From Chitinophagaceae bacterium (lineage in GTDB: Bacteria; Bacteroidota; Bacteroidia; Chitinophagales; Chitinophagaceae), in contig JAICXX010000007.1 of the NCBI GenBank assembly GCA_025934485.1, positions 1-64,000 on the forward strand: a stretch of 64,000 bases of DNA, read 5' to 3'. Position 1 is the stretch's first letter, and each line of letters opens with the position of its first letter. Under the pieces are notes generated by a model. That model saw only the letters and a list, made by a program, of their open reading frames with translations. It had not been told where the DNA came from and searched no databases. Both the position numbers and the translations under genes were made by a program. Positions 1-64,000 of this stretch are shown piece after piece.

Positions 1-1
1 G

Positions 2-823
2 AACGCCATCCCCACCCGCCAAACATCCATCCCGGCCGAAACAGCGATCACCCGCTTCAAAGTCCTCCTCGTCGAAGACGACGACGACTTTCGGTTTTAC
101 CTCAAGGAAAACCTGGCCCCGCTCTTCACCGTGCTGGAGGCTGCGAACGGCCAGGAAGGCTGGCAAAAAACGCTTTCGGCCCAGCCGGACCTGGTAGTCA
201 CTGACGTAAATATGCCCCTCATGGACGGGCTCGAGCTTTGCAAAAAGATCAAAACCGACCAGCGCGTCCAGAATATCCCCGTGATCCTCCTCACGGCCCT
301 CTCGGCCGAAAACCACCAGCTCCGCGCCCTGGGCTTCGGAGCGAATGATTATATCTCCAAGCCTTTTATTGTGGAGATCCTCATCTCGCGTATCCGCAAC
401 CTATTGCATTTCCGGGAATCGGTCGAAGAGACCGCCAGGAAAAGAGTGATCGCCCAACCCACGGAGATCGACGAGGAGCCGGAACCCACCGACGAAGACT
501 TTGTACGCGAGGCAGTGGAAGTGCTCGAGAAAAATATCGCCAACCCGGATTTTTCAGTGGACGACTGGTCCCGGGAACTTGGCCTCAGCCGGACGACCCT
601 ATATAAAAAAATACTCGGGGCTACCGGCAAGACCCCCATTGGCTTTATCCGCCATTTCCGCATGAAGCGGGCCGCACAGCTGCTCGAAAAGACCCGCCAC
701 AACGTCGCCGAGGTGGCGTACATGGTCGGCTTCAACAACCCCAAATATTTTGCCCGCTATTTCAAGGAAGTCTACGGGGTGCTGCCCAGTGTCTATCAGG
801 CAGAGAAACGGAAAAACAAGTAG
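2..823 (+). CDS. Hybrid two-component system regulator, C-terminal part (receiver + AraC HTH), 5' truncated
   Basis: Only the last 273 codons are in the window; the reading frame is open from base 2, so the gene begins upstream. The visible part opens with a linker, then a response-regulator receiver: acidic cluster VEDDDD, phospho-acceptor Asp in VVTDVNMP (codon 203-205) and conserved Lys in YISKPF. An AraC-family double helix-turn-helix follows (LGLSRTTLYKK and VAYMVGFNNPKYFARYFKE). This order at the end of a longer protein is typical of Bacteroidota HTCS regulators, which fuse a periplasmic sugar sensor, kinase, receiver and DNA-binding domain and switch on adjacent PULs. The sensor and kinase parts cannot be seen. 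It is the natural candidate regulator of the xyloglucan-type PUL that starts at 3446, although a permease gene lies between them. Confidence 0.9.
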   Translation, partial: NAIPTRQTSIPAETAITRFKVLLVEDDDDFRFYLKENLAPLFTVLEAANGQEGWQKTLSAQPDLVVTDVNMPLMDGLELCKKIKTDQRVQNIPVILLTALSAENHQLRALGFGANDYISKPFIVEILISRIRNLLHFRESVEETARKRVIAQPTEIDEEPEPTDEDFVREAVEVLEKNIANPDFSVDDWSRELGLSRTTLYKKILGATGKTPIGFIRHFRMKRAAQLLEKTRHNVAEVAYMVGFNNPKYFARYFKEVYGVLPSVYQAEKRKNK

Positions 824-843
824 TCTAACTTTAGCAACCTCCT

Positions 844-3303
844 ATGTTTAGAAATTATTTAAAAAGCACCTTTCGCAGTATTGCAAAACATAGAACATTG
901 GCATTCATAAATCTGGCAGGTCTGTCCATCAGCCTGGCTTCATGCATGCTCATTTTTATCTGGATACATTATCAGCTGGGCTTCGACAGGACGGTTAGCA
1001 ATGCCAGCAACATTTATCGCGTATACCCTAAGATATTGGTGAACGGGCACGATTTCACCTCCTCCATGGCTCCCCCGCCGTTGGCGGACCTGCTAAAAAA
1101 AGAGTTTCCGGAAGTGCTGGCAGCCACAAGGATCTGGAAATACAACAGCCTGAAAGTCAGCAATGAAGAAAATGGACGGAAAGACAAAATATTCAATGAG
1201 GAAGTATACCAGGCAGATTCGTCTTTCTTTCAACTATTTAACTACAAAATGCTGCAGGGCGACCCGGCCCAGTCGATGACAAAGCCGTTTACGGTGGTCA
1301 TCACGAAGTCGACAGCTATAAAATATTTTGGGGAAGAGGCGTTTCGCAAGGGGGAGATCCCCGGCAAAGCGCTTACGCTTACATTTGGTGGCTGGGGCAA
1401 ATTCCCGTGTAAAATTACCGGCATCACAGAGGATGTTCCGGGCAATGCCCACTTTCACTATAAGATCATCTTCTCGAACATCTCCGACCCATGGAACGGG
1501 TCCCAGGTATGGGTGGACAATACTTATTACACGTATATTTTGCTGAGGAACGGAACCAACCCGAATTTAATTGAAAGCGGGATCCCGGCCGCGATCAAAT
1601 CCTATCTCGATCCCCAGCTGGAAAAGAACTTTGGTACCAGCTATGAGGAGCTGAGAGCAAAAGCCGGTTACTGGCAATATAAGCTCCAACCGCTGACAAG
1701 CATCCATCTGCATTCAAACTTCGAGCGGGAGCTGGAGCCGGGGGAAAATATAGCAAGCGTATACATGCTGGGGACTGCGGCCATATTCCTTTTGTTTATG
1801 GCCTGTATCAATTATGCCAATCTTTCGACGGCCGGCGCCATACGGCGTTCGAAAGAAATAGGCGTTCGGAAAACGCTCGGCTCTTCGAAATGGGACCTTA
1901 CCGGGCTTGTTTTCACCGAAAGCGGCGTCATAGGCGCAATAGCCTGGATCATTGCTGCCTTGCTGATCGCTTTGCTGATCCATCCATTCCAGCAGCTGAT
2001 GAAGATTCAATTCCCTGCCGGCGTCTTTACGAATGGTGTGAACTGGCTTGCATTTGTGCTGCTGTTTTTTATCGTAAGCATCCTGGGTGGCATTTTTCCC
2101 ACGATACAGCTCGTTTCTATCAATGTGGTCAAGGCTGTGAAAGGCAATATACAGCCGGGAAAGAAGATCATGGGGTTTAGAAGCATGCTGGTCATTCTCC
2201 AATTCGCTATGTTCATAGGGCTCGTCATATGCTCGCTGGTTGTATATACACAGTTGAACTATGTCCGTTACAAGTCACCTGGTTTTAACAAAGAGAATAT
2301 CCTGGTAATCGACGATCCTTCCATGATCCTGGGTAAACGAGCGAATGCATTCACTGCCGAACTTAAAAAAAATGCAAACATCCTGTCGGCGAGCGCCTGT
2401 CTCGACTATCCCGGGAGCGGCAATGACAATTTCCCTATTTCAGCCAGGTATGGAGCGCAAACGCAGGATCATTTATTAGCCAATTTCAGTGCGGGATATG
2501 ATTTCCCAAAAACTTTCGGTATTCAGCTTGTGCAGGGTAGGGACTTTGACAGGCAAATGGACAATGATACATTGAAAAGGATCATCCTGAGCGAAGCCGC
2601 GGTGAAAGAATTGGGCTTGCAAAAGCCCATAGGAAGCTTTATCGATACAAAATATCTGAATTCCCTCGACATACAAACCACCCGCTACGAAGTGATCGGC
2701 GTGGCAAAAGATTTCAACTTTCAATCCTTCCATAAGGCCATCCGCCCTCTTGCCATCTTTCTCGATGCCCAGGGAACCTATATAGGTGTAAAAATGAGCG
2801 GGGGCGACGTCGCTTCGACCCTCGGGTTCATACAAAGGACCTGGCAGTCTTTTGCCCCCGGTACGCCTTTTGAATTCCATTTCCTCGACGAAACGGTGAA
2901 CAGTCTCTACAGAACGGAATCTATATTGAGCAAAGTACTGACCATCCTGACCGTACTGGTCATCCTTATAGCCGTCATGGGATTAACGGGTCTTACGCTC
3001 CTGACGATGCAGCAGCGAACCAAAGAAGTGGGGATCAGGAAAGTCACAGGCGCGTCGGTCAACGATATACTCCTATTGTTCTCGAAGGACTATATAAAAT
3101 TGGGTTGCGTATCCTTCGCCATAGCAGTCCCCGGGGCATTCTTCATCATGACGACATGGTTGCAGGGCTTTGCTTATCGCGTAGATATACAATGGTGGAT
3201 GTTGATGATCCCGGGATTCAGCGCTTTCGCGATAGCCATCGGCGCAATATGCGCGCAGGTAATGGGCGTTGCCAGGGCCAATCCGGTAGAAAGTTTGAGA
3301 TAA
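844..3303 (+). CDS. FtsX/MacB-type ABC transporter permease
   Basis: An 819-residue membrane protein with the Bacteroidota double-FtsX layout. There is an N-terminal membrane segment (about residues 20-45), a long periplasmic MacB-type domain, a first FtsX block of membrane segments (about 305-480, with the EIGVRKTLGSS coupling motif), a second periplasmic domain, and a second FtsX block (about 695-815, with KEVGIRKVTGAS). The repeated 'xGxRKxxGAS' cytoplasmic loops are the usual contact with a MacB-like ATPase; no such ATPase is in view. The start 20 bp after the regulator fits an ATG with an A-rich upstream. Relatives act in efflux or mechanotransmission rather than sugar import, so its place between the regulator and the PUL may be incidental. 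Confidence 0.85.
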   Translation: MFRNYLKSTFRSIAKHRTLAFINLAGLSISLASCMLIFIWIHYQLGFDRTVSNASNIYRVYPKILVNGHDFTSSMAPPPLADLLKKEFPEVLAATRIWKYNSLKVSNEENGRKDKIFNEEVYQADSSFFQLFNYKMLQGDPAQSMTKPFTVVITKSTAIKYFGEEAFRKGEIPGKALTLTFGGWGKFPCKITGITEDVPGNAHFHYKIIFSNISDPWNGSQVWVDNTYYTYILLRNGTNPNLIESGIPAAIKSYLDPQLEKNFGTSYEELRAKAGYWQYKLQPLTSIHLHSNFERELEPGENIASVYMLGTAAIFLLFMACINYANLSTAGAIRRSKEIGVRKTLGSSKWDLTGLVFTESGVIGAIAWIIAALLIALLIHPFQQLMKIQFPAGVFTNGVNWLAFVLLFFIVSILGGIFPTIQLVSINVVKAVKGNIQPGKKIMGFRSMLVILQFAMFIGLVICSLVVYTQLNYVRYKSPGFNKENILVIDDPSMILGKRANAFTAELKKNANILSASACLDYPGSGNDNFPISARYGAQTQDHLLANFSAGYDFPKTFGIQLVQGRDFDRQMDNDTLKRIILSEAAVKELGLQKPIGSFIDTKYLNSLDIQTTRYEVIGVAKDFNFQSFHKAIRPLAIFLDAQGTYIGVKMSGGDVASTLGFIQRTWQSFAPGTPFEFHFLDETVNSLYRTESILSKVLTILTVLVILIAVMGLTGLTLLTMQQRTKEVGIRKVTGASVNDILLLFSKDYIKLGCVSFAIAVPGAFFIMTTWLQGFAYRVDIQWWMLMIPGFSAFAIAIGAICAQVMGVARANPVESLR

Positions 3304-3324
3304 AGGGTCAATTTAACGCTTTAT

Positions 3325-3350
3325 TACCCTGAAATAATAGTTTCATACCC
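3325..3350 (+). promoter_or_regulatory. Candidate operator: two TACCC half-sites 21 bp apart upstream of PUL A
   Basis: In the 142-bp gap before the GH31 gene, TACCC occurs at 3325-3329 and again at 3346-3350, exactly 21 bp apart, which puts both on the same DNA face. AraC-family proteins typically bind direct half-sites about two helical turns apart, and the regulator at the window start ends in such a domain. The same pentamer recurs in phased form before PUL B (27510-27537). The motif is short, so the call rests on phasing and recurrence only. Confidence 0.25.
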
Positions 3351-3445
3351 CTTCCGTCAACAATCCACCACCCTCATTTGTGAGTTTGACTACCCCGTCC
3401 CGGGCCATAGCAGTCTAATTTTATGGTGAATTACAACCGATTGCT

Positions 3446-6325
3446 ATGCCCTTCGAAAAGTTGCGCTCACTACTGCTTTTATCATTCTTCCTGCTCGCAG
3501 TCACCCCCTGTCTCGCCGGTGGCATCTTCTTCCGCCCCCCCGCCGGCGCCTTCACCCGCACCCCCGACGGCATCATCGTCTATCCCGATACCCGCTTCTC
3601 CGGCCATACCGCCGCCGTCCGGCTCGAGGTAGTAACAGATAATATTATCCGGGTCCTGTCCAACCCGCAAGGCGAGCCCTCCCTGCAAACAGCCAGCCTG
3701 ATTATCACCGGCCACCCCGATTCAGCCGCTAAATGGGGCATCGCACAAAACGACAGCGAGGTAGTCCTAACCACCCATCTCCTTAAAGCCACCGTCAACC
3801 TGGCCACCGGCGCGGTCCGCTTCGCAGACGCCGCCGGCCACCCCATCACGGCAGAAAAAGCCATCGGCGGCCGCAGTTTCGAGCCGGCAGTTTTCGAGGG
3901 CAATGCATTATGGCATATCCGCCAGACATTCGAAACCCAGCCCGATGAAGCCTTATACGGCCTCGGTCAGCACCAGGACGGCCTCGTCAACTACAAAGGA
4001 TACCGGGTAGACCTTTTTCAGAACAACACGGAAGTGGCCGTACCCTTCCTGCTGTCCAGCAGGAACTATGGCATTCTCTGGGATAACTATTCGCTCACTA
4101 CCGTCGGCGATATCAGGCCCTACAAACCTCTGAGCGCCCTGCGGCTCTTCTCCGAAAACGGCGACGAAGGCTGGCTCACGGCTACTTACCACAACAACAA
4201 GCAACAGGCCTTAGCCCTCCCCGCCTCGGACATTGCGTACGACTGGCTTGGAGATTCCAAAAAACTTCTACCCGCAGCATTCAACCCGGCACAAGGTTCC
4301 GTAACCTGGGCAGGCGCCATAGCAAGCGGTACCACCGGCATCCACACCTTCCGGATCAAATACGCCGGATATATAAAGGTGTACATCGACGGCCAACTGC
4401 AGCTCGACCGCTGGCGCCAACCCTGGAACCCCGGTTCGGCACTGATCCGTCTGCCGATGGAAAAGGATAAAAAAGTGCCCATCCGGATCGAATGGGGCCC
4501 CGATGGCGATGAATCCTATCTCTCCGTCAAATGGCTAGGGCCCCTGCCCGCAGCCCAGGAAAATGACTTCAGCTTTTCCTCGGAAGCCGGCGGGCAGCTG
4601 GACTATTATTTCATCTACGGCAATAACCTCGACGAAGTGGTGGCCGGCTACCGCCATCTCACCGGTAAGGCGACCATGGTTCCGCAATGGGCAATGGGCC
4701 TATGGCAAAGCCGCGAACGCTACAAGACGGAGGCAGAGATCCTTAACACAGTCAAGGAGTTCCGCACTCGCCACATCCCGCTGGATAATATCGTGCAGGA
4801 CTGGAGCTATTGGCGGCAGGCCGACTGGGGCAGCCAGGAATTCGACGCCACCCGATTTCCCTCCCCGGACAGCATGATCGCTGTGCTTCATAAAGACTAC
4901 CACACCCACTTTATGATCTCGGTGTGGCCCAAATTCTATGAGGGCATCGAGACCTACAACGACTTCGACAAAAACCACTGGCTCTATAAACGCAATGTCG
5001 CCAACGGCCAGCGCGACTGGATCGCCCAGGGCTACGTCTCCACGTTTTACGATGCCTTCAACCCCTCGGCCCGAAAGGGTTTCTGGGACCTCCTCGACAA
5101 AAAACTTTACCGCAAAGGCATCGACGCCTGGTGGATGGACGCCAGCGAGCCGGATATCCTCAGCAACGTCAGCCCGGAAAAACGAAAAGAAGAAATGACG
5201 CCCACCGCCCTGGGCCCTGCCGCGGAATTCCTCAATGCCTATCCGCTGGAAAACGCCCGTGGCATCTACGAAGGCCAGCGCGCCTCCAATCCCGATAAAC
5301 GCGTCTTCATCCTTACCCGCAGTGGCTTCGCCGGTTCCCAGCGTTACGCCGCCGCCACCTGGAGCGGCGATATCGCCGCCCGCTGGTGCGACATGAAGAC
5401 CCAGATCGCCGCCGGCATCAATTTCTCCCTATCGGGTATCCCCTATTGGACCATGGACATCGGCGGATTTGCGGTAGAACACAAATTCGAGACCGCTAAA
5501 GGAGCCGACCTCGACGAATGGCGCGAACAGATGACACGCTGGTACCAGTTCGGCGCCTTCTGCCCGCTCTTCCGCGTACACGGACAATATCCCTATCGCG
5601 AGATCTATAACGTAGCGCCGCCGGATCACCCGGCTTACAAAAGCATGCTGTATTACGACAAGCTGCGCTACCGCCTGTTGCCCTATCTCTATTCGCTTTG
5701 CGGCCATGCCTGGCACGATGACTATACCCTGATGCGGGGAATGGTGATGGACTTCGAAGCGGACACGGCCGTCTACAACATCGCCGATCAATACATGCTG
5801 GGCCCCTCCCTGCTGGTAGCCCCAGTGACCGAATACAAAGCGCGCCAAAAAAACGTCTACCTTCCCGCCGGCCAGGGCTGGTATGACCTCTACACGGGCA
5901 CATACACCACAGGAGGCAGGCACGTCACAGCCGACGCACCCTATGAACGCATGCCGGTCTTCGTAAAAGAAGGCTCCATCCTTCCATTTGGCCCTGACCT
6001 TCAATACACAGGTCAACACCCCGCCGATACCATCACCCTCTACGTCTACACGGGCCGCGACGCCGATTTTACCCTTTACGAAGACGAAGACACGAACTAC
6101 AATTACGAAAAAGGCGCCTTCAGCCTCATCCCCCTGCATTATGACGAGACAACGCGCCAACTCACCATCGGCCGCAGACAAGGCAGCTTCCCCCGGATGC
6201 TGCACAAGCGAACATTCAGGGTCCTATTCGTCACCCCCACTAAAGCAGCTCCCATCGACCCGCAAACGAAATCGACTATCCATATAACCTATGATGGCCA
6301 ATCGCGATCCATCAACAAACCATAA
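3446..6325 (+). CDS. GH31 alpha-xylosidase with PA14 insert
   Basis: A secreted 959-residue glycoside hydrolase with a signal peptide ending near VTPCLA. GH31 signatures are clear: the nucleophile Asp in WWMDASEPD (about D565) and the acid/base Asp in TWSGDIAARW (about D642). A PA14-like module is inserted in the N-terminal region at about residues 275-372 (TFRIKYAGYIKVYIDG onward). A PA14 insert at this place is known from Cellvibrio and Bacteroides GH31 enzymes that remove alpha-1,6-xylose from xyloglucan oligosaccharides, so alpha-xylosidase is a better guess than alpha-glucosidase. It is the first gene of PUL A and lies 37 bp before the susC start, so it is probably co-transcribed. The product probably acts in the periplasm on imported oligosaccharides. 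Confidence 0.9.
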   Translation: MPFEKLRSLLLLSFFLLAVTPCLAGGIFFRPPAGAFTRTPDGIIVYPDTRFSGHTAAVRLEVVTDNIIRVLSNPQGEPSLQTASLIITGHPDSAAKWGIAQNDSEVVLTTHLLKATVNLATGAVRFADAAGHPITAEKAIGGRSFEPAVFEGNALWHIRQTFETQPDEALYGLGQHQDGLVNYKGYRVDLFQNNTEVAVPFLLSSRNYGILWDNYSLTTVGDIRPYKPLSALRLFSENGDEGWLTATYHNNKQQALALPASDIAYDWLGDSKKLLPAAFNPAQGSVTWAGAIASGTTGIHTFRIKYAGYIKVYIDGQLQLDRWRQPWNPGSALIRLPMEKDKKVPIRIEWGPDGDESYLSVKWLGPLPAAQENDFSFSSEAGGQLDYYFIYGNNLDEVVAGYRHLTGKATMVPQWAMGLWQSRERYKTEAEILNTVKEFRTRHIPLDNIVQDWSYWRQADWGSQEFDATRFPSPDSMIAVLHKDYHTHFMISVWPKFYEGIETYNDFDKNHWLYKRNVANGQRDWIAQGYVSTFYDAFNPSARKGFWDLLDKKLYRKGIDAWWMDASEPDILSNVSPEKRKEEMTPTALGPAAEFLNAYPLENARGIYEGQRASNPDKRVFILTRSGFAGSQRYAAATWSGDIAARWCDMKTQIAAGINFSLSGIPYWTMDIGGFAVEHKFETAKGADLDEWREQMTRWYQFGAFCPLFRVHGQYPYREIYNVAPPDHPAYKSMLYYDKLRYRLLPYLYSLCGHAWHDDYTLMRGMVMDFEADTAVYNIADQYMLGPSLLVAPVTEYKARQKNVYLPAGQGWYDLYTGTYTTGGRHVTADAPYERMPVFVKEGSILPFGPDLQYTGQHPADTITLYVYTGRDADFTLYEDEDTNYNYEKGAFSLIPLHYDETTRQLTIGRRQGSFPRMLHKRTFRVLFVTPTKAAPIDPQTKSTIHITYDGQSRSINKP

Positions 6326-6361
6326 TTTTTTCATTTTTTCATTCACCAAAATTGCTTGTTT

Positions 6362-9300
6362 ATGTTAGAGAAGAAAAGTAAATGGAAAGGCACAGAGTCA
6401 ATCTTGCTATTGCTCATGCTGCTCCTTCTAAATGTGCACGGTTTTGCGCAAACCGGCGAACGGAAAATAAAAGGCACGGTCACCGATGCCACGACCGGCC
6501 AGCCGGTTGCAAGCGCCTCGGTCACCATCAAAGGCACGCGAAATGCCGTTACTTCCAATGGCGACGGCAGCTTTGCCATTACGGTCAAAACAGGTGAAAC
6601 ACTCGAGATCAGCTCCGTCGGCCATGTTTCTAAAATCGTTCGGATCGAAACAGGAACGGACAACCTCGACGTCCGGCTCGATCAAAGTTTTGCAAAGCTG
6701 GACGATATCGTAGTCGTGGGTTACGGCGTGCAAAAGTCGAAGGCGATCACGGGCGCCACCGCCCACGTCAAAGGCGAAGATCTGGCAAAATTGAACACCA
6801 CCAATACCCTGCAGGCCATGCAGGGACAGGTCGCGGGGGTTAACATCACCTCCACATCCGGACAACCCGGCGGCGGCTTCAAAGTCAATATCCGCGGTGC
6901 CGGCACCATCGGCAATGCCAATCCCCTGTACGTGGTCGATGGCGTGATAACCAGTGATATTACCTACCTGAACCCCTCGGACATTGCCGCAGTAGATGTC
7001 CTGAAGGATGCCGCCTCGAGCGCCATCTACGGTATCAACGGAGCCAATGGCGTCGTGCTCATAACCACCAAAAGCGGGAAGATGGGCAGCAAGAATGCCG
7101 GCCAGATCTCCTTCGACGGCTACTACGGCTATCAGAACGCACCGCCCAAAACCAAAATGCTGAATGCGGAACAATACGCTACCATGCAAAATGAAGCGGC
7201 ACTCAATTCCGGACTACCCGCCTATTTTACCCAGGCACAGATCAATGCCCTGGGCAATGGGACTAACTGGCTGGACAAGATGATGCCCTCCAATGTACCG
7301 GTCCAAAATTATAGCCTGTCCGCTACCGGCGGGTCGGACGTCTCCTCCTATTCATTGGGACTGTCCTATACCCAGCAGGGCGGTATCGTCGGTGGAGAAA
7401 ACCTTTCCAATTATCAACGCTATAACTTCCGTGCCAATTCCGAACGCAAAATGTATGACGGAGCACTGAAAGCAGGCGAACATCTCACTTTCTCCTTTAT
7501 TGATCAATATGGGATCCAGGACGGGGGCATCTATGGCAACACCCTCCGGGGCGCATTTACAACCAGCCCCCTACTGGCGATGTACGACTCGGCCGGAAAC
7601 TATTTAAGTAGTCTTAAATCTACCGTATACAACGGTGGCCCATGGAATAACCAGGAAGCGAATCCTTATGCCTTAATGGTCTACAACAACCAAAATGACA
7701 ATAAGACCCAAAAGGTGTTTGGCGACGTCTATGCGGAATTGCAGCCCATAAAAAATTTAAGGATCAGGACTACCTTGGGTTTGAATTACTCCTCTTCCGC
7801 CAATCACAGTTATACCCCAGTCTATGATAACCTGAGTGTATTCGCGTATAACCGGTACGAAACGATTAACCAGGGCAGCTCCGTATCGTATACGGTGAAC
7901 TGGGATAATACCGCTAACTATACCTTTAAAATTAAAGACCACAGCTTCGATGTTTTGGCAGGTAGCGCCACCCGCAAATACCAGGGATCGTTCCTGGGTG
8001 GCTCGAATACCGGGGCTACCTTGTTCTCCACCTTTGACCGTGGCTACCTTAGTACTTCCAATGTGACGTCCATCTCGATGAGCGCAGATACGAGCGCCGC
8101 CAACAAACAAACGGTCACGCACGCCATGTCGCTCTACGGGAACGCCAACGCCATTTATGCTCAGGCTTCCTTCTTCGGCAGAATAAACTACTCCTATAAG
8201 GACAAATACCTGGCTTCCGCTATTTTCCGTGCGGACGGTTCTACTATGTTCGCCCAGGATCACCAGTGGGGATACTTCCCATCGCTTTCAGCAGGTTGGG
8301 TGCTCAGCAGCGAAGATTTCATGGAATCGACCAGGGATTGGTTGAACTTCCTCAAGATCAGGGCAAGCTGGGGGTCTAACGGTAACGATGGTATCACTGC
8401 GTTCAACTACCTGTCGTTGATCAGCCTGGCAAATGCCCAATATAATTTCGGCGGCAACAATACCGCCCTGACCAATGGTTCTTATCCTTCCAGTCTTGGT
8501 ATAGAAAAGACCAAATGGGAAACCTCCCGTCAAACAAACATCGGGATCGATGCCCAACTGCTCAACAACAAGCTGAGCGCGAGCATCGATTTGTATAACA
8601 AAGTAACAAAGGACTGGCTCGTAGCAGCGCCCTTGCTCGCCACAGCAGGCGTTTCCACCAATCCCTATATCAACGGGGGCAATGTCAGCAATAAAGGGAT
8701 AGAGCTCCAGCTGGGGTACAACGATCGGATTGGAAAAGATTTCTCCTATTCCATCTCGGGTTCCTACGCCTATAACAAAAACGTAGTGAACAATATACCC
8801 ACTGCGGACGGGATCATCCATGGTGGCACGAACAGCCTGTTCGTCAATGCCCCGGAATTTTTCCGGGCATCCTCCGGGAACCCCATTGGCTATTTCTGGG
8901 GCTATAAAACCGCCGGCATCTTTCAGACACAGGCCGATGTGCAGGCCTATGGGGGTAAAAACGGCCCGCTGCAACCTTCCGCTCATCCGGGTGACGTAAA
9001 ATTTGTCGACCTGAACGGCGATGGCGTCATTGACGCTAAGGATAAAACCAATATCGGCGATCCAAACCCGCATCATGTCTTTGGATTGCGGTTTTCGGGA
9101 AGTTATAAACATTTCGACCTTTCCATCACCACAAATGGCGTTGCGGGGAATAAGCTGGTTCAGTCCTATAGAGATCTCGGTGCTTTTGGCAACTGGACGA
9201 CCGCGATCCTCAGCCGTTGGCATGGAGAAGGGACCTCCAATTCGATGCCGCGGGTGACACAAAACAACTCAAACTGGGCTGATTTCTCCGATCTCTACAT

Positions 9301-9565
9301 TCATGACGGCAGCTATTGGCGCATCTCGAACATCACGCTGGGTTACGATTTTGCAAAATTGGCAAAATTGAAAAACCTGACACAATTCCGCCTGTATGTC
9401 GCAGCCGAGAACCTCTTCACGTTTACCAAATACAACGGCATGGATCCCGAGGTAGGGTATACATCCACCGATGCCAGCGGAGTATATTCCTTTGGACAAG
9501 GTGTCGATCTGGGCTATTATCCCCGCCCAAGAACGACCATGGTAGGGCTAAGCATCATTTTCTAA
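6362..9565 (+). CDS. SusC-like TonB-dependent outer-membrane transporter (PUL A)
   Basis: A 1067-residue outer-membrane beta-barrel that imports oligosaccharides with its SusD partner. After a signal peptide (ending NVHGFAQ) comes a carboxypeptidase-regulatory-like domain (KIKGTVTDATTGQP, about 30-110), the DDIVVVGYG segment typical of SusC proteins, the plug (VNIRGAGTIGNANPLYVVDG) and a long barrel ending in the aromatic residue Phe (VGLSIIF). I start at ATG 6362 because it gives the charged n-region MLEKKSKWK; a TTG at 6356 would add only two residues. There is no STN domain, so regulation is not by FecR/ECF signalling. The next gene, 18 bp on, is susD, as in every Sus pair. Confidence 0.95.
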   Translation: MLEKKSKWKGTESILLLLMLLLLNVHGFAQTGERKIKGTVTDATTGQPVASASVTIKGTRNAVTSNGDGSFAITVKTGETLEISSVGHVSKIVRIETGTDNLDVRLDQSFAKLDDIVVVGYGVQKSKAITGATAHVKGEDLAKLNTTNTLQAMQGQVAGVNITSTSGQPGGGFKVNIRGAGTIGNANPLYVVDGVITSDITYLNPSDIAAVDVLKDAASSAIYGINGANGVVLITTKSGKMGSKNAGQISFDGYYGYQNAPPKTKMLNAEQYATMQNEAALNSGLPAYFTQAQINALGNGTNWLDKMMPSNVPVQNYSLSATGGSDVSSYSLGLSYTQQGGIVGGENLSNYQRYNFRANSERKMYDGALKAGEHLTFSFIDQYGIQDGGIYGNTLRGAFTTSPLLAMYDSAGNYLSSLKSTVYNGGPWNNQEANPYALMVYNNQNDNKTQKVFGDVYAELQPIKNLRIRTTLGLNYSSSANHSYTPVYDNLSVFAYNRYETINQGSSVSYTVNWDNTANYTFKIKDHSFDVLAGSATRKYQGSFLGGSNTGATLFSTFDRGYLSTSNVTSISMSADTSAANKQTVTHAMSLYGNANAIYAQASFFGRINYSYKDKYLASAIFRADGSTMFAQDHQWGYFPSLSAGWVLSSEDFMESTRDWLNFLKIRASWGSNGNDGITAFNYLSLISLANAQYNFGGNNTALTNGSYPSSLGIEKTKWETSRQTNIGIDAQLLNNKLSASIDLYNKVTKDWLVAAPLLATAGVSTNPYINGGNVSNKGIELQLGYNDRIGKDFSYSISGSYAYNKNVVNNIPTADGIIHGGTNSLFVNAPEFFRASSGNPIGYFWGYKTAGIFQTQADVQAYGGKNGPLQPSAHPGDVKFVDLNGDGVIDAKDKTNIGDPNPHHVFGLRFSGSYKHFDLSITTNGVAGNKLVQSYRDLGAFGNWTTAILSRWHGEGTSNSMPRVTQNNSNWADFSDLYIHDGSYWRISNITLGYDFAKLAKLKNLTQFRLYVAAENLFTFTKYNGMDPEVGYTSTDASGVYSFGQGVDLGYYPRPRTTMVGLSIIF

Positions 9566-9583
9566 TTGCGTAAAAATTAAGAC

Positions 9584-11182
9584 ATGAAAAAATTTAAATA
9601 TAGTACCATCGGGCTGGCGACATTGGCCCTCCTTACATTTTCTTCGTGTAAGAAATACCTGACCACACAACTCACCGACCCCAAACAGTCCAACGAATCC
9701 TATTATAAAACACCCGCCGATGGTTTCACCTCCCTGGTAGGATGTTACAATGGATTGGACCTGATTTGGAACGGGGAAGCCATTCCGCCGATGATGGAAG
9801 TTTTTTCCGATAATTGTTTTGGCGGGACCGGCGCTTCAGACGGCTATGGCTGGGAAATGCTCGACGAATTCAATAAGACCGTTTCGCCCTCCGACGTCGC
9901 CATCCATAGCGGTGCATGGAAAAATTACTATCAGGCGATCTATCGTTGCAATGTCCTGCTCCAAAATATGGATAAGATCGCGTGGGGCGATAGCACTACC
10001 TTGAAAAGGCAATACTCGGCGGAAACCAGGTTTATCCGCGCGTTCTGCTATTTCGATCTCGTCCGGCTATTTGAAAAAGTTCCTCTATTGACGACGCCCA
10101 CCATAGCCAATGTGCCCCAGGCCAGCCCCGATTCGACCTATGGACAGATCATGCAGGATCTGCGTTATGCAGCAGACAGCCTCCCCTCAGCCCCCTATAC
10201 CAGCGTCCCCACCGGGCGGGTGACGAAATGGGCAGCCGAATCGTTGTTGGCACGGGTCTATTTGTTCTATTCAGGTTATTATGGCAAAAGCACCATCGGT
10301 AGTGAAACGGCAACTACCGCACTCGCAGCAGTCGAAGACGTGATCGCTCACAGCGGACACGCACTGGTCCCTGATTTTACCACGCTTTGGCCTGCCGCAT
10401 CCTTGGCCAAAAAGGTCACCTACGCCGGAGAGTCTAACCCCGAGGTGGTTTTTTCCATCAAATACTCCTCCACCGGCGACTACAACGGAAACATCACCGG
10501 CAATGGCTGGATGGTTATGACGGGCGAGCGCGATCAGAGTGTTTATCCCTACGGGTATGGCTGGGGAGGCTGCACCGTGGACCCTAATTTGGTAGCGCAA
10601 TTCGATCAGGCCCATGATAGCAGGTATTTTGCTTCCATCACCGATATTGCCGGCGAAAACCTTGCTTTCACGAAGGCGTCGGATAACCGGGAATACACGG
10701 GCTATTATATGAAGAAATACAGCCCGGTCTGCGATTCGCTCAACAACCCTCTTCCCGTCAACAATTATTTGGTTGCCCAGAGCCAGGATTATTTCGCCAT
10801 CCGCTATTCGGACGTTCTATTGATGGCCGCCGAACTCGGCAGCCCCAATGCGGTAACCTATTACAACCAGGTACACCAGCGGGCCATTCCTTCTGCCGCC
10901 GCCGTTACTACCGTTTCTAAGGCGGATATCCTTGCCGAACGCCGGCTGGAATTCGTAGGCGAAGGTATCCGGTATTGGGACTTGTTACGCCAGGGTCTCT
11001 CGACAGCCGCATCGACCATCGCAGCGAATACGACCCTATCGCTCATCAACGATGGCACAGGCACTCAACCCAGCGCCGCCACGTTGCAGGCCAATATTAC
11101 CGCGACACGCGGATTTCAGCAAATACCTTCCGACCAGATCACCCTCTCGGACGGAGTATTGAAACAAAACGCCGGTTGGTAA
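9584..11182 (+). CDS. SusD-like surface glycan-binding lipoprotein (PUL A)
   Basis: A 532-residue SusD/RagB lipoprotein: SPII signal with lipobox FSSC and the CKKYL start of the mature protein, helical TPR-like N-terminal half (ETRFIRAFCYFDLVRLF is the usual SusD helix), and the C-terminal RagB/SusD segment (ILAERRLEFVGEGIRYWDLLRQG). It caps the SusC barrel and captures glycan at the cell surface. It follows its SusC by 18 bp and is followed by a small lipoprotein gene 29 bp on, so all three are probably in one transcript. Confidence 0.95.
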   Translation: MKKFKYSTIGLATLALLTFSSCKKYLTTQLTDPKQSNESYYKTPADGFTSLVGCYNGLDLIWNGEAIPPMMEVFSDNCFGGTGASDGYGWEMLDEFNKTVSPSDVAIHSGAWKNYYQAIYRCNVLLQNMDKIAWGDSTTLKRQYSAETRFIRAFCYFDLVRLFEKVPLLTTPTIANVPQASPDSTYGQIMQDLRYAADSLPSAPYTSVPTGRVTKWAAESLLARVYLFYSGYYGKSTIGSETATTALAAVEDVIAHSGHALVPDFTTLWPAASLAKKVTYAGESNPEVVFSIKYSSTGDYNGNITGNGWMVMTGERDQSVYPYGYGWGGCTVDPNLVAQFDQAHDSRYFASITDIAGENLAFTKASDNREYTGYYMKKYSPVCDSLNNPLPVNNYLVAQSQDYFAIRYSDVLLMAAELGSPNAVTYYNQVHQRAIPSAAAVTTVSKADILAERRLEFVGEGIRYWDLLRQGLSTAASTIAANTTLSLINDGTGTQPSAATLQANITATRGFQQIPSDQITLSDGVLKQNAGW

Positions 11183-11211
11183 TCTTCGTCCAAAACATAA
11201 ACACAAAAATC

Positions 11212-12030
11212 ATGAAAAAGATAATAAAAAGCGTTAGTGCGGCGATGGGCTGCGCACTGCTGTTTTCTGCCTGCATGAAGCAGAACTATAAGTTGGGGCC
11301 GCTGGCCAGCAAAAGCTCCCTATCGTTCACCATTGCACCCTCATCGGCAAACCCCAACGATATAGTGCTCACAAGCTTAACGCCTAAGCTCACTCCGGTT
11401 TGGATTACGCCTTTCGGCCAGTCCGAGAATTTAAAGGATACGGTAAACGTTCCTTTTCCCGGAACTTACAAATTTGTTTACGGCGTAGAGAGCGCCGGCG
11501 GTTTTGTACAGGCCGATACCACTATCGTAACGATAACCACCCTCGACTCTGCGGCCGTCAGCACCCCCGAGTGGACCAACCTCACGGGCGGATATGGAAA
11601 ATCCAAAACATGGGTGCTGGATATAACACCTTCCGGCACGAGTAAACTCTTCAACGGACCTATCTATTTTGGCGGTACCGGTTGGGAATGGGATGCCGGC
11701 TGGGCCTCCTGGATCTGTCCCGTGGGTGATTACGGCTCTATGACCTTCGATCTCATAGGCAACGCCAATTTCAGCTCCAACAATAAAATGCTGCCATCCC
11801 TGGGCCAGGCCACGGGCAACTTTATGCTATATACGAGCACGAACCAGCTGGCCACAATCGGCGCTCAACTTATCCATGATCCCACCCAGGGGGCCAATGT
11901 CTCTAACTGGTATGCAAAATTCGCCATAAAATCCCTGACGGCCGATGGCTTGGAGGTTATTACACCCACCGGCCCCGGCGCGTGGTGCATTTACAATTAT
12001 GTAAGCCTCGACTACTACAACACACACTAA
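11212..12030 (+). CDS. SusE-position surface lipoprotein, probable glycan-binding protein
   Basis: A 272-residue lipoprotein with SPII signal (LLFSAC, mature start CMKQNYKLG). The N-terminal part (about 35-110) has a PKD/Ig-like beta pattern (NPNDIVLTSL, TYKFVYGVESAGG). The C-terminal half is rich in Trp and Gly (FGGTGWEWDAGWASWI) and ends WCIYNYVSLDYY, as in carbohydrate-binding surface proteins. Its place straight after susD is that of SusE/SGBP-type proteins that help hold the glycan. I start at ATG 11212, 29 bp after the susD stop; the frame is open further upstream but that would overlap susD and lose the signal peptide. The family is not recognised with certainty. Confidence 0.7.
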   Translation: MKKIIKSVSAAMGCALLFSACMKQNYKLGPLASKSSLSFTIAPSSANPNDIVLTSLTPKLTPVWITPFGQSENLKDTVNVPFPGTYKFVYGVESAGGFVQADTTIVTITTLDSAAVSTPEWTNLTGGYGKSKTWVLDITPSGTSKLFNGPIYFGGTGWEWDAGWASWICPVGDYGSMTFDLIGNANFSSNNKMLPSLGQATGNFMLYTSTNQLATIGAQLIHDPTQGANVSNWYAKFAIKSLTADGLEVITPTGPGAWCIYNYVSLDYYNTH

Positions 12031-12042
12031 AAATCGATCCAT

Positions 12043-13890
12043 ATGAAGAAAACACAGGTTCGGAGAACCTGGCTGCGCCTTTGTTGTGGCGCACTGGGAC
12101 TACTATTCTCCATATCTACCTTCGCGCAATTGCCCACCGCGCAGACGATCGCCTCAAAAATGCGGGTCGGCTGGAACCTCGGCAACACCTTTGAAGCGAT
12201 CTGTAGTGCAACGGCCTGGGGAGGGACCATCCCAACCCAGCAGCTCATCGCCCTCGTCAAAGCCGACGGCTTCAACGCCGTACGACTTCCCTGCGCCTGG
12301 GATTGCCACGCCACTAACGGTGTCATCGACCCAAACTGGCTGGCCACGGTAAAACAAGCCGTGGACCTCTGCGTCAACGATGGTCTGTATGTGATCATCA
12401 ACATCCACTGGGACGGCGGCTGGCTCGAAAACAATGTGACAACCTCCGCCCAGGCATCGGTGAACGCCAAACAACAGAACTACTGGACGCAGATCGCCAA
12501 CTATTTTAAAAACTACGACGAACACCTGCTCTTCGCCAGCGCCAATGAACCGAACGCCAGCGATGCGACGGGCATGTCGGTGCTGTTGTCTTACCACCAG
12601 ACCTTCGTCAACGCGGTCCGGGCCACCGGCGGGAACAACAGCTCCCGTACGCTCATCGTTCAAGGCCCGCAAACGAATATCGGGTTGACCAATACCCTGA
12701 TGAATACACTGCCCACGGACCAGATAGCGGGACGGATGATGGTGGAGGTACACTATTATGATCCGCCGCAGTTCTGTATTCTTACCCAGGACGCGAGCTG
12801 GGGGAAGATGTTCTATTACTGGGGTACGGGTTATCATTCCTCCACGGACGCAACACGGAATGCTACCTATGGTGAGGAGAGCTACGTGGATTCCAACTTT
12901 AACCTGATGAAAACGAAGTTCATCAACAATGGCATCCCGGTGATCATCGGCGAATTTGGAGCGCCCTCGCGGTCCCTGAGCCCGCCGTCGGACAACACGC
13001 TGGCCATGCGGTCGCGCCAGTATTTCTACCGCTACGTGGTCAGCTCCGCTAAACAGCATGGCTTGATCCCCTTTGTTTGGGACATCCCCCAGGGTATGTA
13101 TAACCGGGGTTCCGCGACCGTGCTCGATCAGGGCATCATCGACGCCCTGAACCAGGGAGCGGGAAATGCCTACGTGACCCTCACCAATGATGCAAGCGGC
13201 CAGCTTGTCGATGGCATGTCCCGGACTACCAATGGCTCGGCGGCAGGCCAATGGAGCAACAGCGGGAGCGATGCGCAAAAATGGCAGCTGGTGCCTGCCG
13301 GCAGATATGTCAACCTTGTGAACAAGGCTACGGGCCTGTATCTCGATGGCTTGTACAGCAGCACTAACGGTTCGGCTGCGGGACAATGGGCCTACAGCGG
13401 CAGTGATGCCCAGTTCTGGCTGATACAGCCTTTGGGAAGCTACTTTACGCTGTCGAACAAGGCTACCGGGATGTATCTCGACGGGAATTACAATTGGACA
13501 AATGGGGCCAATGCGGTTCAGTGGACCCAGAGCGGCAGCACGGCCCAACAATGGACCATCGGCAACGTCGGTCTAATACAAACATCCGCCGTAACGCCCG
13601 CCGTGGCGAGCCAGCCGGCGGCAAGCCAATTCACTAACACGGCGCCGGCCGGAATACAAGCCTATCCGAACCCCTTTTCATCCGCCTTCCACCTGACGGT
13701 GAGTGACCCGTCATCCGTAGATCACATCGCGATCTTCGATATCTCCGGCCGCCAGGTAGAGCTCATCGGGCATTCGGCGATATCAGCATCCCTCTTGCTC
13801 GGCGGCTCGCTGAACACCGGCGAGTACATCGTCAAAGTATTCGGCAAAAACGCAGCCCAAACATTCAAATTGATAAAAATCAACAAATAG
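12043..13890 (+). CDS. GH5 (subfamily 4-like) endoglucanase/xyloglucanase with ricin-type module and T9SS tail
   Basis: A 615-residue secreted endo-enzyme. Signal peptide about 1-29 (SISTFAQ); GH5 domain about 35-365 beginning with VGWNLGNTFEA, the hallmark of GH5_4, with acid/base E169 in ASANEPN and nucleophile E304 in IIGEFGA. Residues 377-505 form a ricin-type beta-trefoil with three repeats, each ending in a Q-x-W motif (QKW, QFW, QQW). Residues about 540-615 are a T9SS type A sorting domain (AYPNPFSSAF, then DISGRQV). GH5_4 enzymes cut beta-1,4-glucan backbones, often xyloglucan; the locus favours xyloglucan. It is likely carried to the cell surface by T9SS, unlike the two lipoprotein GH5 paralogues of PUL B. 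The next gene starts at the base after its stop. Confidence 0.9.
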   Translation: MKKTQVRRTWLRLCCGALGLLFSISTFAQLPTAQTIASKMRVGWNLGNTFEAICSATAWGGTIPTQQLIALVKADGFNAVRLPCAWDCHATNGVIDPNWLATVKQAVDLCVNDGLYVIINIHWDGGWLENNVTTSAQASVNAKQQNYWTQIANYFKNYDEHLLFASANEPNASDATGMSVLLSYHQTFVNAVRATGGNNSSRTLIVQGPQTNIGLTNTLMNTLPTDQIAGRMMVEVHYYDPPQFCILTQDASWGKMFYYWGTGYHSSTDATRNATYGEESYVDSNFNLMKTKFINNGIPVIIGEFGAPSRSLSPPSDNTLAMRSRQYFYRYVVSSAKQHGLIPFVWDIPQGMYNRGSATVLDQGIIDALNQGAGNAYVTLTNDASGQLVDGMSRTTNGSAAGQWSNSGSDAQKWQLVPAGRYVNLVNKATGLYLDGLYSSTNGSAAGQWAYSGSDAQFWLIQPLGSYFTLSNKATGMYLDGNYNWTNGANAVQWTQSGSTAQQWTIGNVGLIQTSAVTPAVASQPAASQFTNTAPAGIQAYPNPFSSAFHLTVSDPSSVDHIAIFDISGRQVELIGHSAISASLLLGGSLNTGEYIVKVFGKNAAQTFKLIKINK

Positions 13891-16059
13891 GTGATTAGCA
13901 ATTATCGCAAAGCACTACCGGCATTCGTGCTGGTAGTTGCTTTCTGCGTCTCACACGCAGTCGCTCAGCAACCATCCCCCGACGAGGCGATCTATAAAAA
14001 GATCGACGTGCAGATCAGCAAAATGACGCTTGAAGAAAAAGTAGGCATGCTGCATGCCAGTTCTTCGTTTACCTCCGGCGGCGTACCCCGCCTGGGCATC
14101 CCCGAACTCGTCACCAGCGACGGCCCCCACGGCGTCCGGCTGGAACACGGCCGCGACTGGCGCACCGATAACGACCACGTAGACGACAGCGCAACCTATT
14201 TGCCCACCGGCGTTTGTCTCGCGAGCACCTGGGACCCGCAACTCGGCTATGCATACGGGACGGTCCTCGGCAGCGAAGCCAATGCCCGCGGTAAAGATGT
14301 CATCCTCGGCCCCGGCATCAACATCATCCGCAGCCCCCTCAACGGCCGGAATTTCGAATACGAAAGCGAAGACCCCTACCTTGTCTCGAAAATGGCCGTC
14401 GGCTACATCAAAGGCGTACAGGACCAGGACGTCTCCGCCTGCGTCAAGCACTTTCTCGCCAACAACCAGGAAACGCAAAGAACCAGCATCAATGTCTTAA
14501 TGAGCGAAAGAGCCCTGCGCGAGATCTACCTCCCGGGCTTCAAAGCCGCCGTCGAAAAAGGCGGCGTGTATTCGGTCATGGGCGCCTATAACAAATTCCG
14601 CGGCGAGTGGTGCACCGAGAATGCCTATCTCGTGAACAATATCTTAAAAGGCGAGTTCGGATTCAAAGGCATCCTGATGTCGGACTGGGGGGCGGTTCAC
14701 CATACCGCCGAAGCCCTCTGGAACGGAACGGATCTCGAGATGGGCTCGGACCTCCTGGGCCTGCCCTACAATAAATTCCTCTTGGCCGATACCGTGGTCG
14801 CCCTCGTAAAAAAAGGCGTCATAGACCCACAGACCATTGACGACAAGGTCCGGCGCATTTTGTATGTCATGTACAAGATCCACAAGTTCGGCAACCGGAA
14901 ACCTGGCGCCTTCAGCACAAAAGCGCATTTCGCCATAGCCCAAAAAGTGGCGGAAGAAGGGATCGTACTGCTAAAGAACAACTCGCTTCTGCCCCTCGAC
15001 GCATCGGCCATTCATTCCATCGCCGTCATCGGCGCCAACGCCACCCGGCCCCAATCCGAGGGCGGCGGTAGCTCACAGGTACGCACACGCTATGAGATCA
15101 CTCCATTGGAAGGAATAAAAAGGATCGCCGGCGACGGCATTCATCTCACCTACTCGCCCGGCTACAGGATCGCAAAAGACGCCACCGCAGACCGGGCGCT
15201 GATCGACTCGGCTGTTGAAGCGGCGAAAAAGGCAGACATTGCTGTCATCGTCGGCGGCTGGACGCATGGCTATAACAACTACGCCTGGGATGACAATGCC
15301 TATGACGCGGAAGGGATAGACAAAACAGATATGGCCATGCCCTTCGGCCAGGATAGCCTCATCGCAGCCGTTGTAAAAGCGAACCCCAGAACGGTAGTCG
15401 TTTTAGTGGGCGGCGGCCCGGTGGATATGACCTCCTGGATAAACGAGACGCCGGCCGTCCTCGAATCCTGGTACGCGGGTAGTGAGGGCGGCGACGCCCT
15501 CGCGGGCATCCTCTTCGGACGCGTAAGCCCTTCCGGAAAATTGCCCATGACCTTTCCCAAAACGCTGGCCGAAAGCCCGGTCCGCGCTCTCGGCCAGTTC
15601 CCCGGCGACAGCACCACCGTGGAATATGACGACGACATCTTCGTCGGCTACCGCTATTTCGATACCTGGAAGGTCAAACCCCAGTTTGCCTTCGGCCACG
15701 GTCTTTCTTACACCACCTTCCAATACTCAAATCTCACCGTGACCACCCACGGCCAAACCGCCGTCGTTTCGCTCGCCATCACGAATACCGGCCACAGGGC
15801 CGGCGCCGAAGTGGTACAGGTCTATGTCAAACAAAACCACTGCACCCTAAGACGACCGGAAAAGGAACTCAAGGGATTCGAAAAGGTATTTCTCCAACCC
15901 GGCGAGACCCGCAACGTCACGCTCACCCTGCAAAAAGACGCCTTTCAGTATTACAACGATCTCAGGCACGCCTGGACGCTGGATCCCGGCGCCTTCACCA
16001 TTCTGTGCGGCAGCGCCTCGGACGATATCCGCGCATCGAAGGTTATATTTATTAAATAA
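13891..16059 (+). CDS. GH3 beta-glucosidase
   Basis: A 722-residue periplasmic exo-hydrolase. A signal peptide (ending SHAVAQ) is followed by the GH3 barrel, with nucleophile D265 in LMSDWGAVH and the substrate-binding stretch CVKHFLANN. Then come the alpha/beta sandwich and a C-terminal fibronectin-III-like domain (VVQVYVKQNH, PEKELKGFEKV). GH3 enzymes of this layout release glucose from the non-reducing end of cello- or xylogluco-oligosaccharides once alpha-xylose has been removed. Translation appears to begin at a GTG directly after the GH5 stop codon (TAG-GTG), which suggests translational coupling. The closest role is with the GH31 enzyme in alternate trimming of the backbone. Confidence 0.9.
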   Translation: MISNYRKALPAFVLVVAFCVSHAVAQQPSPDEAIYKKIDVQISKMTLEEKVGMLHASSSFTSGGVPRLGIPELVTSDGPHGVRLEHGRDWRTDNDHVDDSATYLPTGVCLASTWDPQLGYAYGTVLGSEANARGKDVILGPGINIIRSPLNGRNFEYESEDPYLVSKMAVGYIKGVQDQDVSACVKHFLANNQETQRTSINVLMSERALREIYLPGFKAAVEKGGVYSVMGAYNKFRGEWCTENAYLVNNILKGEFGFKGILMSDWGAVHHTAEALWNGTDLEMGSDLLGLPYNKFLLADTVVALVKKGVIDPQTIDDKVRRILYVMYKIHKFGNRKPGAFSTKAHFAIAQKVAEEGIVLLKNNSLLPLDASAIHSIAVIGANATRPQSEGGGSSQVRTRYEITPLEGIKRIAGDGIHLTYSPGYRIAKDATADRALIDSAVEAAKKADIAVIVGGWTHGYNNYAWDDNAYDAEGIDKTDMAMPFGQDSLIAAVVKANPRTVVVLVGGGPVDMTSWINETPAVLESWYAGSEGGDALAGILFGRVSPSGKLPMTFPKTLAESPVRALGQFPGDSTTVEYDDDIFVGYRYFDTWKVKPQFAFGHGLSYTTFQYSNLTVTTHGQTAVVSLAITNTGHRAGAEVVQVYVKQNHCTLRRPEKELKGFEKVFLQPGETRNVTLTLQKDAFQYYNDLRHAWTLDPGAFTILCGSASDDIRASKVIFIK

Positions 16060-16065
16060 GATACG

Positions 16066-19000
16066 ATGATCCGTACGCTATACATAGTTGGTTTGTTTTT
16101 GACGCTCACCGCCTCAGCACAAAGAGAAGAATCGCGCATCGACAAAAGCTGGCGTTTCGCCCTCGGCCACGCCACCGACGCCCATCAGGATTTCAACCAC
16201 GCCACGGCGCCGTTTTCCTACTACGCAAAGGCCGGCGCCGGCGACGGGCCCGCGGCCGCTGATTTTGACGACCGGTCCTGGCGCGTCGTGGACCTCCCAC
16301 ACGATTGGGCCGTGGAGCTGCCTTTCGATGCCCGTGGCTCGCACAGCCACGGGTATCGTGCCATCGGCCGTAACTTTCCCCAGAACAGCATCGGCTGGTA
16401 CCGAAAGACATTCTATATCCCCACGACCGACCAGGGCCGACGGATCAGCATTCGCTTCGACGGGGTGTTCCGGGACTCGAAAGTCTGGGTCAACGGTTTT
16501 TATCTCGGCAACGAACAAGGTGGCTACAACGGATTCTCCTATGACATAACCGACTATTTGAAGTATGGTGGCACGAACACGATCTCCGTTCGGGCCGACG
16601 CCACCATGGAGGAAGGATGGTTCTACGAAGGAGCCGGCATCTACCGGCACGTATGGCTCACCAAGACGGCGGCGCTTCACATGGCCGAGAACGGCGTATG
16701 CGTACAACCCCGTATCGAAGGGTTGACCACGGATGGCCTTTCCGCACAAAACGCCGCCGTCGCCGCCTCCATCACCTTGATCAATCAGCAGCGCCATGGT
16801 GACACAGTAACCCTCCGGCAAACCATTCTCGATAGCGCCGGCAACATAGTAGCGACCGGAACCGCTCACGCACTTCGGCTAGCCCCCGGCGAGACTACGG
16901 ATATCCCCAACTCACTCGACCTCCGCAACCCTCGCCTTTGGTCTACCACCAACCCCTATCTGTATACGTTAACAACGACCGTCCTCCACGGCGACGCAAC
17001 AGTGGATTCCTGCGCCACCACTTTTGGCTGCCGCACTATCCGCTGGGACCCGAATGCAGGCTTCTTCCTGAACGGCATCCACATCGAGCTCAAAGGGACC
17101 AACGACCACCAGGACCATGCAGGAGTGGGCACAGCCATACCCGACGAACTCTGGGGCTACCGCCTCCGCTGTCTGAAATCCATCGGCGCAAATGCCTACC
17201 GCTGCGCACATAACCCGCCCGCGCCCGAATTGCTCGATGCCTGCGACCGCCTGGGCATCCTCGTGATCGACGAGAACCGTTGGATGGGCGTCACCCCTCA
17301 AATGACCGACCCGTTGCGCCGGATGATCCTTCGCGACCGTAACCATCCGTCCATCATCGCCTGGTCCATCGGCAACGAGGAATGGGCGATGGAAGGAACC
17401 CCCACCGGCGCAAGAGTAGCCTCGACACTTCAGGATTATGTGCGGACCCTGGATACCACCCGGCCGGTGACAGTCGCCATAAGCGGCGGCTGGGGCAACG
17501 GCATTTCATCGGTGATCGAACTCATGGGTTATAACTATATCGCCCACGGCAGCACCGATGACGAGCACAAACGCTACCCGTGGCAACCCGGCGTCGGAAC
17601 CGAAGAGGGGCAAATGACCACCACCCGCGGCGTCTACGTCGACGACCCTGCCGCTCACCGCATAGCTGCGTACGACCGGCCACCGTTACCCGGTTTTTAT
17701 AACCTGGAAGACGGCTGGAAACATTACGCGGCCCGTCCCTATCTCGCAGGTATGTTCATCTGGTCCGGCTTCGACTACCGCGGCGAACCATCGCCCTTCG
17801 GCTGGCCGTCCGTTTCAAGCTACACCGGCGTACTCGATGCCTGCGGCTTCCCCAAAGATATCGCCTGGTATTTTCGCAGCTGGTGGACAACACAACCCAC
17901 CCTCCATCTCTTTCCCCACTGGAGCTGGCCCGGTAGGGAAGGAAAGCCCATCAGCGTGTGGGCCTATAGCAACTGCGACCAGGTCGAACTCTTCCTGAAT
18001 CACAAGAGCCTCGGCAAAAAGCCCGTACCGCCCAATGGCCACGTGGAATGGTCGGTGCCGTATCACCCCGGCACCCTCGAAGCGGTAGGTTACACAAAAG
18101 GAAAAATGACCCTGACCGACGAAGTGCAGACTACCGGCCCGGCGACAAGGATCGTTTTACAACCCGAAACCGACGGCGACAGCTGCCGGATAGCCGTCGT
18201 CACCGTGAAAGCCGTCGATGCCGCCGGCCGCGCCGTACCCGTAGCAGATAACGAGATCGCATTCACCCTCCACGGACCCGCCAGGATCATCGGCGTCGGC
18301 AACGGCGATCAGGTATCCCACGAAGCGGACAAGTTCGTGGAACAAATAAAGTCTATCCCGGTATCCAACATCCGTCGGACAAAAGAGAACGGCGAAGCGT
18401 TCGATGATGCCGATACCAGCGTAAACACCATCCATTCCACCGGCGATATTGTCTTAACCGATGTGCCGGACAGCGCCACCTTCCGCCTATTCTACCAGAG
18501 TATCGGAACACAGCAGAAAATTTATCTCAACGGCGCGCTGATCGGCACACCCGACGATGCATCCCTGCGCAGTGAATTCGCTATCGACCGCAAGCTGCTC
18601 CATCCCGGCAATAATGTGCTGACCATCACGGCAACACCTTTCCGCAAGAAGTTCATGTGGGACGAGCTGAACCATGACCCCGGCACCCTGCAAGTCGTCG
18701 TCCCCGCCGCACAGTGGAAACGCCGCCTGTTTAACGGCCTCGCACAAGTGATCATTGAGTCGACGGGACAGCCCGGTAATATCCTGCTCACCGCAACGTC
18801 CGCAGACCTCGAGCCGGCCACTGTCGCGCTCAACCACCACGTTAGCCTGCCAAAAGTATTCGGCGACAATATGGTGCTGCAAAGAAATATCCCCATCCCC
18901 GTTTGGGGTCAGGCGAACCCCGGCGCAGTCATAACGGCTACGCTCGGAAAAACGGCAGTCACCACAACGACAGATCAACAAGGCAAGTGGATGCTGCATT

Positions 19001-20721
19001 TCCCCAGACTTTCTGCAGGCGGCCCCTATACCCTTGCCATCAGCGAGCAGGGAAGACCCGAAACCCGGGTGGAATTCAAAAATATCCTCATCGGCGATGT
19101 CTGGCTGGCTTCTGGTCAGTCCAACATGGAGTTCCAGGTACAACAGGCAAAAAATGCCGCGGGCGAAATGTCGAACGCCTCCTATCCCGACATCCGTTTG
19201 CTTCTCGTCGGCCAGGATAAAAAACTTACTCCGCAAACCGATATTCACACCGCCGGCTGGAAGGCCGCCGACTCCAATAGCGTAAAACCATTCTCCGCCG
19301 CGGCCTTTTTCTTCGCCCGTAAAATTTACGCGGAGCAACATGTACCCATCGGTATCATCCAGAGCACCTGGGGCGGAACACCCGTACAGGCCTGGACAAG
19401 TAAAGAGAAATTGCGGACCTCCCCAATCACTAAAAACGCCGCCCTGGCAAACGATACGCTTACCGAAAACAATTTTATACAGGATAGCCTCAACCAGATT
19501 CGCTTTTGGGAAATCGTTAACAACCCGCAAAACAATACCGGCGAGCGCATCCCGCTTCCTGGATATAACGATACGAACTGGGCGAAGATCGAAATGCCCC
19601 GGTTGATCAAAGACTTCGGCATCGGCTATTATGAAGGGATCATGTGGTTCCGCAAAAAGCTCGTGTTGCCGCCGGATTTTTCAACGACATCCCTTACCCT
19701 CGCGCTGGGCCATCCGGAGATGTGCTATTCGGTTTATTTCAACGGGGTGGAAATTTGTAAAGATGTCTGGAATGCAGCCCCACATCATATTTACAACATT
19801 CCCTCGACCATCGTACGAAAAGGCGAGAACATCATCGTTATCCGAATGGCCATGTTATGGGGTGGGGGAGGACTAAACTCACCCGCCGAAGATCTCTATC
19901 TCACCGACGGCAAGACCAAAATATCCCTGGCCGGTGAATGGCTATATAAAAAGGACCTTGAACCCCTCCCGCATATCCACAACTATCAGTATTATCCCGA
20001 TGTCTTGTTCAATGGCATGATAAACCCCCTGATCCCCTACGGCATCACCGGATTCCTCTGGTACCAGGGCGAAGCCAACGACACCCAGGCCTATAACTAC
20101 CGGAAGATGTTCCCGATGTTGATAACGGATTGGCGCCAAAGGTGGCAACGCGGCAACCTACCTTTTTTATTCGTCCAACTCGCCAACTTTAAAGCCCGAA
20201 AACCCGTTCCCGCTGAAAGCGAGTGGGCGGAATTGCGCGAAGCCCAGGCCATGGCCCTCTCCCTGCCGCAAACCGCCATGGCTTGTACCATCGACATCGG
20301 CGAAGGGGACAATATTCACTATGCGGACAAACAAGACGTCGGCCTTCGTCTCGCTCTTGCCGCCGCCAGGCTTGTTTACCACCAACCTATTATTGCATCC
20401 GGGCCCACGTACAAAACCCTGACGATCCGGGGCGACCGGATTCGTATCCGCTTCACCAACACCGGTTCGGGTTTGAAAACGCGCGATGGAAATGCGATCA
20501 CCGGATTCGCCATCGCCGGCGAGGACCGGCATTTCTATTGGGCAGATGCACAAATCACCGGCGACGAAGTAATTGTCCATTCCGATAAAGTACCCGCTCC
20601 CAAAGCAGTGAGATACGCCTGGGCCGATAACCCGGCCTGTAACCTCATAAATTCGGCAGAACTGCCGGCCGTACCGTTTCGCACCGACGACTGGCCCGGG
20701 CTCACCGAACCAAAAAAATAA
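16066..20721 (+). CDS. GH2 beta-galactosidase fused to a CE20-like (SGNH) acetylesterase
   Basis: A 1551-residue two-enzyme fusion with a signal peptide ending LTASAQ. Residues about 25-620 are GH2: sugar-binding jelly roll (DLPHDWAVELPFD), Ig domain and TIM barrel with acid/base E438 in IGNEEW and probable nucleophile E513 in GTEEGQ. DUF4982-like and Ig C-terminal domains with an extra beta insert follow (about 630-920). From about residue 925 (VSLPKVFGDNMVLQ) runs a sialate-O-acetylesterase-type SGNH domain: Ser S1019 in ASGQSNMEF and the D1415-x-x-H1418 pair in DNIHYADK. A jelly-roll insert of about 150 residues splits the SGNH domain, as in the CE20 xyloglucan acetylesterase described from Xanthomonas. 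The two halves would remove galactose and its O-acetyl groups from xyloglucan side chains. GH2 specificity is inferred. Confidence 0.85.
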   Translation: MIRTLYIVGLFLTLTASAQREESRIDKSWRFALGHATDAHQDFNHATAPFSYYAKAGAGDGPAAADFDDRSWRVVDLPHDWAVELPFDARGSHSHGYRAIGRNFPQNSIGWYRKTFYIPTTDQGRRISIRFDGVFRDSKVWVNGFYLGNEQGGYNGFSYDITDYLKYGGTNTISVRADATMEEGWFYEGAGIYRHVWLTKTAALHMAENGVCVQPRIEGLTTDGLSAQNAAVAASITLINQQRHGDTVTLRQTILDSAGNIVATGTAHALRLAPGETTDIPNSLDLRNPRLWSTTNPYLYTLTTTVLHGDATVDSCATTFGCRTIRWDPNAGFFLNGIHIELKGTNDHQDHAGVGTAIPDELWGYRLRCLKSIGANAYRCAHNPPAPELLDACDRLGILVIDENRWMGVTPQMTDPLRRMILRDRNHPSIIAWSIGNEEWAMEGTPTGARVASTLQDYVRTLDTTRPVTVAISGGWGNGISSVIELMGYNYIAHGSTDDEHKRYPWQPGVGTEEGQMTTTRGVYVDDPAAHRIAAYDRPPLPGFYNLEDGWKHYAARPYLAGMFIWSGFDYRGEPSPFGWPSVSSYTGVLDACGFPKDIAWYFRSWWTTQPTLHLFPHWSWPGREGKPISVWAYSNCDQVELFLNHKSLGKKPVPPNGHVEWSVPYHPGTLEAVGYTKGKMTLTDEVQTTGPATRIVLQPETDGDSCRIAVVTVKAVDAAGRAVPVADNEIAFTLHGPARIIGVGNGDQVSHEADKFVEQIKSIPVSNIRRTKENGEAFDDADTSVNTIHSTGDIVLTDVPDSATFRLFYQSIGTQQKIYLNGALIGTPDDASLRSEFAIDRKLLHPGNNVLTITATPFRKKFMWDELNHDPGTLQVVVPAAQWKRRLFNGLAQVIIESTGQPGNILLTATSADLEPATVALNHHVSLPKVFGDNMVLQRNIPIPVWGQANPGAVITATLGKTAVTTTTDQQGKWMLHFPRLSAGGPYTLAISEQGRPETRVEFKNILIGDVWLASGQSNMEFQVQQAKNAAGEMSNASYPDIRLLLVGQDKKLTPQTDIHTAGWKAADSNSVKPFSAAAFFFARKIYAEQHVPIGIIQSTWGGTPVQAWTSKEKLRTSPITKNAALANDTLTENNFIQDSLNQIRFWEIVNNPQNNTGERIPLPGYNDTNWAKIEMPRLIKDFGIGYYEGIMWFRKKLVLPPDFSTTSLTLALGHPEMCYSVYFNGVEICKDVWNAAPHHIYNIPSTIVRKGENIIVIRMAMLWGGGGLNSPAEDLYLTDGKTKISLAGEWLYKKDLEPLPHIHNYQYYPDVLFNGMINPLIPYGITGFLWYQGEANDTQAYNYRKMFPMLITDWRQRWQRGNLPFLFVQLANFKARKPVPAESEWAELREAQAMALSLPQTAMACTIDIGEGDNIHYADKQDVGLRLALAAARLVYHQPIIASGPTYKTLTIRGDRIRIRFTNTGSGLKTRDGNAITGFAIAGEDRHFYWADAQITGDEVIVHSDKVPAPKAVRYAWADNPACNLINSAELPAVPFRTDDWPGLTEPKK

Positions 20722-20724
20722 CTT

Positions 20725-23274
20725 ATGCCTAAGTATCCTCTTTTTTTCCTGCTATTGTTCGTTGGCCGTCAGGCTTTCGCCCAACACATGCCCTCGACCG
20801 TCGCCGTGATTTCCCCCAACAAAGCCGTCAAAGCAACAGTAGAACTGGATGCCCGCGGACATTTGCACTACAACGTCACCTGCACAAAGAACGGCACACC
20901 GATCACCGTGGTCCCGCAATCAGCCCTCGGCATCAGCACAAACGACGCAGATTTCTCCCACGACCTCGCCTACACCGGCTTGATAAGCGACCGAAAGATC
21001 GTCGACCACTACCACCTGATCCACGGTAAACGCAGCGAATGCCACAACGAAGCAATGGAGAAGACCTTCCGCTTCAGCACGAAAAATGGCCGCCTTCTCG
21101 ACCTGACCTTCCGCGCCTATGACAACGGCGTGGCCTTCCGGTATACGCTCCCTCAAACTTCCGGCGAGCACCGCGGCGTAACCCCCGAGGACCGCCGCAT
21201 AACCGGCGAACGCACCAGCTTCGTGATCCCCGATGGAACCCAACGATGGATGCAGCAATATACCCCAACCTACGAAGCGCTATATCCCTCGGCCACCACT
21301 GGAAAAGCGGACGCGCCGGATCATCAGCAATGGGGATTCCCGGCACTATACGAACTACAAAACACCCCGCTGTGGGTGCTCATCACGGAGGCGGACGTCT
21401 CGAGAGACAACTGCGCCTCTCACCTTTCCAATAAAGATGATAGCACCATCTACAGGGTGACGATGCCGGAAGATGCCATCCCCGCCGGCCCTGGCTGGAA
21501 GTCGGCCTGGCGCGTGCTCATGATCGGCAGTCTCGCAGACATCGTCGGATCGACCCTCGTGACAGACCTCAGCGACCCATCGAAGCTCGATACCACAAGC
21601 TGGATCAAGCCGGGCCCCGTGGCCTGGGTCTATTGGGCATATAACCATGGCTCGAAGGACTACGAAAAAGTTGTCGAATACGTCAACCTCGCAAAAGCCA
21701 TGCACTGGCCGTATGTGCTCATCGACTGGGAATGGGACCGCATGGGCAATGGCGGTAACATCGAAGACGCCGTCGCCTATGCCCGGAGCCAGGGGATAAA
21801 ACCCCTGATGTGGTACAACTCCCGGGATTCCCTGAGCTCCAGCGCCGGCCTCGACCCCTATGGCCGATTGACAACCCACGAGGCGCGATGCAAGGAATTT
21901 GCCTGGCTCAACAAGATCGGCGTCTTTGGCGTCAAGGTCGACTTCTTCGAAGACGACCGCCAAAAAGAAATGGCCTATTATCTCGATCTGCTGCAAGACG
22001 CGGCAAACTATCACCTCATGGTGGATTTCCACGGCGCGACGATCCCCAAAGGATGGGACCGGACCTATCCCAACCTGATGACGATGGAAGCGGTCTATGG
22101 AGCGGAATGGTATGCCTACGCACCCGTCCTCACCCGGCAAGGCGCAAAACACAACGCGACCCTGCCGTTTACCCGCAACGTAGTAGGGCCCATGGATTAT
22201 ACACCGGTCACCTTCACCGACGCCCTGTTCCCGCATACGACCACCTTTGCACACGAGCTGGCGCTATCCGTCGTCTTCGAGTCGGGGCTACAGCACTTTG
22301 CCGACCGGCCGGCGGGCTTCGATTCGCTTCCCGCACCGGAGCGCCAATTTCTCATGACCGTACCCGTCGCATGGGACGACACCCGTCTTATCGACGGCTT
22401 CCCCGGCGAGCGCGTAGTCATCGCCCGCCGTAAAGACCACACCTGGTACATCGGCGGCCTGAACGGCCAGGACCAGCCGCAAACCCTCCAACTACACTTC
22501 GATTTCTTACCCGCCGGCGCCTACGATCTCAAACTCATCCGCGACGGCGCAACCGGCAAGGAATTCAACACCCAAACCATACCGATAACAAAAGACAGCA
22601 AAATTGAAGTAAACTGCCTGCCCCGCGGCGGATTCGCAGCGACCCTGGTGCCGGCAAAGCCCGGATCACAAACCTCCGATTCATTGTCGTTGAATGCGAT
22701 CCCACAGAAATTATTTTGGGAAAAACACCCGTTGAAGTTTTCAAATTTCGGGGATAGCCTTATCATTGAAGCCCCAGGCGGAACGGATATATACAGGGAT
22801 TCCTATGGTTATTACTCGCCAAACAAGGCCCCAAGATTATTATTTCAGGCGGATAGCAATTTCATTCTTACCGTAGATGTCCGGCATGCCTTTTCTGACG
22901 AATGGAACGCGGGAGGTATTCTATTGGAGGCCGACAGCACGCACTGGATAAAATTCTGCTTTGAAAAAGATTATAAAGGAGCTCATAGGATTGTGAGTGT
23001 AGTGACCGACGATTACTCGGATGACTGCAATGCAGTAGCACTCCCAACTAATGGAGCCTTTTTGAAATTGGCTAAAGCCGGGGATGTGATCATTCTATAT
23101 TATTCCCAGGATGGCAGCACCTGGTATATGGCCCGGCGGCTGCGGTATGTGTTTACCAGCCCTTTGCTGGTTGGGTTTTTGGCTCAGGCGCCGGGAGCAC
23201 GAAGCAATGCCGTCCATTTTAGCCATATTCGATATCAATTAAAGAAGGTGGTCAATCCTTTTGCGGTTGATTGA
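20725..23274 (+). CDS. GH97 glycosidase (retaining alpha-galactosidase-like) with C-terminal DUF1349-like domain
   Basis: An 849-residue secreted enzyme, signal peptide ending RQAFAQ, starting 3 bp after the fusion gene. The GH97 N-terminal beta-sandwich is followed by a barrel with VKVDFF (D406) and GAEW (E461). An Asp at this position marks the retaining alpha-galactosidase branch of GH97; inverting SusB-type alpha-glucosidases lack it. The 55-residue spacing to E461 equals that of the nucleophile and acid/base pair in the Bacteroides alpha-galactosidase as I recall it. Residues about 650-849 form an extra concanavalin-like domain resembling DUF1349 (NAGGILLEADSTHWIKFCFE). The DNA for this tail is visibly more AT-rich than the rest of the gene, suggesting separate origin. 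Confidence 0.85.
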   Translation: MPKYPLFFLLLFVGRQAFAQHMPSTVAVISPNKAVKATVELDARGHLHYNVTCTKNGTPITVVPQSALGISTNDADFSHDLAYTGLISDRKIVDHYHLIHGKRSECHNEAMEKTFRFSTKNGRLLDLTFRAYDNGVAFRYTLPQTSGEHRGVTPEDRRITGERTSFVIPDGTQRWMQQYTPTYEALYPSATTGKADAPDHQQWGFPALYELQNTPLWVLITEADVSRDNCASHLSNKDDSTIYRVTMPEDAIPAGPGWKSAWRVLMIGSLADIVGSTLVTDLSDPSKLDTTSWIKPGPVAWVYWAYNHGSKDYEKVVEYVNLAKAMHWPYVLIDWEWDRMGNGGNIEDAVAYARSQGIKPLMWYNSRDSLSSSAGLDPYGRLTTHEARCKEFAWLNKIGVFGVKVDFFEDDRQKEMAYYLDLLQDAANYHLMVDFHGATIPKGWDRTYPNLMTMEAVYGAEWYAYAPVLTRQGAKHNATLPFTRNVVGPMDYTPVTFTDALFPHTTTFAHELALSVVFESGLQHFADRPAGFDSLPAPERQFLMTVPVAWDDTRLIDGFPGERVVIARRKDHTWYIGGLNGQDQPQTLQLHFDFLPAGAYDLKLIRDGATGKEFNTQTIPITKDSKIEVNCLPRGGFAATLVPAKPGSQTSDSLSLNAIPQKLFWEKHPLKFSNFGDSLIIEAPGGTDIYRDSYGYYSPNKAPRLLFQADSNFILTVDVRHAFSDEWNAGGILLEADSTHWIKFCFEKDYKGAHRIVSVVTDDYSDDCNAVALPTNGAFLKLAKAGDVIILYYSQDGSTWYMARRLRYVFTSPLLVGFLAQAPGARSNAVHFSHIRYQLKKVVNPFAVD

Positions 23275-23509
23275 TTAAATAATGAAACACTTATCCATAT
23301 TTACCGCAAGGCTAAAATTTATTCTTCAATACGGCACGGTAAATATACTTTAGTTGATTTCTGGTACAGTCATTGTGGCCCGTGTTTAAGAGAGTTTGAA
23401 GAATTAAAGAAGATCTATGAAGTCTCCGTACGGTTTTACCATAGCTGGCATTTCTATTGATGATAGAAAGCCCATACAAGTAGGATCATTCAAAGAGATC
23501 CTGACTTGA
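23275..23509 (+). pseudogene. Thioredoxin-like (TlpA/AhpC-TSA) fragment with frameshift
   Basis: Frame 1 from 23275 reads through GKYTLVDFWYSHCGPC, the redox-active W-x-x-x-C-x-P-C motif of TlpA-like thioredoxins, and on to REFEELKKIYE, then breaks. From about 23420 the homology continues in the next frame (KSPYGFTIAGISIDDRKP) to a stop at 23507. A net frameshift at about 23417-23423 explains this. There is no good start codon and the C-terminal cis-Pro half is missing, so this is a remnant and not a working gene. It is AT-rich compared with its neighbours. It lies between GH97 and the GH29 gene. Confidence 0.75.
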
Positions 23510-23561
23510 AAAGTTTGACCTTATTTTTGAAAATGAATCTTCATTAAGATCAACAATAGAT

Positions 23562-25067
23562 ATGAAACTTAATTTTCTTTTGATCTTCTTCGTATTTTCG
23601 GTTTTACAAGTAAAATCGCAGCCGGGTAAAAGTGACATATATGGCGGAATACACTCCCTGCCAAAACGGATCCCGGCATCCCAATATGGCCTGGTACAAC
23701 AGCCCAACGATAAAGTGAAATGGCTGCTGGATGCCCGTTTCGGGATGTTCATACATTGGGGCTTATATGCCGGTCCGGCGAGGGGCGAATGGTATATGGA
23801 AAACGCGGCAGTCCCGGTGTATAAATACAGGGAGCTGGCCTATCCCTCCTCCGGAGACGAATATTTCGAAGCGGATAAATTCGATGCTGGTGCTTGGGCG
23901 GCGCTGGCGAAAAAGGCGGGAATGAGATATATGTGTCTCACCGCCATGCATCATGACGGATATGCACTGTTCGATAGCCGCTATATGAATTCGTTTACCA
24001 GCAAACAAACGCTTAACAGGGATTTTGTAAAGGAATATACAGATGCCTGCCGTAAAGCGGGTCTGAAAGTGGGTCTTTATAAGACCTTGATCAATTGGCG
24101 CTATCCCGGCTATTTTGACGTTACCGGTACAGATGCAAAGAAGAACAGGTGGAATTATGCCACCGATCCCTCGCACAAGGAGAACGCCCGCTTGATGAAA
24201 GAGGGCCTGTATGCAGACACCAAAACCCTGATGACCAACTACGGTAAGATCGATATGATCTTCTGGGATGGCGGCTGGCTTGCACAGCAGGGGACCGACG
24301 CGGATGCCGCCTATTTTTGGGAGCCGGGCAAGTTTCTGAGCCCTACCAATCCCTGGCCGGTGAACCCTTATTTTCAGGACATCGATTCAGCTTCCGGAAA
24401 ACCGCTCGGTCTCATGGGCCTCGTGCGCAAATATCAACCCGACATTATTGTGAACCCCCGGTCCGGCTGGATGGGCGATTTCCAAAGTGAGGAGGGAAGC
24501 GCGCCTATCACGGGACCCGTCCGCACAAAGGAGATCTGGCAAAAATGTATGACGATGGGCGGCGCCTGGGGATATACCCGCGCTATGGAAGACACCAATC
24601 AGCTGATTTCTTTCGCGGGGATAAAGCGCATGATCGCCGATGTAACGATCCGGAATATGTCGTTACTGCTGAATGTCGGGCCGGACCGGCACGGCGTGAT
24701 CAGCAATGCGATCACTCATTTGCTGGAAGAAACCGGTGCCTGGCTTAGTCCGCGGGCAGAGGCGATCTACGGCACCTTTGGGGGACCCTGGGATCCAAAG
24801 GACGGCCAATTTGGATTTGCCTATCGGGATAGTACCATTTATGTTTTTCTGCTGGACGATTTTAAAAAGAATACGTTTACTCTCCCGGCCGTAAATCCCG
24901 GCCAAAGGATTATCAGGGCGTATGAAGTAGGCCGAAGTTCAAAGATCTCGTTTTCGCAGGATCATAAAAGGGAGATCAGGATAAGCTTTCCGCCCGCCGA
25001 TGATAATATCCGCATCTTTGCCATAGTGCTGAACCGCAATGTGAGTGGCCTGACTTCATCGAAGTAG
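23562..25067 (+). CDS. GH29 alpha-L-fucosidase (PUL A)
   Basis: A 501-residue secreted enzyme with signal peptide ending LQVKSQ. GH29 features are FGMFIHWGLYAGPARGEWY, the substrate-pocket TAMHHDGYALFDS, and the nucleophile D236 in MIFWDGGW. A C-terminal beta-domain follows (VNPGQRIIRAYEVG). It would release fucose from the galactosyl-fucosyl side chain of xyloglucan; the positional preference cannot be read here. The start ATG at 23562 follows an AT-rich stretch holding a broken thioredoxin gene, and a second thioredoxin fragment overlaps its last 12 bases on the other strand. It may therefore have been inserted into or rearranged with the PUL A operon. Confidence 0.9.
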   Translation: MKLNFLLIFFVFSVLQVKSQPGKSDIYGGIHSLPKRIPASQYGLVQQPNDKVKWLLDARFGMFIHWGLYAGPARGEWYMENAAVPVYKYRELAYPSSGDEYFEADKFDAGAWAALAKKAGMRYMCLTAMHHDGYALFDSRYMNSFTSKQTLNRDFVKEYTDACRKAGLKVGLYKTLINWRYPGYFDVTGTDAKKNRWNYATDPSHKENARLMKEGLYADTKTLMTNYGKIDMIFWDGGWLAQQGTDADAAYFWEPGKFLSPTNPWPVNPYFQDIDSASGKPLGLMGLVRKYQPDIIVNPRSGWMGDFQSEEGSAPITGPVRTKEIWQKCMTMGGAWGYTRAMEDTNQLISFAGIKRMIADVTIRNMSLLLNVGPDRHGVISNAITHLLEETGAWLSPRAEAIYGTFGGPWDPKDGQFGFAYRDSTIYVFLLDDFKKNTFTLPAVNPGQRIIRAYEVGRSSKISFSQDHKREIRISFPPADDNIRIFAIVLNRNVSGLTSSK

Positions 25068-25289
25068 TTCGCTTAGCCTGGAATCCCACGCATTCCCTAA
25101 CAAGGTCTTGCCAATGATAAGTCCATTGGGGTCGATTAAAAAGTTTTGAGAAATGGCCTGGACGCCAAATGCTTTTGCCGCCACGCCATCCGCAGCCCCC
25201 TGTGCCGGTTGCTGACTGGCCAGACGATCTTCCACCAAACTTTCCCTAGCTACGGCCTGAAAGCCCTTAAGGGCCTGGTTGTACGCCAT
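25056..25289 (-). pseudogene. C-terminal fragment of a TlpA-like thioredoxin
   Basis: On the minus strand a 77-codon frame contains AFGVQAISQNFLIDPNG followed by LIIGKTLLGNAWDSRLSELL. This is the usual end of a TlpA/AhpC-TSA thioredoxin: the cis-Pro strand (here Ser replaces the usual Pro after AI), the 'FLIDPNG' hairpin and the last helix. The N-terminal half with the CxxC motif is absent, so it is a remnant. It overlaps the GH29 3' end by 12 bases. It is more GC-rich than the N-terminal fragment at 23275, so the two may or may not come from one gene. Confidence 0.6.
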
Positions 25290-25386
25290 TCTTTACCGAT
25301 GACCGTGCAGTGAAAAGTTAAAAGTAGACGGAGGGAAAAATCGGAAGAGAATTAAGAATATTACTACAGCTGTTTTTTTCGTAAAT

Positions 25387-25394
25387 TAGTTTTG
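25387..25394 (+). promoter_or_regulatory. Candidate Bacteroidota -7 promoter element (TAGTTTTG)
   Basis: TAGTTTTG matches the Bacteroidota -7 consensus TAnnTTTG. No convincing TTTG is found about 20 bp upstream, so only half of the promoter is supported. It would place transcription start near 25400, giving a leader of about 40 bases before the ATG at 25444. That supports the downstream start of the next gene. Confidence 0.35.
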
Positions 25395-25443
25395 GATTCC
25401 AGTGTCCATGCGCCTTGGCAAAAATTGTGTAGTGGATAATCAA

Positions 25444-27366
25444 ATGAGTATGAGATATTTTCGTACCTACGGTTCGGTATTCTTTTGCTGTTTCATCGCC
25501 TTGCAGGCTTCAGCTCAAGCATATTATCCGGGCGGATTGGGCAACTCCAATCTTTTCCTTTGGCTCGATGCCAATAAAAGCTCGTCCATTACCCTGAACG
25601 GTCCTATTCAAGTTAGCGGGTGGGCGGACCTGAGCGGCAACGGAAATAACTTTACACAGGCTACTAGCGGTAACCAACCCACCTATAGCGCGACAGGCAA
25701 TCCATCCAACCTGCCCGCGGTGACATTTACTTCCACGAGCTCCCAATACCTAAGCATCGCCAACCTCTCCGCCTCTATTGCTTTTACCTCCGGGTTCACA
25801 GGATTTAACCAGGTAAGCTACGGCGCCCTCCAGGCGGGCCAGGCCTGGCAGCGTGTCTTCGACTTTGCGAATGGGGCAGGATCGAACAATTTCATGATGG
25901 GCCGCTTTAGCAATTCAGCCAATGCCTATTACGAAGGCTGGAACGGCGCTACCGGCGATCAAACCTGGACTACCACCAATCCCATCGTCAATGGTTCCGA
26001 GGACCTTTATGAGGCCGTCCAGGCGGCCGGAGCGGCCGGGTCTCTTACCGCAGTCAATCATTACCTCGCCGGCGCCGCGCAGGCTTCCGGCGGCCAGGCA
26101 GGTTCCAGCACCCATGTTCCTAACGCCATCGCCCGGACTTCCAACTATATCGGCCGAAGCAATTGGGCGGCAGACAGCTACTTTTCCGGCACCATGTCGG
26201 AGATCCTGCTGTACAACACCGCCTTTAATACCACTCAACGCGTGATCATCGAGAACTATCTTTCCGCAAAATGGAACCAGGCGGTGAGCGTGTCGGGCTA
26301 TATCCCTCCTTCCACGACCTCTTATACCACCAATCTCGTGGGCATCGGTTATACCAGCGCCACGGATAATTTCACGGCCGATGTTTCCGGGTCCACGGAC
26401 GGGCTTGGTTTCAGCAGCGGTACCACCGCAGCCGATTTCCTCTCGGCCGCCGGCTATTCGATGGCCGCCCACAACGGTCAGGCCAATACGGTAATTACCA
26501 ATGCTACTATTCCGGGGATCACCAGCGCCAGTGCGCTAAGCCGCTGGAACCGCAGCTGGAATGTGCAGCTCACCGGCGGGACAGCCACCGGCGCCGTGAC
26601 CCTCAATTTTAATTTCCCTGATTATAACGGCGGCTCATTCAATACCGCCAATACGTTTGCGCTTCTATACAATGCGACCGACGGCACATTTGCTACAGGT
26701 ACTAACAAACTCGTTACGACCCTTTCTGCCACTTCCACTACCAGCATTGTCTCCTTTAAGGTCACGGCCTCCAGCCTCGCCAATGGCTACTATACGATCC
26801 TCTACGGCAGCTCTGCCATCGCGCTGCCGGTAACCCTTTCCAATTTCACCGCTTACGCCGACGGCATGAACGCCATCCTGCAATGGACCACCATGACCCA
26901 AACCGACTTCAGCCACTTCACGGTCGAACGCTCCGGCGACGGCCAGAACTTTTCTTCCATCGGCACCGTAGCGGGCAGCGCCGGCACATCCGGCCCGGAA
27001 CAATATTCGTTTACAGATGCTAACCCGCTCCCGGCGATGAATTATTACCGGCTGGCGATGGTCGACCTCGACGGTACGACCATCTGGTCCGACATCCATT
27101 CGGTCGGCTTCGCCAAAGACACCACACCCTCTTTGTTCACTGTCTATCCCAATCCTGCAGTCAGCAGGCTCCATCTTGTACTTTCCAGTGCCGGGGGCAC
27201 AGTCAGGATCCGGCTGCTCAACAGCCAGGGACAACTACTGCTCACGGTGACCACGGTTGCACCAGCTACCCTGGATATCCCTATGAGCGGGTTTGTAAAG
27301 GGCATCTATTTCGTGGCGGCCGACGGCGCGCACCGTCACGAAGTGCGCAAGATCATCAAGAAGTAG
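25444..27366 (+). CDS. T9SS-secreted concanavalin/LamG-like surface protein
   Basis: A 640-residue secreted protein. The signal peptide (ending LQASAQ) is followed by a lectin-like beta-sandwich (about 25-270; NLFLWLDANKSSSITLNG, then VIIENYLSAKWNQ), a middle beta-rich region, a fibronectin-like stretch (AILQWTTMTQTDFSHFTVER) and a T9SS type A domain at about 565-640 (TVYPNPAVSRL, KGIYFVAADG). No catalytic motif is visible, so a binding or adhesion role at the surface is more likely than hydrolysis. I start at ATG 25444 (or 25450) because upstream frame extensions to 25402 spoil the signal peptide and would precede the predicted transcription start. It lies between the two PULs with gaps on both sides, so it is probably a single-gene unit. 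Confidence 0.8.
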   Translation: MSMRYFRTYGSVFFCCFIALQASAQAYYPGGLGNSNLFLWLDANKSSSITLNGPIQVSGWADLSGNGNNFTQATSGNQPTYSATGNPSNLPAVTFTSTSSQYLSIANLSASIAFTSGFTGFNQVSYGALQAGQAWQRVFDFANGAGSNNFMMGRFSNSANAYYEGWNGATGDQTWTTTNPIVNGSEDLYEAVQAAGAAGSLTAVNHYLAGAAQASGGQAGSSTHVPNAIARTSNYIGRSNWAADSYFSGTMSEILLYNTAFNTTQRVIIENYLSAKWNQAVSVSGYIPPSTTSYTTNLVGIGYTSATDNFTADVSGSTDGLGFSSGTTAADFLSAAGYSMAAHNGQANTVITNATIPGITSASALSRWNRSWNVQLTGGTATGAVTLNFNFPDYNGGSFNTANTFALLYNATDGTFATGTNKLVTTLSATSTTSIVSFKVTASSLANGYYTILYGSSAIALPVTLSNFTAYADGMNAILQWTTMTQTDFSHFTVERSGDGQNFSSIGTVAGSAGTSGPEQYSFTDANPLPAMNYYRLAMVDLDGTTIWSDIHSVGFAKDTTPSLFTVYPNPAVSRLHLVLSSAGGTVRIRLLNSQGQLLLTVTTVAPATLDIPMSGFVKGIYFVAADGAHRHEVRKIIKK

Positions 27367-27509
27367 CCCTTCCGTCTCCTCCTTCCGCGAGATTCAGAAA
27401 GCTTTGAATTTGCACTCCTCCTGAACAGCCATTTACTACGTACGTAAGGTTGGCCTCGACGGCCATCGGGTGTAAAAGTAGCCGGTAAGGTGCCGGCTGT
27501 TAACGAATG

Positions 27510-27537
27510 ATACCCAAAATATACCTGAATTATACCC
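27510..27537 (+). promoter_or_regulatory. Candidate operator: three ATACC repeats with an 11-bp period
   Basis: ATACC begins at 27510, 27521 and 27532, a strict 11-bp period (units ATACCCAAAAT, ATACCTGAATT, ATACCCCCATG). Phasing by one helical turn puts all three on one face of the DNA, as expected for tandem binding of an AraC-type regulator. It lies about 65-90 bp upstream of the putative -7 element of PUL B. A related TACCC pair precedes PUL A. Confidence 0.35.
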
Positions 27538-27602
27538 CCATGGTGAACAATTTGCCACCCTTATATACTTGCTGTACTACCGTGCCTTTGGACATATCAA
27601 AT

Positions 27603-27610
27603 TATTTTTG
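27603..27610 (+). promoter_or_regulatory. Candidate -7 promoter element for PUL B (TATTTTTG)
   Basis: TATTTTTG fits the TAnnTTTG consensus and lies 66 bp before the susC start at 27677. A TTTG is present at 27587-27590 but only 12 bp upstream, which is too close for the usual spacing of about 20, so a -33 element is not supported. Confidence 0.35.
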
Positions 27611-27676
27611 AATCGATGAGGTAACCGATGCCATCTTGCACATGAGTTGCCGATCTTAAAACCAAGACGATTGCAT

Positions 27677-30600
27677 ATGAAAAAGCGAAATCTCAAAAGA
27701 GCGTTGTTGCATTTAGTATGGTGCGCGCTCCCTCTTCTTTTCTTTTCTGCCGGCGGATATGCCCAAAATCCGCTCCCTTCCAAAAAAATCACCGGAAAAG
27801 TAATCGTCGCCCCCGACGACAAACCGCTCGAGGGCGCCAGCGTTACCGTCAGGGGACGCGCCGGCGGGACCCAAACGGACAAGGACGGCCTGTTCGCCCT
27901 GGAGGCCAAAAATGGCGATGTGCTCATTATCAGCTATGTCGGGTATTTGCGCAAAGAGATCAGGGTGGGGGCCCGGCAGTCGGTAAACATCCGCCTCGAA
28001 CTGGAGGATAAGAGCAAGCTTAACGACGTCGTCGTCATCGGGTATGGAAAGGCGCGCCGCCCGGACCTCACGGGAGCTATTTCTTCTCTCTCCGGCGCGG
28101 AGCTCATGAAAACCCAGCCCACGACGTTCGACCAGGCCCTCCAGGGGAAAGTCGCCGGTGTCGTCGTCCAGCAGGTATCGGGACAACCCGGCGGCGGCGT
28201 ATCTATCCAGATCCGCGGCGTATCGTCGGTCAGCGGCTCCACCGCCCCTCTGTATGTCATCGATGGCGTGATTATTCCAACCGTTAACGATCCGGGCAAC
28301 GGTTCCAATCCATTGAATACGATCAACCCTTCCGAAATAGAATCGATAGACGTGCTGAAAGACGCTTCCGCAACCGCTATATACGGTTCGCAGGCGACCA
28401 ACGGCGTCGTCGTTATCACGACCAAAAGAGGCCGGGCAGGAGCACCGCAGATCAATTATGACGCCTATGCCGGCTACCAGGAGATACCCAAAAGGCTCCC
28501 TACCATGAACCTACAGCAGTTTGCCACCTTTATCAACGCCCGCGCGCAGGTGTGGGGCTTCGATTCCCGGCCTGAATTCGCGAATCCAAAATACCTGGGC
28601 CATGGTACCGATTGGCAGAAAGCGCTGTTCCGCAAACCACCGGAGATGAACCACACCGTTACCGTCAGCGGCGGCGATGCCAGGACCCAATATTTATTAT
28701 CGGGCTCCTATTTCGAGCAACAGGGCATGGCGCTCGGCTCCGATTTTCAACGGATTTCCGTGCGGCTGAACCTCGATAATAAGACGACCAACTGGCTAAA
28801 AGTAGGAACCAGCCTGCAAATGGCGCATGTTTTTGAAAACGTGAATACAACATCCTCGGGGGTGATCAACGCCGCATTGAACCTTACGCCCGACATTCCC
28901 GTGCAAAACCCCGACGGTTCCTGGGGTGGTGTCACCAACACCAGCGGTTGGGTCACTCCCGTCCTTAACCCGGTGGGGTTAGCCGAGCTGGTCAAAAACC
29001 AGCGGAAGAGAAATCAGCTCTTCGGCAATGCCTATGCGGAAATACAATTTTATAAAGACCTCTCCTTTCGCAACGAGGTGTCCGGTAATTTCGATTTCAG
29101 CAGCCTGGACTACTTTACCCCAACCTATGTTTTTGGCAAAGTTACTAACGGCACTAGCAGTGGTTCCTCCTCTACCAACCAAAACATTTATACGGTCATC
29201 CGCAATTACCTGACGTATACGCACTATTTCACCGATTTCAACCTCAATGCCCTTGTGGGGCACGAAGCCCAGTCGTCGAATTACGAGGACCTCTACGGCA
29301 GCCGGTCGAATTTCCCTTCGAACAATGTGCAAACCGTTAGCTCGGGCGACGCTACTACGGCCAGGAACTCGGGCGATAATGGTCTGGGCTCGTCCCAGGA
29401 ATCCTATTTCAGCAGGATCAATTTTTCCTGGAAGGATAGATACTTGCTCACCGGGAATGTACGCAACGATGGGTCTTCCAACTTTCCCGCTAACAACCGC
29501 TGGGTGACTACCTGGTCAGGCGCATTGGCCTGGAAGCTCAATAACGAGGCGTTCATGAAAAATGTAACGGTGATCAACGAATTGAAATTGAGATTGGGTT
29601 ACGGATTGACGAACAACCAGGGCATACCGGGCAACACCTATGTGACACAACTGCAATCGGCAACCAACGGCTTGTCGGGTATAGCTCAATTTCAAAGCAA
29701 TCTCGCAAATGCTAAGGTGACCTGGGAAAAAACAAATTATTACAACGCAGGATTGGACGCCTCATTTCTCAATAGCCGGATAAGCTTTTCGTTCGACGCT
29801 TACTACCGGAAGACAGGTGGGCTTTTATTAAAGATCCCCCTGCCGCTGTACTCCGGTACTACCGCCGGCTATTCGCCCGGATCGATGGCGGCGCCCTACG
29901 TCAATGTCGGTGCCGTCAGCAACAAGGGCTTTGACTTCGGTGTCAACACCACCAATATTATCACCAGGAATTTTACCTGGAAGACCAATGTTACCGTATC
30001 GCGTAACGTCAACAAAATACTCAGCTTAGGCGCCGGTGAACAGGCTAACCTGAGCGAAAAGTCGTACGTGATCAACGATATCATCGAAAAAACGGTGGTC
30101 GGGAAGCCCATCGGCGAATTTTATGGCTACCTGTTCGACGGAATGTTTGCAAAACCCACGGACTTCCAAAAACATGCCCTGCCGGTAGACCAGAGCGGCA
30201 ACCCTTATCCGATATCCTCGGCGGGCGGCGGAATTTGGTACGGCGACCGGAAGTTCAAAGATTTGAACGGCGATGGGGTTATCGACTCAAGGGACCAGAC
30301 CTTTTTGGGCTCTCCCATCCCGAAATTCCAGTTTGGGATCAACAATACCTTTTCCTATAAGAATTTCGATCTGAATATCTTCTTCAGTGGCAGCGTCGGT
30401 AACAAAGTATTCAATGAGATCGCGGTGGCGCAAACCAATTCGCAAAACAATACCAACTATTTTTCAAAGGTGTTGAACTATGCCAGAGTGGCTTTGATAA
30501 ATCCCAATGGCTCCGCAACCGACATTAACAATTCCTACGTAACCAACCCGAATACAACGGTCGTGGGATTGCGGAATGATAACACGAACGACAATAACCG

Positions 30601-30871
30601 GCCTAACAATTTGTTCATCGAGGACGGCTCCTTCCTCCGGTGCAAAAACATCACAGTCGGCTATCGACTGCCCCCAAATGCCTTGTCAATGATGCACTTG
30701 CAATCATTTAGGGTATTCGCTACGGTGACCAACGCTTTTATCATTACCAACTATTCGGGCATGGACCCGGAGATCGGTTCATGGAACCCCTTGCAGGCCG
30801 GCTGGGACCAGGGATATTACCCTCAGGCCAGGACCTATACCATCGGCGCAAACATCACCTTTGCTAAATAA
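27677..30871 (+). CDS. SusC-like TonB-dependent outer-membrane transporter (PUL B)
   Basis: A 1064-residue SusC homologue: basic n-region MKKRNLKR and signal peptide ending GGYAQ, carboxypeptidase-regulatory-like domain (KITGKVIVAPDDKPLEG, about 35-115), LNDVVVIGYGKARR, plug (IQIRGVSSVSGSTAPLYVID) and a beta-barrel ending ANITFAK. It lacks an STN domain. ATG 27677 is chosen over a TTG at 27647 because it gives a standard signal peptide. It is followed by its SusD 9 bp later and opens PUL B. Together with SusD it should import the products of the two surface GH5 enzymes. Confidence 0.95.
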   Translation: MKKRNLKRALLHLVWCALPLLFFSAGGYAQNPLPSKKITGKVIVAPDDKPLEGASVTVRGRAGGTQTDKDGLFALEAKNGDVLIISYVGYLRKEIRVGARQSVNIRLELEDKSKLNDVVVIGYGKARRPDLTGAISSLSGAELMKTQPTTFDQALQGKVAGVVVQQVSGQPGGGVSIQIRGVSSVSGSTAPLYVIDGVIIPTVNDPGNGSNPLNTINPSEIESIDVLKDASATAIYGSQATNGVVVITTKRGRAGAPQINYDAYAGYQEIPKRLPTMNLQQFATFINARAQVWGFDSRPEFANPKYLGHGTDWQKALFRKPPEMNHTVTVSGGDARTQYLLSGSYFEQQGMALGSDFQRISVRLNLDNKTTNWLKVGTSLQMAHVFENVNTTSSGVINAALNLTPDIPVQNPDGSWGGVTNTSGWVTPVLNPVGLAELVKNQRKRNQLFGNAYAEIQFYKDLSFRNEVSGNFDFSSLDYFTPTYVFGKVTNGTSSGSSSTNQNIYTVIRNYLTYTHYFTDFNLNALVGHEAQSSNYEDLYGSRSNFPSNNVQTVSSGDATTARNSGDNGLGSSQESYFSRINFSWKDRYLLTGNVRNDGSSNFPANNRWVTTWSGALAWKLNNEAFMKNVTVINELKLRLGYGLTNNQGIPGNTYVTQLQSATNGLSGIAQFQSNLANAKVTWEKTNYYNAGLDASFLNSRISFSFDAYYRKTGGLLLKIPLPLYSGTTAGYSPGSMAAPYVNVGAVSNKGFDFGVNTTNIITRNFTWKTNVTVSRNVNKILSLGAGEQANLSEKSYVINDIIEKTVVGKPIGEFYGYLFDGMFAKPTDFQKHALPVDQSGNPYPISSAGGGIWYGDRKFKDLNGDGVIDSRDQTFLGSPIPKFQFGINNTFSYKNFDLNIFFSGSVGNKVFNEIAVAQTNSQNNTNYFSKVLNYARVALINPNGSATDINNSYVTNPNTTVVGLRNDNTNDNNRPNNLFIEDGSFLRCKNITVGYRLPPNALSMMHLQSFRVFATVTNAFIITNYSGMDPEIGSWNPLQAGWDQGYYPQARTYTIGANITFAK

Positions 30872-30880
30872 AGTATTAAA

Positions 30881-32458
30881 ATGAAATCCTACAATAAGAT
30901 ACTAATTACGCTGCTTGTTGCCGCAACAATGACAGCATGCAAAAAGAGCTTTTTGGAGCGTCCATCGACCTCCCAGATAAGTGCTACTTCTTATTACAAT
31001 ACTACCTCCGATCTTCGGCTGGTCACGGCCAGCCTGTACGGCGGTTCCCCATGGTGGGCATGGCATAACGGCGCCTTGTTGCAACTCGGCGATGTCCTGA
31101 GCGGGAATGCCTATTATGCCTATAACGGCGACCTCGTTCAGCTGTTCACCCGTACCATCACCGCCCAAAATGGCGTCATATCCAGCGGCTGGAGCGGGCT
31201 TTACAATGTGATAGCACAATGCAACACCACTATCAACGCCATACAACAACTGGCCTCCCCGACGATTTCCGCTACCGATAAAAATGCGGCTATAGCCGAA
31301 GCCAGGTTTATCCGGGGCGTGGCCTATTATCAGCTGGCTGTTTATTGGGGCGCGGTGCCCATCATCGAGGACAATACCAAGCTGATCGCAAATCCATTGC
31401 TCAACCGCAACATTGTCTCGGACGTCTATAAGTTTGTGATCAACGACCTCACCTTCGCGACGAAAAATCTTCCCGCCGCGGATGAAACGGGCCGGGTAAC
31501 CACCTGGTCTGCGCAGGGCATGCTGGCCAAAGTATATCTCACGGTGGCCGGTTTGGGGCAAAGCGGCGGCACCCGCGACCAGGCCCTGCTGGACAGCGCC
31601 CAAAAATATGCCGGCAACGTGTGCAAAAACAGTGGGTTGACGTTGTTCCCCAGCTATTATAACCTTTTCAGGGCACAAAACAACGACAACTCCGAATCGC
31701 TATTCGCGCTTCAGTGGGCAGCAGGTGTTGGTTATGGCAATGGCAACGACTGGCTGACCTTTTCGCCCAGCAGCAGTATAAACCCGCAGAACACGGGTGC
31801 ATGGACGGCCTTGAAACCCACCTGGGACTTTTACCAGAATTATACCTGGAAAGATACCGTCAGGCGGCTAGCCACCGTTTTCCGCAACGGCGATTATTAT
31901 CCTGAATTGAATGCGGCCGGCGGCGGTTTTACCGCAAGCGGGGTATCGATGAAAAAGCACATCATCGGCAACGAAAAGGACAACAACGCCCCGACCATGG
32001 ATATCTGGTCCTCCGTCGAACATAACCCGATCCTCCGGCTGGCCGACGTGTACCTCGTATATGCCGAAGCCATCCTCGGCAACAACGCCAGCACCACCGA
32101 CGCGGACGCCTTGCTGTATTTTAACAAAGTACGTGCAAGAGCCGGCGTGGACCCCGCTCCAATGCTGGATGCCGACACCATTATGCGCGAAAGAAGGATC
32201 GAGCTGGGTTTTGAAGGACAATACTGGCTGGACCTCGTACGACTTTCCTACTACAATCCGGACAAGGCGGTAGGGATCATCAACAACCAAAAAAGGATGA
32301 CCTTCTCTTACGATCCTACCAAACAATTAGCCACCCCGGATACAACCACCGCCCCGGCCGTCGTTCCGGCAACGATCAGCGCATTTACCATGCAGATCCC
32401 CGCCTCCGAGCTCACGGCCGATCCGAAACTCGTACAACCGCCGGTACCTTATTATTAA
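30881..32458 (+). CDS. SusD-like surface glycan-binding lipoprotein (PUL B)
   Basis: A 525-residue SusD/RagB lipoprotein with lipobox MTAC and mature start CKKSFLERP. It has the usual SusD helices (AEARFIRGVAYYQLAVYWG, DVYKFVINDL) and the C-terminal motif MRERRIELGFEGQYWLDLVR. It differs strongly from the PUL A SusD, so the two transport pairs are not a recent duplication. It lies 9 bp after susC and 19 bp before a surface glycan-binding lipoprotein. Confidence 0.95.
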   Translation: MKSYNKILITLLVAATMTACKKSFLERPSTSQISATSYYNTTSDLRLVTASLYGGSPWWAWHNGALLQLGDVLSGNAYYAYNGDLVQLFTRTITAQNGVISSGWSGLYNVIAQCNTTINAIQQLASPTISATDKNAAIAEARFIRGVAYYQLAVYWGAVPIIEDNTKLIANPLLNRNIVSDVYKFVINDLTFATKNLPAADETGRVTTWSAQGMLAKVYLTVAGLGQSGGTRDQALLDSAQKYAGNVCKNSGLTLFPSYYNLFRAQNNDNSESLFALQWAAGVGYGNGNDWLTFSPSSSINPQNTGAWTALKPTWDFYQNYTWKDTVRRLATVFRNGDYYPELNAAGGGFTASGVSMKKHIIGNEKDNNAPTMDIWSSVEHNPILRLADVYLVYAEAILGNNASTTDADALLYFNKVRARAGVDPAPMLDADTIMRERRIELGFEGQYWLDLVRLSYYNPDKAVGIINNQKRMTFSYDPTKQLATPDTTTAPAVVPATISAFTMQIPASELTADPKLVQPPVPYY

Positions 32459-32477
32459 TTCAACTACGTAAAATAGG

Positions 32478-33941
32478 ATGACTATGAACAATATTTCAAT
32501 TAGCCGCTTGTTAGTGTTGCCGCTGATCCTGCTTGCGGTAGCTTTCCTGCCGGCTTGTAAAAAAAATACAGGCGCCGCGCCCAACATCACGGGCGTCAGA
32601 AACTATGTAGCCTCGCCGAACGATACCCTACTCACCAGCCTCGCGCCCAATGGCCAATGGGTAGTGATCACCGGGCAGCACCTGCAAAATGCCGTCGATA
32701 TAGAATTCGATGGCGTTCCGGCTGCTATCAACAACGCCCTGTTCTCGTCGAACAACGCGGTAGTGCAAATACCTGCGATCGTATTCACAACGATAGACAC
32801 CACCAAGCTATATACGATCAAGTACACCACCGCGGCAGGCACAACGACATTCCCTTTTAAATTAGGGCCCGCCGCACCGGTCATTACAGCTATCTCGAAT
32901 GTATTTGCAAACCCCGGCGATTCTTGTTTTATTGAAGGCTCCAACCTCCTATTGGTTCAATACTTTTCCTACGGGGGAACCAACATTACATCGTTTAGAT
33001 CGAGTCCCGACGGCACTTCGCTTGGCTTTGTCATGCCTGCACAAACGACCAATCAGCAGGTGGTCATAGCTACAAAGACTGGGACCGCCACATTCCAAAT
33101 AGTGGCGACGCCAACGATCGTCGCCGTTTCCAACGAAAATGCCAATCCCGGCGATTCCGTATATGTCTACGGTACCTATCTTAAGAACATTCAAACGCTG
33201 ACCTTTGCCGGCGCCGACGTCACCTCGTTTGCATCCTCCGCCGATGGAAGCTCGGTAGGCTTTATTGTGCCCACGCTGATGCAACCCGGGCCCGTATCCG
33301 TGACGACGGCATTCGGAACCGCAACTACGGTGTACAACGTGAACGATATTGCAACGGGGGCGATATCGAATTTTGAATGGAGTGGCAAATTTGACTGGTC
33401 ATGGTGGGGTGGCGCCTCGCTGACCAGCGGCAGCCCCGACTTTCCGGGTAACTCGAGTCAATACCTGACGCTGAAAACAGGCATCCTGGCCAGCGGGGAA
33501 GGGAATACTTATTCCAGTTATGCCTTACTCATGGGTTCAACGCAGTGGGTACCGACGGCCAATCTTGGCGATCCTCCCGGCAACTGGGCATTTAAATTCG
33601 AAGTAAGCATCCCCAATGGCTGGAATGGCGGGTCGTTCGATATTCAAAGCGGGGTCGGCACCTATATAGCCCGTTGGGAGCCCTGGCAGATATCGCCCAC
33701 CGTCACCGCGCCGTATTCAACGAAAGGCTGGATGACAGTGACCATTCCTTTGACTTCATTCCGGGCCAAGGACCCTACACTCGGCGATGGCGAGGGAGCC
33801 CCGCTAACCGCCATTACGGACCTTACCGGTTCAACGGGACAAAGCTCGTGTACCATGTATATCCATAACTACAGTTCGTCGTCCACGGCCACCGGCTTTT
33901 ATGGCGCTTTCGATAATATAAGGGTTGTACAGATCAAATAA
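32478..33941 (+). CDS. Multi-domain surface glycan-binding lipoprotein, SGBP-B-like (three IPT/Ig domains + C-terminal binding domain)
   Basis: A 487-residue lipoprotein with lipobox LPAC (mature CKKNTGAAP). Three IPT/TIG-like Ig domains run in tandem at about residues 36-130, 131-209 and 210-292. Each opens with a PxITxxxN-type strand and a 'NPGDS' turn (FANPGDSCFIEGSNL, ENANPGDSVYVYGTYL). The C-terminal domain (about 293-487; FEWSGKFDWSWWGG, IARWEPWQI) is rich in exposed Trp. This order, three Ig domains then a binding domain, is that of the xyloglucan-binding SGBP-B of Bacteroides ovatus, which supports xyloglucan as the substrate. ATG 32484 is an equally possible start. It has no catalytic signature. 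Confidence 0.8.
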   Translation: MTMNNISISRLLVLPLILLAVAFLPACKKNTGAAPNITGVRNYVASPNDTLLTSLAPNGQWVVITGQHLQNAVDIEFDGVPAAINNALFSSNNAVVQIPAIVFTTIDTTKLYTIKYTTAAGTTTFPFKLGPAAPVITAISNVFANPGDSCFIEGSNLLLVQYFSYGGTNITSFRSSPDGTSLGFVMPAQTTNQQVVIATKTGTATFQIVATPTIVAVSNENANPGDSVYVYGTYLKNIQTLTFAGADVTSFASSADGSSVGFIVPTLMQPGPVSVTTAFGTATTVYNVNDIATGAISNFEWSGKFDWSWWGGASLTSGSPDFPGNSSQYLTLKTGILASGEGNTYSSYALLMGSTQWVPTANLGDPPGNWAFKFEVSIPNGWNGGSFDIQSGVGTYIARWEPWQISPTVTAPYSTKGWMTVTIPLTSFRAKDPTLGDGEGAPLTAITDLTGSTGQSSCTMYIHNYSSSSTATGFYGAFDNIRVVQIK

Positions 33942-33951
33942 TAAAACCAAT

Positions 33952-35403
33952 ATGAAAAGAATACTAATTGCTTGTTCGATTTTTATGGCATTTAGCTGCC
34001 ACAAAACCGCAACAACAACCTCCCCCATTACCCTTTCCAATATCACCGATACCATACCCGAAAACGGTGGGACCGTAGCCTTGACATTTACTTCGAATGC
34101 CGTATGGACCATCGATACCAGTAGTCTTGGCTGGCTGCATCTAAGCCAGGCCTCGGGCAACAGCGGTAGTACGACGATTAACTTGTCGGCGGCGGGAAAT
34201 ACCACCGGGACCAGCCGTTCCCAGCTATTGACCATCAATTTCACCAACGACCAAAGCAGGCGGGTTACGGTAATCCAGCTTCCCCCGATCTTTCCATCGT
34301 ACAACACTTCGCCGATCGCCGCCGATCCCTCCGGCATGAGCAGCACCGCTGCCCAGCTGGTCGCGGATATGAAGTTGGGTTGGAACCTCGGCAATTCACT
34401 CGAAGCCCCCGGCGGCGAAACCGGGTGGGGGAATCCTGTGATCACCCAAGCCCTCATAGATCTGGTAAAAAGCAGCGGTTTCAATGCGATTCGCATCCCA
34501 TGCGCCTGGAACGGGCATGCCAATCAAAGCACGGGAGCCATCGATACAGCCTGGCTCAGCAGGGTCAAACAAGTCGTGCAATACTGCGTCAATGACGGCA
34601 TGTACATTTTGCTGAATGACCACGTCAACGACGGCTGGCTCGATTGTACCGCGACCGGCGCCAAATTGGACACGATCAAAGCAAAACAAAGGGCCTATTG
34701 GGAACAGATAGCGACAGAAATGCGCGATTTTGATGAACATTTGATGTTTGCCAGCGCTAATGAACCGAACGCTACCGACCTACCCTCCAGCACGCTGCTG
34801 GAGAACTACCACCAGATCTTTATCAATGCCGTGCGCTCCACCGGCGGAAAGAACGCCTATCGCACCCTGGTCATCCAGGCTCCCTCGACATCGGTGAACC
34901 TGGCGGATTATTTCATCGGGGTGCCGGGTATGCCGGTCGACCCCATCCCGAATAAACTGGTACTGGAAGTGCATTGGTACTCGCCTCCGAACTTCGCCAT
35001 CCTATCGGCCGATGCTTCCTGGGGCAACGAGTGGTGCTTTTGGGGCGCTAATTACCACTCGCAGGACATGCCCGCGAGAAATGCTACCGCGAACACCGAA
35101 GAATCCTTTATCGATAGTACCTGGAGTTATATGAAAAGCAGGTTCGTAAAAAACAATATACCGGTCCTCATCGGTGAAATGGGTGTGCCGCGACACAATG
35201 CCACGCTGACGGGTAATCCAGCGGATTCTATCCTGTCCTTGAATTCCAGGTCGCATTTCTTCCGGTACGTTACACAGTCCGCCAGGAATAATGGCATACC
35301 GTTGTTCCTTTGGGACGCGTACTATGATCTCATCGACCGGCAAAACAACGTCATATACGATCAGCAGGCGCTGGACTCGCTGCGCGCCGGTGCCGGACTT
35401 TAA
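33952..35403 (+). CDS. BACON-GH5 (subfamily 4-like) lipoprotein, divergent active-site loop
   Basis: A 483-residue lipoprotein with lipobox AFSC (mature CHKTATTT). A BACON domain (about 25-115; NAVWTIDTSSLGWLHLSQ) precedes a GH5 domain starting MKLGWNLGNSLEAPGGETGW. Acid/base E271 (ASANEPN) and nucleophile E409 (IGEMG) are present. The loop LLNDHVNDGWLDC (H224-V-N-D) differs from the sister gene, where the same place reads LLNIHWDGGWLDC, so an active-site Trp and Asp are lost. BACON-GH5_4 with a lipid anchor is the layout of the surface xyloglucanase of Bacteroides ovatus. ATG 33952 is preferred to a TTG at 33925, which overlaps the previous gene and adds a non-signal leader. Confidence 0.85.
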   Translation: MKRILIACSIFMAFSCHKTATTTSPITLSNITDTIPENGGTVALTFTSNAVWTIDTSSLGWLHLSQASGNSGSTTINLSAAGNTTGTSRSQLLTINFTNDQSRRVTVIQLPPIFPSYNTSPIAADPSGMSSTAAQLVADMKLGWNLGNSLEAPGGETGWGNPVITQALIDLVKSSGFNAIRIPCAWNGHANQSTGAIDTAWLSRVKQVVQYCVNDGMYILLNDHVNDGWLDCTATGAKLDTIKAKQRAYWEQIATEMRDFDEHLMFASANEPNATDLPSSTLLENYHQIFINAVRSTGGKNAYRTLVIQAPSTSVNLADYFIGVPGMPVDPIPNKLVLEVHWYSPPNFAILSADASWGNEWCFWGANYHSQDMPARNATANTEESFIDSTWSYMKSRFVKNNIPVLIGEMGVPRHNATLTGNPADSILSLNSRSHFFRYVTQSARNNGIPLFLWDAYYDLIDRQNNVIYDQQALDSLRAGAGL

Positions 35404-35417
35404 AATAAAAAAAACTT

Positions 35418-36839
35418 ATGAAAACAATACTTGCACACGTACTGGTGGCCACCCTCGTGGTGGCCACTTTTTCACTGGGATGCAAAAAAAGTCCGGGCAG
35501 CACACCCCAATTATCCGTCTCCGCATCCACCATCGGTTTTCAGACCCAGGGCGCCGACTCCACGGTAATCATCACCTGCAACTCGCAGTGGAGCATCGAT
35601 AACCCGGTTTCCGCCTGGTTGCAATTGAGCGAGTCGGATGGCAGCAGCGGCACGGCAACCATCAAGCTGACCTCGAGTCCGAATACGTCCGGCGCCACGC
35701 GCAGCGGGATCCTTGTAGTAACGGCAACCAACGGTCAGTCCCGGCGTATTATCGTCTCACAAGCCGGCTCCATTTACCCGTCTTACAATGTCTCGCCCCT
35801 ACCGCCGGATTCCACCGGGATGACCAGCACGGCGGTTCAGCTGACCAATAACATCACAGTCGGCTGGAACATTGGCAACACCCTGGAAGCGCCTGGGGGA
35901 GAGACGGGATGGGGCAACCCGCCGATCACCGCCGAATATGTGGCGTATATGAAAAACCTGGGCTTCAATGCCGTTAGGCTCCCTTGTGCCTGGGACTTCC
36001 ATGTCGATAATAAGTCGACAGCCCATATAGATCCGAACTGGCTACAGCGGGTACACGATGTGGTACAGTATTGCATAAGCAACAATCTCTACGTACTGCT
36101 GAATATCCACTGGGATGGCGGCTGGCTCGATTGTTCCGCCACCGGCGCCCGGGCGGATAGCATCAATGCGAAACAAAAAGCATTCTGGGAACAAATAGCC
36201 ACCAAAATGCGGGATTTCGACGAGCACCTGATGTTTGCAAGCGCCAACGAACCAGACCCTACCAACGCCGCCCAGATGAATGTACTGTTGTCTTATCACC
36301 AGAGCTTTGTCGACGCCGTGCGCTCCACCGGAGGACACAACACCTACCGGGTGCTGGTAGTGCAGGCGCCATCCAACCTGATCAACAATTTTCCCGTCGA
36401 CCCCACACCCGCGCGGATGGCTTTCGAAGAACACGACTACACACCTTCCCAATTTACCATTTTGGGTTCGGACGCCTCCTGGGGTAAGATGTTTTATTAC
36501 TGGGGCGCCGGGCACCATTCCGCCATCGAACCCGATCGCAACGCCACCTGGGGCGAGGAAGACTACCTGATGACCTATTTCGACAGTATGAAGGCTAAAT
36601 TCGTGGACAAAGGAATACCTTTCCTCATGGGCGAGTACGGGGCCTACCGCCGAACCACCCCTAAAGACCTCCCAACCCACAATGACGCAGTGGATTATTG
36701 GATAACGTTTAACACAAAACAGGCGATCGCTCATGGCCTCAAGCCATTTTTCTGGGAGACGGGCGGGATGGTGGACAGGTCGGCTGATACCGTAAAGGAC
36801 ACCCGCACCGTCAACGCCATTTTTGCCGGTGCGCATTAA
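35418..36839 (+). CDS. BACON-GH5 (subfamily 4-like) endo-xyloglucanase lipoprotein
   Basis: A 473-residue surface lipoprotein with lipobox SLGC (mature CKKSPGSTP), a BACON domain (about 30-118; NSQWSIDNPVSAWLQLSE) and a GH5 domain starting TVGWNIGNTLEAPGGETGW. The catalytic pair is E278 (ASANEPD) and E406 (MGEYG), and the substrate loop LLNIHWDGGWLDC is canonical. It follows its paralogue by 14 bp and shares the BACON-GH5 plan, so the pair arose by tandem duplication. It is the better candidate for the main endo-acting surface enzyme of PUL B, making oligosaccharides for the SusCD pair. Confidence 0.88.
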   Translation: MKTILAHVLVATLVVATFSLGCKKSPGSTPQLSVSASTIGFQTQGADSTVIITCNSQWSIDNPVSAWLQLSESDGSSGTATIKLTSSPNTSGATRSGILVVTATNGQSRRIIVSQAGSIYPSYNVSPLPPDSTGMTSTAVQLTNNITVGWNIGNTLEAPGGETGWGNPPITAEYVAYMKNLGFNAVRLPCAWDFHVDNKSTAHIDPNWLQRVHDVVQYCISNNLYVLLNIHWDGGWLDCSATGARADSINAKQKAFWEQIATKMRDFDEHLMFASANEPDPTNAAQMNVLLSYHQSFVDAVRSTGGHNTYRVLVVQAPSNLINNFPVDPTPARMAFEEHDYTPSQFTILGSDASWGKMFYYWGAGHHSAIEPDRNATWGEEDYLMTYFDSMKAKFVDKGIPFLMGEYGAYRRTTPKDLPTHNDAVDYWITFNTKQAIAHGLKPFFWETGGMVDRSADTVKDTRTVNAIFAGAH

Positions 36840-36857
36840 AAAAATAAAGCTTTTAAA

Positions 36858-38420
36858 GTGAATAGGAAATTGCTCTTACTTGTCATCTTGCTGTCTTCAC
36901 TTACCTTGGAATCGAAAGCCCAGGAAAGGACCATTAATGTGGATTTCAATAAGACTGCCCGTCCGCTAAATACGATGTTCAACGACTGCGTGGGCGCCGG
37001 ACGGGCAGCCGAAGGCCTGCGGGCGGACTGGCAGCAACAGCTGACCTATGTCCACAAAGAATGCGGATTCCGCTACATCCGCATGCACGGCCTGTTGACG
37101 GACGAGATGGCCGTTTACTCGGAAGATAAAAATGGAAAACCACAGTATAATTTCATGTACGTCGATGTTTTATTCGATTTCTTACAAAGCATCGGCATGA
37201 AGCCCTTTGTCGAACTGGGCTTTATGCCGACTCCGCTGGCCAGCGGCAACAAAACCATCTTCTGGTGGCGCGGCAACGTGACCCCCCCCAAAGACTATGA
37301 CAAATGGGCCGGGCTCGTACGTGCCCTTGTTGAACATTTCACCCGGCGGTACGGCTCGGATGAGGTGAAGACCTGGTACTTTGAAGTATGGAACGAACCC
37401 AACCTCGACGGTTTCTGGGCGGGCACGCAGCAGGATTACTTCAAGCTGTATACCTACGCAGCCAGAGCCATCAAGGCGGTCGACCCGGCTTATAAAGTCG
37501 GCGGCCCCGCTACGGCAGGCGCGGCATGGGAACCGGAAATGATCCAATACTGCCATAAGAACAACGTGCCCCTTGACTTCATCAGCACCCATGCTTACGG
37601 CGTAAAGCAAGGATTCCTCGACGAGTACGGCCACGCCGGGACCGTGCTGGACAAAAACCCCATGAGCGTCAGCGGCGATGTCCTCCAAAGCCGCCGCGAG
37701 ATCGCCGCATCGGCGATGCCCGACCTCGAACTGCATTATACGGAATGGAGCGCCTCTTATACCCCTGCCGACCCGATCCATGATAGTTATATCGAGGCCC
37801 CCTACGTGCTACAAAAGCTCAGGCAGGTGGGGAACGCCGCGAATTCCATGTCGTACTGGGTGTTTACCGACATTTTCGAAGAGCCCGGCCCGCGGTTTAC
37901 ACCCTTTCATGGCGGGTTTGGAATGCTCACTATCCAGGGGATCGAAAAGCCCGTTTTCTACGCATACAAATTCCTGAACCAGCTCGGAAACATCGAGCTG
38001 GCCAATAAAGATGCTTCTTCCTGGGTATGCAAGGACGCTCAAGGCAATATCCAGGTCCTCGCCTGGGATTTTACCATCACCCAGCCAGTGGATTCGGTGA
38101 ATAACCAGGATTATTATATCCGCGACCTGCCCGCCGCATCGAAAGGAAAGCTCACCTTACGCATCGACCACGTTCCCGCGGGCATGTATGCTGTCGAAGT
38201 ATACAAAACCGGCTACCGGTGCAACGATGCGTACGCTACCTACCTGCGGATGGGCAAACCCAACCAACTCGACCGGCAGCAGGTGGAACAGATCAGAAAG
38301 GAGAACGACGGATCGCCCATCCTGCGCGAACTGGTGACCGTGAAGGACGGGGCCCCGTTTTCCACGACGCTCGATCTCCGGGAAAACGATGTTTACCTGC
38401 TGAAGCTGATCAAACTATAA
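36858..38420 (+). CDS. GH39-like exo-glycosidase (beta-xylosidase-type)
   Basis: A 520-residue secreted enzyme with signal peptide ending ESKAQ. The GH39/GH-A pattern is clear: INVDFNKTARPLN at the N-terminus, acid/base E180 in FEVWNEPNLDGFW and nucleophile E296 in HYTEWSASY, with a C-terminal beta-domain (about 380-520). GH39 includes beta-xylosidases and other beta- or alpha-L-arabinose-acting enzymes. In this locus it may remove terminal xylose or arabinose from decorated xyloglucan, but the exact linkage is open. Translation appears to start at GTG 36858, 18 bp after the previous stop; no ATG lies in a suitable place before the signal peptide. Confidence 0.8.
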   Translation: MNRKLLLLVILLSSLTLESKAQERTINVDFNKTARPLNTMFNDCVGAGRAAEGLRADWQQQLTYVHKECGFRYIRMHGLLTDEMAVYSEDKNGKPQYNFMYVDVLFDFLQSIGMKPFVELGFMPTPLASGNKTIFWWRGNVTPPKDYDKWAGLVRALVEHFTRRYGSDEVKTWYFEVWNEPNLDGFWAGTQQDYFKLYTYAARAIKAVDPAYKVGGPATAGAAWEPEMIQYCHKNNVPLDFISTHAYGVKQGFLDEYGHAGTVLDKNPMSVSGDVLQSRREIAASAMPDLELHYTEWSASYTPADPIHDSYIEAPYVLQKLRQVGNAANSMSYWVFTDIFEEPGPRFTPFHGGFGMLTIQGIEKPVFYAYKFLNQLGNIELANKDASSWVCKDAQGNIQVLAWDFTITQPVDSVNNQDYYIRDLPAASKGKLTLRIDHVPAGMYAVEVYKTGYRCNDAYATYLRMGKPNQLDRQQVEQIRKENDGSPILRELVTVKDGAPFSTTLDLRENDVYLLKLIKL

Positions 38421-38433
38421 TGTCTTGTTCAAT

Positions 38434-39939
38434 ATGAAAGCACCACTTATTTTTTCGTTCTTCGCCCTCCTTTCTCTTTCCGTCGCTGCCCAAAACAGAG
38501 CTGTTGCAAAAGGCGCCGGTTTTTATGAGAATCCCATCCTTGCAGGCGACCACCCCGATCCAAGCATTCTTCGGGACGGGAACGATTATTACATGGTGCA
38601 TTCGTCTTTTGAATATTATCCCGGGTTGCTGATCTGGCACTCGAAAGATCTGATTAACTGGACCCCTGTAACCAATGCCCTGCATAAATATGTCGGTTCC
38701 GTGTGGGCTCCGGATCTTGTGAAGTACAAAGGCAAATATTATATCTATTTCCCTGCCAATGGGACGAACTATGTCGTTACCGCCGATTCCATCAATGGTA
38801 AATGGACCGATCCCGTCGATTTGAAAGTCGGCAACATCGATCCCGGGCATATCGTCGATGAGAAGGGGAAAAGGTATTTGTTTTTCGGCAGCGGCGGCTA
38901 TGTTCCGCTGTCGGATGACGGACTTTCCGTTACAGGGGATCTCCGCAGCTCCTATAGCGGGTGGCCCATTCCCCGTGATTGGACCATAGAATGTTTTTGT
39001 TTGGAAGGCCCTAAACTGATAAGAAAAGGGGAATATTATTATCTCACCGTTGCGGAAGGAGGAACAGCCGGCCCGGCAACAGGGCATATGGTCATCTCCG
39101 CACGTTCAAAATCCTTGTCCGGCCCCTGGGAAAATTCTCCTTACAATCCCATTGTCAGGACGACAAATCCCGCCGACAGATGGCGCTCGAAAGGTCATGG
39201 CACCTTGTTTGAAGATGCCCTCGGGAAATGGTGGATGGTGTTTCATGCCTACGAAAATGGATATTATGACATGGGCCGGCAGACCTTGCTCCTGCCCGTC
39301 GAATGGACAAAGGACGGCTGGTATAAAATACCCGATGGCATTGCAGCGGATAAGCCCATTAAGGAACCGGCGTTGGGCCCCTCCCGGTCCCATGCCATGC
39401 TGGAAGATAAATTTGACGGCAACCAGCTTAAAGCGTTATGGAAATTTTTTGGCGAATATGATACCTCCAGGTTTCATCTGTCCGGGAATGGCCTGGTCGT
39501 GAAAGCCAAAGGGAATGCTATCGGCAATTGTTCCCCACTACTTTTCCTGCCGTCCGGCCACTCCTACACAGCCCAGGTGGAAATGATCCTTGAAGGCGGA
39601 GCTACCGGCGGACTGGTCGTCTTTTATAACGAAAGCACATCTTCGGGTATTCTTGTAAAGAATGGCGATATCCTGGGAAATTTACATGGCTGGCAATTCC
39701 CGGCGGAAAAAAATGTGGTGACCAATCACGTATTCCTTCGCCTGAAAAATGTCGACAATATCGTCGCGATGTTTTATAGCACCGACGGCGATAAATGGAA
39801 TAAGATACAGAATTCATTGGATATCTCGGGGTTTGATCACAATGCTTTAGGTGGATTTTTGGCGGTGCGCATCGGCCTTTGCGCCATTGGGGAAGGCACT
39901 GTTACGTTTAGAAACTTCGTGTACAAGCCAATAAAATAA
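38434..39939 (+). CDS. GH43 glycosidase with C-terminal concanavalin-like domain
   Basis: A 501-residue secreted enzyme; signal peptide ending SVAAQ. The five-blade propeller triad is visible: base D42 in DHPDPSIL, pKa-setting D136 in NIDPGHIVD and acid E191 in CLEGPKL. The C-terminal third (about 325-501; YTAQVEMILEGGATGGLVVF) is the beta-sandwich found in many GH43 beta-xylosidases and arabinofuranosidases. In xyloglucan loci GH43 enzymes remove arabinofuranose, so alpha-L-arabinofuranosidase or beta-xylosidase are both possible. ATG 38434 is chosen over TTG 38425. The next gene starts 3 bp after its stop. Confidence 0.85.
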   Translation: MKAPLIFSFFALLSLSVAAQNRAVAKGAGFYENPILAGDHPDPSILRDGNDYYMVHSSFEYYPGLLIWHSKDLINWTPVTNALHKYVGSVWAPDLVKYKGKYYIYFPANGTNYVVTADSINGKWTDPVDLKVGNIDPGHIVDEKGKRYLFFGSGGYVPLSDDGLSVTGDLRSSYSGWPIPRDWTIECFCLEGPKLIRKGEYYYLTVAEGGTAGPATGHMVISARSKSLSGPWENSPYNPIVRTTNPADRWRSKGHGTLFEDALGKWWMVFHAYENGYYDMGRQTLLLPVEWTKDGWYKIPDGIAADKPIKEPALGPSRSHAMLEDKFDGNQLKALWKFFGEYDTSRFHLSGNGLVVKAKGNAIGNCSPLLFLPSGHSYTAQVEMILEGGATGGLVVFYNESTSSGILVKNGDILGNLHGWQFPAEKNVVTNHVFLRLKNVDNIVAMFYSTDGDKWNKIQNSLDISGFDHNALGGFLAVRIGLCAIGEGTVTFRNFVYKPIK

Positions 39940-39942
39940 GTC

Positions 39943-41997
39943 ATGAAAAGTAAGTTTAGAACATCGGCGGCATTCTTCTTTCTTATCTTCCTTATTGCTT
40001 CCCGCTGCGGTATTGGATATGCCCAGGAGCTATATGTGGGCGCCAACTATCATCCGCACGACGATAAGGACCCTGCAAAAATCAAACGCGACATCGCGCT
40101 TATGCAGGCTGCCGGATTCAAAGTCGTCAGGATGGGGCACCTCGCCTGGGACAGCTATGAGCCGGCCGAAGGGAAATTTGACTTTGCCTGGTTTGACCAG
40201 GTGATGGATGAGATGGAAAAGGCGGGTATCAAAGTCATCCTCGACATTGCAGTGCGCCCTGCCCCGCTCTGGCTGCATCATAAATATCCTTCCATAGACA
40301 TAACGGACGCAAGCGGGAACCGGTTGTACCCCAACCACCGGTATATGGAAGACGTGGGCGACCCGGACTACCAGCGATACGCGTTGCAGTATGCGGATTC
40401 GCTGACGCGCCATTACGGTCGGCATCCGGCATTGCTGGCCTTCGGCATCGATAACGAGTCGGGCGACGGGCCGATCTCCTATTCGGCTTCGGTGCGCCGC
40501 CGCTTTATCACCTGGCTAGGGCGCAAGTACGGTAGCCTGGATAGTTTGAACCGCGCCTGGGCGACCCAGCGTTGGTCGAGACGCATCGGGAATTTTGATG
40601 AGATCGGTCTGCCAGTATCCGGTGGCGTTACGGGCGCCCCGGAACGGATGCTGGACTTCCGGCGCTTCATATCCGACGAGGTAAATGGGTTTCTCCTGAA
40701 GGTGATCGCCAAGGTCAACGCGAACGCGCCAAAGGCCCTCGTCAATACCAATGCCTGGTATTATAGCCCGATGAAATTTTTCGACTATGCGAACATCGCC
40801 TATTCGGGCAAGATGACACGCGAAGGCTGCGGTTTTTATCCCGGGAGTTCGCTCACCACGAACTACGGGGTCATGGATGCCTTGTTCGGTATCGAGCGCA
40901 TCCAATTCGAAAGCACGAACCCATTTTGGTGCACGGAATTCACCACGATGACCGCGGTGCCGGGGTCTATCCGAAAATCAGCCTACGCCTCACTGTTCTA
41001 CGGCAACCAGATGGTCTGTGGCTGGACCTGGCAAAGCATGCACGGCGGCGAAGAACAATTTCTCGAGGGCATGCTGGACTGGGACGGCATCCCGAACCGC
41101 AAGTACGAAGAATACCGCAGGATCGCCACCGAGTTTAAAAAGATCCAAAGCTACTTTCCCTATAAACCCCGGCCGGAGATCGGCCTGGCCTTCTCCTTCC
41201 CGAGTGTGATCGCAGGCGGCTATTTCTCCCAGTCACACCAACAACAGCTGGAGAGCAGTTTCGATATCTTCGCTTACCGGAACATCGATACGCGGATCAT
41301 CGACATCGCGCGGAGCACGCTGGACTACAAACTGCTTTTGCTGCCGGGCATTTCGGTGATGGATGCGGCCACCGCCGGAAAAGTACGGGATTTTGTACGG
41401 AGGGGCGGCACCGTGGTGATGACAGGCAACTCTGGCGTACTCGACAAAACCGGAAAAGTAATTTCTTCCACCCACCCCGGCCTGCTAGACGACGTATTCG
41501 GCATCAGGGTCGCCTCCTACGAGCAAACGACCGACCTCAATGAGCTTTCTCGCAAAGGGCTCAAAGGCGACCAATTAGAATTGTCCTACCACGGCAAGCC
41601 TGTCCTCACGGAGTCGTCGAAGTTCGAGATCATCGAGCCACGCGAAGCGGAAGTGATGGCCAGCATCACCGGCCTGGATCGCGATTATCCTATCGTAACC
41701 TCCAACCGCTATGGCAAGGGTAGAGCCATCTATGTCGGACTGCCCGCAAGTTCGGCAGTGATGCGCCTGCTCGCCGATGACCTCATCGATACGCTTTCCA
41801 TTCACCGCGGACCGGATGTGCCGCAGGGAGTAATGGCCCGGCAGATCGATGAGCATCACGTGCTCTACTTGAATGTAACAGGGCAGCCCGTACGGATAAA
41901 AATGACCGGCCCCTCACGTAGCCTGCTCTACGACAGAGATTTTGATGGAGATATCACTATTCCACCATATGAGCCGGAATTCGTCGTCTTGAAATAA
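39943..41997 (+). CDS. GH42 beta-galactosidase
   Basis: A 684-residue enzyme with a signal peptide ending GIGYAQ. GH42 features include VGANYHPHDDKD, GHLAWDSYEPAEGKFDF, acid/base E172 in GIDNESGDG and nucleophile E332 in FWCTEF. They are followed by the Trp-rich WTWQSMHGGEEQ and a Rossmann-like trimerisation domain (about 400-600; DYKLLLLPGISVMDAATAGK). It would remove beta-linked galactose from side chains. It is the third enzyme for this task in the window with the two GH2 genes. Most GH42 enzymes are cytoplasmic, so the signal peptide places this one in the periplasm like its PUL partners. Confidence 0.87.
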   Translation: MKSKFRTSAAFFFLIFLIASRCGIGYAQELYVGANYHPHDDKDPAKIKRDIALMQAAGFKVVRMGHLAWDSYEPAEGKFDFAWFDQVMDEMEKAGIKVILDIAVRPAPLWLHHKYPSIDITDASGNRLYPNHRYMEDVGDPDYQRYALQYADSLTRHYGRHPALLAFGIDNESGDGPISYSASVRRRFITWLGRKYGSLDSLNRAWATQRWSRRIGNFDEIGLPVSGGVTGAPERMLDFRRFISDEVNGFLLKVIAKVNANAPKALVNTNAWYYSPMKFFDYANIAYSGKMTREGCGFYPGSSLTTNYGVMDALFGIERIQFESTNPFWCTEFTTMTAVPGSIRKSAYASLFYGNQMVCGWTWQSMHGGEEQFLEGMLDWDGIPNRKYEEYRRIATEFKKIQSYFPYKPRPEIGLAFSFPSVIAGGYFSQSHQQQLESSFDIFAYRNIDTRIIDIARSTLDYKLLLLPGISVMDAATAGKVRDFVRRGGTVVMTGNSGVLDKTGKVISSTHPGLLDDVFGIRVASYEQTTDLNELSRKGLKGDQLELSYHGKPVLTESSKFEIIEPREAEVMASITGLDRDYPIVTSNRYGKGRAIYVGLPASSAVMRLLADDLIDTLSIHRGPDVPQGVMARQIDEHHVLYLNVTGQPVRIKMTGPSRSLLYDRDFDGDITIPPYEPEFVVLK

Positions 41998-42026
41998 CTT
42001 TGTCGATAACCTGACAATAATAGGAT

Positions 42027-44117
42027 ATGTTTGGAAGAAGCCAGTTAATCGCAGGACTTTTCCTGGTGCTGTCGGCAAAAGCCATCGCGCAGCCGGCCCC
42101 GCCCAAACCTTGCGGCCCCATACCCAGCGCCAATCAGCTGCGCTGGCAAAAAATGGAGTTTTACGCCTTCGTGCATTTGTCCGTCAATACCTTCACAGAC
42201 CAGGAATGGGGAAACGGTGACGAGGACCCGAAGATCTTCAACCCGGACAAGCTGGATTGCCGCCAGTGGGCCCGTATAGCCAAAGAGGCAGGCATGAAGG
42301 GCATCATTATCACAGCCAAGCACCACTCCGGTTTTTGCCTCTGGCCGTCTAAATACACGGATTACTCCGTAAAACACTCGCCCTGGCGCGGCGGAAAAGG
42401 CGATATTGTCGGCGACCTGGCGAAAGCCTGCAGGGAATACGGACTCAAGCTGGGCATCTACCTGTCTCCCTGGGACCGCAACAGTGCGGTCTATGGAAAG
42501 CCGGAATACATCACCTATTTCCGCAACCAGCTCCGGGAACTGCTTACCAATTACGGTGATATCTTCGAAGTCTGGTTCGACGGCGCTAACGGCGGCTCCG
42601 GTTATTATGGGGGCGCCCGGGAAACGCGCACCATCGACAGAAAGACCTATTACGACTGGCCCAACACCTACAAACTGGTCAGATCACTACAACCCAAGGC
42701 CGTCATCTGGAACGATGGCGGCGACCGGGCCGACCTTCGATGGGTGGGCACCGAAGCGGGAAATGTCGGCGAGACGAATTGGAGCCTGCTCAACGATACC
42801 GGCGACGTCCCTTACAACATGTTGCATTACGGGCTGGAAGATGGTAATGCCTGGGTGCCGGCGGAAGTGAATACCTCCATCCGGCCGGGTTGGTTCTATC
42901 ATGCTTACGAAGACACGCGTGTAAAGTCCCTGCCGCAGCTTATGGACACCTACTACAGCTCCGAAGGCCGCAACGGGGCCCTCTTGCTTAATTTCCCCAT
43001 CGACCGGCACGGCCTTATCCACGAAACGGATCAGCAGGCAGTGTTGGCCTTTGCCCGGGCCGTCAGGCAGACATTGGCGGTAAACCTGGCATCCGGGGCC
43101 CGCGCTACCGCCTCGAATGTCCGTGGACATGCCGTCGCATTCGCCGCGCAAAAGGCTATCGACGAGGACCCCGCGAGTTATTGGGCTACGGATGACAGCG
43201 TCACCACCGCCTCGCTGACGCTTGATCTCGGTCGGCCCATTACCTTCAACCGCTTCCTCGTTCAGGAATATATCGCCCTTGGCCAACGGGTAAAAGCATT
43301 CACGGTCGAAGCGTTCGCCGGTGACGAATGGAAGCGGGTGACCGCCGGCACAACCATCGGTTATAAACGCATCCTGCGTTTCAACGCAGTGACCGCGCAA
43401 AAGGTTCGTCTCACGATTACCAGCGCTAAAGCTTGTCCCTTGATATCGAATATCGGGTTATACAACGCACCACAGCTACTAAATGCTCCGGCGATCTTAC
43501 GGGCACAGTCGGGAGAGGTGTTTATCAGACCGGCCGACCCCGAGTCGCAGGTCTATTATACCATTGACGGGACACAGCCGGGTACGGCATCGCCAAAATA
43601 CAATAGGCCCTTCCCCACAGACGGCAAAGTCACGGTCCGGGCAATCGCCTACGACCCCATTTCAAAAAAGGCCAGCCCCGAAAGCCGCGAGACATTCGAT
43701 ATTAGCAGGAGGAATTGGAAGATCCTAGGCGCCGATCCGAAATCCATATATGCCATCGACGGCGACCCCGGAACGGCATGGCAGCAAACAAAGTCTGCAA
43801 AGATGCCCCTCGACCTCGTGATCGACCTCGGAAAGGAAGAAATCATAGCTGGCTTCCGGTACCTGCCCGATCAGGGCTGGCCGGCCGGCATCATCACCGG
43901 TTACGAATTTTATGTGAGTATGGACACCACCCGATGGACGCTGGCCGATAAAGGAGAGTTTTCCAATATCCGGAACAACCCGGGCTGGCAGATAAGAACA
44001 TTCGCAGCTGTTAAAGGAAGATATCTGCGGCTGCGCGCCTTGCGCAATACGCAAAACAACGACGCCGCGGGGTACGCGGAATTCGACGTGATCACACCGG
44101 ACGAAATTAAAAGGTGA
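42027..44117 (+). CDS. GH29 alpha-L-fucosidase (subfamily B-like) with CBM32/discoidin-like modules
   Basis: A 696-residue secreted enzyme (signal peptide ending AKAIAQ). The GH29 barrel has TAKHHSGFCLWPSKYT and nucleophile D185 in EVWFDGANGG. Three accessory parts follow: a discoidin-type domain (about 350-480; SYWATDDSVTTASLTLDLG), a chitobiase C-terminal-like module (about 490-560; VYYTIDGTQPGTASPKYN), and a second discoidin-type domain (about 570-690; LDLVIDLGKEEIIAGFRYLP). This layout is common in alpha-1,3/1,4-fucosidases of subfamily B, so it need not share its specificity with the PUL A fucosidase. AGG just before ATG 42027 is a mild ribosome-binding signal. Confidence 0.87.
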   Translation: MFGRSQLIAGLFLVLSAKAIAQPAPPKPCGPIPSANQLRWQKMEFYAFVHLSVNTFTDQEWGNGDEDPKIFNPDKLDCRQWARIAKEAGMKGIIITAKHHSGFCLWPSKYTDYSVKHSPWRGGKGDIVGDLAKACREYGLKLGIYLSPWDRNSAVYGKPEYITYFRNQLRELLTNYGDIFEVWFDGANGGSGYYGGARETRTIDRKTYYDWPNTYKLVRSLQPKAVIWNDGGDRADLRWVGTEAGNVGETNWSLLNDTGDVPYNMLHYGLEDGNAWVPAEVNTSIRPGWFYHAYEDTRVKSLPQLMDTYYSSEGRNGALLLNFPIDRHGLIHETDQQAVLAFARAVRQTLAVNLASGARATASNVRGHAVAFAAQKAIDEDPASYWATDDSVTTASLTLDLGRPITFNRFLVQEYIALGQRVKAFTVEAFAGDEWKRVTAGTTIGYKRILRFNAVTAQKVRLTITSAKACPLISNIGLYNAPQLLNAPAILRAQSGEVFIRPADPESQVYYTIDGTQPGTASPKYNRPFPTDGKVTVRAIAYDPISKKASPESRETFDISRRNWKILGADPKSIYAIDGDPGTAWQQTKSAKMPLDLVIDLGKEEIIAGFRYLPDQGWPAGIITGYEFYVSMDTTRWTLADKGEFSNIRNNPGWQIRTFAAVKGRYLRLRALRNTQNNDAAGYAEFDVITPDEIKR

Positions 44118-44149
44118 ATTATTTAACCAATTTCCTGAACTTCACGACC

Positions 44150-46564
44150 ATGACGCCAGCCAGCAGATTTGCATTTTTGTTTTTCCTCATCCTCGGCTAT
44201 CATTCGGCCTATGCCCAACGCCATGAAAACGCCATGGGCACCCTCTTCGACGACCACTGGAAATTTTCCCCGGGCGACCCGAAGGCGGCGGCCGAAACCA
44301 CCTTCGACGACAAAGCCTGGCGGAACATCGACCTTCCGCACGATTGGAGCATAGAAGGTTCGCCCGGCCGGCAGAACCCTTCCAAAGGCCCGGGTGGGTA
44401 TTTCCCCACCGGAATAGGCTGGTACCGGAAGACATTCCAAACACCCCCTTCCTGGAAAGGCAAGGAAATATCCATCTTTTTCGAAGGCGTATACATGAAT
44501 GCAGAGGTATTCATCAACGGCCATTCCCTCGGCATCCACCCCTATGGGTATACGAGCTTTTGTTATGATCTCACACCCTGGCTGCGTTGGTCCGCCCAAA
44601 ACGTCATCGCCGTTCGGGTCGACAACTCCCAGCAGATCAATTGCCGCTGGTACAGCGGCTCCGGCATCTACCGCCATGTACGCGTCGCCGTAAAAGACCC
44701 GATACACATCGACCCATGGGCCGTGGCTATCACAACACCCCATGCTACTCCCGATAAAGCAACCGTTGATATCGACGCGCTGCTTAAGAACGGCGGTAGC
44801 TCCACGGCGGATGTTGTTCTGTTCGCGAAGATCATCGATCCCAACCACCGGGTCGTCGCCTCAAAAGAAGTGAGCATCTGGCTGCCCGCAAAAGGCGAAA
44901 GCAATGTCACCTCATCGATCATCGTTAATAAACCCTCGCTTTGGTCGGTGGATAGCCCCTGTCTCTACCAACTCCGCCTCGAACTTACCCAAAACGGCAA
45001 ACGAAAAGATGAATATTCAACAACATTCGGCATCCGGACCATCGCCTTTTCGCCGGCGCACGGATTTCTGCTCAACGGACAGCCCATGAAATTGTACGGC
45101 GGCTGCGTGCATCACGACAACGGCTGTCTCGGCGCCGCCGCCTTCGACCGGGCCGAAGAACGCAGAATACAACTCCTCAAAGCCGCCGGCTTCAATGCCG
45201 TGCGGACATCCCACAACCCTCCCTCGATCGCGTTCCTCGATGCCTGCGACCACCTTGGACTCCTGGTGATCGATGAAGCCTTCGATGGGTGGCGCCAGGC
45301 GAAGAACCCGTATGACTACACGCGGTATTTTGACGAATGGTGGCGCCGCGACCTGACTTCGATGGTGCTGCGCGACCGCAACCATCCATCGATCATCATC
45401 TGGAGCGTCGGCAACGAGATCCTCGAAAGGAAATCGCCCGACGCGATCAATACGGCAAAGAACCTGGTTTCGCTGGTTCATCGGTACGATACCACACGCC
45501 CGGTGACTTCGGCCATGACCACCTGGGATAAAGAATGGGAGATCTATGATCCGCTTTTCGCCGTACAGGACCTGGCGGGCTACAACTACCAGCTATTCCG
45601 CGCGGCCTCGGATCACGAGCGCGTGCCATCGAGAGTCATCGTACAAACGGAGTCCTACCCCCGCGATGTCTTTACTAACTGGAACACCATCCGGCAAAAC
45701 AGCTATCTCATCGGTGACTTCGTTTGGACGGCGATGGATTATCTCGGCGAATCAGGCATAGGAAAGAACAACTATCCGGGCGAGCCGGACGGACAGTTCT
45801 GGGAGTCCGAACAATTCCCCTGGCACGGTTCGTATTGCGGCGATATCGATCTCATAGGAATAAGAAAACCCATCTCGCACTACCGGAATATTTTGAACAA
45901 TGGCACAGAGAAACTCTATATGGCGGTGCGCGAGCCAAAACCCGACAGCGGAACAATAAGAGAAACCGTCTGGTCCGTTTGGCCGACCTGGGAAAGCTGG
46001 ACCTGGCCGGGTAGGGAAGGGAAGGACATGGAAGTCGAGGTATATTCGAAGTGTCCTACCGTCCGGCTCTATTTGAACGACGATCTTATTGGCGAAAAAA
46101 AATGCACGCTGGCCGAAGAATACAAGGCGTCCTTCACTTTACCCTATTCTGCCGGCACATTGAAAGCCGTTGGTATCAGCCCCGACGGCAGCGAAGACTC
46201 CGTAACATTGCGAACGGCAAACCCGCCCGCATCCATAAAACTAACCCCTGACCGCACACGCATCACCGCGGACGGCCAGGATCTCTCGTTCATTCAAGTC
46301 GAACTGGTCGACAAACACGGTACCATCGATCCCAATGCGGCCCGCCGGCTTAATGTAACTATCGACGGTCCGGCCAGGTTGGCCGGCGCCGGCAACGCCG
46401 ATATGGCGGACACGGATAGCTACGCCGGGCCCACCCGCAAAGCCTGGCACGGTAAAGCGCTGGTCGTCATCAGAAGCTCGCATAAGCCCGGGAAGATCAC
46501 AGTCTTCGTCAGCTCCCCGGGATTACCCACCAATACAATCACCATTCATTCAATACTACCATGA
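44150..46564 (+). CDS. GH2 beta-galactosidase (PUL B)
   Basis: An 804-residue secreted GH2 enzyme, signal peptide ending HSAYAQ. Domains in order: jelly roll (IDLPHDWSIEG), Ig, TIM barrel with acid/base E423 in SVGNEIL and nucleophile E501 in VQTESYP, then DUF4982-like (TWPGREGKDMEVEVYSKC) and a last Ig-like domain (LTPDRTRITADGQDLSF). It lacks the esterase half of the PUL A fusion, so the two are paralogues with different architecture. I start at ATG 44150 because it gives a clean signal peptide; GTG 44114 is in frame, overlaps the previous stop and would add 12 residues. Its stop overlaps the next start (ATGA). Confidence 0.87.
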   Translation: MTPASRFAFLFFLILGYHSAYAQRHENAMGTLFDDHWKFSPGDPKAAAETTFDDKAWRNIDLPHDWSIEGSPGRQNPSKGPGGYFPTGIGWYRKTFQTPPSWKGKEISIFFEGVYMNAEVFINGHSLGIHPYGYTSFCYDLTPWLRWSAQNVIAVRVDNSQQINCRWYSGSGIYRHVRVAVKDPIHIDPWAVAITTPHATPDKATVDIDALLKNGGSSTADVVLFAKIIDPNHRVVASKEVSIWLPAKGESNVTSSIIVNKPSLWSVDSPCLYQLRLELTQNGKRKDEYSTTFGIRTIAFSPAHGFLLNGQPMKLYGGCVHHDNGCLGAAAFDRAEERRIQLLKAAGFNAVRTSHNPPSIAFLDACDHLGLLVIDEAFDGWRQAKNPYDYTRYFDEWWRRDLTSMVLRDRNHPSIIIWSVGNEILERKSPDAINTAKNLVSLVHRYDTTRPVTSAMTTWDKEWEIYDPLFAVQDLAGYNYQLFRAASDHERVPSRVIVQTESYPRDVFTNWNTIRQNSYLIGDFVWTAMDYLGESGIGKNNYPGEPDGQFWESEQFPWHGSYCGDIDLIGIRKPISHYRNILNNGTEKLYMAVREPKPDSGTIRETVWSVWPTWESWTWPGREGKDMEVEVYSKCPTVRLYLNDDLIGEKKCTLAEEYKASFTLPYSAGTLKAVGISPDGSEDSVTLRTANPPASIKLTPDRTRITADGQDLSFIQVELVDKHGTIDPNAARRLNVTIDGPARLAGAGNADMADTDSYAGPTRKAWHGKALVVIRSSHKPGKITVFVSSPGLPTNTITIHSILP

Positions 46565-48240
46565 ATAGAAGAAAACTTATTCGCAATATGGGCCTTTCTG
46601 CCGGCGCCGCCCTGCTGGGCCGCAAAGTAAACGCCATGCAATACCTAGGTGCCACGCTCGGCAACCCCTCCGCCGCCACGCCCGGCCAGCCTGCGCCCGC
46701 GCCCGCCGGTCCCTTCGCCCCCACCTGGGATTCCCTCGCCGCCTACACCGTCCCCCAATGGTTCCGCGAAGCAAAATTCGGCATGTGGGCACATTGGGGC
46801 CCGCAATGCCAGCCCGAGGCAGGCGACTGGTATGCCCGGAACATGTATATCGAAGGTTCGGAGCAGTACAAGATCCACCTGCAGAAATACGGTCACCCCT
46901 CCGTATTCGGCTTCAAAGACGTGATCCACACCTGGAAGGCCGAACGCTGGGACCCGCAGGCGCTCGTCGCCTTGTACAAACGCGCCGGCGCCAAATACTT
47001 CATGGCCCTCGCCAATCACCACGACAATTTCGACCTGTATAACAGTAAATATCAACCGTGGAACTCGGTGGCGATAGGCCCGCGCAAGGACCTCATCGCA
47101 GGCTGGGCAAAAGCGGCGAAGGAGCAGGACCTTCCCTTTGGCGTCAGCGTTCACGCGGCCCATGCCTGGACCTTTTACGAAACGGCGCAACGCCACGACC
47201 TGTCCGGACCCTATAAAGACATTCCCTATGACGGCAAACTGCGCACAGCGGAGGGCCACGGCAAATGGTGGAATGGCCTCGACCCGCAAGCCCTCTATGC
47301 CCAGGACCATGCGCTGAGCCAGGATAGCTGGAAGGACGGTCTGTTCCGGCAATGGGGCTGGGGTAACGGCGCCAGCATACCATCGAAGGCTTATGATGAG
47401 AAATTCTACAAACGGACCCTTGAACTCATCGACCGCTATAACCCCGACCTCGTCTACTTCGACGACTCCCAGCTGCCGCTGTGGCCGGTGAGCGACGCCG
47501 GCCTGCGCATCGCGGCGCATGTCTACAACAAGAGCATCCGCGAGAAAGGCTCCCTGCAGGCCGTGGTCACCGGGAAGATCCTCGACGAACAACAACGCAA
47601 ATGCCTGGTATGGGACATCGAACGCGGCCAGGCGAACGCCATCCAGCCGCTGCCCTGGCAAACGGACACCTGTATAGGCAATTGGCACTATGACAGAGCA
47701 CTCTACGAGCAGAACGGCTATAAACCGGCCAGCACGGTCATTCAAATGCTCGTCGACATCGTCAGCAAAAATGGCAACCTCATGCTGAATATCCCTGTCC
47801 GTGGCGACGGAACCATCGATGAAAAGGAACGGGCCATCGTCGAAGCCATCGGCGACTGGATGCGCCTAAACGGCGAAAGCATCTACGGCACCCGCCCCTG
47901 GAAAATATTCGGCGAAGGACCCGCGCTGGACCACGCCGCCGCATTGTCCGGCCCGGGATTCAACGAAGGAAAAGGCGCCGCGCTCACCGCGCAGGACTGG
48001 CGTTTCGCCACCAAAGACGATGTCCTCTTTGCCACCTGCTTCGACTGGCCACAAGACGCCACCGTCACCATCCGCAGCCTCGCCGAAAACAGCACGCACT
48101 GGCCCGGCGAGCTCCACAACGTCCGCCTTCTCGCCACAGGCGAGCCCCTGACCTTCCACCGTACAACAGAAGGGCTCAAGGTGAGCCTCCCGGAAAAAAG
48201 ACCGGCCACCACGTTTGCGAATGTGATCAGCATCAGCTAA
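46561..48240 (+). CDS. GH29 alpha-L-fucosidase-like enzyme with Tat-type signal
   Basis: A 559-residue protein. The N-terminus MNRRKLIRNMGLSAGAALLG has a twin-arginine motif and a mild hydrophobic core, so export by Tat is likely. The GH29 barrel has FGMWAHWGPQCQPEAGDWY, LANHHDNFDLYNSKYQ and the nucleophile aspartate in VYFDDSQLPLW (D301). A C-terminal beta-domain follows. It differs in loop lengths from the other two fucosidases and probably belongs to another GH29 branch. Its ATG overlaps the GH2 stop by four bases, which suggests translational coupling. Activity on fucose is inferred from family only. Confidence 0.83.
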   Translation: MNRRKLIRNMGLSAGAALLGRKVNAMQYLGATLGNPSAATPGQPAPAPAGPFAPTWDSLAAYTVPQWFREAKFGMWAHWGPQCQPEAGDWYARNMYIEGSEQYKIHLQKYGHPSVFGFKDVIHTWKAERWDPQALVALYKRAGAKYFMALANHHDNFDLYNSKYQPWNSVAIGPRKDLIAGWAKAAKEQDLPFGVSVHAAHAWTFYETAQRHDLSGPYKDIPYDGKLRTAEGHGKWWNGLDPQALYAQDHALSQDSWKDGLFRQWGWGNGASIPSKAYDEKFYKRTLELIDRYNPDLVYFDDSQLPLWPVSDAGLRIAAHVYNKSIREKGSLQAVVTGKILDEQQRKCLVWDIERGQANAIQPLPWQTDTCIGNWHYDRALYEQNGYKPASTVIQMLVDIVSKNGNLMLNIPVRGDGTIDEKERAIVEAIGDWMRLNGESIYGTRPWKIFGEGPALDHAAALSGPGFNEGKGAALTAQDWRFATKDDVLFATCFDWPQDATVTIRSLAENSTHWPGELHNVRLLATGEPLTFHRTTEGLKVSLPEKRPATTFANVISIS

Positions 48241-48250
48241 ATTTTTTTAA

Positions 48251-49783
48251 ATGAAACCTTCGATCATTACGCTTGCCATAATACTCATAGCCGCGTTTGC
48301 CAACGCCCAACCCGCTCCCGTGAAGGTGGACGAAGGCCTGCTACAGGGAACTTTCGAGAATGGCCTTACCGTTTATAAAGGCGTTCCGTTTGCCGCCCCG
48401 CCCGTGGGAAAATGGCGCTGGCGTCCGCCGCAACCGGCGGAAAAATGGACAGGCGTACGGCAGGCCGATAAATTTGCACCGGAACCCATGCAGGGCGGCA
48501 ACCCCATCTCGGGAAAAAGCGAAGATTGCCTGTACCTAAACGTCTGGACACCGGCTGCCTCACCCCATGCAAGGATTCCGGTATTGGTATGGATCTACGG
48601 CGGCGGTTTCAATGCCGGCGGCACAGCTGAACCCTGGATCGATGGCGCAAAGCTGGCAAAAAAAGGCGTCGTAATGGTAAGCATCGCCTACCGCGTAGGG
48701 CAGCTTGGATTTTTGGCGCACCCCGAATTAAGTGCCGAAAGCCCATACCATGTCTCTGGCAACTACGGCCTGCTGGATATGATCGCAGCGCTTAAATGGA
48801 TCAGGGAAAACATCGCCGCCTTCGGCGGCGACCCGGGGAAGGTCACTATTTCCGGCGAATCGGCAGGGGCCATCGCCGTTAGCATGTTATGCGCAAGCCC
48901 CCTGGCGAAAGGGCTGTTCCAGGGCGCCATCTCGGAAAGCGGCGGCTCCTTCGGCCCCACCCGTACCATCACCTTTCCGGGCGAAAATATGAAGCCCCTT
49001 CACGATGCCGAAGCTGCCGGTGAGGCCTATGTGAAAGCTGCCGGATTTCCGTCGATCGACAGCTTACGAAAGATAGACGCCGACAAACTTCCGCCGGTAC
49101 ACGGGCTCGCATGGCCCATTGTCGATGGCTGGGTAATACGCGACGACCAGTATAAACTTTATGCAGCCGGGAAGTACAACGAAACCCCGATACTGGTAGG
49201 CTACAACTCCGATGAAGGCGCCAGCTTTTCCCCACCTAAAACACCGGCGGATTATATCACCGCCGTACACGCCCGCTATGGCAAATTTGCCGACACCCTG
49301 ATCAAGGCTTATCCGGCGGGGGAAGGTGCGGTTGCAAAAACCGCCCGGGATCTAACCCGCGACGCGGCCTTTGGCTGGCATACCTGGGCTTGGGCAACCT
49401 TACAGGCCAAAAGAGGGCGATCGAAGGTGTTCTATTATTATTTCGATCAGCACCCCGACTATCCGGCGGGTTCCCCCCATGCGGGCTACGGATCCCCTCA
49501 TGCCGAGGAGGTCTCCTATGTATTCGGCACGCTCGATACCTCCAATCCGAAAACAAGTAAAACGGACCTGGATATTTCAGACGCAATGGGCACCTATTGG
49601 ACCAATTTTGCAAAATATGGCGACCCCAATGGGCCCGGAGAGCCTCGATGGCCCGCGTTCAGCCCCGCTCACCAGGCGGTAATGTATTTCGCCCAAACAC
49701 CACATACCGGCCCTGTTCCGGGCGCCGCATCGCTAAAGGTATTGGATGCCTATTTTAGATGGAGGCGGTCATCAGAAAATTAG
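48251..49783 (+). CDS. Type-B carboxylesterase (secreted)
   Basis: A 510-residue alpha/beta-hydrolase with a signal peptide ending AFANAQ. Carboxylesterase type-B marks are EDCLYLNVWTP, oxyanion-hole VWIYGGGFNAGG, catalytic Ser S204 in SGESAGA, Glu E322 in NSDEGA and His H417 in GSPHAEEVSYVFG. The substrate could be acetyl or feruloyl groups on plant glycans, since it ends an operon of glycan-degrading enzymes 10 bp after a GH29 gene. Family members have very varied substrates, so this is inference. It is the last enzyme gene of PUL B. Confidence 0.85.
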   Translation: MKPSIITLAIILIAAFANAQPAPVKVDEGLLQGTFENGLTVYKGVPFAAPPVGKWRWRPPQPAEKWTGVRQADKFAPEPMQGGNPISGKSEDCLYLNVWTPAASPHARIPVLVWIYGGGFNAGGTAEPWIDGAKLAKKGVVMVSIAYRVGQLGFLAHPELSAESPYHVSGNYGLLDMIAALKWIRENIAAFGGDPGKVTISGESAGAIAVSMLCASPLAKGLFQGAISESGGSFGPTRTITFPGENMKPLHDAEAAGEAYVKAAGFPSIDSLRKIDADKLPPVHGLAWPIVDGWVIRDDQYKLYAAGKYNETPILVGYNSDEGASFSPPKTPADYITAVHARYGKFADTLIKAYPAGEGAVAKTARDLTRDAAFGWHTWAWATLQAKRGRSKVFYYYFDQHPDYPAGSPHAGYGSPHAEEVSYVFGTLDTSNPKTSKTDLDISDAMGTYWTNFAKYGDPNGPGEPRWPAFSPAHQAVMYFAQTPHTGPVPGAASLKVLDAYFRWRRSSEN

Positions 49784-49814
49784 TTATCTTCCGAACACAT
49801 AGCAACATGAAAAA

Positions 49815-51746
49815 ATGGAGCGGGACACAATATGGCTAATATTATTTTTTTTGTTTACGCTGCTCCAGAGATTAGACGCACAACCCTCGGATATATCGCG
49901 GTTACGGCATATAATGCTTGAAAAGGAAGCCGGGAGATCTTATACCAGGGATACCTCCTATATCGATGTACTGGACAGCCTTGCCTATGGCTACTATAGG
50001 ATCAGTGCCGATAGCGTCTTCTTATACAGCAAAAAAGCACTGGCTTATGCCAAAGAAGCGGGCTACGATAAGGGAGAGTCGGTAAGCTTAAGATTGATGG
50101 GAAACGGGTATGGTCTGAACGGCGATTATACGAACATGTTATCCTGTTACCAACAGGCCCTCGCCATCGCCGAAAAGATCAAGAGCCCCTTGTTGATAGC
50201 TAAAGCTACTATAAATATGGCGATCATGTATTATAGTAGGGTCGGACAGATCGATGAAGCCCTGGCGCTAATGGAGAAAGCAGGCAATTTATTTCAATCG
50301 ACAGGCGACAGCCTGGACCTGATCAAATCGTTGCAATCCCGCGGCAATTTGTGGGTCGATAAAAAGCAATATGAAAAGGCCTTGCAGGTTTTTCGTCGCG
50401 CCGCGGAGCTGGCAACTTCCATGAAGAACGAGTATATGGTGGTAACCACTAATGATTTGATAGGTGGTATTTTAGATGCCCGAGGGCTTTATAACGAAGG
50501 CTTGCCCTACTCGCTTGCCACCCTACGCTACTTTAACCGCACCGACGACAAGATGCGTATATCGAGGTCTGCCAATTATGTGGCCGAGACCTATTTGCAC
50601 CTCAAGAATTATCCGGAGGCATTGAGATACGCCCGGCAAGGCCTTGCGGCAGCTACTGCAATAAGATCGGTCCCGCAGGTCAGAGACGCGGATCAAATAT
50701 TGGCAGACGCTTACGAAGCAAATGGAGATGCCCATAACGCCCTTAAATATTTCAGGCTATATAAATATTTTTCCGACAGTATTTTAAATGAAACGATGCT
50801 GCAAAAGACAGCAAGACTGGAGGCCAGGTATGAATTCGAAAAAAAAGAAGCCCTGATGAAAGAACAGCAGGATAAAAAAGACGCGCTTAATCGGCATGTC
50901 GTCCGGATCAAGGAGCTGCAGATATCCATTGCCGTCCTGGTGATCTTTTTCTTGACTGTGCTGACCTTTTTGCTGCTTCGCAGCAGAGCTATCAAGCAAA
51001 AGAACAATCAGATCCTACGGGAGAACAACGAAAAAATAGAACACCAGGCGATTCAACTAATGATCAATAACCGGGAAAAAGATAAACTATTCTCCATTGT
51101 CGCGCACGATCTTAAAATGCCGTTATTTTCCTTAAGGCAGATGCTCGCTTTTTTAAAGCAGGGAGCTTTGCCGGAAGCAGATATCAAATTAATTATGCAA
51201 GAGTTAAGCAGGGACGCGGATTATTCTTCCGAACTGGTTAGCAATCTTCTTTCATGGGCAGGCAGCCAGATGAATGGCAGAGTGGTTACGCCTGTTGCCC
51301 TATCATTGCAACAAGTCGCGGGCGACACCATCAGCCTTTTTGCCCGACAGGCATCGGAAAAAGAGATCGGATTGAAAAATGAGCTGCCTCTTACCTTGAC
51401 GGCATGGGCCGATAGGACGATGCTCGAGGTGCTACTCCGCAACCTGGTGAGCAATTCGATTAAATTTTGTAACCCGGGAGATACGATTACCATTCAGGGC
51501 GCGGCGGTGAATGGAGTTGCGGAGATCTGTGTTGCAGATACAGGCATAGGAATAGAGCAGGATATTCTGAAGAAGATCGCTATGAAGGAAAGCGTCACTA
51601 CTTTTGGTACGGCAGGCGAAAAAGGAACGGGCCTGGGACTTATGCTGTGCAGGGAATTTGCCGAAGCAAACCAGGGCCTCTTCCGGGTGGAGAGTAACCC
51701 GGAAGAGGGAAGCCGGTTCTATTTTACAGTTCCCCTGGTCTCCTGA
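49815..51746 (+). CDS. TPR-repeat sensor histidine kinase
   Basis: A 643-residue kinase. A signal peptide or first membrane segment (LILFFLFTLLQ) is followed by periplasmic tetratricopeptide repeats (about 55-325; SYQQALAIAEKI-type units) and a coiled coil with a membrane segment at about 368-390. Then come a HisKA domain with phospho-accepting H431 in FSIVAHDLKMP and a HATPase domain (LLRNLVSNSIKF, DTGIGIEQD, GTGLGLMLC). It has no receiver or DNA-binding domain, so it must pass phosphate to a separate partner. The only nearby receiver lacks its Asp. Its TGA stop abuts the stop of that gene on the other strand. A link to PUL B is possible but unproven. Confidence 0.88.
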   Translation: MERDTIWLILFFLFTLLQRLDAQPSDISRLRHIMLEKEAGRSYTRDTSYIDVLDSLAYGYYRISADSVFLYSKKALAYAKEAGYDKGESVSLRLMGNGYGLNGDYTNMLSCYQQALAIAEKIKSPLLIAKATINMAIMYYSRVGQIDEALALMEKAGNLFQSTGDSLDLIKSLQSRGNLWVDKKQYEKALQVFRRAAELATSMKNEYMVVTTNDLIGGILDARGLYNEGLPYSLATLRYFNRTDDKMRISRSANYVAETYLHLKNYPEALRYARQGLAAATAIRSVPQVRDADQILADAYEANGDAHNALKYFRLYKYFSDSILNETMLQKTARLEARYEFEKKEALMKEQQDKKDALNRHVVRIKELQISIAVLVIFFLTVLTFLLLRSRAIKQKNNQILRENNEKIEHQAIQLMINNREKDKLFSIVAHDLKMPLFSLRQMLAFLKQGALPEADIKLIMQELSRDADYSSELVSNLLSWAGSQMNGRVVTPVALSLQQVAGDTISLFARQASEKEIGLKNELPLTLTAWADRTMLEVLLRNLVSNSIKFCNPGDTITIQGAAVNGVAEICVADTGIGIEQDILKKIAMKESVTTFGTAGEKGTGLGLMLCREFAEANQGLFRVESNPEEGSRFYFTVPLVS

Positions 51747-52175
51747 TCATTGCAATACCTGCGAACCCGGCAGCTCGGCTGTATGCGACCAATAGGATAT
51801 GAAAGATTGTATTTTTTCGAGGACTTCGGAATAGGCGGATGGTTTTTTTATAAAACTGCTCGCGCCTGCCGAATAACTGGCTCTTATCTCTTCCGGCAAA
51901 GCAGTCTCGCTAAGCACAACTATCGGGCTGGATGCATATTCCCGATCGTCGCGTATTTGCCGGATCAGATCAATCCCATTGCAGGGCTTCGCGTTCATGC
52001 TTAGGATTATAAGCTGAGGGCTGCGACCATGCCGTAACCAACGAGCCACATCGATCGGGGAAACAAATTCGATCTGCGCTTCCGGCCAACAGCGCTGAAA
52101 ATGCTCCCTGGTAAGCAGCCGGTCATCCTCATCGTTTTCGATCATTAAAATTAAAGGGACCATAATACCATTCAT
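51747..52175 (-). CDS. Single-domain receiver protein with phospho-acceptor Asp replaced by Ser
   Basis: A 142-residue CheY-like domain with no output domain. The fold marks are present: acidic cluster IENDEDD, Ser in VVLSETALP, and Lys in FIKKPS. The strand that should end in the phospho-acceptor reads LIILSMNAKP, with a Ser codon (bases 51999-52001) where Asp is expected, so it cannot be phosphorylated in the normal way. I start at ATG 52175 because the domain begins a few residues later; in-frame ATGs at 52235 and 52205 would add up to 20 residues. It is transcribed in the same direction as groESL, 69 bp after groEL, and converges with the kinase gene. It may bind a partner constitutively. 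Confidence 0.8.
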   Translation of the reverse strand: MNGIMVPLILMIENDEDDRLLTREHFQRCWPEAQIEFVSPIDVARWLRHGRSPQLIILSMNAKPCNGIDLIRQIRDDREYASSPIVVLSETALPEEIRASYSAGASSFIKKPSAYSEVLEKIQSFISYWSHTAELPGSQVLQ

Positions 52176-52244
52176 TATTAATTCAAGGTAGCGAAAATTC
52201 TTCATTCTCAGCGCGCCCTGAACTTCCCCGTCCACTGCCCCTCC

Positions 52245-53882
<1,638 letters not shown>

Positions 53883-53911
53883 AACAAAATGTTTTTACTT
53901 ATGAGGATGAT

Positions 53912-54193
53912 TTACACAATGGCGAGGATGTCGCTTTCCCGGAGGATCAGCAAGTCTTCGCCTTCGATTTTGATCTCCGTTCCGGAATACTTGCCATAAA
54001 GAACGGTATCGCCCTTCTTGACAGTGACGGGCTCGTCTTTTTTACCCGGACCGGCGGCAACCACCTTGCCGCGCTGGGGCTTTTCTTTTGCCGTATCGGG
54101 GATGATAATGCCGCCTGCCGTCTTCTCTTCGGCGGCTGCAGGCTTGATGATGACCCGGTCATGCAGCGGAGTGATCTTCATTGTTGTTGACAT
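53912..54193 (-). CDS. groES: Co-chaperonin GroES (10 kDa)
   Basis: A 93-residue co-chaperonin that caps the GroEL ring. Typical motifs are [11 protein letters not shown], the mobile loop [28 protein letters not shown], and the C-terminal [13 protein letters not shown] and [11 protein letters not shown]. First gene of the groESL operon. No CIRCE inverted repeat was found upstream; instead a sigma54-like element lies about 55 bp before the start (see 54259-54275). Confidence 0.97.
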
Positions 54194-54258
54194 AATTTAT
54201 GATTTTGAGTTGAGTTAATAAAGCCACGAACTACGATCAGGTAATGATTTTTTTGCGG

Positions 54259-54275
54259 ATCAATCCTTGTGCCAA
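54259..54275 (-). promoter_or_regulatory. Sigma54-like promoter element upstream of groES
   Basis: On the minus strand TTGGCACAAGGATTGAT matches the -24/-12 consensus (TTGGCACG-N4-TTGCW) except at two places, with the exact 12-bp spacing between the -24 GG and the -12 pair (GA here in place of GC). It would give a leader of about 55 bases before groES. A near-identical element points the other way at 54344. Confidence 0.4.
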
Positions 54276-54343
54276 TTGAAAAAAATGAAATTTTTTCAGT
54301 CCATCCTGTCGCAAAAAAATGTCAAAAATTCAGCGTATGGGCA

Positions 54344-54360
54344 TTGGCACAGGCATTGAA
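54344..54360 (+). promoter_or_regulatory. Sigma54-like promoter element upstream of the 98-residue gene
   Basis: TTGGCACAGGCATTGAA repeats the groES-side element at 13 of 17 bases (TTGGCACA and ATTGA shared), again with GG and GA 12 bp apart. Predicted start of transcription is near 54371, directly before a Shine-Dalgarno-like AAGGAGG at 54373-54379. The pair could also be two half-sites for one regulator. Confidence 0.4.
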
Positions 54361-54388
54361 GCCGGTCCTCACAAGGAGGTATCGACAA

Positions 54389-54685
54389 ATGTTCAGCAAA
54401 TACTACATCGAATTGAATATGAAAACCATTGACGGCTTCGAACGCTTCGGCTGTTTGGAGCTGGGCTCCGATCGCGGGTTTTCTCTTGGACTTTTTGCCG
54501 GTCTGGCAGGCCGTCCGGCCGATGATGACACAGGGGTCCTCCATATGGACCTCGTAGAGAAACGCAATGGCCTGCCGATGAATATGCAGGTCATAAGCTG
54601 TACAGTCGAAGAGCTTGGTAGAAATATGAAATATCTCACGCGGGAGCTCTTCAAAAAGATAAACCTGGATGTCCCACCGCATTAA
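54389..54685 (+). CDS. Unrecognised 98-residue protein with strong Shine-Dalgarno
   Basis: I do not recognise the family. The product is a small soluble protein with mixed charge, no signal peptide and no membrane segment. It contains GFERFGCLELGSDRGFSLGLF, broken here as GFERFGCLEL and GSDRGFSLGLF, then a likely helix near the end (CTVEELGRNMKYLTRELFKK). ATG 54389 is chosen because AAGGAGG lies nine bases upstream, a rare strong ribosome-binding site for this phylum. The frame is open upstream to 54269 but that would read through the promoter-like element. It is divergent from groES, so it could share stress regulation. Confidence 0.7.
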   Translation: MFSKYYIELNMKTIDGFERFGCLELGSDRGFSLGLFAGLAGRPADDDTGVLHMDLVEKRNGLPMNMQVISCTVEELGRNMKYLTRELFKKINLDVPPH

Positions 54686-54724
54686 TTTGTTTTCCCGGCA
54701 ACCTTGCCTGATCCGGAACGGCAT

Positions 54725-54756
54725 TTTGGTTTGATAAAAATTTAATCGTATATTGC
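54725..54756 (+). promoter_or_regulatory. Candidate promoter of the ECF sigma gene
   Basis: TTTG at 54725-54728 and TATATTGC at 54749-54756 are 20 bp apart, the spacing expected between the Bacteroidota -33 and -7 elements; the -7 copy is one T short of TAnnTTTG. It lies about 50 bp before the sigma factor start. Confidence 0.3.
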
Positions 54757-54807
54757 TTCCCTATCAGGTTCTGCAACCGATTGCATTAACGATTTTGACT
54801 ACTGCAT

Positions 54808-55383
54808 ATGAGAGAAAACTTATCCCAGACTGACGCTAGCTGGTTACTGAGATTGCACCAGGGTGAACACGACGCATTAGCCCTCCTGATGGGAAAGTAT
54901 TATACCGTTCTGTATAACTATGCTATAAGCTTTTCCAAAGATCAAGGGCTTGTTAAGGATTGCATCCAGGAAGTCTTTATAGACCTATGGCAGCGCAGAG
55001 ACCATGCCCGCTCTATTTTATCCCCCAAATATTATCTTCTGAGGGCCGTAAAGAACAAGGTCCTAAAATCCATTGGCAAACAAAGTTTGTATGCGGATAA
55101 TTCGTTGCTCGACAACGAATGCGATCTTTATTATGAATTCTCCATTGAAGGGATAATGATGGAAAAACAACTTTCCGAAGAGAAGACGGCCAGGTTGAAG
55201 AAGTTGATCTCCGGTCTTTCCAAAAGACAGCAGGAGATCGTCCATTTAAAATACTATCAGCACCTCGATCATGACCAGATCGCCCAACTAATGAACATAA
55301 CCGCGCAGTCCGTCTATAATCTTCTGCACGAAACCATCCAACGGCTCAAATCGCTATGGCGTCTGGAACTTATATCTGGCTAG
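54808..55383 (+). CDS. ECF-family RNA polymerase sigma factor
   Basis: A 191-residue sigma-70 family protein with region 2 (LVKDCIQEVFIDLWQRRD) and region 4 (LSKRQQEIVHLKYYQ, then HDQIAQLMNITAQSVYNLL). It lacks regions 1 and 3, as ECF sigma factors do. With the FecR gene 87 bp on and the STN-bearing SusC after it, it forms the usual trans-envelope circuit: ligand at SusC signals through STN to FecR, which frees the sigma factor to transcribe the susCD genes. A perfect palindrome GGATTAATCC lies at 55419-55428 in the gap to fecR. Confidence 0.93.
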   Translation: MRENLSQTDASWLLRLHQGEHDALALLMGKYYTVLYNYAISFSKDQGLVKDCIQEVFIDLWQRRDHARSILSPKYYLLRAVKNKVLKSIGKQSLYADNSLLDNECDLYYEFSIEGIMMEKQLSEEKTARLKKLISGLSKRQQEIVHLKYYQHLDHDQIAQLMNITAQSVYNLLHETIQRLKSLWRLELISG

Positions 55384-55470
55384 CTACCAGTAAGTTAAAA
55401 TTTTAGTAAAAAAAATCCGGATTAATCCAGTAGAAAAACCCGGAACCCGGAACTTACCTGTATAGCACAG

Positions 55471-56535
55471 ATGCGTATGAAAGAATACCGGTTGTATGAA
55501 TTGGAAGATTTTGTCATGGATGACGATTTTATCCGGTGGGTCCAGGACGGAGGCGATACCGATAATCGTTTTTGGAATACCTGGCTGGCTCAAAATCCTT
55601 CTAAACATTTGATGATTGCGGAGGCGAGGCAGATCGTCGCATCGATGCACCTGGCGCACAAAGAAGTGGCTCCGCTGGAAGTAAGCCGCGAGGTTGGTAA
55701 GATGCTGGAATTTATAAAGGGACCGGACAAGGGCGACCTCCCGCGCAAACCTCGATATCTTATCCTGAACAAGCCACAGCGGGCGGCGGCTGTCTTCCTG
55801 GCATTGATCATCGCGGGAATATTCCTGATAACCGCGCGCAAAGAAAGGAAACCTACCGCCTCGACTTACGCGGCGATGGCTTCTCTTCCTTCTTTTACTG
55901 AAAAGGTAAATAATGCAGCAAAAGCATTACCGTTAGCACTGCCGGATGGCAGTTCGGTCCAACTGGCCATGGGCAGCCGCATAACCTACGCAAATCATTT
56001 CGATAGCGGAGGTACCAGGGATGTATACCTCACCGGGGAGGCGTTTTTCAAGGTGGCCGCCAATCCCCGGCGGCCCTTTCGGGTGATCACCAGTGAAATA
56101 ACAACCAAGGTATTGGGTACCAGTTTTTCGGTTCGATGTTATGACAAAGACACGACCATTAGCGTCTCCGTAAGCTCGGGAAAAGTTAGTGTCTCCGGGA
56201 TCATTGTTGCCCCAAACCAGCGATTGGTCTACCAACGTTCGGGCCAGAAATTCCAAAAAATGCTTGTCGACTCTCCCGCTTTTATCGCCCGGAAATCGCT
56301 TGATAATAACATGTTATGCGAAGAAAAGCCCGTGGAAGAGGTGTTCGACGAATTAAGCAGATACTATGGTATTACTATCGTTTATGACAGTGGGTTGTTG
56401 AGTAAATGCACCGTTACGGCCGATCTTAGCAACGAACCGTTCTTTCGTAAGCTCGATTTGATCTGCACGGCTATAGGTGCGAAGTATGAGCTCCTGGATG
56501 GACAGGTAGTGATCCAATCCGAAGGCTGTCAATAA
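55471..56535 (+). CDS. FecR-type anti-sigma factor
   Basis: A 354-residue inner-membrane regulator. The N-terminal cytoplasmic part (about 1-100) would hold the sigma factor; one membrane segment follows (about 105-125; AAVFLALIIAGIFLIT). The periplasmic FecR domain (LPDGSSVQLAMGSRITY, GEAFFKVAANPRRPFRV, VLGTSFSVRCYD) and a C-terminal DUF4974-like STN-binding domain (VEEVFDELSRYYGITIVYD) complete it. Two starts, ATG 55471 and ATG 55477, are equally possible. It partners with the ECF factor upstream and the STN domain of the SusC downstream. Confidence 0.93.
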   Translation: MRMKEYRLYELEDFVMDDDFIRWVQDGGDTDNRFWNTWLAQNPSKHLMIAEARQIVASMHLAHKEVAPLEVSREVGKMLEFIKGPDKGDLPRKPRYLILNKPQRAAAVFLALIIAGIFLITARKERKPTASTYAAMASLPSFTEKVNNAAKALPLALPDGSSVQLAMGSRITYANHFDSGGTRDVYLTGEAFFKVAANPRRPFRVITSEITTKVLGTSFSVRCYDKDTTISVSVSSGKVSVSGIIVAPNQRLVYQRSGQKFQKMLVDSPAFIARKSLDNNMLCEEKPVEEVFDELSRYYGITIVYDSGLLSKCTVTADLSNEPFFRKLDLICTAIGAKYELLDGQVVIQSEGCQ

Positions 56536-56589
56536 TTTCCTAATCTATAAACTATATCATTTATGTAAAAACCAAGACTTCTACTACAT

Positions 56590-56621
56590 AAAAAAACCGG
56601 TATTGCTGCGAACAATACCGG
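56590..56621 (-). terminator. Rho-independent terminator on the minus strand
   Basis: CCGGTATTG (56597-56605) and CAATACCGG (56613-56621) form a perfect 9-bp stem with a 7-base loop. On the plus strand the stem is preceded by AAAAAA and no T-run follows, so read on the minus strand it is a standard hairpin followed by TTTTTT. There is no gene ending here on the minus strand, so it may end an antisense transcript, or serve as a structural element in the susC leader. Confidence 0.5.
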
Positions 56622-56629
56622 CAGAGTCT

Positions 56630-56658
56630 TCCCTGCAGTGACAAACTAGTTGCAGGGA
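56630..56658 (+). promoter_or_regulatory. Second hairpin in the susC leader (PUL D)
   Basis: TCCCTGCA (56630-56637) and TGCAGGGA (56651-56658) make a perfect 8-bp stem with a 13-base loop, nine bases after the first hairpin and 47 bases before the susC ATG. No T-run follows. Together the hairpins could slow transcription between fecR and susC or offer an RNA-binding site. Confidence 0.4.
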
Positions 56659-56698
56659 GCGTTTTGCCCAAAACTGAATTGCTTAAAACAAAACATTG

Positions 56699-56706
56699 CA
56701 AAGCTA
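56699..56706 (-). promoter_or_regulatory. Possible minus-strand -7 element overlapping the susC start
   Basis: On the minus strand TAGCTTTG matches TAnnTTTG exactly. Transcription from it would begin near 56692 and run leftward through both hairpins to the minus-strand terminator at 56590, giving an RNA of about 100 bases antisense to the susC leader. No matching TTTG lies 20 bp upstream, so support is weak. Confidence 0.2.
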
Positions 56707-59700
56707 TGAAAAAAAGGAAACTCTTTAACCAGTTAATCTACCGGTTTATGAGAATTGGATTGCTGCCTCTGTTGCTGATCAATGGTATGACTGCCATGAT
56801 CTATGCCAACCCCACCCACGGGCAGGAGATAATGGACAAAAAGATCAACCTTGTTGCCGAACAAAAGGAGGTAAAAACCATCCTGAAGGAACTCGGACAA
56901 TTGGCGGAAGTAAAATTTGTCTATAGCCCTCAACGGGTTCCCTGCCACCAAAAGGTCTCATTAACAGTGAAAGACGAAAAACTTAGCGAGGCACTGGATC
57001 AGTTGCTGGCGCCGCTGGACCTGTTTTATCATGTGTCCGGTAACCAGATCGTTTTGATGAAAAAAGGCGACGACAGGAATGACCTGGTAATCCTCAATGA
57101 TGACCCGGAAAAAAAGATAGCCGGGCAGCCATCCTATATCATCGACATTACCGGAAAGGTGACCAACGAGCAGGGAGAGCCTCTCCCGGGCGTCTCGGTC
57201 CTGGTCAAAGGTACTCAGCGCGGCACCACCACCAATGCCAAAGGTGTATTCTCCATTGCCGCCGATCCCGGCGAGACGCTGGACTTCTCCATCATAGGCT
57301 ATAAACTTACTTCTTTCAAGGTCGGACAGGAGACCAACATAAATATACAGCTCGTTGCGGATGCCTCAAAATTGAGTGAGATCATTGTCGTAGGTTATGG
57401 TACGGCGAAGAAAAGCACCCTCACCGGCGCCATAGCCTCCGTAAGCAGCAAAACCATCAATGAGCTGCCCGTCGCGAGTGTGGACGAGGCGCTCCAGGGC
57501 AGGGTCTCTGGCGTGAATGTCACCAACAATGGTTCGCCAGGCACCCAACCTATCGTCGCGATCCGCGGGATCAGTTCCATTAGTTTCGCCACAGACCCGC
57601 TATATGTGATAGATGGTTTTCCCACCGGTAACCTCAGCAGCTTCGACGCCCGCGACATCGAATCCGTGCAAGTGTTAAAGGACGCCAGTGCCGCAGCCAT
57701 TTACGGGTCCCGCGCGACCAACGGCGTGATCATCATCACCACTCGGAAGGGTAGGAGGGACAGCAAACCCCAGGTGAGTCTCGACTCCTATGTAGGGGTA
57801 CAAAGTCCCTGGAAAGAGATCAGTCTCCTGAATACCAACCAATACCTGTCCTATGAACGCGCACTGGACGGAGCGGCCGGTATCGCCCTTCCCCCCCGTC
57901 TCCAGCCGGCCAACTTCAATCAACCCATCTATCCGGGCGCGAAGCAAACCTTCGCGCAGACGAATACGAATTGGCAGGACGCTTATTTTGTGAAGAACGC
58001 GCTGGTCACCCAGCACAACCTTTCCATTAGCGGCGGCAACTCGGCTTCCCGCTATTATATGTCCTCCGGCTATTTTAAACAGGAAGGTATCGCCGTTGGG
58101 CAAAGTTACGAGCGAGGGAATTTTAGGATCAATTCGGACCACAACATCGGCAACCTGTTTACTTTCGGCCAAAACCTTTACATCGCTTACGGCAATCAAC
58201 ATTACGATGCCGTCTCCATTATTAATACCAGCAACAGGACCAACCTGACCAATGTCATCCGGATGATGCCCTATCTACCGGTGCATAACCCGACCACGGC
58301 AGGCGGTTATGAAGGCCCCATCAGCAGCTACGATGGCGCCGACCCCACTAACCCCGTGGAATCGACGCTGCTGGGTTTTAATACTAACAAGACGCTCAAG
58401 GTCCTGGGAACGGCATACCTGGAAATCAATTTTGCCAGGTGGCTTAAATTCCGGTCTACCTTTGGCGTCGACTACGCGGATCAATACCAGCAGAACTATA
58501 TCCCGATCTTCAACGACGGCGGAACGGGCAGCGCGATCGTCTCCTCTATAAAAAATAACAGGACGATCTCCACCGTAAAGCTTTATACCCAGACGCTCAC
58601 TTTCGACAAACTCATCGGCGATCACCATATCAATGCCGTAGCCGTCTACGAACAGCAAGGACAAAACATGAGTAATGAAACGTCCAGCGGCAACCAAAAT
58701 ACGAATGCGATCCAGACCCTCAACGGCGCTGTGAATATCAGTGCGAACCAACAGCTGAACCAAAACCTGATCATGTCCTATGTCGGGCGCGTTACCTATG
58801 ATTATGCGGGCAAGTACCTGCTGAACGCCAGTATCCGCAGAGATGGTTTGTCCGTCTTTGCGCCCGGACATAAATTCGAGAACTTTCCCGCTTTTTCCGT
58901 GGGATGGAAGCTCGACCAGGAAAAATTCATGAGGGATGTCAAGGGCATCTCCGAGCTCAAGATCAGGGGTGGCTACGGCATAACCGGCCTGAACGGCGTA
59001 AACCTGGGTAACTATCCCTGGGAAGCGACCGTCCAGGCGCAACAAACGACCTATCCCTTTGGCGGAGCGCTGACTCAGGGCAATGGCTCTTTTTATGATC
59101 AGCTCACGAATCCCAGTCTTTCGTGGGAGACCACCAAACAAACCAATGTGGGTCTCGAACTGGGCTTGTTCAACAACGCCGTCACGTTTGTCGGCGATTA
59201 TTTTCGCCGGAAAACGGACAATCTGATCATCAACGTGCCGCTGGCGCCCTCGCAGGGCTTTGGGACGACCGGGACGATAGCAAACGCCGCCGCGATGCAA
59301 AACAATGGTTTCGAGGCCCAGGTAGGGTATCACCAAATGCAGGGTGACTTCAAATGGGATGTCACCGGCCTCGTCTCCGTTATCCGCAATAAAGTCCTTA
59401 GCCTGAATACCGCGAATGCCGCGATCACTGCTGGCGGTGACGCCGACTTTGGCGGCGGAGATCCGCTGACGAGCACCACTGCGGGAAGACCCATCAACTC
59501 CTTTTACGGATATGTCGTCAAAGGCATCTTTCAGAGCGCGAGCGAAGTCTCCAGCAGCCCCACACAATTGCCAAAAACTTCTCCAGGTGATCTCAAATTC
59601 GCCGATATCAATGGTCCCGCCGGCAAACCGGACAACGTGGTCGATGCGAACGACCGCACCTATATCGGCAGCTTTCTGCCAAAATTCACCTATTCGCTGA

Positions 59701-60185
59701 ATTACAACGCCAGCTATAAGAATTTTGACGCTGCCGTCTTTTTTCAGGGCGTCGAGGGCAATAAGATCTTCGACGCGGAAAGGATCATCATGGAGGGCAT
59801 GGCGCGTCTGTTCAATTCCGACACCCGCGTGCTGAATGCCTGGACTCCCAGCAATACCCATACGGATATTCCGCGGGCTATCAGTGGCGATCCCAATAAT
59901 AACCTGCGTCCGTCCACCCGATGGATCGAAGACGGATCGTACCTGCGCCTCAAAAACCTGATGATCGGCTATACCCTGCCCGGTCACGTCCTGCAGACAC
60001 TGACGCACAACGCTGTAAGCCGCTTTAGGATCTACGTGTCCTCGCAAAACCTGCTGACGATCACGGGTTACAAAGGATGGGACCCGGAAATAGGCTCCAA
60101 GAATGGTACCCTTACCAATGGCGTCGACTATGGCCAGTATCCGCAGGCCCGGTCTTTCCAGATAGGACTCCAGGCCGGGTTCTAA
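56706..60185 (+). CDS. SusC-like TonB-dependent transporter with STN signalling domain
   Basis: A 1159-residue outer-membrane transporter. A signal region (IGLLPLLLINGMTAMIYA) is followed by an STN domain (about 50-125; INLVAEQKEVKTILKELGQ, then YHVSGNQIVLMKK). Next come a carboxypeptidase-regulatory-like domain (DITGKVTNEQGEPLPGVSVL), SEIIVVGYGTAKKSTLTGAI, the plug and a barrel ending IGLQAGF. The STN domain is what distinguishes it from the other two SusC proteins in the window, and it matches the FecR/ECF pair upstream. I start at ATG 56706; a TTG at 56664 lies in the hairpin leader. The next gene is its SusD. Confidence 0.94.
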   Translation: MKKRKLFNQLIYRFMRIGLLPLLLINGMTAMIYANPTHGQEIMDKKINLVAEQKEVKTILKELGQLAEVKFVYSPQRVPCHQKVSLTVKDEKLSEALDQLLAPLDLFYHVSGNQIVLMKKGDDRNDLVILNDDPEKKIAGQPSYIIDITGKVTNEQGEPLPGVSVLVKGTQRGTTTNAKGVFSIAADPGETLDFSIIGYKLTSFKVGQETNINIQLVADASKLSEIIVVGYGTAKKSTLTGAIASVSSKTINELPVASVDEALQGRVSGVNVTNNGSPGTQPIVAIRGISSISFATDPLYVIDGFPTGNLSSFDARDIESVQVLKDASAAAIYGSRATNGVIIITTRKGRRDSKPQVSLDSYVGVQSPWKEISLLNTNQYLSYERALDGAAGIALPPRLQPANFNQPIYPGAKQTFAQTNTNWQDAYFVKNALVTQHNLSISGGNSASRYYMSSGYFKQEGIAVGQSYERGNFRINSDHNIGNLFTFGQNLYIAYGNQHYDAVSIINTSNRTNLTNVIRMMPYLPVHNPTTAGGYEGPISSYDGADPTNPVESTLLGFNTNKTLKVLGTAYLEINFARWLKFRSTFGVDYADQYQQNYIPIFNDGGTGSAIVSSIKNNRTISTVKLYTQTLTFDKLIGDHHINAVAVYEQQGQNMSNETSSGNQNTNAIQTLNGAVNISANQQLNQNLIMSYVGRVTYDYAGKYLLNASIRRDGLSVFAPGHKFENFPAFSVGWKLDQEKFMRDVKGISELKIRGGYGITGLNGVNLGNYPWEATVQAQQTTYPFGGALTQGNGSFYDQLTNPSLSWETTKQTNVGLELGLFNNAVTFVGDYFRRKTDNLIINVPLAPSQGFGTTGTIANAAAMQNNGFEAQVGYHQMQGDFKWDVTGLVSVIRNKVLSLNTANAAITAGGDADFGGGDPLTSTTAGRPINSFYGYVVKGIFQSASEVSSSPTQLPKTSPGDLKFADINGPAGKPDNVVDANDRTYIGSFLPKFTYSLNYNASYKNFDAAVFFQGVEGNKIFDAERIIMEGMARLFNSDTRVLNAWTPSNTHTDIPRAISGDPNNNLRPSTRWIEDGSYLRLKNLMIGYTLPGHVLQTLTHNAVSRFRIYVSSQNLLTITGYKGWDPEIGSKNGTLTNGVDYGQYPQARSFQIGLQAGF

Positions 60186-60231
60186 GCGATCTTCGCAGGC
60201 TTGTTTCTATGTAGAATAAAATATAATCGAA

Positions 60232-61821
60232 ATGAAAAATAAAAATATACTTGTCGGGTCCGTCATCGTTGCTTCCCTGGCGATCGTTGGCGTCTTCTCC
60301 TGCACCAAAAATCTCAATAAGACCAACCCCAATGCACTACCCGTCACGGGCTATTTCAATACCAGCGCAGAGCTGCTACAGGGAACGAATGCTATCTATG
60401 CCGTGTTGCATAGCCTGAATATGGCTGGCCGGGAATGGTTCTTTATCCATGACCTGCGCAGCGACGACGTCGCCTCCGGCGGCGGCCAGCTCGAAGTTCC
60501 AAGGGCCCAGATCCTTAACGGCGGCACTACACCCAGCAATTCGGTGATGAATGCCGTATGGGAGAACTACTATACGATCATTCTCCGTGCCAATACGGTG
60601 ATCAATGCCGGTCCGACAGTAACGGATAATACGTCTCTGCGCGACAGATGCGTGGGGGAGGCAAAATTCCTGCGTGCCTGGGCCTATTATGACCTGGTCA
60701 CGATGTGGGGACCCGTGCCGCTCTATACAAAGCCGGTTCTCACGCCTACCGATTTCCAACCCCGCGCCGCAGTCGCCGACGTGTACAAACAGGTCATCCA
60801 GGATCTTAGCGATGCCGCCGCCGCGTTACCCGGCAAATCCGCCTACGGCACGACAGACCTCGGCCGCGCCACCGCCTCCGCCGCCTACGCCCTCCTTGGG
60901 CGAGCCTATATGCAGCAGGGCGACTATGCCGATGCCAAGACAGCCTTATTGAAGATCCCCAGCAGCGGACCCGACGGCTACTCCCTGGTAAGCAATTACA
61001 ATGACAATTTCCTGGAAGAAACGGAATTCAACAATGAATCCATTTTCGAGATCGTTTTTTTTGACAAAGGCGATCAGAATTTCAACTGGGGCGGCAATAG
61101 CACCGGAGACGGACCCACGGCCGATCAAACGACTGTTCGTAACCAGGAGTATTGCCCCGTGGCCTGGCGTAACCTCATTCCTTCCGATGGGCTCCTCGCC
61201 GAATTCGAAAATACCGCTACCGGGGCGTCTAAGACCGACCCCCGCTTCGGTTTCGTGTTCTACCGGACAGGCGACACCTTCGATAATGGCACGGCAACCC
61301 TCACGGACGCTGAACAAAATGGCAATACGTCGACCTACCTGGGCGTGACCCAGAAGATCAGCTACCGAAAATATACCCTTATTTATAAGCAGAGCGCGAG
61401 CCAGGCATCCTTCTATCCCGGCGGGAATAACATGCGGGTGATCCGTTATGCAGAGGTCTTGCTAATGCTCGCGGAATGCGAAAATGAGTTGGGCAATTCC
61501 GCCAACGCCATCGCCTATCTCAACCAGGTCAGGGCCAGACCCAGCGTCAATATGCCGCCGTATCCCACGGCGCAATTCCCCGTAGGTACCAAAGACCAGA
61601 TCACCCAGGCGCTCATCCATGAAAAGCGGGTCGAGATGTCCGACGAAGAGGTACGCAATATCGATATCCTTCGCTGGCGTGCCAAAGGGTATCTCAAAAC
61701 CGAGCCTTTCTCTTATTTCAAGGCAGGCAGGGATGAGGTATTACCCATTCCCCAGTCCGAGATCGATAACAATCCAAAACTGGGATCCGGCGGGATCCCC
61801 GCACAAAACCCCGGCTATTGA
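60232..61821 (+). CDS. SusD-like lipoprotein (PUL D)
   Basis: A 529-residue RagB/SusD lipoprotein with lipobox VFSC (mature CTKNLNKTNPNA). Family helices GEAKFLRAWAYYDLVTMWG and the C-terminal MSDEEVRNIDILRWR are present, and it ends with GSGGIPAQNPGY. It starts 46 bp after its SusC, is followed at once by an FG-GAP lipoprotein gene, and has no enzyme gene within the window, so its glycan or peptide ligand cannot be named. Confidence 0.94.
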   Translation: MKNKNILVGSVIVASLAIVGVFSCTKNLNKTNPNALPVTGYFNTSAELLQGTNAIYAVLHSLNMAGREWFFIHDLRSDDVASGGGQLEVPRAQILNGGTTPSNSVMNAVWENYYTIILRANTVINAGPTVTDNTSLRDRCVGEAKFLRAWAYYDLVTMWGPVPLYTKPVLTPTDFQPRAAVADVYKQVIQDLSDAAAALPGKSAYGTTDLGRATASAAYALLGRAYMQQGDYADAKTALLKIPSSGPDGYSLVSNYNDNFLEETEFNNESIFEIVFFDKGDQNFNWGGNSTGDGPTADQTTVRNQEYCPVAWRNLIPSDGLLAEFENTATGASKTDPRFGFVFYRTGDTFDNGTATLTDAEQNGNTSTYLGVTQKISYRKYTLIYKQSASQASFYPGGNNMRVIRYAEVLLMLAECENELGNSANAIAYLNQVRARPSVNMPPYPTAQFPVGTKDQITQALIHEKRVEMSDEEVRNIDILRWRAKGYLKTEPFSYFKAGRDEVLPIPQSEIDNNPKLGSGGIPAQNPGY

Positions 61822-61822
61822 G

Positions 61823-64000
61823 ATGTATCAACGAGCAGGCTTGCTGTGCTTATCCTTGCTATGGTTCGCGTCCTGTAAAGAGAAAAAAAAGGACACCCTG
61901 TTCAGTTTATTGACATCCGAACGGTCCGGGATCCATTTCCGGAACGATATCACGGAGGACGATTCCACCAGTTCCTTTATCGACGAGTTCGGGTACATGG
62001 GCGGCGGCGTAGGCATCGGTGATTTCAATAACGATGGACTTGAAGATATCCTCTTTACCGGCAATCAAACCAGTTGCCGCCTTTATATCAATAAAGGCGG
62101 CAACACTTTCGAGGATATCACGGCAAAGGCCGGACTGTCGACTGCTGTATGGGCAACAGGCGTCAGCATCGTGGATATCAACGGCGACGGGTACGATGAT
62201 ATTTACATCTGCGTACTCGGTAAAGACCTGTTGCACCCCGCAAAAAATCTGTTATTCATTAACCAGCATAACCTTACCTTCAAAGAAGAAGCGGCGGAAT
62301 ACGGCCTGGCGGATATTGGCTACAACACCCAGGCTGTATTTTTTGACTACGATGGGGATGGCGATCTGGACTGCTATCTCACCCGTTATCTCCTAAACGG
62401 CCCCAATGCTAATACCGTTTACCCGAAAGACCTCAGCGGACATTCCCTTGCCAATGACAAATTGTATCGCAACGACGGTGATGTCCGAGGACTCGGGCAT
62501 CCCGTTTTTACCGATGTGACCGCACAGGCAAATATCAGGGATTGCGGTTACGGCCTGGGAATAGTAGCCAGCGACCTCAATGATGACGGCTGGCCGGATC
62601 TCTATGTCTCCGACGATTTTATCTCCGACGACCTCCTGTGGCTCAATAACCGCAACGGGACCTTTAGCGATCACCTGCATTCGGCCACCGGTCATACAAG
62701 CTACTCCAGTATGGGTGTCGATGCGGCGGACCTTAATAACGATGGACTTCCGGACGTCGTCACCCTCGATATGCTCCCGGAATACAACCGGCGAAAGAAA
62801 ATGAGCTTCTCGCCTATGAACTACGACCGTTACCAGCTGGAGCGTTCCATGGGCTACCAGCCACAATTCATGCGGAATATGTTGCAAATGAACAACGGCA
62901 GCTATCAAAGCGGAGATACGCTGATTCCCTATTTCAGCGAGATCGGTCAGCTGGCCGGCATTTCCGCCACGGACTGGAGCTGGAGCGTTCTCCTGGCCGA
63001 CTTTGACAACGATGGGTGGAAAGACATTCATATCACCAATGGCATTGGCAGGGATTTCATCAATTCCGATTTCCTGGATTTCAGCAAGACCGTTTTTTCC
63101 GGCACCAGGACCAAAGAAGAACAACGGCGATTGATCAAGGACGAACTGTCGCGGCTGGACCATATCGACCTTGCCAACTACCTTTACCTTAACGGGAAAA
63201 ATGATCACTTTGACGACGCGTCCGCCACGTCGGGCATCGACCTACCTTCCCTATCCTCGGGCGCTGCCTACGTTGACCTGGATAACGACGGTGACCTCGA
63301 TCTCGTGGTGAATAACATCGATAAAGAACCCTTTGTCTTTATCAACAATACGATTCAAAAGGACCGGACGGTCACACGGCATTACTTACGCATCCGGCTA
63401 AAAGGTGACCCGCCCAATACGGCCGGTTTTGGCGCCAAATTATGCCTGACCGCCGGCGGCCAGCAGCAAATGCTGGAGCAAAGCCCCGTGAGGGGGTATC
63501 TTTCGTCCGTGGATCAAACAGTATTTTTCGGCCTTGGCGCAAGCGCTTCGATCGACTCCCTGACCATCCACTGGCCGGACCATCGCCAGCAGACCATTTA
63601 TCACCTTCGCGCAGACACTACGCTCACCTTATGGCAAAAGGATGCTTCCAATTCTCCGCAGCAAAAAATCGGGCCGGGCACTCGTCTCTTCACCGAAGCT
63701 TCCCGGGCGACCAATATCCTTTACCGGCACAAAGAAAACGTCTATAACGATTTTGCCTCACAGCCGTTATTGCCGCAAAAATACTCACAGCTCGGACCTT
63801 TTATCGCCGCCGGAGACCTCAACGGGGACGGGCTCACGGACTTTTTCGTCGGTGGCGCCTTTAATTCTTCAGGGAAGATCTTTATCCGGCAACCGGGCGG
63901 CCGCTTTGTCTCCCAAAACCTGGGCGACTCGACGCATTGGCAGGAAGATATGGACTGCGCATTATTCGACGCCGACGGCGACGGTGATCTGGATCTGCTG
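61823..64000 (+). CDS. FG-GAP/VCBS-repeat lipoprotein (CRTAC1-like), 3' truncated by window end
   Basis: The frame is open from ATG 61823 to the last base, about 725 codons. The N-terminus MYQRAGLLCL ends in lipobox FASC (mature CKEKKKDTL). It carries many calcium-binding FG-GAP-type repeats of the D-x-(N/D)-x-DG-x-x-D kind: DFNNDGLED, DINGDGYDD, DYDGDGDLD, DLNDDGWPD, DLNNDGLPD, DFDNDGWKD, DLDNDGDLD, DLNGDGLTD and DADGDGDLD. An ASPIC/UnbV-like segment sits near residue 500-590 (LRIRLKGDPPNTAGFGAKL, VFFGLGAS). Such beta-propeller lipoproteins often follow SusCD pairs in Chitinophagaceae; their function is unknown, but surface binding is likely. The start is 1 bp after the susD stop. Confidence 0.85.
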   Translation, partial: MYQRAGLLCLSLLWFASCKEKKKDTLFSLLTSERSGIHFRNDITEDDSTSSFIDEFGYMGGGVGIGDFNNDGLEDILFTGNQTSCRLYINKGGNTFEDITAKAGLSTAVWATGVSIVDINGDGYDDIYICVLGKDLLHPAKNLLFINQHNLTFKEEAAEYGLADIGYNTQAVFFDYDGDGDLDCYLTRYLLNGPNANTVYPKDLSGHSLANDKLYRNDGDVRGLGHPVFTDVTAQANIRDCGYGLGIVASDLNDDGWPDLYVSDDFISDDLLWLNNRNGTFSDHLHSATGHTSYSSMGVDAADLNNDGLPDVVTLDMLPEYNRRKKMSFSPMNYDRYQLERSMGYQPQFMRNMLQMNNGSYQSGDTLIPYFSEIGQLAGISATDWSWSVLLADFDNDGWKDIHITNGIGRDFINSDFLDFSKTVFSGTRTKEEQRRLIKDELSRLDHIDLANYLYLNGKNDHFDDASATSGIDLPSLSSGAAYVDLDNDGDLDLVVNNIDKEPFVFINNTIQKDRTVTRHYLRIRLKGDPPNTAGFGAKLCLTAGGQQQMLEQSPVRGYLSSVDQTVFFGLGASASIDSLTIHWPDHRQQTIYHLRADTTLTLWQKDASNSPQQKIGPGTRLFTEASRATNILYRHKENVYNDFASQPLLPQKYSQLGPFIAAGDLNGDGLTDFFVGGAFNSSGKIFIRQPGGRFVSQNLGDSTHWQEDMDCALFDADGDGDLDLL

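Follow-up and report, generated by a model that had tools for sequence, protein, structure and literature searches.

Why should a beta-galactosidase and an acetylesterase share a single polypeptide in a Chitinophagaceae locus? The window (the whole stretch of DNA analysed here, 64,000 nucleotides, positions 1 to 64,000 of contig JAICXX010000007.1) contains a frame of 1551 aa in which a GH2 half is followed by a CE20 half. An ORF check found this frame to be single and open, with an ATG start and no internal stops, which upholds the sequence-only reading that both halves are encoded together and rules out an interrupted frame. The protein is likely a periplasmic two-enzyme GH2-CE20 chimera of a xyloglucan locus, whose fusion would fix the stoichiometry and closeness of two steps. 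Its parts are these:

16066 to 20721 (+): GH2-CE20 fusion gene, a single open frame; GC 0.595 in the GH2 half, 0.534 in the CE20 half.
16066 to 16122 (+): putative Sec signal peptide, residues 1-19 (..LTASA/Q), without a lipobox Cys, judged by eye from the translation.
16141 to 18831 (+): GH2 beta-galactosidase half of GalA type, residues 26-922, from Pfam, NCBIfam, PDB sequence search and alignment of relatives.
17377 to 17379 (+): E438, predicted acid/base (GNEEW), aligned to 7cwd, 4ypj and 8q2h; kept in 15/15 relatives.
17602 to 17604 (+): E513, predicted nucleophile (GTEEG), aligned to solved GH2s; kept in 15/15 relatives.
18334 to 18717 (+): insert of ~130 aa in GH2 C-terminal domain 5, residues about 757-884, from NCBIfam, alignment of relatives and predicted structure.
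18826 to 18843 (+): joint without a linker, residues about 921-926, from alignments with stand-alone relatives and from GC.
18838 to 20709 (+): CE20 acetylesterase half, residues 925-1548, from PDB sequence search, alignments and fold search.
19120 to 19122 (+): Ser1019, predicted nucleophile (GQSNM), from alignments.
19474 to 19995 (+): CE20 ancillary beta-sandwich insert, residues about 1137-1310; missing from insert-less relatives in the alignment, and aligned to 9ega and 9h4u.
20311 to 20319 (+): Asn1416-Ile-His1418, predicted anchor residue and catalytic base, from alignments.

Domain searches support both family assignments. The NCBIfam GalA model NF041462 scores 1067 bits over residues 26-921 (cut-off 900), and Pfam orders the protein as GH2_N (26-200), GH2 TIM barrel (332-471), DUF4982 (626-680), GH2_C5 (709-756 plus a second piece) and SASA (1327-1432, again plus a second piece). 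E438 (GNE438E) lies opposite the GNE of solved GH2 enzymes and E513 (GTE513) opposite their GSE, which bears out the complete GH2 and both glutamates read earlier from the letters. The nearest solved relatives, 7cwd, 4ypj and 8q2h, have these catalytic motifs in common with the window protein, which differs from them in its C-terminal CE20 and extra domain-5 insert. The insert consists mainly of beta strands in a predicted model of residues 581-922 and is also present, at varied length, in the aligned stand-alone relatives; a fold search with that model returned mostly GH2 enzymes and did not name the insert.

The second half falls within CE20 by sequence and by fold, as had been suspected from its SGNH character and Ser1019. 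Residues 924/927 to 1541/1543 align end to end with three solved bacterial CE20s, enzymes with flanking beta-sandwich domains (E 1.5e-136 to 3.5e-121), scoring 459.9 bits against PpCE20_II (9ega), 426.9 against Fl8CE20_II (9h4u) and 409.0 against XacXaeA (7kmm), and chains of the same three structures fill ranks 1-5 of a Foldseek search with a model of residues 690-1551. That model is good over CE20 and poor over the GH2 tail, probably from misaligned tail rows (16-22% identity). The TM score by target is 0.95 for 7kmm, a structure without the ancillary domain, and 0.73-0.75 (rmsd 7.4-8.5) for the two with it, and the placing of this domain in the predicted model is unsure. The two best matches, PpCE20_II and Fl8CE20_II, have the domain order of the window protein, but both stand alone and belong to a xylan cluster with a Tyr-rich loop, according to excerpts of PMC12313940. 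XacXaeA, the founding CE20 from Xanthomonas citri, matches at full length (residues 927-1543, 409 bits) and likewise combines an SGNH core with an inserted domain, a xyloglucan locus (PMC8245568) and Trp-Asn in the ancillary loop (alignment and PMC12313940); in contrast to the window protein it stands alone, carries Asp at the anchor, and has a GH35 as the beta-galactosidase of its locus.

The jelly-roll insert earlier proposed to split the SGNH domain proves to be the CE20 ancillary domain, which sits inside the SGNH domain in a subset of CE20; its match to rhamnoside_JR is below threshold (28.2 vs 50 bits). Its loop reads W-N-A-A-P, with Trp in 18/18 rows from xyloglucan loci and 0/2 more distant rows. 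Excerpts of PMC12313940 associate Trp at this position with xyloglucan clusters and Tyr with xylan cluster II, and the window protein has the Trp and no Tyr-rich xylan motif, as in xyloglucan clusters III/V of that paper. Bacteroidota origin and gene context point to CE20 cluster V.

The active site differs from the sequence-only reading by one residue. D1415 had been taken as the triad acid, one position too early: against Fl8CE20_II (D513-x-H515), it is Asn1416 that stands opposite D513 and H1418 that stands opposite H515, giving N-x-H1418. The GQSNM and WYQGE blocks, Ser1019 and His1418 are all kept. At the anchor, the xyloglucan-locus CE20 set (18 rows) has Asp in 15, Thr in two and, in the window protein, Asn; Tyr1419 of this protein is also unusual, Pro being present in the other 19 of the 20 rows aligned. 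Because this block V is unusual, CE20 activity could be reduced; from the alignments we would expect an active esterase, perhaps a slower one. No second close CE20 copy was seen in its own genome (assembly 93% complete), where other CE20/SASA matches are at most 46% identical.

The genes around the fusion point to a substrate. A xyloglucan locus brings together SusCD, an SGBP-B xyloglucan-binding domain, GH5, GH31, GH2, GH43 and GH3, and all of these are present in the window, where Pfam gives:

3446 to 6325 (+): GH31 with PA14, alpha-xylosidase candidate.
6356 to 11182 (+): SusC/SusD pair 1.
13891 to 16059 (+): GH3, directly upstream of the fusion.
20725 to 23274 (+): GH97 with C-terminal DUF1349, directly downstream of the fusion.
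27647 to 33941 (+): SusC/SusD pair 2 and an SGBP-B-type xyloglucan-binding protein.
33925 to 48240 (+): two GH5, GH39, GH43, GH42, GH29, GH2 and GH29.

By gene content, the window holds a xyloglucan utilisation locus in two gene runs. The first runs GH31, SusCD, an unknown protein, GH5-ricin-T9SS, GH3, the fusion, GH97 and GH29; the second runs from a T9SS-tailed unknown through SusCD, SGBP-B (PF18329), two GH5 with BACON, GH39, GH43, GH42, GH29, GH2 and GH29 to a carboxylesterase. The xyloglucan setting proposed earlier thus gains from PF18329, GH31, the BACON-bearing GH5 pair, GH29, GH43 and SusCD as well as from the Trp-type ancillary loop. Every close CE20 relative whose surroundings were read (17/17) shares its stretch of DNA with homologues of other genes of the window cluster.

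Several further genes were seen along the window. The protein of 10975-12030, which follows SusD in the first run, has no Pfam match and is conserved in a number of related loci at 31-63% identity. As listed, from a TTG, its frame overlaps SusD, and translation probably begins further downstream; the product may be a surface glycan-binding protein. The first-run GH5 (12043-13890) carries ricin-type lectin repeats and a T9SS tail. Between both runs, 25402-27366 encodes 654 aa in which Pfam recognises a T9SS sorting domain and nothing else. Downstream, a further set of sigma factor, FecR and SusCD (54808-61821) is likely a separate locus.

The joint is compact. The fusion frame begins 6 bases after the upstream GH3 frame and ends 3 bases before GH97. 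GH2 relatives that stand alone (15 frames, 907-991 aa, the longest being cut by a contig end) stop within some residues of the end of the GH2 half; CE20 relatives that stand alone (647-697 aa) open with a signal-like stretch, and a Q-ISLPKVFGD-like segment follows where the CE20 half begins. Judged from these alignments, the fusion has lost little, relative to separate genes, beyond the stop of GH2 and the signal peptide of CE20. GC steps from 0.628 in the last 60 GH2 codons to 0.533 in the first 60 CE20 codons, and the GH2 half as a whole (0.595) is a little above six other compared genes (0.511-0.576). A comparison of the joint (150 bases to either side) with the rest of the window for exact same-strand repeats gave none above 12 bases.

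Quick trees (SH-aLRT only) place the GH2 half as sister to the GH2 of genome G032 (support 100, starred) and the CE20 half as sister to the CE20 of G031, a sister species (support 99, starred). A stop codon on an overlapping contig closes the G032 GH2. One contig of that genome breaks three codons before this stop, with a 127-base identical overlap (C121/C77; end of L031, start of L032), which is a sign of an assembly branch at that place; no third contig continuing the break was found in that bin.

Pfam and NCBIfam scans found no Por_Secre_tail (T9SS) domain in the fusion protein, which fits a periplasmic site. Since the start looks Sec-type by eye and the T9SS tail is absent, the periplasm is the most likely workplace, on imported oligosaccharides, and the protein is probably a bifunctional enzyme for xyloglucan oligosaccharides. 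Endo-cleavage would take place outside the cell, followed by SusCD import. The CE20 half would then strip acetyl groups, mainly from O-6 of side-chain galactose, using Ser1019-His1418 and a water held by Asn1416, and the GH2 half, acting as a retaining enzyme (E438/E513), would take off the beta-galactose so uncapped and leave xylose open to the GH31 enzyme. Such loci already encode both steps, and what the fusion most likely does is set their stoichiometry and keep them close. It would have originated when a GH2 gene, losing its stop codon, was joined to a CE20 gene, losing its signal peptide, probably once the sister species had diverged. That one protein first deacetylates and then removes galactose is a sound reading; a side chain may also be channelled from one site to the other, and the fusion can be explained without this.

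The fusion itself was seen in this one genome only, an assembly of 381 contigs that is 93% complete. No second fusion of a GalA-type GH2 with CE20 was found in overlapping samples of 58, 33, 394, 396, 395 and 395 genomes (two candidates scored per genome in the 394-, 396-, 395- and 395-genome searches), and none among the best 80 of 595 named relatives, where BLAST against the window GH2s was the only means of looking for a GH2 partner, also in the frames with unlabelled extensions (L138, L141, L146, L153, L154, L156 and L157). A scan of viral contigs gave 28 pattern matches and no relatives. In open-licence PMC papers the phrases 'GH2-CE20' and 'CE20-GH2' did not occur, the titles and abstract openings listed in broader searches named no such enzyme, and a fused xyloglucan esterase had no match, in line with the earlier impression that the pairing is uncharacterised.

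The idea that a long GH2 and CE20 are usual neighbours finds no support: among 17 close CE20 loci, only L056 has a long GH2 on the same stretch. One G304 contig has both stand-alone genes, about 11 kb apart. The gene directly upstream of CE20 is a GH3 in 9/17 of the close loci (L048-L054, L057 and L058), and L059 has a GH3 piece further upstream, at a contig end. By hand count, a different GH2, most like the second GH2 of the window, lies directly downstream of CE20 in 4/17 (L048, L049, L052 and L053); L051 and L058 have weak 23% matches to this second GH2. GH2-labelled frames also occur beside more distant CE20s among the best 80 of 595 named relatives (e.g., L106, L111, L120 and L148). On two Hymenobacter plasmids (L171 and L172) a gene run comprises a sialate O-acetylesterase, an SGNH hydrolase, a ROK protein and galA; the esterase, of about 487-499 aa and by that length probably without the ancillary insert, is separate from galA, with two genes between.

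Fusion as such is common in the genus. Among the matches listed, a hand count gives 92 CE20/SASA places in 33 genomes (the first 94 rows, E <=3.5e-13, minus two GH2-tail rows, with weaker rows dropped). Seventeen of these lie in frames of at least 850 aa (lengths run stop to stop, and so are upper bounds, or are cut by contig ends), and Pfam scans of all 17 recognised a partner in 16; the remaining frame (G023 C248) is an insert-less SASA form. Partners of insert-bearing CE20 are the GalA-type GH2 of the window, GH39, GH95, heparinase II/III-like, CE15 (three times), GH28, GH10 and GH27; those of insert-less SASA are GH127 (three times), GH43 and exo-glucosaminidase-type GH2 (twice, both frames cut by a contig end and one showing the GH2 tail domain only). 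The CE15, GH27 and CE1 numbers are what we take the Pfam names to mean as families. The fusions of insert-bearing CE20 to CE15 (in three genomes), GH28, GH10, heparinase-like, GH95 and GH27 domains lie in L158, L159, L160, L163, L164, L036, L037 and L108. A frame of similar order is G032 L165, with GH2 then SGNH/SASA in one frame, but its GH2 is of exo-glucosaminidase type, it has no ancillary insert and a contig end cuts it. The sister CE20 of G031 (L034:3177-6653, -), about 65% identical and also in a xyloglucan locus, has its own signal-like start but a GH39 partner at its C-terminus. Outside the genus, G265, from another genus of the family, has a PF00756 esterase fused to a xyloglucan-type CE20 (L060:8032-10890, +) and a second, stand-alone CE20 about 35 kb from the fused copy, and the CE20 frame of Lacihabitans L139 contains a polysaccharide deacetylase domain.

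GalA-type GH2s show the same tendency. Six long frames were scanned (five in the genus; others, such as G017 C29, lay outside that scan), and five of the six have an extra domain (GH95, GH53 twice, GH27 and a beta helix). Such GH2 fusions in the genus include L174 (GH95), L176 (GH53 and an esterase-like domain), L177 (GH27) and L178 (GH53). On a CE20 tree built quickly from 57 chosen rows, nine of them marked fused, the fused label needs seven changes; starred branches force at least five, and 40/500 shuffles are as low. The GH2-CE20 pairing fits a wider enzyme-fusion habit of the genus, each half being ordinary. One could go further and see the genus as a workshop in which CE20/SASA and GalA-type GH2 have repeatedly and separately been joined to at least 10 other families, with sister CE20s bearing different partners at opposite ends and the window protein as the first linker-less chimera to couple deacetylation and removal of the same galactose in one rigid body; we regard this as doubtful.

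The fusion habit also sustains the strongest alternative, a neutral or expression-driven merger by chance in which the halves act independently and CE20 perhaps also serves acetyl on backbone glucose or arabinofuranose. Sister CE20s with different partners at different ends favour this, as does tomato-type xyloglucan, whose acetyl groups, in excerpts of PMC11360243, sit at O-6 of both backbone glucose and galactose and at O-5 of arabinofuranose; the locus also has a GH39, a family linked to solanaceous xyloglucan in the parts of PMC11892949 drawn on here. Against it, the GH2 partner targets the main acetylated residue of XXXG-type xyloglucan. We consider such a merger credible, if somewhat improbable.

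Channelling on the same side chain, in which CE20 hands deacetylated galactose straight to the GH2 site with a kinetic gain over mixed halves, was the mechanism of the sequence-only reading, and we judge it unlikely. Its premise was sound: excerpts of PMC11360243 place the acetyl of XXXG-type xyloglucan mainly on O-6 of galactose, the residue that GH2 would remove, and those of PMC8245568 likewise support acetyl on xyloglucan galactose, with acetyl groups limiting enzyme access to plant hemicellulose and XacXaeA deacetylating several xyloglucan oligosaccharides. The linker-less joint suggests a fixed geometry, and synergy is cited for the multicatalytic CelA, ChiA and BoCE6-CE1 in the parts of PMC8417218 consulted. 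However, those parts also report, as own or cited results, fusions without synergy (BeCE15A-Rex8A, FjCE6-CE1, CkXyn10C-GE15A and DmCE1B). BeCE15A-Rex8A, an esterase-CAZyme fusion of a Bacteroidota PUL with a very short potential linker (PMC8417218), and the fused CE6-CE1 esterases of PMC7110780 resemble the window protein as multicatalytic PUL enzymes that join an esterase to another CAZyme, but both involve other families and xylan-type substrates. XacXaeA had no positional preference on O-acetylated mono- and disaccharides in the sections of PMC8245568 at hand, the CE20 of the sister species has GH39 as its partner and others have unrelated enzymes, and the poor model of the GH2 tail gives no inter-site geometry. 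The variety of CE20/SASA partners (GH39, PF00756 esterase, GH95, GH10, CE15 and others) argues for loose coupling. What stands of the earlier proposal is the two-step order; its same-side-chain channelling is plausible and draws no special support from these comparisons.

A CE20 half of reduced catalytic power, acting chiefly as a module for binding or structure, is improbable. Asn1416 and Tyr1419 in a conserved block would favour it, as would the D513N variant of Fl8CE20_II, in which kcat fell about fivefold and kcat/KM about 2.5-fold according to excerpts of PMC12313940; but the same excerpts describe Asn as a natural anchor variant in CE20, and the catalytic Ser and His and both conserved blocks are kept. 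Finally, an assembly chimera of two wrongly joined genes is very unlikely: although a single draft assembly, the GC step, the raised GC of the GH2 half and the contig break in G032 could suggest one, the joint keeps the frame and leaves out just the signal peptide of CE20, no exact same-strand repeat above 12 bases connects it to the rest of the window, both halves are typical of one kind of locus, and GH3 and GH97 adjoin within a few bases.

Returning to the periplasmic two-enzyme chimera, if both activities are true, this protein would be a single tool that deacetylates and degalactosylates xyloglucan oligosaccharides, and would offer a clean test of whether an esterase-glycosidase fusion gives a rate gain. 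CE20 fusions in which sister esterases carry different partners would provide matched natural comparisons for why CAZymes fuse.
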